42,472 bases of DNA, taken from positions 1 to 42,472 of IMG/VR virus record IMGVR_UViG_3300022220_000009, one strand, 5' to 3'. A program made the position numbers and the translations under genes. Below the pieces are notes generated by a model, which saw only the letters and a program-made list of their open reading frames with translations, made no database searches and was not told where the DNA came from. Shown piece by piece: positions 1-42,472 of the stretch. The number at the start of each line of letters is the position of its first letter. Positions within the stretch are counted from its first letter, which is position 1. The stretch comes from a virus.

Positions 1-110
1 CGGAGGGCTCTTTTTTTATGGAAGTGATTTAGGCGGGGCGGGTTACTTTCGCTAGAGTTGAATCCCTTTCTTGAAAAAATAATCGTCAACGATACCGGTT
101 CTTTAGTCGA
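1..110. other. Probable host flank left of attL
   Basis: No gene is visible. The first 20 bases end in a run of T after GGAGGGCTC, which looks like the right arm and T-tract of a host terminator whose left arm lies outside the window. Assignment to the host rests only on its position outside the direct repeat. Confidence 0.5.
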
Positions 111-220
111 CCAACAACCATAGTTTATTCACCGGAAAGCCTTTTAACCAACAAAAACAAGTAGTTAGTCTATTTCGGACTCTAAAAAGCGTCCGCAAAC
201 TGTCCGCAAATTTACCGACC
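111..220 (+). repeat. attL: left copy of 110-base direct repeat
   Basis: This 110-base stretch recurs without a mismatch at 42363-42472, next to the integrase gene. The bases immediately left of the two copies differ (CGA here, ATT on the right), so the left edge of the repeat is sharp. Within it are an inverted repeat CGGAC (176-180) / GTCCG (191-195) and two copies of GTCCGCAAA 11 bases apart (191-199 and 202-210). The likely role is the attachment core duplicated on integration, but a 110-base identity is long for a crossover core. No tRNA T-arm sequence was recognised in it. Confidence 0.8.
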
Positions 221-252
221 GCTCCAGGTGTATTCCTGGGGCGGTTTTTTTT
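218..252 (+). terminator. Intrinsic terminator at the attL junction
   Basis: ACCGCTCCAGG (218-228) pairs with CCTGGGGCGGT (235-245), an 11-bp stem with one T-G wobble and a 6-base loop, followed by eight T (245-252). Its left arm begins inside the direct repeat. It would stop transcription passing from the host side into the phage left end. Whether the same hairpin follows attR cannot be seen because the window ends there. Confidence 0.85.
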
Positions 253-297
253 GTGACGGAAGCCCATCTATTTACCTTAACCCAAGGAGATCACCCT

Positions 298-513
298 ATG
301 AGCTACCCCCTTACCGAAATTGAGAAGGATATCAGGCCCGAAGATTTCCGTGAAGATTCACCGTGGCCTGAGTTTATTAAAGAGTTTGGGCCTGGCCCAA
401 TGGTTTGGCTGTCCAAGATGATGCAGGGAGATCGACCCTATATTCCCGACTATGACAATATGACGAAGGCATCTAGAAAGCGTAGCTATAGAGTTCCGCA
501 AAAAACAGCCTAA
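298..513 (+). CDS. Hypothetical small phage protein (71 aa)
   Basis: This is an unrecognised acidic protein, rich in Pro, Asp and Glu, with no membrane segment or known motif. The ATG at 298 is chosen over an upstream in-frame GTG at 253 because AAGGAG (283-288) lies at good spacing before it. It is the first gene inside attL, after the junction terminator, so it needs its own promoter or readthrough. No function is proposed. Confidence 0.6.
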   Translation: MSYPLTEIEKDIRPEDFREDSPWPEFIKEFGPGPMVWLSKMMQGDRPYIPDYDNMTKASRKRSYRVPQKTA

Positions 514-599
514 ACTTTCGTACAGTTTCTTCGTGCCAAACTTTCGCACAATCCCATTGTCTTATCTTGCCTTGTAAGAATCCCTAAACTCATCCTTGT

Positions 600-1013
600 A
601 TGGATGACTTCACTTTATTTTTAAAACGAATTGGCAGAACAGATGATGCCACCTTCGGTGTGCTGGTCATCAAGGGCGAGCCTTTTGCCCTCACGATGGA
701 GCCGGCCTGGAAGGACAACCGTCCCAATGTGTCCTGTATTCCCGCTGGGGAATATCGCTGCAAGTCTGTCAACTCTCCCAGGTTTGGTTTTACCTACGAA
801 GTAATTAATGTCCCTGGTCGTACCCACATCCTCTTTCACAAGGGCAATGCTGCTGTACATACCAAGGGCTGCATCCTGGTAGGTGAGCAGTTTGAACGGC
901 TGCCTGATACAGACCTTCCGGGAATCCTTGCCAGCCGTAAAGGCTACATGGAACTCATGTACCGGTTGAAGGGCATCGACACTTTTCCACTGACTATTCA
1001 GGATAAATTATGA
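600..1013 (+). CDS. DUF5675 family protein (137 aa)
   Basis: The sequence fits the DUF5675 family of phage and prophage proteins. It has an N-terminal beta-rich part with TFGVLVIKGEPFALTMEP, a central CIPAGEYRC, and a HILFHKGN...HTKGCILVG segment around residues 80-100 with His and Cys residues of the kind conserved in that family. The family has no firmly established activity; a cell-wall-related role is often considered because of its His/Cys signature. The stop overlaps the next start (ATGA at 1010-1013), so the two genes are translationally coupled. Its left-end position makes it a lysis-module candidate, by inference only. The ribosome binding site is weak. Confidence 0.75.
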   Translation: MDDFTLFLKRIGRTDDATFGVLVIKGEPFALTMEPAWKDNRPNVSCIPAGEYRCKSVNSPRFGFTYEVINVPGRTHILFHKGNAAVHTKGCILVGEQFERLPDTDLPGILASRKGYMELMYRLKGIDTFPLTIQDKL

Positions 1014-1291
1014 ACATTCGCAGCAAAGCTCCGAGCCAAACTTTAATCAATCGCAAAAAATATAGTGTGCTGTGTTCTCTTCTTCGCGGAAGCTCTGTTA
1101 CCGCGAACTCGGAATATCTAACACCGGGTGGAGTTGAAGCTCTGAATGATCTGGAACGTGAGGGTATCTGCTTCCTGGATAAGGACGGAATACAGGTCGA
1201 TGCTGACCCTGGGGATGCCATGGGCCGATACCGAATGGTTCACGGCAAGCAGGCCAAAGCACAGAAAATGGCCGACCAACTGGAGAAGTAG
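1010..1291 (+). CDS. Winged-helix-like small phage protein (93 aa)
   Basis: Residues about 18-60 resemble small helix-turn-helix proteins common in phage late regions: a helix (YSVLCSLLRGSSVT), a short loop, a second helix (GGVEALNDLEREGI) and a beta-wing ending in GRYRMV. The rest is basic and charged. It overlaps DUF5675 by four bases and is followed three bases later by the gpZ-like gene, so it is mid-operon. DNA binding is inferred from the predicted fold only. Confidence 0.6.
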   Translation: MNIRSKAPSQTLINRKKYSVLCSLLRGSSVTANSEYLTPGGVEALNDLEREGICFLDKDGIQVDADPGDAMGRYRMVHGKQAKAQKMADQLEK

Positions 1292-1294
1292 GAC

Positions 1295-1822
1295 GTGACT
1301 CTATCACTGAGTGTGAAATCCAATTTCAAGCAACTGAAAAAAGGGCTGAACCGTTTGGAAAGTAGAGTCATCCCTGCAGCTGCCAACAGTGCACTTAATA
1401 AATCAGGCAGAAAGGTGAAGACCATCATCACTCGCGATTTGTCGAAAGAGATGGGATTGAAGCAGAAGGACATCAAGGACGAAATAAAGGTGAGGAAATC
1501 TAACTTTCGAACGCTGAGTGTATTGATCACGGCCACAGGCCGCCGACTGAACCTGATCCGTTACAAGGCAAAGCAACTCAAGAAGGCATTGACAGCAAAG
1601 CCCTGGGGGAAAGTCAGAAAATGGAAGACAGGATTCATAGGCAACAAAGGCCGAACCGCGTTCCTCCGCCTGCCCAACAAGAAGATCAAAGCTTTGAGCG
1701 GACCGGGGATTGCGAGTGAGTTTGTACGCGATCGAGCGATCAGGCTAATGAAAACTATAGGCGGAGATGAATTTCTTAAGCAGTTCTCGCGTGAACTCAA
1801 ACGTCGATTGGGGCATCTGTGA
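1295..1822 (+). CDS. Minor tail protein Z-like (gpZ family, 175 aa)
   Basis: The protein matches the prophage minor tail protein Z family (lambda gpZ). It has an N-terminal amphipathic region (KQLKKGLNRLESRVIPAAANSA), a conserved LNKSGRKVKT stretch, a KEMGLKQKDIKDEIKVRKS helix, and a C-terminal LSGPGIASEFV motif. gpZ acts late in tail maturation, helping produce joining-competent, DNA-filled tails. It starts at GTG 1295, just after GGAG in the end of the previous gene. In lambda, Z lies between FII and U; here it precedes the terminase genes, far from the other tail genes. Confidence 0.8.
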   Translation: MTLSLSVKSNFKQLKKGLNRLESRVIPAAANSALNKSGRKVKTIITRDLSKEMGLKQKDIKDEIKVRKSNFRTLSVLITATGRRLNLIRYKAKQLKKALTAKPWGKVRKWKTGFIGNKGRTAFLRLPNKKIKALSGPGIASEFVRDRAIRLMKTIGGDEFLKQFSRELKRRLGHL

Positions 1823-1827
1823 ATCAG

Positions 1828-1956
1828 ATGGAACTATCAGCCCAACGGATTATTATCGCGGGTCCTTCCAGCGACCTTTCGTTTACGGGTCCGCAGCAGC
1901 GCGAGATATGGCTAGATTATTGGTCTGAAAACTATGTTGATCATGTTGATTGTTGA
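1828..1956 (+). CDS. Possible small ORF (42 aa)
   Basis: This open frame starts at ATG 1828 or at a GTG at 1819 that overlaps the gpZ-like stop, and ends with TGA at 1954-1956. The predicted protein is acidic and aromatic (EIWLDYWSENYVDHVD). The frame fills most of the 172-base gap and could be translationally coupled, but there is no strong ribosome binding site and no recognised family. Confidence 0.3.
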   Translation: MELSAQRIIIAGPSSDLSFTGPQQREIWLDYWSENYVDHVDC

Positions 1957-1994
1957 TTATTCAAATAGATGGGTAGTGGAGTGAATGGTGTTTT

Positions 1995-2564
1995 GTGAAA
2001 TCTTTTACGCAATTGGACGGGGCAAATTATCTAGGGACGACACCCCAACAGTTAAGCCGGTGGAAACAGTCCGGAAAAATCAGGACCAACACATCTGGAA
2101 AGATTGAAAAATGTGAATTGGATCGATTCAAAGCTGACTACCTGGACAAAAAGAATGGGAGCAACGGGAACGGGAATGACAAAGATAAGAAACGCAGTTT
2201 ATGGGAAGAACAGGCCAGGCTCGCAGGCCACAAGGCGGACATCGCAGAGATGGAATCCAAAAAGCTTTCCGAGGAGCTGGTCGAGGTGGACCTGGTTGTT
2301 GCAGAGTTTGGCAAGTTGGTCACTGCTGTCCGTCAGCGTTTGTTGGGCCTCGGTTCCAGACTGGCACCCCAGCTCTCCAAAAAGCCCCCGGCCTTTGTTA
2401 AGCGAAAACTCGACACCGCCATTGATGAGGTTCTCAATGAGTTTGGAAAATACAATGCAGAAACCGGAGAGTGCGGGCCTGCTGAGCCTGCGCGCACAAA
2501 TAGAAAAACTCGCGCTGACCTTAAAGCCAAAGGACCGGCTAACCGTAAGCCAGTGGGCAAATAA
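1995..2564 (+). CDS. Terminase small subunit, Nu1-like (189 aa)
   Basis: The small terminase subunit recognises phage DNA for packaging and recruits the large subunit. The N-terminus (residues 1-45) is a winged helix-turn-helix of the Nu1/MerR type (LDGANYLGTTPQQLSRWKQSG), followed by a charged linker, a helical region (LWEEQARLAGHKADIAEME) and a C-terminal oligomerisation or contact region, VRQRLLGLGSRLAPQL. It starts at GTG 1995 and ends inside the start of the large terminase gene, an overlap of about 110 bases in another frame. A Gly/Asn/Lys-rich linker near residues 50-65 is low complexity. Confidence 0.8.
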   Translation: MKSFTQLDGANYLGTTPQQLSRWKQSGKIRTNTSGKIEKCELDRFKADYLDKKNGSNGNGNDKDKKRSLWEEQARLAGHKADIAEMESKKLSEELVEVDLVVAEFGKLVTAVRQRLLGLGSRLAPQLSKKPPAFVKRKLDTAIDEVLNEFGKYNAETGECGPAEPARTNRKTRADLKAKGPANRKPVGK

Positions 2565-4347
2565 ATACAGGATCCTCCCCAGGACCAGTCCTGAGCCGGG
2601 CCGCTACAGTTCTGCCCGTGCGCCTTTCCAGGTCGGCATGATGGACGCCTTCTCCGACGATGACGTGGAAGAGGTGGTGATCATGGCCTGCACGCAGATT
2701 GGGAAGACCGAGTGCCTCAACAACGTAGTCGGATTTTTCATTGAGCATGATCCCAGCCCGATAATGGTCGTACAACCTACGATCGCGGTCGGCCAATACT
2801 GGTCAAAAAAGCGGCTCTCTCCAATGCTTCGTGACACCCCGGTGCTGAATGGGCTGGTATCTGAAAACATGAAGGCCAAAGACTCGAGCAATACCATCCT
2901 TGAAAAAGATTTCCCTGGCGGCGACATCAACATCGCAGGCGCTAATTCCCCGTCGTCCCTCTCAAGCCGGCCGCGCCGGGTTGTCCTGTTTGATGAAACT
3001 AACAAATACCCCTCTAGTGCCGCATCCGAAGGCGATCCTATCTCGCTTGGACGTGAGCGCACGAGTAATTTCTGGAATAAGAAAATTGGTGAGACTTCGA
3101 CACCAGGTATCAAAGATATATGCAGGATTGAGCATGCGTTCGAACAAACCGACAAGCGGTACTACCACGTTTTCTGTCCGCAATGTAAAGACCTGATCAC
3201 TCTCAAATGGGGTGGTCCAAAGGCTGACTTCGGACTGAAATGGGACAAGAGCCAACCGGGGACCGTGTACTACGTCTGCCAGGAGTGCGGCGGGGTAATC
3301 GATGAATCCGATAAAGCGGCCATGCTGGCTCAAGGAGAATGGATTGCCACCGAGCCGTTCAAGGGGAAGGCTGGCTTTCATATCAACAAGCTGTACAGCC
3401 CTTGGGTGCCCTGGCCGGTGATCGTCGCAGACTTCCTGGAAAAAAAGAAGCTGCCCGAGACGCTGAAAGTTTTCATCAATTCCACACTGGCCGAAACCTG
3501 GGAAGAACAGGGCGAAAAGCTTGAGGAAGGACCGCTGCTCGCACGCCGCGAGCACTATGGGCCGAATGTTCCGGAAGGTGTACTCCTAATCACCGCCGGG
3601 ATAGATGTACAGGACGACCGGCTGGAGGTTGAGGTCACCGGCTGGGGATTGGATATGGAGAGCTGGCTGTTGGATTACATCATTATCCCCGGAGACTTCG
3701 ACACCAAACAAACCAAGGCCGATCTTGATCAGCAACTTGCACGCACCTTTGAGACGGAAGACGGGGTGACCCTGCACATTGTGTCCGCGTGCATCGACTC
3801 GGGTGGTCACCGTACCCAGGCGGTGTATGACTACGTCAAGCCGCGCGAACGCCGACGCATCTTTGCCATCAAGGGTATCTCATCGATCGGTCACCCGGTC
3901 ATCAAACGTCCGAAAGCCAGGAACAAAAAAGGCGTCACGCTCCACATGGTAGGTGCAGACCAGACCAAGGAACTAGTTTATGGTCACCTGAGAGTTGTGG
4001 ACCCGGGCCCGGGGTACTGCCACTTCCCTTTTGAGGGTTTGCAGACCAAACATCCGATCGACACAGAATACTTCCAGGGCCTGACTGCTGAAAAATGTGT
4101 CACCGAGTACAACAAAGGATTTCCAAAGCGGGTCTGGAAAAAGGTCCGGAAGCGGAACGAGCCCCTGGACTGCCGGGTCTATTCATACGCAGCCTTTTAC
4201 AATCTGAACGCCAATATGCAGGCACTGGTTGGGCAACGTGACAAGCAGGTCGCAGAGTTGCAACAGCTAACACAGGAACAACAGAAACCAAAAACGAAAA
4301 AACCGCTCCCTAAAAGAGGCGGCTTCGTAACCTCGTGGAAGAACTGA
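2455..4347 (+). CDS. Terminase large subunit, GpA family (630 aa)
   Basis: This is the packaging ATPase and nuclease that cuts concatemers and pumps DNA into the prohead. It belongs to the lambda gpA family by length (lambda gpA is 641 aa) and motifs: a deviant Walker A, CTQIGKTE, near residues 79-86; Walker B, VVLFDE, near 176-181; a CPQC...CQEC zinc ribbon near 240-280; and the nuclease domain starting at GIDVQDD (about 383) with IDSGGHRT near 448. The open frame extends up to 2104, but that part overlaps the small terminase in another frame. ATG 2455 gives the family length, although its ribosome binding site is weak; ATG 2437 and 2425 are alternatives. The stop overlaps the next start. 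Confidence 0.92.
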   Translation: MQKPESAGLLSLRAQIEKLALTLKPKDRLTVSQWANKYRILPRTSPEPGRYSSARAPFQVGMMDAFSDDDVEEVVIMACTQIGKTECLNNVVGFFIEHDPSPIMVVQPTIAVGQYWSKKRLSPMLRDTPVLNGLVSENMKAKDSSNTILEKDFPGGDINIAGANSPSSLSSRPRRVVLFDETNKYPSSAASEGDPISLGRERTSNFWNKKIGETSTPGIKDICRIEHAFEQTDKRYYHVFCPQCKDLITLKWGGPKADFGLKWDKSQPGTVYYVCQECGGVIDESDKAAMLAQGEWIATEPFKGKAGFHINKLYSPWVPWPVIVADFLEKKKLPETLKVFINSTLAETWEEQGEKLEEGPLLARREHYGPNVPEGVLLITAGIDVQDDRLEVEVTGWGLDMESWLLDYIIIPGDFDTKQTKADLDQQLARTFETEDGVTLHIVSACIDSGGHRTQAVYDYVKPRERRRIFAIKGISSIGHPVIKRPKARNKKGVTLHMVGADQTKELVYGHLRVVDPGPGYCHFPFEGLQTKHPIDTEYFQGLTAEKCVTEYNKGFPKRVWKKVRKRNEPLDCRVYSYAAFYNLNANMQALVGQRDKQVAELQQLTQEQQKPKTKKPLPKRGGFVTSWKN

Positions 4348-4925
4348 TGACTGTCGCAATCCCGACAACCGAACCATCCTCGATAAAGGCCGGCATGACC
4401 GTCAAGTGGAAGCGGACGCTCACCGACTACCCGGCAACGTTGTGGACGCTGACTTATGTCCTATTCAAAACAGGAACTCAGATCAAATTTAACGCAGTGG
4501 CGGACGGTACGGACCACAGCGTCACCCTGGCCAAGGCGACCACCGCGGCCTATACAGCTGGAAAATATAGCTGGCAGGCATATGTCGACGATGGATCAGA
4601 ACGGTTTGAAGTGGACAGCGGCACTCTTGAAATCCTGACAGATTTCGACGCTCAGTCCTCCGGATACGACGCTCGCACTTTAGCCCAACAGATGGTTGAT
4701 GGGCTGACGGCTCTCCTTATTGGCAATATCGCAAACAATGTCCTGGACCTTGTAAGTTACGGCATTTCCGCTGAGGTCGCGCGGAACATCGTAAAGATGA
4801 CCCTGGCTGAGAAGCGGGCCGAGCTGTCGAAGTGGAAAGAAGATCTCCGTCGAGAACAAGAAGCGGAGAACATCGCCAACGGTCTTAGCACAGGTCGCAA
4901 GATTTACACGAGGTTTTCGAGGTAA
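4347..4925 (+). CDS. gpW-like connector with N-terminal beta domain (192 aa)
   Basis: The C-terminal part (about residues 120-192) looks like a gpW-type head-tail connector: helices with LAEKRAELSKWKEDLRREQE and an ending rich in Arg. It sits where gpW sits in lambda, between terminase and portal. The first 100 residues form a beta-rich, immunoglobulin-like domain (VKWKRTLTDYPATLWTLTYVL, ending SGTLEIL) absent from the 68-aa lambda gpW. ATG 4347 overlaps the terL stop (ATGA), and the stop overlaps the portal start (TAATG). The gpW assignment rests mostly on position and C-terminal pattern. Confidence 0.6.
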   Translation: MTVAIPTTEPSSIKAGMTVKWKRTLTDYPATLWTLTYVLFKTGTQIKFNAVADGTDHSVTLAKATTAAYTAGKYSWQAYVDDGSERFEVDSGTLEILTDFDAQSSGYDARTLAQQMVDGLTALLIGNIANNVLDLVSYGISAEVARNIVKMTLAEKRAELSKWKEDLRREQEAENIANGLSTGRKIYTRFSR

Positions 4926-6436
4926 TGAAAATTATGGACTGGATCGCAGGTATTGCCGGGTACGTCACCAGGCGCACACCCACTGCATTGCAACTTTATC
5001 GTAAGACCCGCACCGGGGGCGGCTTCAATGCCGCCGATAGCGGTGACCGGTTCGCCGATTGGGTGACCGGCCCTAGTGGTCCCAACGAGTTTATCCGCCC
5101 GATCTTAAAAAGATTGCGAGCTCGGTCGCGTGATCTTGCGATCAACAACGATTACATGCAGAAGTATTTGAAGATGGTGTCAAACAATGTCATCGGACCT
5201 ACGGGCGTTAAAATGCAGATGAAGATCGAGGACAGTCCCGGCGTCTTGGATCGCATAGCCAACCAGAAAATAGAAGATGCCTGGAATGAATGGTCGAGAG
5301 TTTCCAATGCCTCGGTCACCGGTGACTTGTCGTTCCTCGATATGGAAAAACTTGCTGTCCAGACTGTGGCGCGAGACGGTGAGGTGCTGATCCGCAAGGT
5401 GAGCGGTTTCGACAATCCATTCAAGTTTGCCCTGCAGTTCATTGAGGCGGATCACCTGGACGAGAATCACAACCACAATCAAGCGAACGGTAACAAAATC
5501 AGATCCGGCATTGAGTTTGACCAATGGGGCAGCCCTGTCGCCTATCACCTGCTTACAGTCCACCCTGGAGACTCAGACCAAACCCAAACGCGACAACGGG
5601 TGACTCGCGTCCCAGCAGACGAAATTATCCACTTATTCATGAAGCAGCGCCCAGGCCAGGTGCGCGGTGTTCCTTGGGCGCATTCGAGCATGGTGCGCCT
5701 TAAGATGATTGGCGGATACGAAGAAGCAGAACTCACCGGAGCCCGCGCTTCGGCATCGAAGATGGGCTTTTTCGAGCGTGAGGCTGAGGGCGGTGAGTAT
5801 CAGGGCGACGATAAGGACACTGACGGCAATATGGTTTCCGAGTTTGCCCCCGGAACGATGGAAACACTGCCCATGGGCGTGACGTTCAAGCCCTTCGACC
5901 CAGGCAACCCGTCCTCGAATTTTAAGGATTTCATGAAGACCATGCTTAGGGGTGCCGCATCCGGCCTCAACGTTGCTTACAACACGCTGGCAAACGACTT
6001 GGAAGGCGTTAATTTTTCATCCATCCGGTCCGGTGTCCTTGAGGAGCGTGAGAACTGGAGAGCCGCCCAACGCTGGGTTATCCAACATTTTCATGAAGAG
6101 CTGTTTGGTGACTGGCTGACCATGGCCCTACTTAGTGGTCAGGTCAATCTGCCGATGGCGAAGTTTGAAAAATTCAACCGGGCTGACTGGCAACCGCGTG
6201 GATGGTCGTGGGTGGATCCCAAAAAGGACGTGGAATCCAATGTAATCGCGATCAACAACAAACTCAAATCCCATACTGAAATTGTGGCGGAACAAGGCAA
6301 AGACCTCGAGGATGTGCTGAACCAGATCAAGGCTGATGAAGAGCTGGCCGCGCAGATCGGAGTCGATTTGAAAGCTGTTGTGGAACCCAAAAAAACCGAA
6401 GAACCAAAAGAAGAGGACACAAAAGATGAGAATTAA
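4925..6436 (+). CDS. Portal protein, lambda gpB family (503 aa)
   Basis: The portal forms the dodecameric ring at the unique capsid vertex through which DNA enters and leaves. Family features include the N-terminal arm with ALQLYRKTRTGGGF, ARSRDLAINNDYMQKYLKMVSNNVIGPTGV (residues about 60-90), a central region with FIEADHLDENHN and KQRPGQVRGVPWAHS, and ASGLNVAYNTLANDLEGVNFSSIRSG near 345-370. It is close to lambda gpB in length and has an acidic C-terminal tail. The start overlaps the upstream stop (TAATG) and the stop overlaps the protease-capsid start by 11 bases. Confidence 0.93.
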   Translation: MKIMDWIAGIAGYVTRRTPTALQLYRKTRTGGGFNAADSGDRFADWVTGPSGPNEFIRPILKRLRARSRDLAINNDYMQKYLKMVSNNVIGPTGVKMQMKIEDSPGVLDRIANQKIEDAWNEWSRVSNASVTGDLSFLDMEKLAVQTVARDGEVLIRKVSGFDNPFKFALQFIEADHLDENHNHNQANGNKIRSGIEFDQWGSPVAYHLLTVHPGDSDQTQTRQRVTRVPADEIIHLFMKQRPGQVRGVPWAHSSMVRLKMIGGYEEAELTGARASASKMGFFEREAEGGEYQGDDKDTDGNMVSEFAPGTMETLPMGVTFKPFDPGNPSSNFKDFMKTMLRGAASGLNVAYNTLANDLEGVNFSSIRSGVLEERENWRAAQRWVIQHFHEELFGDWLTMALLSGQVNLPMAKFEKFNRADWQPRGWSWVDPKKDVESNVIAINNKLKSHTEIVAEQGKDLEDVLNQIKADEELAAQIGVDLKAVVEPKKTEEPKEEDTKDEN

Positions 6437-8375
6437 AACTGGAAAACTTCACCGCGAGGCCGCATTCGACCGGGCAACCGTCAACGCAGAAAGCCGGACG
6501 GTGGAGTTGTCCTTTTCATCAGAAGATCCCTATGAAAGATATTTTGGGATTGAGATCCTGGACCATAGCCCTGAAGCCGTGAGGCTGAAACGCATCAAGA
6601 GCAGCGGACCGTTGCTTATGGATCACAACTCGCGTGACCAGATTGGAATAATCGAGAATGTAACAATCGGCGAAGACCGCAAAGGGCGGGCGACAGTGCG
6701 TTTTGGGAAAAGTGCACGCGCCGAGGAAGTTTTTCAAGATGTGCTGGACGGTATCCGCGGAAATGTGTCCGTCGGGTACATCATCCACACCATGAAACAA
6801 GAGGAAGTTAATAAAGACGCGCCGGACGTGTTCCGCGCCATGGACTGGGAACCGCTGGAAGTCAGCCTGGTTTCCGTCCCTGCGGATATTACCGTGGGCG
6901 TCGGTCGAGATAACCAAAACGATTACGAAACAGAAGTGATCGACAACCAAGAGGACAAAGAAATGCTTATTGAAAAAAAGAATTTTGAAAATTTAGACGC
7001 TGACAAAGGCGACGCGGCAGGTGCTGCTGCTGCTCCTACCGTCGCTCCCCCTCCGGTGGTAACACCGGAAGCTCGCCAGGTTGAGACTGTCAACGTGGAT
7101 AAAATCGTCGAAGAAGCCACGCGATTGGAGCAGGAACGTATCCGGGAAATCACTTCCATCGGCAGCAAAATGGGTCAGCAGACCTTGGCGGAGACGGCCA
7201 TCAGTTCCGGTATGTCTCTCGACCAATTCCGCGGCCAGGTGCTGGACGGCATGAAACCCAATTCGGAAGTGAGCACCACGGACCCGAGCATCGGACTGAC
7301 CAAAAAAGAGTCTTCCGATTTCTCCATTATCCGCGCCATCAACTCCATTCTCTCTAAGGGCGATTTGTCTCTCGCTCCGTTTGAGAAAGAAGCCTCTCGA
7401 GCGGTGGAAAAGAAGATGGGGAAAAGCGAGGAAGAGCGCCGGTTCAGCGTGCCTTTTGATGTCCTGACTCACAAGCGCGACCTGGTGTCCAACATCGATC
7501 CTTCCGGGGGTTACCTGGTGGGCGTTGGAGCACAGGGGCAGTCCTTCATTGAGCTGCTACGCAACAGCATGATGGTCAACCAGATGGGGGCGCGGATTCT
7601 GGACGGTCTGGTCGGGGATGTATCAATCCCGAAGCAATCCGGAGGTGCCACGGCTTACTGGGTGGATGAGCAGGAGGCGCCGACGGAAAGCCAGCAGTCT
7701 TTCGGTCAGGTCTCCATGTCTCCAAAAACCATCGGAGCGTATACCGACATCTCGCGGCGACTGTTGTTACAGTCCAGCCTTGATATTGAGAGCTTCGTCC
7801 GCCAGGACCTGGCGACGGTTATCGCTCTCGCCATGGACCTGGCTGCCATCAACGGCGCTGGAGTCAACGGCGAGCCGAAAGGCATCTTGAATGTCACCGG
7901 CATCGGCAGTGTGGCAGGCGGCACCAACGGGGCAGTCCCGACCTGGGCGCATATCGTTGATCTGGAGAAGGAAGTCTCCAAAGACAACGCGCTTATGGGA
8001 ACCATGGGCTACCTGTCAAATTCCGACATCGTTGGTAAGATGAAACAGACCGTTAAGGCAACTAATACCGGCCTGTTTATCATGACCGGTCCCAACGGAC
8101 AGGACGGCTTCCAGGAAATGAACGGCTATCGAGTAGGCGTTTCCAACCAGGTGCCGAACAACCTGACCAAAGGTTCCGGAACAGACCTGTCTGCCATCAT
8201 CTTCGGCAATTGGGCTGATCTGATGATCGGTTACTGGGGCTCTGCGGATGTCCAGGTTGATCCATATACTGGCGGGTTGGCGGGCACGGTTCGTGTTCGA
8301 ATCCTGCGAGATACGGACATCCAGGTGCGTCACGCTGAGTCGTTTGCATCGATGCAGGACGCAATCACAGTTTAA
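6426..8375 (+). CDS. Prohead protease-major capsid fusion (649 aa)
   Basis: Residues 1-160 are an HK97-type prohead protease (S78/U35 clan). His67 in LLMDHN, Ser115 in RGNVSVGY and Glu145 in PLEVSLVSVPAD fit the HK97 triad H65/S114/E148. Residues about 165-350 are charged and helical with a Pro/Ala-rich linker, like the scaffolding delta domain. From about 360 it is an HK97-fold capsid protein: GGYLVG, SIPKQSGGATAYWVDE, ISRRLLLQSSLDIESFVRQDL, and a C-terminal RVRILRDTDIQVRHAESF. Protease, scaffold and capsid are thus one polypeptide, presumably released by self-cleavage. ATG 6426 lies inside the end of the portal gene. Confidence 0.93.
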   Translation: MRIKTGKLHREAAFDRATVNAESRTVELSFSSEDPYERYFGIEILDHSPEAVRLKRIKSSGPLLMDHNSRDQIGIIENVTIGEDRKGRATVRFGKSARAEEVFQDVLDGIRGNVSVGYIIHTMKQEEVNKDAPDVFRAMDWEPLEVSLVSVPADITVGVGRDNQNDYETEVIDNQEDKEMLIEKKNFENLDADKGDAAGAAAAPTVAPPPVVTPEARQVETVNVDKIVEEATRLEQERIREITSIGSKMGQQTLAETAISSGMSLDQFRGQVLDGMKPNSEVSTTDPSIGLTKKESSDFSIIRAINSILSKGDLSLAPFEKEASRAVEKKMGKSEEERRFSVPFDVLTHKRDLVSNIDPSGGYLVGVGAQGQSFIELLRNSMMVNQMGARILDGLVGDVSIPKQSGGATAYWVDEQEAPTESQQSFGQVSMSPKTIGAYTDISRRLLLQSSLDIESFVRQDLATVIALAMDLAAINGAGVNGEPKGILNVTGIGSVAGGTNGAVPTWAHIVDLEKEVSKDNALMGTMGYLSNSDIVGKMKQTVKATNTGLFIMTGPNGQDGFQEMNGYRVGVSNQVPNNLTKGSGTDLSAIIFGNWADLMIGYWGSADVQVDPYTGGLAGTVRVRILRDTDIQVRHAESFASMQDAITV

Positions 8376-8390
8376 TCTTTTAACCTTGGT

Positions 8391-8408
8391 GGGGCGGTTG
8401 ACCGTCCC
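8391..8408 (+). terminator. Hairpin after the capsid gene
   Basis: GGGGCGG (8391-8397) pairs with CCGTCCC (8402-8408), with one G-T pair and a TTGA loop. Only a weak T-tract follows (TTCCTTG). It is more likely a partial terminator or an mRNA-stabilising hairpin between the highly expressed capsid gene and the next gene. Confidence 0.45.
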
Positions 8409-8431
8409 TTCCTTGAACCTCTGAGGTAACA

Positions 8432-8650
8432 ATGAAAGTTAAATTTTTGCGAAATGTATCAGCGGCTGGCATTCATTATGAGGCCGGCTCGGAAAGTGAA
8501 CTGCCGGAGAGTCAGGCGAAAACCCTGATCACCATGAATAAGGCCGCAATGTGTATGGAACCGGCTCCTCAGCTTGTTAAACCGGCTGATCAACCCAAAC
8601 CCAAACTGGAAACCCGCAAGGGGGACCGATTCAAGAATAAGGAGAAGTAA
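8432..8650 (+). CDS. Small phage protein downstream of capsid (72 aa)
   Basis: It has a compact N-terminal beta domain (MKVKFLRNVSAAGIHYEAGS followed by LPESQAKTLI), of a type often found after phage capsid genes, and a Pro/Lys-rich charged tail. There is no catalytic motif or membrane segment. It is preceded by CTGAGGTAAC as ribosome binding site and is followed three bases later by the next gene. A virion or assembly role is plausible from position only. Confidence 0.7.
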   Translation: MKVKFLRNVSAAGIHYEAGSESELPESQAKTLITMNKAAMCMEPAPQLVKPADQPKPKLETRKGDRFKNKEK

Positions 8651-8653
8651 ATT

Positions 8654-9091
8654 ATGAATTACCCTGCAAAAGATTTAATCAACGCCCTCGGTGTCTCGAT
8701 GGATGTGGCTTCCCAGGTTTTAACTGCTGACGCGAACGGGGCCGGGGTTGATCTTATTGACCACGAGTCCTGCATGTTTGTCGGTCTGATCGGTGCCAGC
8801 GGCGACACCTTGAGCGGCTCCGTATATCTGGAGCTCGAGATCGAGGAAAGCGTGGACAACTCGACCTGGACGGATGCGGCTGACGCGGATGTCCGTGACG
8901 TTGTAGTCGGCACCAACCCCGGCACCTTCGCTTTGATCGACGATCCTGCAGAGGATGTGTTGGTCTATAAGGCGCAGTATGTCGGAAAAAAACGGTATGC
9001 ACGATGCGTGGTCAACCTCACGGGAACCCACACGAACGGCATCCCGGTTGCAGTCCTGGCCATTCGAGGCGGGAAGACGGAACAGCCATAA
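8654..9091 (+). CDS. Putative virion structural protein (145 aa)
   Basis: A beta-rich protein with NGAGVDLIDHESCMFVGLIGA near residues 28-50, then LELEIEESVDNSTWTDAADAD, a pattern common in phage head-region proteins that compare measured and expected properties of a beta sandwich (ESDDGSTWTDV-type). The strong ribosome binding site GGAG is at 8641-8644. A capsid-decorating or fibre role is possible, based only on its position after the capsid gene. Confidence 0.65.
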   Translation: MNYPAKDLINALGVSMDVASQVLTADANGAGVDLIDHESCMFVGLIGASGDTLSGSVYLELEIEESVDNSTWTDAADADVRDVVVGTNPGTFALIDDPAEDVLVYKAQYVGKKRYARCVVNLTGTHTNGIPVAVLAIRGGKTEQP

Positions 9092-9092
9092 G

Positions 9093-9404
9093 ATGGCCTT
9101 CGTTGAGAGTATGGATTATTTTTTTAATACGGATGACTTCGCCGAGACGGGGATCTATACCCCGTCCGGCGGGTCGCCGGTTAATATCAGCCTTATTTTC
9201 GACGACGAGTCCCAGTTCCAGCGCGTTGATGCGGGTGTGGACATCGAGGCAACGACACCAACTGCTCTCGTTAAATCTTCCGACGTTTCTGGGGTTGCCG
9301 AGGGAGACACTCTGACAATCCGTGGCGTTATTTATACGGTAGTCGGTGCACCGGTAAGAGACAGCAACAACTCAATATATAAGTTACAACTGAAAGGACC
9401 TTAA
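9093..9404 (+). CDS. Head-tail joining protein, gpFII-like (103 aa)
   Basis: The N-terminus FVESMDYFFNTDDFAETGIYT followed by a predicted beta barrel (VNISLIFDDE, GDTLTIRGVIYTVVG) matches the pattern of phage head-tail joining proteins of the lambda FII type, which sit under the connector and bind the tail. ATG 9093 is used because it follows directly after the preceding stop (TAAGATG); the open frame extends further upstream through the preceding gene, which is not expected to be used. Confidence 0.7.
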   Translation: MAFVESMDYFFNTDDFAETGIYTPSGGSPVNISLIFDDESQFQRVDAGVDIEATTPTALVKSSDVSGVAEGDTLTIRGVIYTVVGAPVRDSNNSIYKLQLKGP

Positions 9405-9406
9405 CC

Positions 9407-9769
9407 ATGGTTGGCACAGTGACTTTTCAAAGAAAACAGGCAGGACCCAGGCAAAGAATTGTTTTCGACTGGATTTCAGACGCATCTGGGAACGCAGATG
9501 TTACGACGGGCGCCAAACTCACCGGCGCGGCTGTTCTCGCGATTTTTATACCGGACACGGTTGATGTCCCGACGACCCTTTACGATGTAACTATCACAGA
9601 CGAAGACGGCGTTGACGTGTTGCAGAACCAGGGCCTTGACCGAAGCGTTGCAGTTATTGAAGAGCAGGCGGTCAGCTTCGGAAACGTGTTCAACTCGCTT
9701 TTGACTCTCAACGTTTCAAACGCAGGGAATGCAAAAAAAGGAAAAGTCATTTTAGAAATGGAATTCTAG
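9407..9769 (+). CDS. Hypothetical structural protein (120 aa)
   Basis: It is predicted to be all beta, with VLAIFIPDTVDVPTTLYDVTITDEDGVDVL in the middle and NAKKGKVILEMEF at the C-terminus. It has no Cys, membrane segment or catalytic motif. GAAAGGACC precedes ATG 9407, and the previous stop is two bases upstream. This type of small beta protein appears commonly in connector and neck regions of siphovirus late operons; a specific function is not assigned. Confidence 0.65.
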   Translation: MVGTVTFQRKQAGPRQRIVFDWISDASGNADVTTGAKLTGAAVLAIFIPDTVDVPTTLYDVTITDEDGVDVLQNQGLDRSVAVIEEQAVSFGNVFNSLLTLNVSNAGNAKKGKVILEMEF

Positions 9770-9800
9770 CAAAGGTAGCTACACGCAAAAGGATATGTGA

Positions 9801-11792
9801 ATGAAGTACCTAAACAGCTCGCAAGAACTATACCGTCGCGTAAAGAGAATTTACGACGTTGATCCGAATTTATTACCGGCGCAAGTCAAGACACTTTATG
9901 AGTCTCATTTCGGCGGCGGCGTGACGCCATTTTCTCCAGATCAACTGACGAATATTGTCGGCTTCCTTGACTCAAAATTCGGGATAACCTACAACGGCGT
10001 TGACATGGCAAGCTGGGCGAGCAGGAATGGCCTCCTGGCTGTTGCCGCACAGATCACAGCGTCGGCCCAACCTTTCGTTCAACCGGAAGCCCTTGGAGAT
10101 GCTCCAGGCATCGAGTTTGACGGGTCTGAATTCCTTGAAATCCCCTACCATGCAGACTTGAACACCCAGGAATATACGGTTCTGGTGGTGGGACGTGAAT
10201 TCAGACAAGCGACTTCCGGTTATTATACGACTAACCCCGGCTCATCTGTTAATAGCGGCGGGATGGGCATCTCCACCAACAACACAAGGCTCCTTCGGCA
10301 TTATGTGTCTGATACGGTTACCAATGTAATAACAGAGGTTAGTGGGACCAAGGTCATCAATCAATGGAACGATTTCTACCAATTGAGACGAGCGGACAAT
10401 ACGGCCCAGTCTTTTTCTAATAGCATGGGGATAGCCAGCCCCAGTAAAGCAACGACTCTAGTTTATCCCGGAACTGACGTTATTCGGATTGGCCGAATAT
10501 ACGGCGGAACTGCAGCGCTTGAAATAGTAGGGCAGATTCGCGGAATAATTGTAGTTAAGAGTGAATTAACCGGCGACGATTTGACCAATACCCTCGCATG
10601 GGTCGCAGCCAATTGGCTTAATACCGAATGGACTCAGATCATTTTCTTTGGCCTCAGTACGAACGCCGTTGCCTCCGGGAATACAATCGCCTGTAATGGG
10701 CTGGGTGCTTCCTCGTATTCTGAGGGTGCCATCGGCCATTTGTTCTTGAAAGGTGATGGGGTCGTAGAGTTTACCAGCCAGGGAATAACGTCTGGGACAA
10801 GCCGTAATATAATGGGCTTATCAAGAGACGATCCAGACTTCAATTATACATCGATAGATTTTGGCCTTCAGAATAATGATGCGACTGGCTTCCCGTGGGA
10901 AAATAACAGCGCGAAGACTGACACCGGCGCGGTTTCCATAACCGGTGATCGATGGTCGATTGAAGTCGCTTCAAACGTTGTGACCTATAAAAGGAATGGT
11001 GTCACATGGTATACGTCGCTCAATACCCCGTCATATCCGCTGATTCTTGACTGCTCTATGTTCGGGACAAGAACGGTTGAGATGAGAAACGTTCGGGTGA
11101 AGGGTTCGGGATGGGAAATAAACCCGGAGCGGTATGGAACGGTACTATATCATTTTGACGCGAATTTAAATATTACGTTGAACGGCGCCGACATTTCAGC
11201 TTATGGGGATAGCAGCCTTCGGTTGGAAGATATCTCGATGGGCGTTGCCGCAAACCAACCCTTATACAATTCGGCGGACGCTGACTTCAACGGCCATGCC
11301 TCCTTGGAGTATGACGGCGCAACCGAGTATCTCCAACGGGGAACATTCTTTGCTGGGGCTTATTCTCAACCCCAGACTCAATTCCTTGTTTTCAAGCTTG
11401 CAACTACGACCGGGATCATAAATATCATGGATTCTGGGTCTGGATCAGCAAGACATACGGTTTATGTTGACCCTGGCGGAAAGATTTTAGCATTCGCTGG
11501 GGCATCATCACCAGCCACTCTTGTAGCAGACACAGACACCCATATTATGGTTGTTAAGTGGAATACCGCGACTTCGGTCTTGTACTTAGACGGAGGCACT
11601 GGCGTTGGGTCAAATCTTAGCACCCACCAAATGAATGGATACACCCAAGGCGCCCGTTATGATGGCGCTCAAAATTGCGCGGTCAAGGTAGCCTCGGATA
11701 CCATGATCGACGTTCTCATGACCGACGCCGAGATCAACGAGTATGGAAGTATGTTGGCGACCAAGTATGGAACAACCTGGACCGATATTTAA
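9801..11792 (+). CDS. Large virion protein with lectin-like domains (663 aa)
   Basis: Three beta-sandwich segments can be seen. Residues about 75-270 look like a LamG/concanavalin A-type domain (PGIEFDGSEFLEIPYHADLNTQEYTVLVV, then WNDFYQLRR). Residues about 275-440 resemble the GDGYVEF-type repeat of bacterial surface proteins (FLKGDGVVEF, NIMGLSRDDPDFNYTSIDFGL, YKRNGVTWY). Residues about 450-663 are a second LamG-like domain (FNGHASLEYDGATEYLQRG, ILYLDGG-type segment). The first 50 residues may anchor it. Such domains bind carbohydrate or protein. Position between connector genes and the gpU-like gene suggests a head or neck fibre. GC is lower than its neighbours. Confidence 0.75.
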   Translation: MKYLNSSQELYRRVKRIYDVDPNLLPAQVKTLYESHFGGGVTPFSPDQLTNIVGFLDSKFGITYNGVDMASWASRNGLLAVAAQITASAQPFVQPEALGDAPGIEFDGSEFLEIPYHADLNTQEYTVLVVGREFRQATSGYYTTNPGSSVNSGGMGISTNNTRLLRHYVSDTVTNVITEVSGTKVINQWNDFYQLRRADNTAQSFSNSMGIASPSKATTLVYPGTDVIRIGRIYGGTAALEIVGQIRGIIVVKSELTGDDLTNTLAWVAANWLNTEWTQIIFFGLSTNAVASGNTIACNGLGASSYSEGAIGHLFLKGDGVVEFTSQGITSGTSRNIMGLSRDDPDFNYTSIDFGLQNNDATGFPWENNSAKTDTGAVSITGDRWSIEVASNVVTYKRNGVTWYTSLNTPSYPLILDCSMFGTRTVEMRNVRVKGSGWEINPERYGTVLYHFDANLNITLNGADISAYGDSSLRLEDISMGVAANQPLYNSADADFNGHASLEYDGATEYLQRGTFFAGAYSQPQTQFLVFKLATTTGIINIMDSGSGSARHTVYVDPGGKILAFAGASSPATLVADTDTHIMVVKWNTATSVLYLDGGTGVGSNLSTHQMNGYTQGARYDGAQNCAVKVASDTMIDVLMTDAEINEYGSMLATKYGTTWTDI

Positions 11793-11807
11793 TAAAGGAA
11801 TTTTAAA

Positions 11808-12125
11808 ATGCCGAAAGAAGATTTTTCTTACTTCAAGGGAACATTGCCGCAGTGTCAGGCTTTTATCGGGAAGATGGACTTGGCCATGGGGTATCCGAAT
11901 CCAGACACCTTCACCACCACCTATGCCGTGCCGATTCCGCATGGGAGATCTGCTGCGCAATTCATTGTCCCGCTGAAAGAAGTGCACTCGCCATTGAAAG
12001 GTAGAAAATGGCTTCAAGCAGATTTTGATGGGATCCTGCTTCCGTCTGAGATTGTAAAGATTCGCACAGGCAGGCAGATGAAAGACGAGGGTGGGTTTGA
12101 CTTCGATGATACGGGTGCACCTTAA
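11808..12125 (+). CDS. Hypothetical phage protein (105 aa)
   Basis: An unrecognised soluble protein with a likely beta core (FIVPLKEVHSPLKGRKWLQADFDGILL) and an acidic C-terminus. AAAGGA lies before ATG 11808. It sits 15 bases after the lectin-like gene, in the neck region, so it may be a partner or chaperone of that protein or a neck component. No family was recognised. Confidence 0.55.
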   Translation: MPKEDFSYFKGTLPQCQAFIGKMDLAMGYPNPDTFTTTYAVPIPHGRSAAQFIVPLKEVHSPLKGRKWLQADFDGILLPSEIVKIRTGRQMKDEGGFDFDDTGAP

Positions 12126-12205
12126 TGATTAATCCGCCGTATGTTTTATTCATTTATCATTTCGATTGTTGTCGTTCCTGGCTGTTTCTTTTAGGGGTGA
12201 ATTAA

Positions 12206-12661
12206 TTGGCTGACCTTCTTCGCAAGCAGATCAGGGATGCGGTCGTTACTGCGGTCACCGGCCTGGTTACCACCGGCTCCAATGTATTCCAGAACCGCGT
12301 GCACAACATACCGGACAGCAAACTGCCCTGCATCCTGGTCCAGACCGAGTCAGACTCAATGGAGTTTGACACCCTGACCGAGCCCAGGCGGGAGCGGCAT
12401 GACCTAATTCTGTCCATTGAGGCGGTGGTGAAGGAGGCAAGCGAGACCACGGCGGAGAACACCCTTGACCTGATCTGCAAAGAGGTCGTGATCGCAATGG
12501 ATGTGGCGGCTGGGATTCAGGCTCTGGTTAAAGATTTTCGGCTTGGTTCAACACAGTTCAGCCGGTCTGGTGAAGGTGATCAGCCGATTGTATCGGCACA
12601 GATGTTATGGAGTTTTGAATATCACGTCCTAGAAGGTGTCCCGGACATGGCGTTAAATTAA
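12206..12661 (+). CDS. Tail terminator, gpU-like (151 aa)
   Basis: The tail terminator caps the tail tube and joins it to the head. The pattern fits lambda gpU-like proteins: an N-terminal helix (LLRKQIRDAVVTAVTGLV), ASN-type turn (TTGSNVFQNRVHNI), LPCILVQTESDSMEF, and a C-terminal strand (VSAQMLWSFEYHVLEG). It starts at TTG 12206; GGGGTG lies at good spacing before it. The preceding 80-base gap shows nothing, and the stop overlaps an in-frame ATG of the next ORF. Confidence 0.7.
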   Translation: MADLLRKQIRDAVVTAVTGLVTTGSNVFQNRVHNIPDSKLPCILVQTESDSMEFDTLTEPRRERHDLILSIEAVVKEASETTAENTLDLICKEVVIAMDVAAGIQALVKDFRLGSTQFSRSGEGDQPIVSAQMLWSFEYHVLEGVPDMALN

Positions 12662-12675
12662 TGAGAGGAGAGAAT

Positions 12676-12891
12676 ATGGCAGACAAGCATACAGTTACAC
12701 TTTGGCCGCCGGAGTATGGCGCGGAACCACATGTTCCTATCGAGGTGGATCCCGGCCAGGTGGAACGATACAAATCGAATGATTGGCGGGACCAGGATCC
12801 AAATGCAGTGCCGGACCCGCCCGCAATAAAACGATCCGATAAAAAGGAAAAAGATGCAGAACTTCTTGAAAGCTGTGACACCTCTGATTAA
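12676..12891 (+). CDS. Small hypothetical phage protein (71 aa)
   Basis: A small acidic protein with Pro- and Asp-rich central part (IEVDPGQVERYKSNDWRDQD) and a charged C-terminus. ATG 12676 is preferred over the in-frame ATG at 12661 because GAGGAG precedes it at normal spacing. It overlaps the next small ORF. Function unknown. Confidence 0.5.
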   Translation: MADKHTVTLWPPEYGAEPHVPIEVDPGQVERYKSNDWRDQDPNAVPDPPAIKRSDKKEKDAELLESCDTSD

Positions 12892-12994
12892 GCGGTTCTT
12901 CCCGAACTTCACCGGGAGCATGACGATTCATATACGTTCGGGTGAAATTCTGGAGGTGGAAGAGTTCAAAAGGACAAAGTTTAAAAAGGATTGA
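12854..12994 (+). CDS. Small basic phage protein (46 aa)
   Basis: A short open frame from ATG 12854 to TGA 12992-12994 with AAGGAAAAAG as ribosome binding site. The protein is basic; its middle (GSMTIHIRSGEILEVEEFK) is the beta-hairpin pattern of very small proteins often found between tail terminator and tail tube genes in phages. It overlaps the previous gene by 38 bases in a different frame. Confidence 0.5.
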   Translation: MQNFLKAVTPLIKRFFPNFTGSMTIHIRSGEILEVEEFKRTKFKKD

Positions 12995-13032
12995 TCACAC
13001 TTAAATAAATCAAGAGCCATCCAATGATACGG

Positions 13033-13079
13033 ACGCTCGGCTTCGCAGGCACAACGCCTGCGTGGTCGGGCGTTTTTTT
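13033..13079 (+). terminator. Intrinsic terminator before the tail tube gene
   Basis: CGCAGGC (13044-13050) and GCCTGCG (13056-13062) form a 7-bp stem around ACAAC. It is extended outward by ACGC (13033-13036) / GCGT (13070-13073), with a few internal mismatches, and followed by seven T (13073-13079). It lies between the head and neck genes and the tail tube gene, so it could set the ratio of tail to head transcripts, or be overridden by late antitermination. Confidence 0.75.
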
Positions 13080-13099
13080 ATTAAAAGGAGAAAGAAGTA

Positions 13100-13492
13100 A
13101 TGTCAAACCATAAAGGAAGTGAAGGGACCGTTTTAGTCGGTGCCAATGTAGTGGCGGAAATCAAAGCATGGTCGCTAGATGAATCGGCGAACATCATCGA
13201 CGACACCGAACTGGCCGATGCCTGGAAGACCAAACAAGCTGGGACCAAGGAATGGTCTGGAAACCTCGAATGTTTTTGGGACGAAACCGACACGACCGGC
13301 CAAGGGGCTTTAGATGTGGGCGCCGAGGTCACCTTGAACATGCACCCGGAAGGGAATGTTACGGGTGACACGTTTTACACTGGCCTGGCGGTCATTACCG
13401 GCATCAACCGATCCGGAGGAGTCGATGGAATGGTCGAGGTGTCCTTCAATTTTGAAGGTAACGGAGCCCTGACCGAATCGACGGTTGCTTAA
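13100..13492 (+). CDS. Major tail tube protein (130 aa)
   Basis: Phage tail tube proteins stack as hexameric rings to form the siphovirus tail. The pattern here fits: an N-terminal GSEGTVLVGANVVAEIKAWSLDESANIIDDTELADAWKTKQAG, a WSGNLECFWDETD strand, and a C-terminal VEVSFNFEGNGALT strand. It is short for the family, so it may lack an extra C-terminal domain. The strong AGGAGAAAG ribosome binding site before ATG 13100 and its own upstream terminator suggest high, separately controlled expression. Confidence 0.8.
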   Translation: MSNHKGSEGTVLVGANVVAEIKAWSLDESANIIDDTELADAWKTKQAGTKEWSGNLECFWDETDTTGQGALDVGAEVTLNMHPEGNVTGDTFYTGLAVITGINRSGGVDGMVEVSFNFEGNGALTESTVA

Positions 13493-13519
13493 ACGTAGTT
13501 TATTTATAGAAAGGATCTT

Positions 13520-13882
13520 ATGTCAGACAAAAACAATAAAAGCCCAATCATCCAGGCGGCGGTGGACCATTACCAATCCAAAGGGATTCGGAGCTTTAGA
13601 GTCGAGGAGTGGGAAGTAGAGGGCTCACCTTTGGTTGTCTACCAGAAGCCCATGACCGTGAAGGATAAGGCCGTCTATACCAATGCGCTTAAGAATGACA
13701 GCTATCAGGAAGCCATGGTGGTGTTGATCATGCGCGTGGCATTGAATGCAGACGGGAAAAAGCTGTTCAACATCGGCGACCGCATGTGGCTTGTCAACAA
13801 CGTGGACGAAGAAGTTATTTCGAATATCTTCCTGGAGATTTCAAAACCGTTTGAAGGGCAGGACGAACTCGCGGAAAAGTAG
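13520..13882 (+). CDS. Tail assembly chaperone gpG-like (120 aa)
   Basis: The protein has the pattern of lambda gpG-like chaperones, which coat the tape measure until the tail tube is built: SFRVEEWEVEGSPLVVYQKPMTVKDKAVYTNAL followed by a helical part and an acidic C-terminus. It lies between tail tube and tape measure, exactly where gpG is expected. It ends with GGAAAAG then TAG, a slippery sequence for a -1 frameshift into the next reading frame. Confidence 0.85.
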   Translation: MSDKNNKSPIIQAAVDHYQSKGIRSFRVEEWEVEGSPLVVYQKPMTVKDKAVYTNALKNDSYQEAMVVLIMRVALNADGKKLFNIGDRMWLVNNVDEEVISNIFLEISKPFEGQDELAEK

Positions 13883-14028
13883 CATCGGACCCGGAGATTT
13901 TTTTCCAGTTCTTTCTAGCTGAACAACTGGGAAAGACGCTTGACGAAATAGGTGAGCTGACCGTGTCCGAGTATGAAGGTTGGGCCGCCTATTTCGAAGA
14001 GAAAAACAGAAAGATGAAGGGCAAGTAA
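13520..14028 (+). CDS. Frameshifted chaperone gpGT-like (about 169 aa)
   Basis: The zero frame reads G GAA AAG TAG at 13873-13882. A -1 slip at GGAAAAG continues as VASDPEIFFQFFLAEQLG and ends at TAA 14026-14028. The extension FFQFFLAEQLGKTLDEIGEL...EYEGWAAYFEEK is the typical gpT tail of gpGT proteins, and there is no start codon with a ribosome binding site for it alone. The Lys tRNA can re-pair AAG to AAA, and Glu GAA to GGA by wobble. Lambda uses GGGAAAG in the same place. The TAA overlaps the tape measure start. Confidence 0.75.
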
Positions 14029-16175
14029 TGGCGTTCGGAAACCCAAAAGCACAAATTGAAATCACTGCGAAAAATAAAACGCAGACTGCTTTCAGGCAAG
14101 TAACCCGAGATTTGGGCCGGATGACATCTGGCATCAGGGGCGTATTGGGACCCCTGGCTCTGCTCGGAGCATCCACCGCTTTCGTTGCATTCGGGCGCAA
14201 TACCCTTAAAGCTGCGGACGATATCGGAAAGTTTGCTGACCGCATCGGCATCACCACCACCGCACTCCAAAAATACCGTTTCGCCTTTGACCTGGCGGGT
14301 GTCTCTCAAGAGGAAACCGACAAGGGTCTGTTGACGTTTTCCAAGCGGATCGGTGAGGCCCGTGCAGGCACCGGTGCCATGGTGGACACCCTCAGGAAAC
14401 TAAACCCCGAGCTCTTAAAATCTATCGTCAATTCGAAGTCCGAAGCCGATGCCTTGGAGTTGATTTTCAAGGGCATGGGCAAAGCCAAATCCGCAGCCGA
14501 AAAAAACGCAATCGCAAACTCTGCCCTGGGTCGTGCCGGTGTCAAGATGACCGCCGCTTTCAAGAAAGGGTCGCAGGCTTTTTTTGATGCTACGCGCGAG
14601 GCCGAGCGCCTGGGGCTGGTGATCGATGAAAAGCTGATCCGGAATGCTGAAAAACTCAACGACGATTTTACCCGTGCAAGTGGAATCATAGGAACTCAGC
14701 TCAGAAGTGCGTTTTTAGAACTGGCGCCTGAAATAAACAGCGCTGTTTTAGAGCTGACTTCTTTCGTTACCGAGTTGAATAATGTCAGCAAGCTCACCGA
14801 TAAATTACTCAATGATCAGTCTCTCGGAGCAGCTTTTGGACGCGTCCAGGACCAGGTCCAAGATTTAAATGAAAAGCTAAAGGCAAACCAGGACAGTATT
14901 TTCTCGGGCTTATTCACTCAGTTAAACAAAGAGATCGAAGAAGAGCTTGAGATTCTCGAAATAATCAAAAAAGCGATTATCGATACCGTCCGCGCTGGCG
15001 GGAAAATATCAGGTGAGGTTGTTAAGCCCCAAGGCAGGAGAGAGGGGACGGCGACCATTGGAACGTCACTTGCTCGTATTAACGACGGCAGGCTCCATGA
15101 CAGTCGTTTCGCAAACCAGCTCCCCGATATTACTCAAAAAGAAAAGGACCTGCTGGCCGTTGAGTTGCGGCGCTTGGGTGTACTGAGAGAGATTACCCGG
15201 ACCGGATTCTCGCCCGAGATTAAGCGGCACCTGGATGATATTGACTCGCAAGTAAATGAGTTTGACCTCGAAAAGCTTAGCGTATTGCAGGCCGAAAGGG
15301 CCAAAGCCGAGTTCTTAATCAAAGAAGGGTTGATCGACGCAAGCCAGCAGTTCCCAGACCTCCCCATCGAGGAAACGGAACGATTTAATAGGGCGCTGGC
15401 TGACGAGGTTCGTGTTTTTGAGCTCCTGAAAGACCCCTTGGACGAAGCGGCCAGGCTGCATAATCTCCTGGAGGATCAATTGCTTTCAGGGTCCATCACG
15501 TCTCAAGAATACGCGGACGCTGTCAAGCGCCTGTACGAAGAGTTTGGGGTGGTCACTGATACCGTTGACCCTGTGCTCGCGGCTCTTGACAGCATCAAGA
15601 GCGGCCTGGAATCCAATTTCACGGACGTGATTTTTGATGCAACCCAGGGCATCGGCTCCCTGGCCGAGGGCGCGACTGCAGCCGTTGATCTTATTTTAAA
15701 AGAAATGATCCGCCTGCAGGTGGTCAAGCCCCTTTTGAATTCAATATTCGGAGGGTCTGGATCAAGCGGCGGGTTGTTTGGTACTGCCTTGTCGTTGGCA
15801 GGCGCATTCTTCTCCGGAGGTACATCGACTGTGGCCACAGCATTCGCCGCAAGAGAGGCGGGCGCTGCCATCGGATCATTCGGCCCTGGTTTCGCCTCTG
15901 GCGGCTCGTTCGAGGTTGGCGGTGGTGGAGGCAGAGACAAAACGCAAGTTGGCTTTATGGCCACAAAGGGAGAACGGGTGACTGTAGAGACCCCTGCTCA
16001 ACAGCGCGGAAGCAAGGGCATTGTGATTCATATGGACTTGCGCGGGTCGAATGGCGACGCGGCGATAGAAGCGGCAGTTAATCGTGGGCTTCGCCAGGCG
16101 GGGCCGAGATTCGTAAACGCTTCGGTTAAAGCCATCAAAGACGGTCGCAGCCGTGATCCTCAATTTTTTGGGTGA
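14028..16175 (+). CDS. Tape measure protein (715 aa)
   Basis: The tape measure sets tail length and is ejected first on infection. The N-terminus has helical heptad-like regions (TAKNKTQTAFRQVTRDLGRM), a hydrophobic segment (GVLGPLALLGASTAFVAFG), and the common LKAADDIGKFADRIGITTTALQKY motif. The C-terminus carries hydrophobic stretches, then FASGGSFEVGGGGGRDKTQVGFMATKGERV, typical of lambda gpH-type tape measures. At about 0.15 nm per residue it would give a tail of roughly 105 nm. ATG 14028 overlaps the gpGT stop. Confidence 0.9.
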   Translation: MAFGNPKAQIEITAKNKTQTAFRQVTRDLGRMTSGIRGVLGPLALLGASTAFVAFGRNTLKAADDIGKFADRIGITTTALQKYRFAFDLAGVSQEETDKGLLTFSKRIGEARAGTGAMVDTLRKLNPELLKSIVNSKSEADALELIFKGMGKAKSAAEKNAIANSALGRAGVKMTAAFKKGSQAFFDATREAERLGLVIDEKLIRNAEKLNDDFTRASGIIGTQLRSAFLELAPEINSAVLELTSFVTELNNVSKLTDKLLNDQSLGAAFGRVQDQVQDLNEKLKANQDSIFSGLFTQLNKEIEEELEILEIIKKAIIDTVRAGGKISGEVVKPQGRREGTATIGTSLARINDGRLHDSRFANQLPDITQKEKDLLAVELRRLGVLREITRTGFSPEIKRHLDDIDSQVNEFDLEKLSVLQAERAKAEFLIKEGLIDASQQFPDLPIEETERFNRALADEVRVFELLKDPLDEAARLHNLLEDQLLSGSITSQEYADAVKRLYEEFGVVTDTVDPVLAALDSIKSGLESNFTDVIFDATQGIGSLAEGATAAVDLILKEMIRLQVVKPLLNSIFGGSGSSGGLFGTALSLAGAFFSGGTSTVATAFAAREAGAAIGSFGPGFASGGSFEVGGGGGRDKTQVGFMATKGERVTVETPAQQRGSKGIVIHMDLRGSNGDAAIEAAVNRGLRQAGPRFVNASVKAIKDGRSRDPQFFG

Positions 16176-16180
16176 TTTGA

Positions 16181-16789
16181 ATGTCAATCAGCTATCCACT
16201 CAGCCTGCCAACCAACAAAGGTTTTGCGAACGTCGTCATTACTCCGCGCAGCGTGGTGGGAGCGGTCATCTCAGGATTCACCGGAGAGCAGCAGGTCCAG
16301 CCTCACCCGGGCCAGCTTTTTGGGATGGATGTCGAAATGCCCCCCATGCAACGGGCGGACGCCGAGGAATGGATCACTTTTCTGCTCAGTCTTAACGGGC
16401 GCGAGGGAACATTTTTAGCAGGCGATCCTAATGCTGCGACTGCTCGCGGTGTGGCCACGGGGACGCCACAAGTTAATGGTGCAAGCCAGACGGGAAGGGT
16501 TTTGGTTACCGACGGCTGGACCATATCCACCACAGGGATTTTGCTTGCGGGCGACATGATCCAGATCGGAGCCCGTCTGCATAAAAACTTAAAAGACGTC
16601 AACAGCGACGGCGGCGGCAACGCCACTCTGGATATCTGGCCCGCTCTACGCGAGTCACCGGCAGACAATGCCAGCATTATCACGGCCAACACGGTTGGGG
16701 TATTCCGCCTGGCATCGAGCGAAATGCCGTACAGCATCGGTGAGGCTCAGTTTTACGGCATCAGTTTTTCTGCCATCGAGGCCCTGTGA
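16181..16789 (+). CDS. Distal tail protein-like (202 aa)
   Basis: The sequence fits a widespread phage tail protein found directly after the tape measure: YPLSLPTNKGFANVVITPRSVVGAV, PPMQRADAEEWITFLLSLNGREGTFLAGDP, GTPQVNGASQTG and a C-terminal ISFSAIEAL. It is taken as the distal tail or baseplate ring component linking tube and tip. The stop overlaps the GTG start of the next gene. Confidence 0.75.
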   Translation: MSISYPLSLPTNKGFANVVITPRSVVGAVISGFTGEQQVQPHPGQLFGMDVEMPPMQRADAEEWITFLLSLNGREGTFLAGDPNAATARGVATGTPQVNGASQTGRVLVTDGWTISTTGILLAGDMIQIGARLHKNLKDVNSDGGGNATLDIWPALRESPADNASIITANTVGVFRLASSEMPYSIGEAQFYGISFSAIEAL

Positions 16790-17337
16790 GTCGAGACCTG
16801 ACAGCGGGAATGATCACGGAGATGGGCGCGAAGCTATTCCGCCCACTGGTTCTAGTTAAATTTGAGTTCGACAGCGGAGATTTACGTCTCTGGAACGGCA
16901 TCCGACCGCTCACATTTAATAGCGAAGTCTATACCGGCGCCGGAAATCTATTGGAGATTTCAGGTATCGAGGAAACGCAGGTACTCAAAGCTGCAAAAGT
17001 CACCTTCACCCTGTCCGGGATCGATCAGACGGCTATTTCCATCGCTCTGGCCGAGAACTACCAGGGCCGACCGGTCACGCTCTGGTTTGGTGCGTTGGAT
17101 GCCAGCGAAAACATTATTGACGCCCCAGTTATTCAGTTCCGTGGAAAGCTCGATATCATGACCATGGAGGACGACGGCCAAACCGCAATTATTACGGTCA
17201 CCGCTGAAAATGACCTGCTCGGCCTGGAACGTCCGAGGGAAAGGCGCTACACAGACGAAGACCAGGAGTTGGATTATCCAGACGACCGCTTTTTTGAATT
17301 TGTCGAAGGGCTGCAGGAAAAGGAGTTCCCCGTATGA
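16786..17337 (+). CDS. Tail hub protein, DUF2163-like (183 aa)
   Basis: The N-terminal region (ITEMGAKLFRPLVLVKFEFDSGDLRLWNGIRPLTFNSEVYTGAGNLLEI) and the central VTLWFGALDASENIIDAPVIQFRGKLDIM are the pattern of the phage protein that precedes the NlpC/P60-like gene in this tail gene order; it is commonly placed with DUF2163-like hub proteins. GTG 16786 overlaps the previous stop, and the stop overlaps the next ATG by four bases. The role in the tip hub is inferred from order. Confidence 0.7.
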   Translation: MSRDLTAGMITEMGAKLFRPLVLVKFEFDSGDLRLWNGIRPLTFNSEVYTGAGNLLEISGIEETQVLKAAKVTFTLSGIDQTAISIALAENYQGRPVTLWFGALDASENIIDAPVIQFRGKLDIMTMEDDGQTAIITVTAENDLLGLERPRERRYTDEDQELDYPDDRFFEFVEGLQEKEFPV

Positions 17338-17771
17338 ATCTCAGGTATCACGATTGGCCGACACGGCTCGACCGATATTTTAATGAGTGTGTTGGCAAAC
17401 CGTTTGAGCTCGGTCAATTCGACTGTGGCCTGTTCGCTTGCTGCTCTTTGCAAGCCATGACAGGCATTCATCCGCTGCAAAAATACATCGGGGAATATGA
17501 CTCTAAGCTCGGCTTGGCGCGGCACATGAAACTATATTCTGGCGGGAGGCTCCTTGAGACCGCCCAAAAAGCATGTCTTTCGGTGGGTTTGAACCCTGTT
17601 CCTCCGGCGCTTGCCAAGCGCGGCGATATGGTGATGATCAACCAGGATGGGGTCGAAGCCTGGGGAGTCGTGGACCTGGACGCGCGTTTTGCTCGAGTGG
17701 TTTCATCCAATGAGGCGGGAATCGGTCGAGTTCCAATACGTTTTGCCACTCATTGCTGGAGTTTTAACTGA
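17334..17771 (+). CDS. DUF6950, NlpC/P60-like tail protein (145 aa)
   Basis: Fits the DUF6950 family of tail-tip proteins related to NlpC/P60 peptidases. The candidate catalytic Cys lies in FDCGLFACCSLQAMTG (near residue 31), and ALAKRGDMVMINQDG with a later His in ATHCWSF is the usual location of other active-site residues. Such proteins may cut peptidoglycan peptide bonds during DNA entry. It overlaps both neighbours by four bases and one base. Peptidase activity is inferred, not shown. Confidence 0.8.
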   Translation: MNLRYHDWPTRLDRYFNECVGKPFELGQFDCGLFACCSLQAMTGIHPLQKYIGEYDSKLGLARHMKLYSGGRLLETAQKACLSVGLNPVPPALAKRGDMVMINQDGVEAWGVVDLDARFARVVSSNEAGIGRVPIRFATHCWSFN

Positions 17772-20700
17772 TGCCGACTCTGGTCACATTTATTGCCAAC
17801 GCTATCGTCCTGGCGCTTGGTTCGGCGACCGTCACTTCGGCTACGTTGGTCGCCTTTTCTGTCATCACCGCCAACATTATAGTGGCCGGGTTAGTGATTG
17901 GTGCCTACGCGCTTACTCGTCCACGCCGACCTGGCCAGTTGTCGTTTGCTGGCACCGCACAAGCCCGGACTCAGATGGTACGCCAGGCCATCACCACCCG
18001 TAAGATAATTTATGGCGAGATCAAGGTCAGTGGTCCGCTGGTCCTGCTTGAAACAACCGGCAGTAATAAATACCGTCATATCGTGATCCCGCTGTGCGAC
18101 CAGGAGTCGAACCGCATTGGAACGGTTTTTTTCAATGACACACCGATTTATGAGGATCAGCTGGACGCCGGTGGCAATGTTATTTCAGGTCGTTTTGCAG
18201 GGGTTGCTCGCATAAAGAAGCACCTTGGAACCGATGATCAGTCCGCCGACACGGATCTTGTGGCGGAAGTGGAAAAGTGGACTACGGAGCACCGGGGTCG
18301 AGGGGTGACTTATCTCTACGTCCGTGTGGAGCTTAACCAGGCATCATTCCCAACCGGGCTGCCGAATATCTCCGCCATCGTCCAGGGCCAGAAAATCTTT
18401 GATCCCAGGAGCAGTGTCACCCGCTGGTCACCGAATGTGGCCCACTGCGTCCGTTCTTATCTGCTCAACCCACGCTATGGCAGACCGGGACTCACCTCCG
18501 TAGGAATTGATGACACCTCTTTCAATGCGGACGCAAACACCTGCGAAGAGTTTGTCGCAGCTCCAATCATCACCCATGCCGTGTCCTCGATCGATACCGG
18601 CAACGACGAGCTGACTCTTAATGGAACGTCTTTGCGGTTCAGCTTCAAAAACAAAGTCCGCTTGACCACGACCGGCACACTCCCCGCTGCACTAGCTCTG
18701 AATACCGATTACTACGTCATCATCTCGTCCCGTGTCGGGCGGGTGATTCGTCTGGCCTTGAGCGCACAGAACGCCAACGATGGAATATTCATTAATCTTT
18801 CGGACGTGGGTACCGGCACGCACACAGTCACACTTGAAGTCTTCCATACGGTTCAATCAGGAGTCACCGCCACTGATGTGTTGGAGTTGGACGAACAAAA
18901 GCTGTCGGTGCAGACCGGGGACAAGGTGAACATGGCCACAACCGGCACCCTGCCTGCAGGGCTCTCTCCGGCAACCGATTATTATGTGATCGTCCATCAC
19001 GAGCAGGAGGTGCTCGACGACAACGACGCGGTCCTGGAGCGGTGCGCAGTGCAATTAGCCAGCTCTTATTTTAATGCGCTGGACCGGGTCGCGATTGACA
19101 TCACAGACGCGGGAACGGGTACGCACACCCTGATCAAAAAGGGCGAACCGCGCTATACCTGTAATGGCCTGGTCGATTCTGGCGACGACCCGCACAAAAT
19201 ACTTTCAGAGATGCTCACCGCTATGTCCGGCACCATCATCCAAATCGGTGGCACCTGGAAATCTCTTGCCGGTGTCTACCGACCGCCGACCCTTTCCCTC
19301 GACGAAGGCGATGTGGTGAGTTCTATTTCCACACCCACTCGGGTGTCCGAGAAGAGCCGTTTCAATCGCATCCGCGGCACCTATGTCAATCCCGAGAACG
19401 ACTGGCAGCCTTCCGACTATCCGCCTGTCACAAAAACGGCTTATCAAACGGCTGATAATGGAGTGATCACCGATAAAGACGATTTTGATCTTCCGTTCAC
19501 CTCACGCTCTCAAACTGCCCAACGCCTGGCCTCGATCATCTTAAACCGGATGCGCCAGGAAATAACAATGGAAGCCACTTTCACCACCAAGGCTTATCTG
19601 GCACAGGCGGGAGATACCGAAAATATTTCAAACACTGTGAGAGGCTGGTCGAGTAAAGTTTTTGAGGTCGTTGAGTCGACTCCAGGGTTCGTTCCGGACG
19701 AAAATGAAGTGCCGGTCTGGGTGGTTAAACAGGTGCTCAGGGAAACTGCCGCAAGCGTATACGACTTCGATCCAAATGTGGATGAGGTCATAATCGACGA
19801 CGCGCCCAACACCAACCTGCCCAACGCGTTTGCGAAGGACCCACCAACCAACTTGATGGTCGATGAAGAGATTTATGTCACACGGGATGGCGCGGGCGTC
19901 AAGGTTCGGGCGATCCTTTCATGGGATGCCTCCCCGGATCAATTGGTCAATGAATACCAGGTCGAACATAAATTGCCGTCTGATCCGGTATGGATCATCC
20001 AACCCACCACGCGGGGCCTGACGTATAACATTGATGACATCGACCCAACACTGTGGGACTTCCGCGTGAAAGGCATCAACAGCCTCGGAGTGTCGACCGC
20101 CTACGCAACCAAGCAGCAGCAGATTTTTGGCCTGCTGACACCGCCCACCGAACCGCAAAACCTGACCATTTCAGTGGTTGGTGGAACGGCTTATCTGCGT
20201 TGGGATAAGTCCCCTGATGTCGACGTGCGTGTTGGTGGTGAGTATATAGTTCGTCATTCTCAAAAGCTGACCGGCGCCACTTGGACGGAATCGGTCACCA
20301 TTGGACCTGCCATCGGCGGCAACGAAACCCTGGCGGTGCTTCCTCTCAAGGAAGGCACCTACATGATGAAAGCCAAGGACGCCAGCAACCCTCCTGTGTT
20401 TTCAACAGGCACGGCGAGCGTCACCACCAAACAGGCGTCGGTTTCAGCGTTCACCACCACCGATACGCTGACTGAGAGTCCAACCTTTGCCGGTGCCAAA
20501 GTCAACACCCAGGTAGTCAGTAGTGTTTTGAAACTCACCTCAGGCGGAAGCGGTGTGGATCCCTCGGGCACTTATACTTTTTCGGGGGCGTTCGATTTTG
20601 GGTCTGTAGTTAGCCGTCGCATCACCACGCTGATTGACGCCTTGGTGGTTAATGTCGACGACCTGATTGATGACCGGCTGGATCTAATCGATACCTGGCT

Positions 20701-20923
20701 GGATTTCGACGGAACGCTACAGGCCAATGCTGACGCTGTAATATTCATGCGTCAGACCGACGACGATCCGACTGGATCACCTACCTGGGGGCCATGGGAG
20801 CGGATCGAAAGCGGAGAGGTGGAAGCCTGGGGCGTGCAATTTCGGGTCGAGCTTACCAGCGATAATTCTGGTTTCAATATGGAAATCAGCGAACTTTCAG
20901 TTAAAGCGGAGTCCATAGTCTAA
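17771..20923 (+). CDS. Tail tip attachment protein, gpJ-like (1050 aa)
   Basis: The host-recognition tip protein. Residues 1-45 are hydrophobic (two likely segments), then a family region RPGQLSFAGTAQARTQMVRQAITTRKIIYGEIKVSGPLV (50-95). Two repeats of about 90-100 aa (near 265-357 and 358-456) each hold TTGTLPA...TDYYVI and GTGTHT. The gpJ-like core resumes at about 460 with GDDPHKILSEMLTAMSGTII and SRFNRIRGTYVNPEN. Two fibronectin III-like domains follow (about 690-785 and 790-880), then a beta domain. ATG 17771 overlaps the previous stop. Confidence 0.88.
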   Translation: MPTLVTFIANAIVLALGSATVTSATLVAFSVITANIIVAGLVIGAYALTRPRRPGQLSFAGTAQARTQMVRQAITTRKIIYGEIKVSGPLVLLETTGSNKYRHIVIPLCDQESNRIGTVFFNDTPIYEDQLDAGGNVISGRFAGVARIKKHLGTDDQSADTDLVAEVEKWTTEHRGRGVTYLYVRVELNQASFPTGLPNISAIVQGQKIFDPRSSVTRWSPNVAHCVRSYLLNPRYGRPGLTSVGIDDTSFNADANTCEEFVAAPIITHAVSSIDTGNDELTLNGTSLRFSFKNKVRLTTTGTLPAALALNTDYYVIISSRVGRVIRLALSAQNANDGIFINLSDVGTGTHTVTLEVFHTVQSGVTATDVLELDEQKLSVQTGDKVNMATTGTLPAGLSPATDYYVIVHHEQEVLDDNDAVLERCAVQLASSYFNALDRVAIDITDAGTGTHTLIKKGEPRYTCNGLVDSGDDPHKILSEMLTAMSGTIIQIGGTWKSLAGVYRPPTLSLDEGDVVSSISTPTRVSEKSRFNRIRGTYVNPENDWQPSDYPPVTKTAYQTADNGVITDKDDFDLPFTSRSQTAQRLASIILNRMRQEITMEATFTTKAYLAQAGDTENISNTVRGWSSKVFEVVESTPGFVPDENEVPVWVVKQVLRETAASVYDFDPNVDEVIIDDAPNTNLPNAFAKDPPTNLMVDEEIYVTRDGAGVKVRAILSWDASPDQLVNEYQVEHKLPSDPVWIIQPTTRGLTYNIDDIDPTLWDFRVKGINSLGVSTAYATKQQQIFGLLTPPTEPQNLTISVVGGTAYLRWDKSPDVDVRVGGEYIVRHSQKLTGATWTESVTIGPAIGGNETLAVLPLKEGTYMMKAKDASNPPVFSTGTASVTTKQASVSAFTTTDTLTESPTFAGAKVNTQVVSSVLKLTSGGSGVDPSGTYTFSGAFDFGSVVSRRITTLIDALVVNVDDLIDDRLDLIDTWLDFDGTLQANADAVIFMRQTDDDPTGSPTWGPWERIESGEVEAWGVQFRVELTSDNSGFNMEISELSVKAESIV

Positions 20924-22149
20924 TGAGCCAACACGATTATATTCTAGACAACCAGGCAGGGGCCTCATTCCGAGCCGATTTGAATAACGCTTTGGCAGCC
21001 TCCGTCGGTGAGAATAACGGTCTTACCGCTCCGGCTACAACCTACGCGTTTATGTTGTGGATGGATACCACGCTCAACCTGCTGAAACGCAGAAACTCGG
21101 CTGACTCCGCCTGGGTCACTATTGCCAGTCTCAGCGGCTCGACGTGGATCCCGTACCGATCCGGATCTGCTTTGGGTGACGCCGCGGTGCAAACCGTCGG
21201 GACTGCCGCGCTTTCCAACCTGCCGAATGTAGAAGACATCCAGAACCAGCAAGGAATTTTTCTCGCGGCAACCGGGTCCTCAGGGGCTTATGCTATCACC
21301 ATGATCCCGGCGATCACTGCTTATGTCGAAGGCCAGCGGTTCGTCATAAAAGCCAACCACGATTGTCCGGCCAGCCCAACTCTCAACGTAAACGCCAAGG
21401 GTGCCGGGGCATTGGTCAACCCGGATGGATCGGGACTTGCGGCAAATGCGATCCTAAACGGCCAGGTGTTTGAAGTGGTACGCAGGGTCAGCGACTTTCA
21501 GGTGATTTCGCCCCAGAGTATTGCTAACGCTATTGCTACCCAAGCCGAATCCGAAGCCGGGACAGATAACACCAAAATCATGACTCCACTACGCACCGCC
21601 CAGGCAATAGACGATTATGGGGGAAGGCCGGAAGTTTTTGCCATCGACGGTACTTATCAAGTTCCAGATGGAGTTACCGAAGTATTAGTTGAAGCTCGGG
21701 GTGGCGGCGGTGGCGGTGCAGGAGGAACCGGCGGTGGCGGCAATCAAGGTGGCGGTGGTGGCGCGGGCGGTGAAATATTCGCCAAAATCACCGTGACCCC
21801 AGGCGGAAGCGAAGCGGTAGTGGTCGGCCAAGGCGGGGCAGGCGGCGCTCCGAATGTCAACGGGTCTTCTGGAACAAATTCAACGGTAGGGAGTACAAAA
21901 GTAATCGCTAACGGTGGTGCTGGCGGTAATCAAGTGGGGCCTGGTGGAGCAGGCGGTTCCTCTTCCTCTACGGGGACAGCCGTGAAAACAAGAACCGGCG
22001 GCTCTGGGAACGCTGGACCATCCGGGCTTGGCGGCCTTGCTGATTTTAATTCGCCTACCACGGCTTCCGGACAGGGGGGACGCGGGACACTGAATGGAAG
22101 CGGGCTGGCTGGAGTTGATGGGTATGTAATCATCACCCCATTGATTTAA
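20923..22149 (+). CDS. Tail fibre with C-terminal glycine-rich domain (408 aa)
   Basis: Residues 1-230 are fibre-like: YAFMLWMDTTLNLLKRRNSADSAWVTI and the ITMIPAITAYVEGQRFVIKANHD segment typical of receptor-binding fibres, with TDNTKIMTPLRTAQAID at about 205-225. From about 232 it becomes a glycine-rich domain with long Gly runs and GGAGG repeats, the polyglycine-helix sandwich pattern of T-even gp38 adhesins and related fibre tips. Such loops usually decide receptor specificity. The start overlaps the gpJ stop (TAATG). Confidence 0.85.
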   Translation: MSQHDYILDNQAGASFRADLNNALAASVGENNGLTAPATTYAFMLWMDTTLNLLKRRNSADSAWVTIASLSGSTWIPYRSGSALGDAAVQTVGTAALSNLPNVEDIQNQQGIFLAATGSSGAYAITMIPAITAYVEGQRFVIKANHDCPASPTLNVNAKGAGALVNPDGSGLAANAILNGQVFEVVRRVSDFQVISPQSIANAIATQAESEAGTDNTKIMTPLRTAQAIDDYGGRPEVFAIDGTYQVPDGVTEVLVEARGGGGGGAGGTGGGGNQGGGGGAGGEIFAKITVTPGGSEAVVVGQGGAGGAPNVNGSSGTNSTVGSTKVIANGGAGGNQVGPGGAGGSSSSTGTAVKTRTGGSGNAGPSGLGGLADFNSPTTASGQGGRGTLNGSGLAGVDGYVIITPLI

Positions 22150-22167
22150 AAATTTAGGAGAAATGAG

Positions 22168-22416
22168 ATGCGAGTTATCAGAGCAAAAAAAGAAAATAAA
22201 AGAATCGGATACCCTTCCAATGAGGAAAGGCTGGAGATTCTTGAAGACATCGTTTCTGACTTGGTGGCCAAAAAACCCGCTGATGATTCAGCTTTGGCGG
22301 CAGTCAAAGCCAAGATGGATCAACTGGATATTGACTATCCGGATTTTGATACGATCTTTAAAGATGGCAAGGAAGTGAAAATCGGACGTGAGGGAAATCA
22401 AATTCCTCTGGAATGA
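22168..22416 (+). CDS. Small hypothetical phage protein (82 aa)
   Basis: A charged, mostly helical protein (NEERLEILEDIVSDLVAKK, VKAKMDQLDI). ATG 22168 is seven bases after AGGAG (22156-22160); an ATG at 22163 in another frame is too close and gives a less likely product. It lies between the fibre and a putative holin-like gene, so it may be a fibre chaperone or lysis-associated gene. Function unknown. Confidence 0.6.
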   Translation: MRVIRAKKENKRIGYPSNEERLEILEDIVSDLVAKKPADDSALAAVKAKMDQLDIDYPDFDTIFKDGKEVKIGREGNQIPLE

Positions 22417-22450
22417 AAAATTTAACGATTAATTATCTGGAAGCCATATA

Positions 22451-22717
22451 ATGACCGATGACGAACTGCCTGCAACCAAAGGCGACCTGCTGAAAATGGA
22501 AGAGCGAGTTAAGGAAACCATCAAGCTAACTGTTAAACCTGTGGTCGAGGACGTTGATGGCCATAGGAAAACGCTCTATGGGGATGATGGTCGTGGGGGT
22601 CTTACTAAAGACGTTGGAATCTTGAAATGGACACTTGGGGGGATAGTCACCGGCATCGGTGGGGTTGTCGTATCAATTTGGGACAAAATCAAACACGCTT
22701 TTCTTGGGCATCATTGA
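22451..22717 (+). CDS. Holin or XhlA-like single-TM protein (88 aa)
   Basis: An N-terminal charged coiled-coil-like region (ATKGDLLKMEERVKETIKL), a middle DDGRGGLTKDVGILKWTL, and one C-terminal membrane segment (LGGIVTGIGGVVVSIWDKI, about 60-79). This layout resembles XhlA-type and other small phage membrane proteins near lysis genes. It is the last gene of the late operon, where holins often lie, but no adjacent endolysin was recognised, so the lysis role is tentative. Confidence 0.5.
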   Translation: MTDDELPATKGDLLKMEERVKETIKLTVKPVVEDVDGHRKTLYGDDGRGGLTKDVGILKWTLGGIVTGIGGVVVSIWDKIKHAFLGHH

Positions 22718-22751
22718 TATTTAGAGATATGGAAAATTAAATTTGGAAGGA

Positions 22752-23849
22752 TTATTCACAATCAGTCTCTTCGAATGTGCCGTCGTTTTTTGGGAAAAAC
22801 TCCTTACAAACAAACAAGTTCCGAGGCAGTGGATTTTTTGCCCAATGATTGTGAACTAAAATGGGTTTTTCCTCTCTTGCAAAATACATAGCAGCACTAA
22901 CAGTTTTATTTTTATTTTTATTCCAAAATCCATTATTTTCGTAAGATAGTAATCTCTTTTCTTTGTTATCTTTTGGCAACAGAACGGCCAGATCACCATA
23001 AAATGCCGAAATAAACCTTTTTTCATCTGATGCATAAATATTATCATGATGAAAAATTACTATCCCTGGTTTTTCGTCTACTTGTTTATTTGCACTCTTA
23101 AACTGGTCACTCGCTTTTGATGACCTATCACGAAAGATTTCTACGTTATTTGACACTCCAACGTCAGTCAACTGGATAGAGCGAATTCTAAATTCATCTT
23201 CCGCGCCCATCAATTCAATTGAAATACGAAAGTTGGTCTCATTATAAAGTCCCAACTCATGTAAACCACTTTGCATTTCTGTTGATATATTACCGTTAGT
23301 ATTAATAATTATTGCATCAGTGCCGAATTTAAGACTGTCTCCCAGATAAGCTCGACTGTACTTTCCACACTCAGATTTGACTGCGTATAATAACTCCTTC
23401 CCTTCGTTTGTTTCGTACTTGATCTGTATAAATTCATTGAAGCTAGGAACAGGATCTTTTGGGATAACTACATAGTGTTTGGTATTCTCGAGTGTTGACA
23501 AAGATGTATTTGAAAGAACCTTATTCACCATAGATAAAGCTTTTCTTATGTCTTTTTGTAAGTCCTTTTTAGGGATATTCAAAGTAACCATTACATAGAT
23601 TTCCCCAGGGACAGTAACTATTTTTTTTCGAGAATCAAACTCGTCTCTACACCATTTTTGAAATTCATGGCGTTTAGGGTAGTCAACTGTCTTAACTTCT
23701 ACCCAAAAGCTATGACCGTTCTTTTTACATAGAAAGTCCGGATTTTTTGTTCCTGTATCTAGTTTTAGTTCAGAGTCTGTAGTAACCATAAACCCTTGAC
23801 CATTTAACCAGTCAGCAGTTTTATCGTTATAGCTCAACCCATCTATCAT
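22752..23849 (-). CDS. Orphan PD-(D/E)XK nuclease-like protein (365 aa)
   Basis: Leftward gene with ATG at 23849 and the strong ribosome binding site AGGAGGAAG upstream. Residues 37-53 have PD (37-38), then E51-V-K53 in the hydrophobic strand HSFWVEVKT, the PD-(D/E)XK nuclease core, within an N-terminal domain of about 100 aa. The remaining 260 aa were not recognised; they include HYVVIPKD and a late VIFHHDN segment. The gene is notably AT-rich compared with the tail genes and sits alone against the late operon, next to the restriction operon. It may be a defence or superinfection-exclusion nuclease; this is inference. Confidence 0.65.
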   Translation of the reverse strand: MIDGLSYNDKTADWLNGQGFMVTTDSELKLDTGTKNPDFLCKKNGHSFWVEVKTVDYPKRHEFQKWCRDEFDSRKKIVTVPGEIYVMVTLNIPKKDLQKDIRKALSMVNKVLSNTSLSTLENTKHYVVIPKDPVPSFNEFIQIKYETNEGKELLYAVKSECGKYSRAYLGDSLKFGTDAIIINTNGNISTEMQSGLHELGLYNETNFRISIELMGAEDEFRIRSIQLTDVGVSNNVEIFRDRSSKASDQFKSANKQVDEKPGIVIFHHDNIYASDEKRFISAFYGDLAVLLPKDNKEKRLLSYENNGFWNKNKNKTVSAAMYFAREEKPILVHNHWAKNPLPRNLFVCKEFFPKNDGTFEETDCE

Positions 23850-24035
23850 TTGATGTTCTTCCTCCTATCTAATTCACTTCACACTCTGTCTACTGCTTGG
23901 CTTTTAAATCCTGTTCGTCTTGGTGATTTAAGCATAACCGGTCTATTAGTCAAGTGGTGGGCGTCAATCGGTGGGCTATCTGGAATCACTGCATGGATTG
24001 CTCAATGGTGGAGAGATATGGATGATTGCGAGTAA

Positions 24036-24384
24036 GCTTGACTATTTAACGGGTATTCAAGGTTACTCCAAGTTGATTGAGAAAAGTTAGGCTGCCTGTA
24101 TTTATCCACCCATGGACTTATATTTTTTGTTCCTTTATTGCTATGGCATCACCTATAAATTAACGTAGATTACCTTCAATCAATCAACCCCGCCAATGCT
24201 CCAAAACATTATACGAGAAAGTCTCCGCATGGAAGTCAATCATAGGGTGAACTTCACTGTCATAAAATCTAGCTATTACCCTAAAATATGGCCGCTATTT
24301 TATTCCTAATCCCTTATAATTTTTGATGAGTGTTGTCAATTTCGACAATATCCTTATGCCAATAAAAAGGAGGAACTTGGAGCC
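24036..24384. other. AT-rich intergenic region before hsdM
   Basis: A stretch of about 350 bases without a supported gene. It contains the hsdM promoter and a palindrome near its right end (listed separately). An open frame that overlaps its left edge is probably not real. Confidence 0.5.
24315..24348 (+). promoter_or_regulatory. hsdM promoter with TTGTC-N6-GACAA palindrome
   Basis: A perfect -10 hexamer TATAAT lies at 24315-24320, with no good -35 element upstream. Twelve bases downstream is the inverted repeat TTGTCAATTTCGACAA (24333-24348), where transcription would start, a common operator position. Alternatively TTGTCA could serve as a -35 with a poor -10 at 24355. Its left half shares 11 of 12 bases with a sequence in the immunity region (33192-33203). 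Confidence 0.45.
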
Positions 24385-25941
24385 ATGTCACTCAGTGAAA
24401 CATTACAGCAACTAGAAAACCGTTTGTGGAGCACGGCGGATCAACTCCGGGCCAATTCCAATCTCACCTCCCAGGAATATTCCCCTCCAGTGCTGGGATT
24501 AATTTTCCTACTATATGCCGATCACCGGTTCACACAGGCGGAAGCAAAGCTAAAGGGAAAAGGATCAGGCCGCCGATCCATTGGTAAAGCAGATTACCAG
24601 GCTAAAGGAGTCCTCTATCTTCCCGAAAAGGCGCGGTTCAGTGAAATTCTGGCTCTACCCGAGGGGGCTGATCTCGGAAAGTCATTAAAGGAGGCCATGG
24701 AAGCAATTGAGGAAGAAAATCCTGACCTGAGGGATTCACTCCCTAAAACATATTCCCGCCTGGATAATTCAACGATTGCGGAATTGCTCCGAATCATGGA
24801 CAGCATCTCAAGGGATATTGAAGGGGATGCCTTTGGCAAAATCTACGAATACTTCCTGGGTAATTTTGCCATGGCCGAGGGATCACTTGCTGGAGAGTTT
24901 TTTACCCCCACCCCTATCGTTAAGCTCATTGTAGAAATCATCGAACCCTATCACGGGAAAATTCACGACCCCGCCTGTGGTTCCGGAGGCATGTTTGTCC
25001 AAAGCGCAAAGTTTGTGGAGGAACACAAAAACAACCCCCTCGATGAAATCTCTATCTATGGGCAGGAAAAGACTCTGGCCACGGTCCACCTCTGCAAAAT
25101 GAATCTGGCCGTCCACGGCCTGGGTGGAGATATACGGCAGGGCAATGCCTATTACGAGGATTTACACCAGGCCAAAGACAAATTTGATTTTGTGATGGCC
25201 AATCCACCGTTCAATGTAAACGGGGTGGATAAAGAGAGGCTGAAAGATGATAAGCGGTATCCGCTGGGATTCCCTCGGACCGATAATGGCAACTACCTTT
25301 GGATTGAATTATTTTATTCTAGCCTGAATGAAACGGGCCGCGCCGGATTTGTCATGGCAAATTCTGCCAGTGATGCGAGAAGCTCCGAAGCCGATATAAG
25401 AGAAAAGCTGATCAAAGACAAGGCCGTCGATGTTATGGTCGCGGTCGGACCGAATATGTTCTATACCGTCACTCTTCCAGTGACTCTCTGGTTTTTGGAT
25501 AGAGGCAAAAAGGGTACGGATCGGGAAGATAAAATCCTCTTCATAGACGCTCGGCATATTTTTCATCAAATCAAACGTCGCCTAAGAGAGTTTACGCCTC
25601 AACAGATTGAATTTCTCTCAAACATTGTCCGTCTGTATCGGGGAGAGGAACCAGAAAACAAGCACGACAGCGCGGAATTGATGAGTGAGAACTTTCCCGA
25701 TGGGAAATATGTGGACGTGTTGGGCCTGTGCAAGGTGGCTACTTTGGAGGAAGTGGGGGCGCAAGGTTGGTCGCTCAATCCAGGCCGTTATGTTGGCGTG
25801 GCTGATCAGGACGAAGAAGAGCATGATTTTCAGGAGCGGCTCTTTGAACTCAATGATGAGTTTCAGGAATTGACACTAAAAGCTCATGAGCTTGAAGTAA
25901 AGATCTCTGGAAATTCATACAGGATACTTGAGAGGAATTGA
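24385..25941 (+). CDS. Type I restriction-modification DNA methyltransferase (518 aa)
   Basis: The modification subunit transfers methyl groups from S-adenosylmethionine to adenine in the recognition site. Motif I is [10 protein letters not shown] near residue 195, and the catalytic motif IV is NPPF at about 273, both within the N6-adenine methylase domain. The N-terminal helical domain (about 1-150, with [21 protein letters not shown]) is the usual HsdM bundle. Length 518 aa is typical. The good ribosome binding site AAGGAGGAACTTGGAG precedes ATG 24385. Its TGA overlaps the hsdS ATG, so M and S are coupled. Confidence 0.95.
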
Positions 25942-27200
25942 TGCAAAATTCCACTTTTAACATGAACGAGCTTTGCGACATTACTTCAAGCAAGCGAATT
26001 TATGCGGCCGACTATAAATCAGACGGTATTCCCTTTTATAGGGGAAAAGAAATAACTGAAAAGTACCGAGGAAATTTGGATGTCTCGGTAGAGCTTTTTA
26101 TCGATCCAGTTAAGTTTGAGCAAATTCGAGCTAAATTTGGTGTGCCTGTGGCTGGTGATCTTCTTTTAACTTCTGTGGGTACTCTTGGATCACCATACGT
26201 GGTCAAAGAAGGAGAAGAATTTTACTTTAAAGATGGAAATTTAACTTGGTTCAGGAATTTCAAGGGCCTCGATAGTCGCTTCCTATACTATTGGCTCCAA
26301 TCACCAAAAGGCAAAGCGGAACTAAAGAAGTGTATTATTGGGTCTTCGCAATCGGCTTATACTATTAATTTGTTAAAGAAAATGGAGATATTACTCCCCC
26401 ACATTTCTACACAGAGAACAATTTCAGCAATACTTTCAACTTATGATGACCTGATTGAAAATAATCAGAAAAGAGTCAAGATTTTGGAGGAGATGGCGCA
26501 AAGCCTTTACAGCGAATGGTTCGTCCATTTCCGCTACCCAGGCCACGAAAGCGCTTCCCTTACCGACAGCCCTCTCGGTCCTATTCCAGAAGGGTGGGAA
26601 GTATCAAAATTTTCAGAAGTGGTATTTATTGACCCCCAGACTATTGTTGCAAGAGACGGGGAAAAACCTTTCGTTCCAATGACAAGTTTATCAATAAATT
26701 CGATGGTGATTAATGCTATTCAATATAGAGATGGGAATAGTGGTTCTAAATTTAGAAAGGGAGATACGTTGCTCGCACGAATCACGCCCTGTTTGGAAAA
26801 TGGGAAGACAGCATACGTTTATGAATTGCCTCTAGATTATGATGTCGCCTTTGGTTCTACAGAATTTATTGTCCTTCGTTCTAAAAAACTATGCCCTGAA
26901 TATGTTTATCTTTCTGCGAGATCAGAAGAATTTAGAAACATTGCAATAAAAAGTATGACGGGAGCCACTGGAAGGCAACGTGTTCAAAAGGAGTGCTTTG
27001 ATAAAATCTTGATTGCTTGTCCTACATTAGATGTTATTAAAGCCTTTTCAGAAATTGTATCGCCAATATTCAATTTGATTCATGTATTAAATGATAGAAG
27101 ATTAAATCTTTGTGAAGCGAGAGACCTTCTTCTTCCAAAACTTATTTCAGGTGAATTTGAGGTTTCCGATGAATTCATGTCCAAGGAGGACGCGGCATGA
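25941..27200 (+). CDS. Type I restriction-modification specificity subunit (419 aa)
   Basis: HsdS names the two half-sites recognised by the complex. Two target recognition domains are seen: TRD1 at about 1-150, with IYAADYKSDGIPFYRGKEI, and TRD2 at about 215-360. Between them is a central conserved helix (about 152-203, with ILSTYDDLIENNQKRVKILEEMAQSLYSEWF), and at the end a second helix (about 360-410). The TRD sequences decide the target and vary widely, so the recognition site cannot be predicted here. ATG 25941 is favoured over the upstream in-frame TTG at 25938. Confidence 0.93.
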   Translation: MQNSTFNMNELCDITSSKRIYAADYKSDGIPFYRGKEITEKYRGNLDVSVELFIDPVKFEQIRAKFGVPVAGDLLLTSVGTLGSPYVVKEGEEFYFKDGNLTWFRNFKGLDSRFLYYWLQSPKGKAELKKCIIGSSQSAYTINLLKKMEILLPHISTQRTISAILSTYDDLIENNQKRVKILEEMAQSLYSEWFVHFRYPGHESASLTDSPLGPIPEGWEVSKFSEVVFIDPQTIVARDGEKPFVPMTSLSINSMVINAIQYRDGNSGSKFRKGDTLLARITPCLENGKTAYVYELPLDYDVAFGSTEFIVLRSKKLCPEYVYLSARSEEFRNIAIKSMTGATGRQRVQKECFDKILIACPTLDVIKAFSEIVSPIFNLIHVLNDRRLNLCEARDLLLPKLISGEFEVSDEFMSKEDAA

Positions 27201-28060
27201 AGATTTCAGAAAGGACCATCAAGCGTTTGGGGGAAATTATAACGGGAGATAAGGTCCTTTCACCGTATCGGTCAGGATCTAAGCTTGTTCAGTTTTTTAA
27301 TGAGTTTGGCACAAATGCAGTTTACAAGAAGGGGTTTCCTTCAAGATGGAATTTTGCTGAAGACTGTATCCGACATTTTAACGATACCCCAATTCTTAAG
27401 CAGATTATTTTATCTTCTATTGATCCAAGAGATTATATGGACCAAACTGTATTTGATTATGGGACACATCAGAATAAGACCTTAAATATTGATGATGCTA
27501 TTACTTATTTGAATGATTTCCTTTCCTATGATGGCTATGAAATCGTTCCTCATGGAAGGCAATACGATATTAAAGACATTCAAGCCGGCGAGATTTTATT
27601 TGAACACGAATTAGACCCGAATGTGATATCCCATGCTTTTTTATCTGAACAGATTGATAAATGCCGAACCAAGATAGGACAAAACGATTTTGATGGAGCC
27701 ATAACAAACGCTCGATCTTTAATAGAAGGTGTGCTCACCAGCATTGAGAAAGAGTGTGATTCTGATGCTCCCGACTATGATGGAGAATTACCCAAACTTT
27801 ATAAGCGAGTCCAAAAATACTTAAATCTTGCCCCTGATAATCCCAAGATTGATGAGAACCTTAAGCAAACTCTCCGAGGTTTCATTAATATCATTAATGG
27901 GCTTTCGGGACTAAGCAATAGGATGGGAGATAGGCACGTTCGAGAATTTAAACCATCTAAGCATCATGCTTCTCTATTAGTTAATAGCGCGATGACCTTC
28001 TGCAATTTTATTTTTGATACTTACGCTTATCAAAAAACAAATAAAGGCCAGGATGCATGA
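27197..28060 (+). CDS. Abi_C-like protein within the restriction operon (287 aa)
   Basis: The C-terminal half (about 150-285) has the Abi_C (AbiJ-like abortive infection) pattern: ITNARSLIEGVLTSIEKE, LPKLYKRVQKYLNLAP, LKQTLRGFINIINGLSGLSNRMGDRHVREF, and a final HHASLLVNSAMTF helix. The N-terminal half (about 1-140) is unassigned. ATG 27197 and the overlap on both sides (four bases each) place it inside the operon between specificity and restriction genes. In known AbiJ-type proteins, this domain is linked to phage exclusion, but its role here is unknown. Confidence 0.8.
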   Translation: MKISERTIKRLGEIITGDKVLSPYRSGSKLVQFFNEFGTNAVYKKGFPSRWNFAEDCIRHFNDTPILKQIILSSIDPRDYMDQTVFDYGTHQNKTLNIDDAITYLNDFLSYDGYEIVPHGRQYDIKDIQAGEILFEHELDPNVISHAFLSEQIDKCRTKIGQNDFDGAITNARSLIEGVLTSIEKECDSDAPDYDGELPKLYKRVQKYLNLAPDNPKIDENLKQTLRGFINIINGLSGLSNRMGDRHVREFKPSKHHASLLVNSAMTFCNFIFDTYAYQKTNKGQDA

Positions 28061-31000
28061 GCCACCGGGACAGTGAAGATGCGCTTGAGAATGCGGCCTT
28101 GGGAGTGTTTCAGGAATTGGGCTGGAATGTTCTCAATTGTTATGGGGAGTTTGACCAAGGCAAAAGCACCCTTGACCGTGACAATAAAAGTGAAGTTCTT
28201 TTGTTTGAAAAGCTCTGGCCTAAATTACAAGAACTCAATCCCTCCCTTCCCCAAACAGCATTTGAGCAAGCTATTGAAGAGCTCTCCCGCAATCGTACCG
28301 TGATGTCGTTAGGGGCGGCTAATCAAGAAATATACAAACTCCTCAAAGACGGCATTCGAGTTAAAGTCCCTAATCCAATAGGCCAGGGCAATATGGATGA
28401 GATTGTCCGCCTGATCGACTGGGAGAATATCGGGAATAATGACTTTTTTATGGCCCAACAGTTCTGGGTTGCAGGAGAACTCCATACACGCCGCGCTGAT
28501 CTGGTTGGGTTCGTGAACGGAATCCCTCTGGTGTTCATAGAACTCAAAGCCTCCCACCGAAGTTTGGAAGCGGCCTTCAATGGCAATTTGCGGGATAACA
28601 AAGACACCATCCCCTATCTGTTGGCCTATAACGGATTCATCGTCCTTTCCAATGGCCGAGAAGCCAGGACCGGTTCGGTTACGGCAGCCTTTGAACATTT
28701 CTCGGAGTGGAAGCGGATTAATGAAGAGGGAGAAAAGGGAGTCATCTCTCTGGATACAATGATCCGCGCCACCTGCGAACCTTCCCGTCTTTTGGATATT
28801 GTCGAAAACTTCACCCTGTTTATGAACACCAAAGGTGGCCTGGCCAAACTGTTATCCAAGAATCACCAATATCTTGGAGTCAATAACGCTATCCAAAACT
28901 TTCACGCTCTTCGGTCTTCAACTCAACCTAACGATAAAGGCCGGTTGGGGGTCTTCTGGCATACGCAAGGGTCTGGCAAATCTGTTTCCATGATCAACTT
29001 TGCCCAGAAGGTGCTTCGCAAGAAACCCGGAAACTGGACCTTTGTAGTTGTGACGGATCGGGATGATTTGGATACCCAGATTTATAAGAACTTTGCCAAT
29101 TGTGGTGTAGTAACAGAGAAAGAAGCGCAGGCCGAAAGCTCCCGGCATTTACGACAATTATTAGGAGAAAATCATCGGTATGTTTTCACCCTGATCCAGA
29201 AATTCAGAACGGAAAATGGAGAGACCCATCCCGTTTTATCCCAGCGGGACGATATTATTGTGATTGTCGATGAAGCACACCGAAGCCAGTATGATACCTT
29301 CGCCGTTAATATGCGGACGGCTCTTCCCAATGCTTCCTTTATCGCCTTCACCGGAACGCCGTTGATTTCAGGAGAAGATGAGGTCACCCGTGATGTATTC
29401 GGGGATTACGTCAGTATTTATGATTTCCGGCAATCGGTCGAAGACAAGGCCACCGTGCCATTGTTCTATGAAGGCCGGATTCCCGAACTGCAACTGACCA
29501 ACCTGAATCTGGATAAAGATATCGAACAAGTGATTGATGAGGCCGAACTGGACGAAAACCAGGAAGAAAAGCTGGAAAGGTATTTCGGCAAGGAATATCA
29601 CATCCTGACACGGGAAGACCGGCTGGACCAGGTGGCAGAGGATATTGTCGAACATTTCACTGGCCGGGGTTATCAGGGCAAGGCCATGATGATTAGTATA
29701 GACAAGGCCACTACCGTCCGCATGTACGATAAAGTCCAAAAATACTGGCAAAAGAAAACTGAAATTCTGCGCAGTGCAATCGAATTAGCTAAGACGGAGG
29801 CACAAAGAAGAGCCCTTTCCGACCAGATCCATTCAATGCAGGAAACGGATATGGCGGTCATTGTTTCCCAATCCCAGAATGAAATCGATGATATGCGTCA
29901 AAAAGGGTTGGATATAAAGCCTCACAGGGAACGAATGAACAATGAAGACTTGGAGGAGACCTTCAAGGACCCGGAGAGCAAACTCAGAATAGTCTTTGTT
30001 TGCGCCATGTGGATCACCGGATTTGATGTTCCTACTTGTTCTACCATGTACCTGGACAAACCCATGCGAAACCATACCCTCATGCAGACCATCGCCAGGG
30101 CAAACCGTGTGGCTCCAGGCAAGGAAAGCGGATTGATTGTTGATTATGTCGGGATATTCCGCAACTTGGAGAAAGCCTTGTCCATTTATGGTCCGGGTAA
30201 GGAGGGAGAAGTTAAAGGAACATCTCCCGTTGAAGATAAACTGGCACAAATTGAACGCTTAAGAGTTGCACTGGGAGAAGCCAAAGAGTTTTGCGCTGGC
30301 CTGGGAGTAACCATTCAATCTATTTTGTCGGCTGTAGGATTTGAGCGTGAAAAACTGAAGATGGATGCTGTGGATGCTCTTCTAGCAAATGATTATATCA
30401 GGAACAAGTTTTTGAGCTTGTCCAATCAGGTAGTACGGCTCCATAAAGATATTAAACCTCACCCTTCCGCCAATGAGTTTATGTCGGAAGTCATTATCTA
30501 TTCTGTTCTGGCTCAAACCATACGCTCCATGATGCTAGCCCCTGATATATCCGCCGTGATGGAACAGATTGAAGAGATACTTGATCACTCTATTATCGCT
30601 GAGGAGACGGCCATTTATCAACGGATGGGAGACGACACAAAACTTATTAACCTATCTGAAATTGATTTTGAAGCATTGCAGAAAAAGTTCTCAAATGGTC
30701 ATAAAAGGACAGAAGTCCAAAAACTTCGGGCTCAGGTTGAGAAGAAGATCACGGAAATGGTTCAATTAAACCGGACCCGGATGAATTTTCTGGAGAAGTT
30801 CCAGCAACTGATTGAAGAGTATAATGCCGGAAGCCTTGGTATAGATCAGATATTTGAAGAACTTGTCCGGTTATCCCAATTATTGAATGAAGAAGAGAAA
30901 AGAGCTGTTAAGGAACAGTTAAGTGAAGAGGAGCTTGCAGTGTTTGATCTCTTGACCAAGCCTGACCCCAAACTGGAACCTAATGAGGAAAAACAAGTAA

Positions 31001-31227
31001 GAGCTGTGGCCAAAACACTGGTAGAGATTATCGAAGGATTGAACCTCATGCATGGGTGGAGAAGCCGCCAGCAATCCCGCGCCAAGGTAAAAGTTGAAAT
31101 TGAAACGGCTTTGGATGGAGGTCTTCCTGAAGTTTATGACCGCACCTTATTTTCCCGAAAATCTGAAAGTGTTTACCAACATATTTTCGAGGCTTATTCG
31201 GGGGATAGAATGAATATTTATCTGTGA
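28057..31227 (+). CDS. Type I restriction-modification endonuclease subunit (1056 aa)
   Basis: HsdR translocates and cuts unmodified DNA. An N-terminal nuclease has RRADLVGFVNGIPLVFIELK near 144-165 (D and E-x-K of PD-(D/E)XK). The SF2 motor follows: Walker A, HTQGSGKS, near 301-308; DEAH near 404; AFTGTP near 430; and QTIARANRV at about 680. A C-terminal helical region of about 200 aa would bind the methylase core. Length is usual for the family. Start and the Abi_C-like stop overlap. The operon seems intact; no frameshift is visible. Confidence 0.95.
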   Translation: MSHRDSEDALENAALGVFQELGWNVLNCYGEFDQGKSTLDRDNKSEVLLFEKLWPKLQELNPSLPQTAFEQAIEELSRNRTVMSLGAANQEIYKLLKDGIRVKVPNPIGQGNMDEIVRLIDWENIGNNDFFMAQQFWVAGELHTRRADLVGFVNGIPLVFIELKASHRSLEAAFNGNLRDNKDTIPYLLAYNGFIVLSNGREARTGSVTAAFEHFSEWKRINEEGEKGVISLDTMIRATCEPSRLLDIVENFTLFMNTKGGLAKLLSKNHQYLGVNNAIQNFHALRSSTQPNDKGRLGVFWHTQGSGKSVSMINFAQKVLRKKPGNWTFVVVTDRDDLDTQIYKNFANCGVVTEKEAQAESSRHLRQLLGENHRYVFTLIQKFRTENGETHPVLSQRDDIIVIVDEAHRSQYDTFAVNMRTALPNASFIAFTGTPLISGEDEVTRDVFGDYVSIYDFRQSVEDKATVPLFYEGRIPELQLTNLNLDKDIEQVIDEAELDENQEEKLERYFGKEYHILTREDRLDQVAEDIVEHFTGRGYQGKAMMISIDKATTVRMYDKVQKYWQKKTEILRSAIELAKTEAQRRALSDQIHSMQETDMAVIVSQSQNEIDDMRQKGLDIKPHRERMNNEDLEETFKDPESKLRIVFVCAMWITGFDVPTCSTMYLDKPMRNHTLMQTIARANRVAPGKESGLIVDYVGIFRNLEKALSIYGPGKEGEVKGTSPVEDKLAQIERLRVALGEAKEFCAGLGVTIQSILSAVGFEREKLKMDAVDALLANDYIRNKFLSLSNQVVRLHKDIKPHPSANEFMSEVIIYSVLAQTIRSMMLAPDISAVMEQIEEILDHSIIAEETAIYQRMGDDTKLINLSEIDFEALQKKFSNGHKRTEVQKLRAQVEKKITEMVQLNRTRMNFLEKFQQLIEEYNAGSLGIDQIFEELVRLSQLLNEEEKRAVKEQLSEEELAVFDLLTKPDPKLEPNEEKQVRAVAKTLVEIIEGLNLMHGWRSRQQSRAKVKVEIETALDGGLPEVYDRTLFSRKSESVYQHIFEAYSGDRMNIYL

Positions 31228-31598
31228 AAATTAAATTCACATTGCTGGAGTCCTATAATCTTGGTGCTATGCACGGCTTTTATTCTTTCTGAGGTAAGTG
31301 CAATGCCAGGCGAAACCAGAACAACCTAGCACCTTCAGTATGATGTCGCCGAACATTTAATAGGTCTTTTTTTTTAATTTCTGTCGGAAATTGCAACAAA
31401 TGCCCAGTGGTCAACACAGAGATGATCATGCCACTCACCCCACAAGATAGTACCTGGGGGAGCGATGGACTTTGGATCGCTGTGGAACATTGGCCTCTTA
31501 ATAGGATTAATTTTACGTTGGAGAGAAAGGGTGGGGCTTATTCCACCTTCTATAGAGACTAACAAGGATTAAAAATCTATCCTTCCACAAGCAAGGGA
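31228..31598. other. Gap between hsdR and the TPR gene
   Basis: Two convergent genes end here. A T-run at 31366-31374 is the only terminator-like feature, with just a weak possible stem before it. Short open frames on both strands (46 aa at 31422-31562 plus, 63 aa minus) lack ribosome binding sites and are not supported. Confidence 0.5.
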
Positions 31599-32591
31599 CT
31601 ACCTCACCACCCGCTCCGTCTCCTGCTTAGCCTTGGAGTTCAGTTCACTCTCGTAAACATCGCGGTGTTGGTCGAACGCGGAGGTCAGCCATGAGAGGCT
31701 TTCCTGGATGGAGAACTTTGGTAGGGCGGTGGAATGCGTATCCAGTTCGATAGCCTTCGCCAGTTGGCGGTATTGAGCGGCTTCTTCTTTGTCGCGCTTG
31801 GTACGTAAGACTTCGAATGCGTGGGCTAGTGAATTGTAGACGCTGACCAGTCCGCGTTTGTTTCCTACCAACTGAAATTTAGATTCAGCTTCTGCGAAAT
31901 GCTTTGTTGCCTTCGAGTAATCCTTTTTTGCTACGTGCAGATTACCCAAGCCTAGAGAGACATTACCCAAGCCCTCATGATTGCTTGAAGCCTCGTAATG
32001 CTTTTGCGCTGTGAGGAAGTGTTGTCGCGCGGAATTGAAATGCTTTCGAATCAAATGCAGCTGCGCCAGGTTTACGTGAGAGTAACCTAACCCATTCGAA
32101 TCTTCTACTAAGTCAAAGTAGCTGATGCTTTTATGAAGTTCACGCTGGGCAGATTTATAGTCCCTGGTTCTCGTGCGCAGAATCCCCAGCTCCGTAAAAG
32201 CATTCCCCAACCCTCTATTATCTTCCTTAATGGTGAATTTCCCGATTGCTTCCTTGTATGCGTCTTCCGCTTCTGCGAACTGCCCTTTTACTCTTAAAGT
32301 GTTGGCTCGCGCTAGGAGGGCTTGACCGGTCTTTTGGGAGTAGTCGGTTTTCGTAATGGATGCGAATTTGGAGTAGGCTGTCGATACCGCTTCTTTGGCC
32401 CACTGGCGAAAATCGGGATTATAGTAAGCGTAGGCACTAGTAGTAGAGAGGAGGGCCACTAAAACAGTCAGCTTGATATGTTTTAAGAAGAAACTGGCTT
32501 TACGGCGTGGATTGTAGGCAGATGGGAAGTCAACCAAGTCACTTTGGTTTACCTTGGCTTTGAGTCTCCTTAAATATTCGCCTGCATTCAT
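31599..32591 (-). CDS. Membrane-anchored TPR protein (330 aa)
   Basis: Residues 1-30 are charged; a hydrophobic segment at about 39-55 (HIKLTVLVALLSTTSAYA) looks like a membrane anchor or uncleaved signal peptide. From about 90 to 270 there are several tetratricopeptide repeats of about 40 aa, e.g. GQFAEAEDAYKEAI, GNAFTELGILRTRTRDYKSAQREL, GNVSLGLGNLHVAKKDYSKATKHF. Start ATG 32591 is chosen over TTG 32597: GAGG lies ten bases before it. It sits between the restriction operon and the repressor, a usual place for lysogenic-conversion genes. Partner unknown. Confidence 0.75.
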   Translation of the reverse strand: MNAGEYLRRLKAKVNQSDLVDFPSAYNPRRKASFFLKHIKLTVLVALLSTTSAYAYYNPDFRQWAKEAVSTAYSKFASITKTDYSQKTGQALLARANTLRVKGQFAEAEDAYKEAIGKFTIKEDNRGLGNAFTELGILRTRTRDYKSAQRELHKSISYFDLVEDSNGLGYSHVNLAQLHLIRKHFNSARQHFLTAQKHYEASSNHEGLGNVSLGLGNLHVAKKDYSKATKHFAEAESKFQLVGNKRGLVSVYNSLAHAFEVLRTKRDKEEAAQYRQLAKAIELDTHSTALPKFSIQESLSWLTSAFDQHRDVYESELNSKAKQETERVVR

Positions 32592-32720
32592 TTTCAAATA
32601 TCCTCAAAGGGATTTACTGGAATTTTAAGTTTATCGAGTAAAGATGTCAAGGAGTGGGATTATTCCTTTAAATAGGCCAGCGGCAGGTTAAGAATAGACG
32701 TCTCGAAATTACTGATTTTA

Positions 32721-33164
32721 TTAACCAATAATCCGTTTCAATAACTTCTCCTTCAGGGATAGTTTTTTGTTCAGGATTTTATCGCCAGTTTGCTTGATGT
32801 CCTCAAGAATCCTGTCTTGAGCTTCAGCATCACCCTCATCAATTATTAGGTCAAGGTGATCATGAAGCATCTTGATATGGGTTTCCAGTTCAGTTAAAGC
32901 CTTCCTATGTTCCTCATTATTCTCAACAACCTTCTTTGAAACTTCAATATTCGCTTTTTTTTCGCCTTTGCCCTCTAGCAACCATGTAGGATGAACCTCG
33001 AAATAATTTGCTAACTTCCCCAAGTGCAAGGCTGTAGGTTTCCTTTCATCGCGCACGTATCTACTGAGGCCACTAGACGAAATCCCCGTTTTTCTAGATA
33101 TTTCAGCGGGTCTAACATCATTTTCTGTTATCAGCATCTTTAGGCGATCTGCAAATGATTCCAA
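32721..33164 (-). CDS. XRE-family repressor, CI-like (147 aa)
   Basis: The N-terminal part is an XRE helix-turn-helix (PAEISRKTGISSSGLSRYVRDERKPTALHLGKLANYFEVHPTWLLEG), followed by helical, coiled-coil-like residues and a basic C-terminus (KLSLKEKLLKRIIG). There is no S24 peptidase domain, so RecA-stimulated self-cleavage is not expected. The frame extends to ATG 33218, but that start sits directly on the predicted -10 box; TTG 33164, nine bases after GGAG, is preferred. It probably represses the divergent early genes. Confidence 0.8.
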   Translation of the reverse strand: MESFADRLKMLITENDVRPAEISRKTGISSSGLSRYVRDERKPTALHLGKLANYFEVHPTWLLEGKGEKKANIEVSKKVVENNEEHRKALTELETHIKMLHDHLDLIIDEGDAEAQDRILEDIKQTGDKILNKKLSLKEKLLKRIIG

Positions 33165-33192
33165 AAAAGAGTGCTCCAAAGAAAAAAACAAG

Positions 33193-33223
33193 TTGACAAT
33201 TTCCCCATATGAGGACATATTAT
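33193..33223 (+). promoter_or_regulatory. Rightward early promoter, divergent
   Basis: TTGACA (33193-33198) is a perfect -35 on the plus strand, with TATTAT (33218-33223) at a long 19-base spacing, or other AT-rich hexamers at 17. It overlaps the leftward promoter, so the two could be controlled by one operator. Confidence 0.45.
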
Positions 33224-33246
33224 ACCAAACGCTGAAAAAAGCGCAA
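33219..33246 (-). promoter_or_regulatory. Leftward promoter of the repressor gene
   Basis: On the minus strand, -35 TTGCGC (33241-33246) is 16 bases from -10 TATAAT (33219-33224). Transcription would start near 33212, after the long-form ATG, which favours the internal TTG as start codon. Confidence 0.55.
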
Positions 33247-33267
33247 CTCTTTTCGGGCCTGGGCTAG

Positions 33268-33408
33268 ATGAATACTAAACAAAAACCAGAATTTCTAACA
33301 GCAAAAACGAGGGGTTCTTCACCGGAACCTCTTCAGGGCCGTCGCTTCTCCTCTTTCTCCCAAGTCCGAGCAAAAAGCGGCGGCCTTTTTTATTCTGCGA
33401 GGTTGTGA
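33268..33408 (+). CDS. Possible leader ORF before the early operon (46 aa)
   Basis: An open frame from ATG 33268 to TGA 33406-33408, the stop overlapping the next ATG (TGATG), so coupling is possible. The protein is basic and Ser-rich (SSPEPLQGRRFSSFSQVRAK). No strong ribosome binding site. The sequence also holds a terminator-like hairpin; it may be a leader peptide or chance frame. Confidence 0.35.
   Translation: MNTKQKPEFLTAKTRGSSPEPLQGRRFSSFSQVRAKSGGLFYSARL
33337..33391 (+). terminator. Terminator-like hairpin in the early leader
   Basis: GGCCGTCGCT (33337-33346) pairs with AGCGGCGGCC (33376-33385), a 10-bp stem with one wobble and a loop of 29 bases, followed by six T. It lies between the early promoter and the first early gene and could be an attenuator or antitermination target. 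Confidence 0.5.
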
Positions 33409-33704
33409 TGGAAACCCTAACTGAGATTGATCTGAAATTTGAAGATTTCCACCGGGACAATCCGCTGGTTTACGACCTGTTCAAGCGTTTCGCATTGAGA
33501 GCGATTCGGTCTGGCTACGAACATTTTTCTGCAAAAACTATTGTTGAAAGAATTCGATGGGAAACGAACATCGAGACCAGTGACCCCGACTTCAAGATTA
33601 ATAATAATTATACATCACGGTATTCCCGGTTATTTCAAAAGGATTTTCCACAGTATTCAGGATTTTTTAGGGATAGAGAATTGATCTCAAGAACACGCTG
33701 TTAG
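33408..33704 (+). CDS. Conserved early phage protein (98 aa)
   Basis: The sequence fits a widespread small prophage protein family: FEDFHRDNPLVYDLFKRFALRAI, then YEHFSAKTIVERIRWETNIETSDPDFKINNNYTSRYSRLFQKDFP and a C-terminal SGFFRDRELIS. The family has no assigned function but is typical of early regions. ATG 33408 overlaps the stop of the leader ORF and follows a GAGG-like site. Confidence 0.75.
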   Translation: METLTEIDLKFEDFHRDNPLVYDLFKRFALRAIRSGYEHFSAKTIVERIRWETNIETSDPDFKINNNYTSRYSRLFQKDFPQYSGFFRDRELISRTRC

Positions 33705-33750
33705 GACAGGTAAGTTTATTAATCACCAAATTTCACAGGAGGCAAACGCC

Positions 33751-34041
33751 ATCACAACAACTATTCAAAATGCAAGTAACCGCAAGAAACTGGAATCTTT
33801 TGCAACTGAAATAAACAATCGAGCGGGTCAATTACAGATATTCCGAGATGGTTTAACGGATGATATCCGAAATTTGATTAAGGCTGCCAATAGAAGCGAT
33901 GCGCGCCTCATGTTGCATGAAATTTCCGTGGCGATCGTACAAATGACGGGTCGGGATATCCAGTTGAAATCCGACATCGCTAAACTCGAACGCTTGCGCG
34001 ATAAGGTTTCAAAGTCAATACCGGAAAAAATGAAAAACTAG
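33751..34041 (+). CDS. Early phage protein apparently starting at ATC (96 aa)
   Basis: A coherent coding frame ends with TAG 34039-34041. It encodes a helical, charged protein (RKKLESFATEINNRAGQL, SDARLMLHEISVAIVQMTGRDIQ, KLERLRDKVSKSIPEKMKN). No ATG, GTG or TTG lies upstream in frame after the last stop. An ideal AGGAGG (33737-33742) is eight bases before ATC 33751, so ATC would be the start, or the real start was lost (ATG to ATC) by mutation or sequence error. ATG 33903 would give only about 46 aa. Confidence 0.5.
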   Translation: MTTTIQNASNRKKLESFATEINNRAGQLQIFRDGLTDDIRNLIKAANRSDARLMLHEISVAIVQMTGRDIQLKSDIAKLERLRDKVSKSIPEKMKN

Positions 34042-34056
34042 ATTCTCCCCCCGCCT

Positions 34057-34144
34057 GGAGCCGCGCGGGTGCGTAAAAGCGGCTCCACATGCTGTGCCTC
34101 CTGCGGTACGCCCGGTCTCCTCGTGGGGACCGGGCAACTGGGAG
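34057..34144 (+). ncRNA. Two-hairpin leader resembling C4 antisense RNA
   Basis: GGAGCCGC (34057-34064) / GCGGCTCC (34079-34086) and GCCCGGTC (34110-34117) / GACCGGGC (34128-34135) are two perfect 8-bp stems; the second is framed by CCTCC and GGGAGG, with TGCGGTAC inside the first arm. This architecture recalls phage C4 antisense RNA leaders (two stem-loops, CCTC..TGCGGT..GCCCGG..CCGGGC..GAGG), known in P1/P7 and P22-like phages to silence the next gene. No covariance search was possible here. Confidence 0.4.
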
Positions 34145-34176
34145 GAAAAAATGGAAGCCATGTGAAAAGGGAGATC

Positions 34177-34704
34177 ATGATTCACAGCCAGGTGCCATTG
34201 TCGGCCGTTTTTATTTACGCCGCAAAATCCCTGGGGCTGTTTGTTGCGCTGATGATCGGGTTATTTTTCGTGCTGATGATTAAGCGCGCCATCTCCAAAC
34301 GGTTGCTAGAAGCGACCGGGGAAAAGAAAGAAAAAATAATGGGATATCAAGCCATGAAAACACCGAAAGAAATCGAAGAAGCAATCAACCAAGTCTACAA
34401 AAAGCTGGACAGCTTGCGGAAAGCTGTCAATTCAGCCGTGGATCGAATTGGCGGTGTTTGTCATAGCGTGGAGTTTTACGGAATAGCGGAAGAGGACGGT
34501 GGCCTTGTTGATAAATCCGCAAAAGAATTATTAAACGCGGCGGATGAAATCCAAGGGTACGCAGACGATGACGTCCCACACCTAGCGACTCTGTTACGCG
34601 AACGCTTCGAATACGATCAAGAGCATTGCGGCGTATGTGATGAGCCTTTTCTTGTGACGATATGTGACGATGAACGTCACCTTAATCACCGAAGGTGCCA
34701 ATGA
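34177..34704 (+). CDS. Membrane protein with Cys/His-rich C-terminus (175 aa)
   Basis: One membrane segment at about 10-35 (SAVFIYAAKSLGLFVALMIGLFFVLMIK), then a helical cytoplasmic domain (KTPKEIEEAINQVYKKLDSLRKAV) and a Cys/His-rich end (HCGVCDEPF...HLNHRRCQ) that could bind zinc. ATG 34177 is favoured over an in-frame upstream GTG at 34069 because GGGAG is at good spacing and the GTG form would run through the hairpins. It lies directly after the C4-like leader, so it is the candidate target. The stop overlaps the helicase start. Confidence 0.6.
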   Translation: MIHSQVPLSAVFIYAAKSLGLFVALMIGLFFVLMIKRAISKRLLEATGEKKEKIMGYQAMKTPKEIEEAINQVYKKLDSLRKAVNSAVDRIGGVCHSVEFYGIAEEDGGLVDKSAKELLNAADEIQGYADDDVPHLATLLRERFEYDQEHCGVCDEPFLVTICDDERHLNHRRCQ

Positions 34705-36110
34705 TAACTGACACTCAAACCAGAACCCAATTATGGGCCCACCAGGAACGGGCGGTCGAGTTTGCCGAAGACAAGCCCGGCGTCTGCCTTGCGATGGACA
34801 TGGGGACCGGCAAATCTGCGGTCGCAGTTACGCTGGCACAAACTTGGGAATGCAGGTGTGTGTTGGTTCTGTGCCCTAAGTCAGTGGTCGGCGTCTGGCC
34901 GCGTGAATTCTTAAAACATGCAGGGGATGATTTTGAGATTCTTCCTCTTATTAAAGGAACAACCGCGGACAAGGGCCATAAGGCTGCTCGATTTCTAGAT
35001 CGCTGCGAAATTAAAAGAAAACCTGCTGTGGTTGTAATCAATTATGAATCCGCGTGGCGCGAACCCTTTAGAACTTTTGCACTGAATACTGCCGATTTCG
35101 ACCTTCTGATCCTGGACGAATGCCACCGGATCAAAGCGCCTGGCGGCAGGGCCTCCCGGTTCTGTTCTGAACTTGGCAAGGTTGTCGGCAAGCGACTGGG
35201 GTTAACTGGAACGCCAATGCCGCACTCCCCACTGGATATATACGCCCAGTTCCGCACGATCCAACCTTCGGTGTTTGGCTACTCTTTTGCAAAATTTAAA
35301 AATCGCTACGCTGTCACAACCGGCCCTAACGGAACATGGGTGGACCCGAAACAGATACGAAACCCAGAGGAGCTTTGCCGCAAGTTCGCCTCTATTTCTT
35401 TTCAGGTCACGAAAGAAGAGGCTTTAACCCTGCCGGAGGAAACCCATATCAACATCCCAGTGGAGCTGGAACCTTCTGCATTTAAACAGTATGTGGCAAT
35501 GGAGAAACATTTTTACTTGTGGATGGAGGAACAGGCGGCCGAAGTCACGGCTGCAAACGTCCTGGTCAAGCTCCTGCGTTTACAGCAAATGACGTCTGGG
35601 TTCGTGGCCGATGATAACGGGACGATTCAGCGAGTCAGTGAGATCAAACAGAAGACATTGATTGATCTATTAAGCGACACGCCAGAGGAAAGACCTGTGG
35701 TGGTGTTTTGTAAATTTGTAAAGGACTTGGATGCGGTTAGTGAGGTAGCTCGGAATCTTGGCCGCAACTACGGAGAGATTTCAGGGCGGCGCAAAGACCT
35801 TACCGACCACGCAGCCATGCCGGAAAACATTCAGGTTATTGGAGTTCAAATCCAGGCTGGTGGTGTCGGTATTGATCTCACACGGGCCTCCATCGCAATT
35901 TATTACAGCATTGGCTTCTCTCTCGGTGATTACCTGCAAAGTCTGGCCCGGCTCCATCGACCAGGACAACGGCACCCGGTTACTTTCTTCCACCTGATCG
36001 CGCAGGGCACGGTAGACGAGAAAGTATTTAAAGCTTTGCAAGACCGGCAAGAGGTGGTCAGTAATATTTTAAAAGGGGGTACTAATGGCAACGCAAGAAA
36101 CAGTGGATGA
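34701..36110 (+). CDS. SNF2-type DEAD/DEAH helicase (469 aa)
   Basis: An SF2 ATPase of the Snf2 type common in phage early regions. Walker A is MGTGKSA near 34-40, DEAH-like DECH at about 139, LTGTPM near 168, and the last motif LARLHRPGQRHPVTFF near 414. The C-terminal RecA domain is complete (VVVFCKFVKDLDAV). Replication or recombination restart is the usual assumed role. ATG 34701 overlaps the preceding stop (ATGA); GTG 34695 is an alternative. It ends 26 bases inside the next gene. Confidence 0.88.
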   Translation: MITDTQTRTQLWAHQERAVEFAEDKPGVCLAMDMGTGKSAVAVTLAQTWECRCVLVLCPKSVVGVWPREFLKHAGDDFEILPLIKGTTADKGHKAARFLDRCEIKRKPAVVVINYESAWREPFRTFALNTADFDLLILDECHRIKAPGGRASRFCSELGKVVGKRLGLTGTPMPHSPLDIYAQFRTIQPSVFGYSFAKFKNRYAVTTGPNGTWVDPKQIRNPEELCRKFASISFQVTKEEALTLPEETHINIPVELEPSAFKQYVAMEKHFYLWMEEQAAEVTAANVLVKLLRLQQMTSGFVADDNGTIQRVSEIKQKTLIDLLSDTPEERPVVVFCKFVKDLDAVSEVARNLGRNYGEISGRRKDLTDHAAMPENIQVIGVQIQAGGVGIDLTRASIAIYYSIGFSLGDYLQSLARLHRPGQRHPVTFFHLIAQGTVDEKVFKALQDRQEVVSNILKGGTNGNARNSG

Positions 36111-36492
36111 ATTCATATTGTTGACGCAGCGAAAACAACTATTAGAAAGCGATCTATCAGTAATTAAGAAAGAGTTGGACGAAATGGAGCCAACAATTTT
36201 GGAACATTTTGAGAAACACGGTATCCAGCGAATCACCCAGGATGGAATCACAGTTTACCTGTCAAGAACCCTGTGGGCGGGTAAGGATGAAAATGTACAA
36301 AATGAAGAAGCGATTGAAGCGTTGAACACCGCGGGTCTCGGTATGTTTGCAGAGCCACGGATTAATGTTTCGTCCCTGAGCAGATATTTTAGGGATTTAG
36401 AGGAAAACGGTGAACCGTTCCCTGAGTGTCTTAAAGGGAAAATCAGGCTCATCGAAAAGTTCAAAATCGGCGCTAAAAACGGCCAAAACTAA
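36085..36492 (+). CDS. Hypothetical early phage protein (135 aa)
   Basis: It has an N-terminal coiled coil (LLTQRKQLLESDLSVIKKELDEMEPTI), then GIQRITQDGITVYLSRTLWAG, and a helical C-terminus (LSRYFRDLEENGEPFPECLKGKIRLIEKFK). The pattern of coiled coil plus DGxTVYL strand occurs in several unnamed phage replication-region proteins. It overlaps the SNF2 gene by 26 bases and is followed by a strong AAGGAGG for the next gene. Confidence 0.7.
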   Translation: MATQETVDEFILLTQRKQLLESDLSVIKKELDEMEPTILEHFEKHGIQRITQDGITVYLSRTLWAGKDENVQNEEAIEALNTAGLGMFAEPRINVSSLSRYFRDLEENGEPFPECLKGKIRLIEKFKIGAKNGQN

Positions 36493-36501
36493 GGAGGACA
36501 C

Positions 36502-37182
36502 ATGAGTACAATGATTGCAAAAAACGAGAATCAATTCCCAGTTTTGTGTGGAGATACGGAGTCAACGTTCGCAGCTATCAAGGACAATCTTGGGAGCGAT
36601 GGGCTTGACATAACAAGTTTAGACCGAGTCAAGGTTCCTGCCGGTGGCGGGATTGCCTTTGAGGTTCCAACGCTCGAGGGGACTGATTCCGCCAAGGAGC
36701 TCGAAGGCGTGATTGTCGCCTGGAAGGATTCCCGAGCGTATTGGGAAGGTTCGTATGGTGGAGGTAATGAGCCGCCGGAATGCTCATCGCATGATTGCAT
36801 TAGCGGTACCGGAAATCCCGGCGGGTCATGTGCTGTCTGCCCGATGGCTGAATTTGGCTCGGCAGAAAATGGATCAGGCCAGGCATGTAAGCAAATGCGG
36901 ACCATCTTACTTCTAACCAATGGGCGCACCTTGCCGATCGCGATCATCGTGCCGCCGACCAGCCTGAAGAACGTCAAAAAATATTTCCTGAGATTGGCTT
37001 CGTCCGGCAAGCGTTATTCGGATGTGGTGTCTAGGTTTTCATTGGTTAAGCAAAAGAACGGTACAGGCATCGAGTATAGCGAAATTGAGGTTGCGGTTGC
37101 CCGTCGACTTGAAGCGGACGAATGCGCCGGGGCAAAGAGCTACGGAGAGGCCATCGTTCCCGAAAAACTTGAGGCTGCTTGA
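36502..37182 (+). CDS. Cys-rich early phage protein, possible ssDNA-binding (226 aa)
   Basis: The beta-rich N-terminal half (DGLDITSLDRVKVPAGGGIAFEV...) is followed by a Cys cluster at about 93-130 (ECSSHDC, SCAVCPMAEFGSA, QACKQM) that could bind a metal, then a strand-rich part (TILLLTNGRTLPIAIIVPP) and a KNVKKYFLRLASSGKRYSDVVSRFSL helix. It lies directly before the primase gene (TGATG overlap at 37180-37184). A ssDNA-binding or replication-accessory role is suggested by position only. AAGGAGG precedes ATG 36502. Confidence 0.65.
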   Translation: MSTMIAKNENQFPVLCGDTESTFAAIKDNLGSDGLDITSLDRVKVPAGGGIAFEVPTLEGTDSAKELEGVIVAWKDSRAYWEGSYGGGNEPPECSSHDCISGTGNPGGSCAVCPMAEFGSAENGSGQACKQMRTILLLTNGRTLPIAIIVPPTSLKNVKKYFLRLASSGKRYSDVVSRFSLVKQKNGTGIEYSEIEVAVARRLEADECAGAKSYGEAIVPEKLEAA

Positions 37183-38672
37183 TGCCGTTCGAGATACCGA
37201 TGAATCCGCCCACTGCGCTGACCGATTTGGCGCAGTGGGTGTGCTACGACAAAGATAAAGTTCCGATTTCGTTTAGGGGCAGAGCGGGGAGTAGTACGAA
37301 CCCTGCCACCTGGGGGACGTATGAGCAGTGTGTCAACGAAGCGGTCCAATGGAATAACACAAGGGGAGTGAAAGGCGTGGGATTTGTATTTACTGACAAT
37401 GATCCATTTATCGGCATTGATCTGGACAAGGTGATCGATGCCGACGGCAAGCTGGAAGACTGGGCCCAGGAGTGGGTGGACAAGCTGGACTCTTACACAG
37501 AGTACAGTCCCAGCGGACGGGGTATTCATGTCTTTATACGAGGCAAACTGCCGACCACAGGGAAAAGGGGTAGCCGGTTTGAGGTGTACCAGACAGCACG
37601 GTTCTTCACGTTCACCGGGTTGGCTTATAAGGATTACGGTGATGACCCGGTTATTGAGAATCGCCAGGAAGAGATTGAGGACCTGCTGGACAAGTACCGA
37701 CCTGGATGGCGGGATGAAAAGTCTTCGGGATCGAATGTAGAAGTTGATACAAGCGGCACCCTATCTGCCGCGAAGTTTGCGGCTTTGTTATCGAACAGCA
37801 ATAAATTCAAGAAAACCTGGGAGCATAGGCGGGCAGATTTTAAGGATCAGTCGATGAGCTCCTACGATCTGAGTCTGGCCATGCAGGCCATGCACGCCGG
37901 GTGGTCTGATGGTGAGGCTGTTGCCTTGATCGTTGAACACAGGGGACATTACGGCGACGAGCAGAACAAGGCCGGACGCATGGATTATCTGGAACGCACG
38001 TTGAGGGCCGCCAAGGATTATTTGCAGAAAGATATCAAGGATTCGGATGCGGCGACCAAGGCGGCGCTTGAAAACGCGTCTGAAGCTGAACCAGAGGATA
38101 TCCTGGGCGATATTTCTTCCCGTCTGCAATTGCGTAATCCCATTACAAAAATCATCAAACGAGGGACTGACCCGGCTGAATACTATTTTGTGATCAATGA
38201 TGCCGAGTTGCGGATCGGGGAGACCAATGATCTGTTTTCAAACCGGATTATGAAGAAGAAGATTTTTGAATGGACTGGCGAAATTATTCCTAGCCAAAAA
38301 CAAAATGAGTGGGACTGCATCATCTCCCTTATGGAGAAGGTCATGATCTTTGAGGATGTGGGGTGTAGTTATTCAGAAACGATGGATGCCGTGACGGACT
38401 ACCTGGAAGAAAACTCTATCCAGGGTGAAGAAACATGGAAGGAAGCCCTTGAACTCAAGCAACCCTTCTTCCGGGATGGAATGACATGGATCAACCTGAA
38501 TAATTTTTATCCTCATGTTGAAGTAAAGCGATGTCTACCACCTGGAAGTATACGAAAACTCAAAAACAGACTGCTGCAGTGCGGGTTTGAAGACAGGATT
38601 TTTACCGCATCCATAAGCGGCAAACAGAAATGCAGGACCTACCTGGGGAAGGTGATAGGGCAAAACCCTTAA
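37182..38672 (+). CDS. Primase-polymerase, NrS-1-like (496 aa)
   Basis: The N-terminal half is an archaeo-eukaryotic primase-polymerase domain: LAQWVCYDKDKVPI, GFVFTDNDPFIGIDLD (catalytic D80 and D82), SPSGRGIHVFIRGKLP (His116), and RFEVYQTARFFTFTG near 130-145. This fits the phage NrS-1 primase-polymerase group. Unlike NrS-1 and most such proteins, no C-terminal SF3 helicase is seen; the last 170 aa (from about 320, ITKIIKRGTDPAEYYFVIND) are unrecognised. Separate SNF2 and UvrD helicases nearby may take over. ATG 37182 overlaps the previous stop. Confidence 0.85.
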   Translation: MPFEIPMNPPTALTDLAQWVCYDKDKVPISFRGRAGSSTNPATWGTYEQCVNEAVQWNNTRGVKGVGFVFTDNDPFIGIDLDKVIDADGKLEDWAQEWVDKLDSYTEYSPSGRGIHVFIRGKLPTTGKRGSRFEVYQTARFFTFTGLAYKDYGDDPVIENRQEEIEDLLDKYRPGWRDEKSSGSNVEVDTSGTLSAAKFAALLSNSNKFKKTWEHRRADFKDQSMSSYDLSLAMQAMHAGWSDGEAVALIVEHRGHYGDEQNKAGRMDYLERTLRAAKDYLQKDIKDSDAATKAALENASEAEPEDILGDISSRLQLRNPITKIIKRGTDPAEYYFVINDAELRIGETNDLFSNRIMKKKIFEWTGEIIPSQKQNEWDCIISLMEKVMIFEDVGCSYSETMDAVTDYLEENSIQGEETWKEALELKQPFFRDGMTWINLNNFYPHVEVKRCLPPGSIRKLKNRLLQCGFEDRIFTASISGKQKCRTYLGKVIGQNP

Positions 38673-38915
38673 ATAGAGGGGAAAAAGTACCTATAGAGAG
38701 ATGAGTCCATTTTTTCCATATTAGGCGATTTCGCATTAGGTTTTAGGATGATGGCGTTTAGACACAAAGAGTTGCAGGGAGGCGAAAATAATAAAAAAAG
38801 TTTTTTTATATATCGCTTTAAAGGTTAACTTGCTGCAAATAAAGGGATTACAGTGATAGTGATAATTCAAACAGAGAATACATATATTATTACATCCATA
38901 GATGGTATTTAAGAA
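38673..38915. other. AT-rich gap, possible origin or promoter region
   Basis: No supported gene. It includes A7-G-T7 (38793-38807), a near-perfect palindrome of AT runs, and TA-rich repeats (ACATATATTATTACATCC near 38880). It lies between primase and UvrD-like genes, a plausible place for a replication origin or promoter, but nothing specific shows it. A leftward open frame that covers it is read antisense to the UvrD-like gene and is not supported. Confidence 0.4.
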
Positions 38916-40535
38916 ATGACAAATGAATTTCAAGTTACAGGGCCACCGGGCACAGGAAAGACGACTTATCTCACCCGGCAGGTAGAGCGGGCGGTGGAGA
39001 AGTACGGGCCGGATGAAGTGGTCATCGGAAGTCTGACCAAAGCGGCGGCAACGGAGATCAGGAACAGACAAGTTGTCGATATGCCACGGGAGCATGTGGG
39101 AACCCTCCACAGTTTGTGCTGGCATCTTCTGGACCGTCCGACCCTTGCGATTAAAAAGCTGGATGAATGGAACGAGGAGCACCCATGGCTCAAGTTGTCC
39201 AAACAGGAAAATGAGAATCTGGACGACGTGTATCAGAGAAGGATCGCAGCCATGTCGACGGCTCGTCCTGAAAACCTCCTGGCGCAGATGGATATCTACC
39301 GGGCACAAATGCGACCCCGTGATACATGGCCTGAACACATCAAGTCATTCGGGAATAAGTGGTTTGACTGGATGGAGTCCAACGGATATATGGACTTCAC
39401 CATGCTGATCGAGCAGGCACTCAAGTACAAGCCTACGGCTCCGGGTGTTCCTACAGTGCTGATCGGTGATGAGTGTCAGGACTGGTCCAAGCTTGAGCTC
39501 GCCCTGTTTCGTAAATGGGGCAAGCGTGCTGACACTGTGATCATGGCAGGTGATCCGGATCAGGCTATCTACACCTGGCGGGGAGCGGACCCCCGTGTGT
39601 TCATGGATCACCCCGTACCGGAAGAAAATAGAAAACTGCTTGGTAAATCCTACCGCCTGCCATCCGAACCGCACAAGGTTGCGACACATTGGATCAAGAG
39701 AATCCGTAACCGTGTGGATGCTGAATTTGAACCACAGCGTGAGGGCGGCTCTGTGGACCGTTTTGGCACGACCTATAAACAACCCAACCCCCTGCTTAGA
39801 ATCATCGAGAAGGAAGTATCAGAAGGTAGGTCAGTGATGATCCTTGGATCCTGCAAGTATGTGGTCGAACCCACAATGTGGATGCTCAAGCGTGAGGGAA
39901 TCCCATATCACAACCCTTACAAGTCAGATAGCGCAGCATGGAATCCACTACGTCGTGGAAAGAAACAGGTGATGGGAATTGACCGGATTCTGTCCTTCAT
40001 CAAACCCAGCAAGGATGTGTGGAGCGATGGTGCTGAGGAGTGGGATACCGAGGATTTAAAGCGGTGGATGACCATTCTGAAAAGTGATGGTGTGCTGGCC
40101 AATGGGGTGAAGAAACTTTTGACGAAGCAGAGCTTCAGTCTTCCTCCGGACTATGAAGAGTTTGCGAATCTGTTTGCTGATTCAGAACAGGCGGAACACG
40201 CAGTGGATGTGGACCTGGACTGGTATATAAATTCCGTCTTACCGACAAAGCAAAGGTCTCTGGAGTTCCCTGCCCGTGTGGTTCGAAAGCGTGGAGGGCA
40301 GGCTCTGGTAGAGCCACCGAAGGTGATTGTCGGCACCATTCACAGTGTCAAGGGCGGTGAAGCGGACACAGTGATTGTGTTCCCGGACCTGTCCCTTGCG
40401 GGATACAAGGAATATGTCAACGGCGGGGGTGAGGGTTGGGAGTCGATCATCCGCATGTTCTATGTGGCAATGACACGGACCAAAGACAAGTTAATCCTGT
40501 GCCAGCCGTATTCCAGGCGGACGGTGTGGTGGTAA
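38916..40535 (+). CDS. UvrD/RecB-type superfamily 1 helicase (539 aa)
   Basis: The motifs are Walker A, GPPGTGKTT, at 9-17; SLTKAAATEI near 39; GTLHSLCW; DECQDWSKLE near 185 (Walker B); AGDPDQAIYTWRGA near 212; and the last motifs GTIHSVKGGEADTVIVFPDL (about 473) and YVAMTRTKDKLIL (about 516). This is a compact UvrD-like SF1A helicase, without a nuclease domain. It probably unwinds DNA in replication or recombination. ATG 38916 follows the AT-rich gap. Its TAA overlaps the small gene after it. Confidence 0.9.
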   Translation: MTNEFQVTGPPGTGKTTYLTRQVERAVEKYGPDEVVIGSLTKAAATEIRNRQVVDMPREHVGTLHSLCWHLLDRPTLAIKKLDEWNEEHPWLKLSKQENENLDDVYQRRIAAMSTARPENLLAQMDIYRAQMRPRDTWPEHIKSFGNKWFDWMESNGYMDFTMLIEQALKYKPTAPGVPTVLIGDECQDWSKLELALFRKWGKRADTVIMAGDPDQAIYTWRGADPRVFMDHPVPEENRKLLGKSYRLPSEPHKVATHWIKRIRNRVDAEFEPQREGGSVDRFGTTYKQPNPLLRIIEKEVSEGRSVMILGSCKYVVEPTMWMLKREGIPYHNPYKSDSAAWNPLRRGKKQVMGIDRILSFIKPSKDVWSDGAEEWDTEDLKRWMTILKSDGVLANGVKKLLTKQSFSLPPDYEEFANLFADSEQAEHAVDVDLDWYINSVLPTKQRSLEFPARVVRKRGGQALVEPPKVIVGTIHSVKGGEADTVIVFPDLSLAGYKEYVNGGGEGWESIIRMFYVAMTRTKDKLILCQPYSRRTVWW

Positions 40536-40804
40536 CACAAATCATTCAGCCTGATTTGGTTGGTGAGGAGATTGTGATTCTGGTTAACGGAACATACGAG
40601 CAAGCCAGGGAGAAGCACCCGGATCATGTGATTTACACACCAAGGGAGATTGAAAGCTTGAAAGCAGAGAAGCCTGAAAACATCGAGCACGTTCACTATA
40701 TCAAGAAACTGTTCGGTGGTGAATATCACAGTGGAGAAGTCCCAGAAAAAAGGAAAGCCACAATTGCAGAAATGAGAGAAGAAAGAGCGTTGATACACAG
40801 ATAA
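40529..40804 (+). CDS. Small hypothetical phage protein (91 aa)
   Basis: It starts at GTG 40529 (or 40526), overlapping the helicase stop, with AGGCGG before it. The open frame extends upstream through the helicase gene, which is unlikely to be coding. The N-terminus is strand-rich (VGEEIVILVNGTYEQAREK), the rest helical and charged. No family recognised. Confidence 0.5.
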   Translation: MVTQIIQPDLVGEEIVILVNGTYEQAREKHPDHVIYTPREIESLKAEKPENIEHVHYIKKLFGGEYHSGEVPEKRKATIAEMREERALIHR

Positions 40805-40860
40805 GAACGCTCAAAAAACTATTGTGTTTAAAAAGACCTAATAAATAGGAGGGGAGGGCT

Positions 40861-41142
40861 GTGTCCAATCCTGAAACCACAATCGCAAGGAAACTATTGA
40901 AGCACCTAAACGCTATCCCGAGGTGCCGGGCAATCAAATTGCACATGACACAGTTCGGTTTGAGAGGAACGCCTGACATTCTGTGTTGCAGGGATGGGCA
41001 AACCGTTTTCTTTGAGGTGAAGACACCCAAGCGAAGACGGTTGGACAAGATGCAAGGTAAACAGTTTCGGGACTGGAGAACGGTGGGAGCGAAGTGCTAC
41101 CTGGTTACAGGAATCGATGATTTACCTAAAGAATTCAATTAA
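40861..41142 (+). CDS. VRR-NUC nuclease (93 aa)
   Basis: A stand-alone VRR-NUC domain, a PD-(D/E)XK nuclease type found in phages and thought to act in recombination or repair. Key residues: D39 in RGTPDILCC, and E52-V-K54 in VFFEVKTPKRRRL, followed by the conserved LDKMQGKQFRDWRTVGA. Phage enzymes of this family can resolve or cut branched DNA. GTG 40861 is preceded by AGGAGGGGAGG. The spacing after the previous gene (56 bases) includes AT-rich sequence. Confidence 0.88.
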   Translation: MSNPETTIARKLLKHLNAIPRCRAIKLHMTQFGLRGTPDILCCRDGQTVFFEVKTPKRRRLDKMQGKQFRDWRTVGAKCYLVTGIDDLPKEFN

Positions 41143-41148
41143 CTAAAA

Positions 41149-41195
41149 GCCCCCGCCCCTTGTGACTTGTGTTGCTTGGGGGGTTAATCGGGGGC
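41149..41195 (+). terminator. Hairpin between nuclease and integrase
   Basis: GCCCCCG (41149-41155) pairs with CGGGGGC (41189-41195), and CCCC (41156-41159) with GGGG inside. No T-tract follows, so it is a strong hairpin, not a clear intrinsic terminator. It may block early transcripts from entering the integrase gene. Confidence 0.45.
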
Positions 41196-41306
41196 GAATA
41201 TTTAAGCTAGAACAACCTAATGAAATCAGCCCTTTCAAAGAATGTGTTAAAATCCCCGCGTTGGATTAAAAGGCGTTTCCGGTCTACTCTTCAGGAGGAG
41301 ACAGAC

Positions 41307-42335
41307 ATGGAAACAAAAAGGAAGTATTTTGTCCGAAGGGGCAAGCGGGGAGTTATTTACCTGCAGGAACGTCATTGCGGGTTGAAACTTGGTGATTGCC
41401 TGGATACCACGGACGAAAAAATTGCTGAAATCAGAAGACGTGAAATTCACATTCTTGTTGAAAGGGGGGATTATTTAAACAAAAAAACATCTTTTGGGGA
41501 TGCAGCAAAAGAACAGTTTCCAAAAATGCTGGACGGCAAGGCTCTTAATACCAAACGGTTTTATAAGAATTGCCTGAATAACCATTTATTACCCTGGTTC
41601 CAGGATGCAATGATAACGGATGTATTGCCTAATGATTTACTGGAATACAAAGAGGCAAGGGAAAGTAAAGGTGCCGGTGAGTCTACTCTCAAAATAGAGT
41701 TTTACTTGCTTCGTGCTGTTTTGAAGGCGAATAATCTTGACTTAAAGTTACCCAAGTTGTCCTGGTTGAAGCCGAAGGTTAAAGTTGAGCGGTTTCTAAC
41801 CGAACCGGAGCTTCTATCTATTTTGAGCTACCTGAAAGGGGAGTCGAAAGCGATAGCGGCCTTTTTGGCTTACTCAGGTTTGAGGGTATCGGATGGTTTG
41901 TCTATCAAGTGGTCTAATTTTGATTTTAAAACAGATAAGCGTCCATTTATCCGGGTAACCCAAAAAAAGACGGGAAGCGTGGTTAGGATTCCGTTACACC
42001 CAAAGCTGTTGGATGCTCTTGCTTCCATACCGCAAGGCATTGGTGATATGCGGGTATTCAGGATGGCGGAGCAAACCTTTAGAAGACGGTGGCAAAAATC
42101 CAGGAAAAAGGCCGGGTTTGAGTGGGCCAGGATTCACGACCTGCGTCACTTTTTTGGAAGCTATTTAGCGAGTCACGGCGAGCGTCGTGAGGTGATTGCC
42201 AAGCTCATGGGGCATAGTGATATAAACAGCACAGCCCTGTATGCCCGGTTCGATGATGACACGCTGATTGAGTCCATCAACGCTTTTACTGTCCGCAAAG
42301 TGTCCGCAAATCTTAATACAAGAGGCGGAAACTGA
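41307..42335 (+). CDS. Tyrosine recombinase integrase (342 aa)
   Basis: The integrase inserts the phage at the bacterial site. Catalytic residues are R193 (YSGLRVSDGL), a Lys at about 221 (QKKTGSVV), H277 and R280 (HDLRHFFGSYLASHG), H303 (MGHSDINS) and Y312 (ALYARF). The core-binding part is at about 60-160, and the N-terminus is a short arm-binding region (RKYFVRRGKRGVIYL). ATG 41307 after AGGAGG (41293-41298) is favoured over ATG 41220. Its coding end contains two GTCCGCAAA repeats (42291-42299, 42302-42310) like those in the att repeat. Confidence 0.93.
   Translation: METKRKYFVRRGKRGVIYLQERHCGLKLGDCLDTTDEKIAEIRRREIHILVERGDYLNKKTSFGDAAKEQFPKMLDGKALNTKRFYKNCLNNHLLPWFQDAMITDVLPNDLLEYKEARESKGAGESTLKIEFYLLRAVLKANNLDLKLPKLSWLKPKVKVERFLTEPELLSILSYLKGESKAIAAFLAYSGLRVSDGLSIKWSNFDFKTDKRPFIRVTQKKTGSVVRIPLHPKLLDALASIPQGIGDMRVFRMAEQTFRRRWQKSRKKAGFEWARIHDLRHFFGSYLASHGERREVIAKLMGHSDINSTALYARFDDDTLIESINAFTVRKVSANLNTRGGN
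42291..42310 (+). repeat. GTCCGCAAA pair in the end of the integrase gene
   Basis: Two copies of GTCCGCAAA, 11 bases apart, at 42291-42299 and 42302-42310. The same pair with the same spacing lies inside both att copies. They encode the VRK/SAN residues of the integrase end, but shared spacing with att suggests protein binding sites, perhaps for integrase or excisionase. Confidence 0.6.
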
Positions 42336-42362
42336 TGTTTTTAAAGGAGTCAATTCATTATT

Positions 42363-42472
42363 CCAACAACCATAGTTTATTCACCGGAAAGCCTTTTAAC
42401 CAACAAAAACAAGTAGTTAGTCTATTTCGGACTCTAAAAAGCGTCCGCAAACTGTCCGCAAATTTACCGACC
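42363..42472 (+). repeat. attR: right copy of 110-base direct repeat
   Basis: Identical to 111-220; it includes the GTCCGCAAA pair (42443-42451, 42454-42462). The window ends with it, so its real right end is not known. It lies 28 bases after the integrase stop, as expected for attR. Confidence 0.8.

Follow-up and report, generated by a model that had tools for sequence, protein, structure and literature searches.

The gene P0001 appears to be a moron of a temperate phage that encodes a stand-alone anti-phage PD-(D/E)XK nuclease of the PD-T7-1/PD-T7-5 superfamily; this is the favoured explanation, and it is held with fair confidence. As a very divergent relative of PD-T7-1 and PD-T7-5, P0001 is probably a weapon of the resident virus against its rivals, and its product would probably guard the host cell of the resident phage from them. 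Superinfection exclusion by a resident prophage, one of two roles proposed in the initial annotation, would likely be a fair description of its effect.

The sequence analysed, referred to below as the window, is a linear virus record of IMG/VR with a length of 42,472 bp. The positions of the main features are given in Table 1.

Table 1. Features of P0001 and of its surroundings in the window.
Feature	Position	Strand	Basis
P0001, PD-(D/E)XK protein, 365 aa	22752..23849	(-)	ORF, ATG start; remote homology to PD-T7-1/PD-T7-5 superfamily
Ribosome binding site AGGAGG of P0001	23861..23866	(-)	sequence; 11 nt upstream of ATG
Predicted catalytic motif region, P37-D38 to E51-V-K53	23691..23741	(-)	motif; aligned with family PDF...E
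Insertion in nuclease core, residues about 60-238, mostly unrecognised	23136..23672	(-)	E-to-helix-K distances
C-terminal family part, residues 240-345: core helix with K245, strand KPGIVIF, AFYGD, NGFW, VSAA	22815..23132	(-)	profile alignments
Family motif HNHWAKNPLP, residues 333-342	22824..22853	(-)	profile alignments
HsdM, type I methylase, neighbouring cassette	24385..25941	(+)	domain/defence profile matches
HsdS, specificity subunit, neighbouring cassette	25938..27200	(+)	domain/defence profile matches
AbiJ-like protein with Abi_C domain, between hsdS and hsdR	27197..28060	(+)	domain/defence profile matches
HsdR, type I restriction subunit, neighbouring cassette	28057..31227	(+)	domain/defence profile matches
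Repressor	32721-33218	(-)	
Integrase	41220-42335		

The gene and its surroundings

The frame of P0001 is a real gene. The longest open frame in its region runs to 370 codons, compared with a maximum of 199 in 2000 shuffles, and codon-position bias is present. An in-frame TAG lies upstream of the ATG, and a longer start is therefore impossible. The initial annotation had described a protein of this length with PD at residues 37-38 and E51-V-K53, exactly as found here, and its own strong ribosome binding site is also confirmed.

The atypical base composition that had been reported is likewise apparent. P0001 has a GC content of 0.352 (GC3 0.31), compared with 0.53-0.57 in the terminase, portal, tail and fibre genes. 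Since the neighbouring hsdS (0.389) and Abi gene (0.374) are low as well, this is a property of the cassette and not of P0001 alone.

The position against the late operon and next to a restriction operon holds too. P0001 converges with the tail-fibre operon on one side and diverges from hsdM on the other, where the type I restriction operon stands; HsdM, HsdS, Abi and HsdR are confirmed in it. The virus has repressor and integrase genes and is therefore a temperate phage. Its nearest terminase relatives are found in Roseobacter phages, at 48% identity. An empty-site comparison with phages L003 and L005 found only head genes in common with the window phage.

A 5.6-kb contig from another sample (L004, IMGVR_UViG_3300022202_000031) shows 99.7% identity to positions 5762-11356 of the window. 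Thus, nearly the same phage has been sampled twice.

P0001 could be an accessory component of the adjoining type I operon, to which it is adjacent and divergent and whose hsdS and Abi gene have a similarly low GC. This is very improbable, however. The operon has all its parts without P0001 (HsdM, HsdS and Abi, plus an HsdR that contains a nuclease domain of its own), and no plasmid record, including those that carry similar operons, has a relative of P0001 detectable by tblastn. Restriction in the restriction-modification sense, the other role that had been proposed, is unlikely because P0001 has no methylase of its own, the only one adjoining it being HsdM of the complete operon, and because an HsdR is already present beside it. 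Although type II and type IV restriction endonucleases share a PD-(D/E)XK-type motif with P0001, it differs from them in lacking its own cognate methylase and in matching none of the Pfam, NCBIfam and PADLOC restriction-enzyme models.

Comparable type I operons with an abortive-infection gene can be found on an Allocoleopsis plasmid. In the window, a TPR-repeat protein, whose N-terminus probably forms a membrane segment, is encoded between the restriction operon and the repressor, at 31599-32597 (-); this is possibly another cargo gene. Small ORFs lie on either side of P0001, at 23850-24035 (+) and 22451-22717 (+). Their C-terminal ends are alike (KW...GGx.G...I..W), a weak resemblance with a pairwise E of 0.08. 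The ORF at 22451-22717 may be what is left of a small phage membrane protein that the cassette displaced.

Remote homology to the PD-T7-1/PD-T7-5 superfamily

Sequence searches of Pfam, NCBIfam and PDB gave no match to P0001, nor did tblastn against phages and plasmids, and no relative at the level of BLAST was found in phages, plasmids or 754 sampled genomes. Three borderline protein matches in these genomes (369 + 385, two classes) occurred at the chance rate and are of unrelated sequence. A peptide-pattern scan of genome contigs found no relative of P0001. The sole match to the peptide pattern in viral contigs (L002) is weak and crosses a stop codon between small ORFs. A DNA pattern for PD-x8-WVEVK retrieved 121 loci whose relatedness to P0001 is confined to the motif; these were reused as controls for profile specificity.

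Existing profiles provide two leads. The PADLOC PD-T7-1 profile matches P0001 with an E of 7e-5, over residues 20-65 only (profile positions 173-218 of 452), and PHROG 8571 matches residues 25-62 with an E of 5e-4. Taken alone, these could have been a bare nuclease motif. Genome searches with PD-T7-1 and PHROG 8571 retrieve mostly identical genes, and the C-terminal motifs of the proteins that they encode are also visible by eye in P0001.

Three further profiles, all made without P0001, were used as tests. A profile of 23 PD-T7-1/PHROG-8571 members gives an E of 7e-8, compared with 0.089 for the best shuffle (among 2004 sequences, 2000 of them shuffles), and aligns two blocks in the correct order, PDF...E and then HNHWAKNPLP. 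A profile of the sister group described below gives 2.2e-7, with residues 16-77 and 219-344 aligned. With each of these two profiles, the C-terminal part of P0001 scores above all shuffles by itself. Finally, a profile of 29 viral members gives 1.7e-4, with the ordered blocks PDF...E, GFWNKNKNKTVSAAMY and ILVHNHWAKNPLPRNLFV, of which the last two are each weak alone. All three profiles score P0001 above 2000 of 2000 shuffles, and the blocks are colinear.

The specificity of these matches can be judged from a set of 5623 ORFs, 113 of which share the PD-x8-WVEVK motif of P0001. The best of them reached 10.5 bits, compared with 28.6 for P0001. Two hhalign matches, each weak alone, fall on different ends of P0001. 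The viral alignment picks up its N-terminal block (E 2.7e-4, probability 42%), and the sister group picks up residues 206-345 (E 1e-3, probability 21%).

In all profiles, the superfamily block PD[FILY]-x(n)-[hydrophobic]-x-E falls within residues 22-62 of P0001. The C-terminal blocks GF(F/W), VSA and HNxxAxxPL are also present in P0001, in order. A remote homology of P0001 to the PD-T7-1/PD-T7-5 superfamily is well supported, and the relationship is distant; P0001 does not give a full-length match to PADLOC PD-T7-1. The initial annotation had counted 260 unrecognised residues after the motif. A profile check of that region found the family blocks NGF(F/W), VSA and HNxxAxxPL, so part of it is not unknown: roughly the last 105-140 residues are recognisable by profile, and residues 60-238 are still mostly unrecognised.

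PD-T7-1 was discovered by functional selection in E. coli, and it protects less strongly against T7 than against T-even phages (PMC9519451). In later work, it protected against a Teseptimavirus phage, and T7 plaques were smaller (PMC12409345). The phage relatives are PD-T7-1 by PADLOC (E 1e-112 to 4e-157). Since they match the PD-T7-5 model too, PD-T7-1 and PD-T7-5 belong together.

Members of the family are present in 53 IMG/VR contigs. In two P2-like contigs (L219 and L227) the family gene adjoins the portal gene; in L219 it lies between the replication endonuclease and the portal, at the P2 defence hotspot known from PMC9519451. The family gene of Morganella phage IME1369_01 is counter-oriented and adjoins a tail-fibre gene, a setting much like that of P0001. 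Relatives are also carried by other temperate phages.

The sister group, which was found via L157, occurs on plasmids of Acinetobacter, Pseudomonas, Cellulosimicrobium and Mycolicibacterium and in Bacteroidota genomes; no viral relatives of it were found. In the Acinetobacter baumannii plasmid pWM98-2 (L170:1-4164), its gene starts 3 nt downstream of consecutive CBASS cyclase, HORMA, TRIP13 and DUF6602 genes, and the nuclease may therefore be an additional CBASS effector.

Other neighbours of family members include a type IV restriction enzyme and type II methylases. The 63 neighbour genes of 13 members matched 91 PADLOC models, compared with 16 for 63 control genes of the same genomes, a rough measure because the models overlap. 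One ORF (L183 ORF m2_5532) gives a second match to the family profile (E 6.6e-14) near another member in the same genome region.

The remote homology, the cargo position and the adjacency to restriction-modification and Abi genes all speak for the PD-(D/E)XK and defence readings of the initial annotation.

Anatomy of the protein and a modelled relative

Judging from its alignments, the core of P0001 is split by a large insertion of about 180 residues. Glutamate and helix lysine are 194 residues apart in P0001; in two plasmid relatives the figure is 133-138, and in four phage members it is 43-46. No relative with the whole insertion was found, and a comparison with the insertion of the sister group, using a profile of two sequences only, gave no match above shuffles.

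Ten positions that are invariant in the family are kept in P0001: P37, D38, E51, K245, P261, F308, S318, N334, A337 and P340. The core-helix lysine lies five residues before an aromatic residue (K146/Y151 in the viral alignment, K245/F250 in P0001), in an alignment that is weak across the insertion. D38, E51 and K53 conform to the D ... E-x-K of the PD-(D/E)XK motif. K53 is an extra, since the relatives examined mostly have E-A-V or E-A-T at this place.

PD-T7-1 (PADLOC PDLC04073; the same genes match PHROG 8571) shares with P0001 the colinear PDF...E, core helix lysine, GF(F/W), VSA and HNxxAxxPL. Both are single proteins encoded by counter-oriented cargo genes in temperate phages. P0001 differs from PD-T7-1 in having E-V-K instead of E-A-V/T, in the stretch from E51 to K245, which is about 150 residues longer, and in lacking the N-terminal segment, and only 46 of its residues are covered by the PADLOC profile. 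PD-T7-5 (PADLOC PDLC04110) is matched by the PD-T7-1 relatives and by the sister group, and hence belongs to the same superfamily, but its model is not matched by P0001 at E <= 1. Closest to P0001 in layout is the sister group (L157, L170, L171, L172 and L173), which also has an insertion between the glutamate and the helix. Unlike P0001, it has E-A-x rather than E-V-K and an N-terminal region of about 80 residues, and its insertion is shorter and dissimilar.

In the viral members, the N-terminal helical segment of the family contains an invariant Q, R and E. P0001 lacks this segment, and none of the upstream frames encodes it. P0001 may therefore be impaired. Together with the change of the family motifs Y(L/F)YG and HNP to AFYG and HNH, this would fit a truncated or decaying member of the superfamily that is no longer functional. 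Such decay is nevertheless unlikely, given an intact frame of 365 codons that is far above chance length, a strong ribosome binding site, codon-position bias, the retention of D38, E51 and K245, and the gain of K53.

A single-sequence AlphaFold2 model of P0001 was unusable (pLDDT 31.7). Because MAFFT misplaces the C-terminal half of P0001 across the insertion, a viral relative, L247, was modelled in its place (AlphaFold2, 29 sequences; pLDDT 90.4, pTM 0.91). The model contains, in order, a helix (59-74), two strands (88-92 and 95-105), a helix (124-149) and a strand (162-169). As modelled, this helix-strand-strand-helix-strand order is that of the PD-(D/E)XK core. D87 and E100 are near the two adjacent strands, and the invariant K146 is on the second helix.

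The best Foldseek match of the model is an Hjc resolvase (probability 0.97 over 40 columns), which at an E of 0.16 is not significant; further nucleases are among the weak matches, none of them significant. For this reason, only layout and motif are used to assign the PD-(D/E)XK core.

Since Hjc resolvases head these weak matches and such enzymes occur in phages, P0001 might be a resolvase-like nuclease for the phage's own DNA metabolism, or a homing endonuclease, instead of a defence protein. This is quite unlikely, however, because P0001 is counter-oriented outside the replication and late operons, is low in GC and adjoins restriction-modification and Abi genes, and because relatives with the PD-T7-1 C-terminal blocks are found near defence genes on plasmids and chromosomes. 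No empty-site or intron evidence for homing was found.

Proposed action and significance

For an anti-phage nuclease carried as a moron, homology suggests the following scheme. P0001 would be produced from the prophage and would recognise some feature of the DNA of an incoming phage, or of the replication of that DNA. Its core would be discontinuous: the strands with D38 and E51-V-K53 would be followed by the insertion, the K245 helix, the KPGIVIF strand and a C-terminal part with NGFW, VSAA and HNHWAKNPLP. The protein would cut nucleic acid via D38, E51, K53 and/or K245, a catalysis predicted from the motif. It would act without a partner methylase, beside the restriction-modification and Abi operon.

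Since no other part differs so much from group to group, the insertion is the obvious sensor candidate. It is possible, though improbable, that P0001 represents a separate clade in which a textbook E-x-K site is combined with a new phage-sensing domain inserted in the core, and self is told from non-self without a methylase.

How single-protein DNase-like defences sense and answer phage without a methylase is unclear according to PMC9519451. The main text of that study reports direct immunity for 7 of 11 DNA-acting systems as a group number, and no assignment of PD-T7-1 by name was found there.

P0001 had been called previously undescribed. Both the sequence and the long insertion within it are indeed new, but the protein falls, as a divergent member, within a known superfamily. 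From the profile evidence, then, it is not wholly undescribed: it belongs, as a phage-borne protein, to a remote family of anti-phage nucleases that consist of one protein each. The insertion, the canonical lysine K53 and the missing N-terminus mark it as a new variant whose function is inferred.

PD-T7-1, PD-T7-5, an unnamed plasmid group and the orphan P0001 are united here in one remote family. Defence profiles in current use overlook such divergent members. The invariant positions of the united family are now named and are open to mutation, and P0001 adds to them a canonical lysine missing in the relatives examined, together with an insertion that could hold a sensor.
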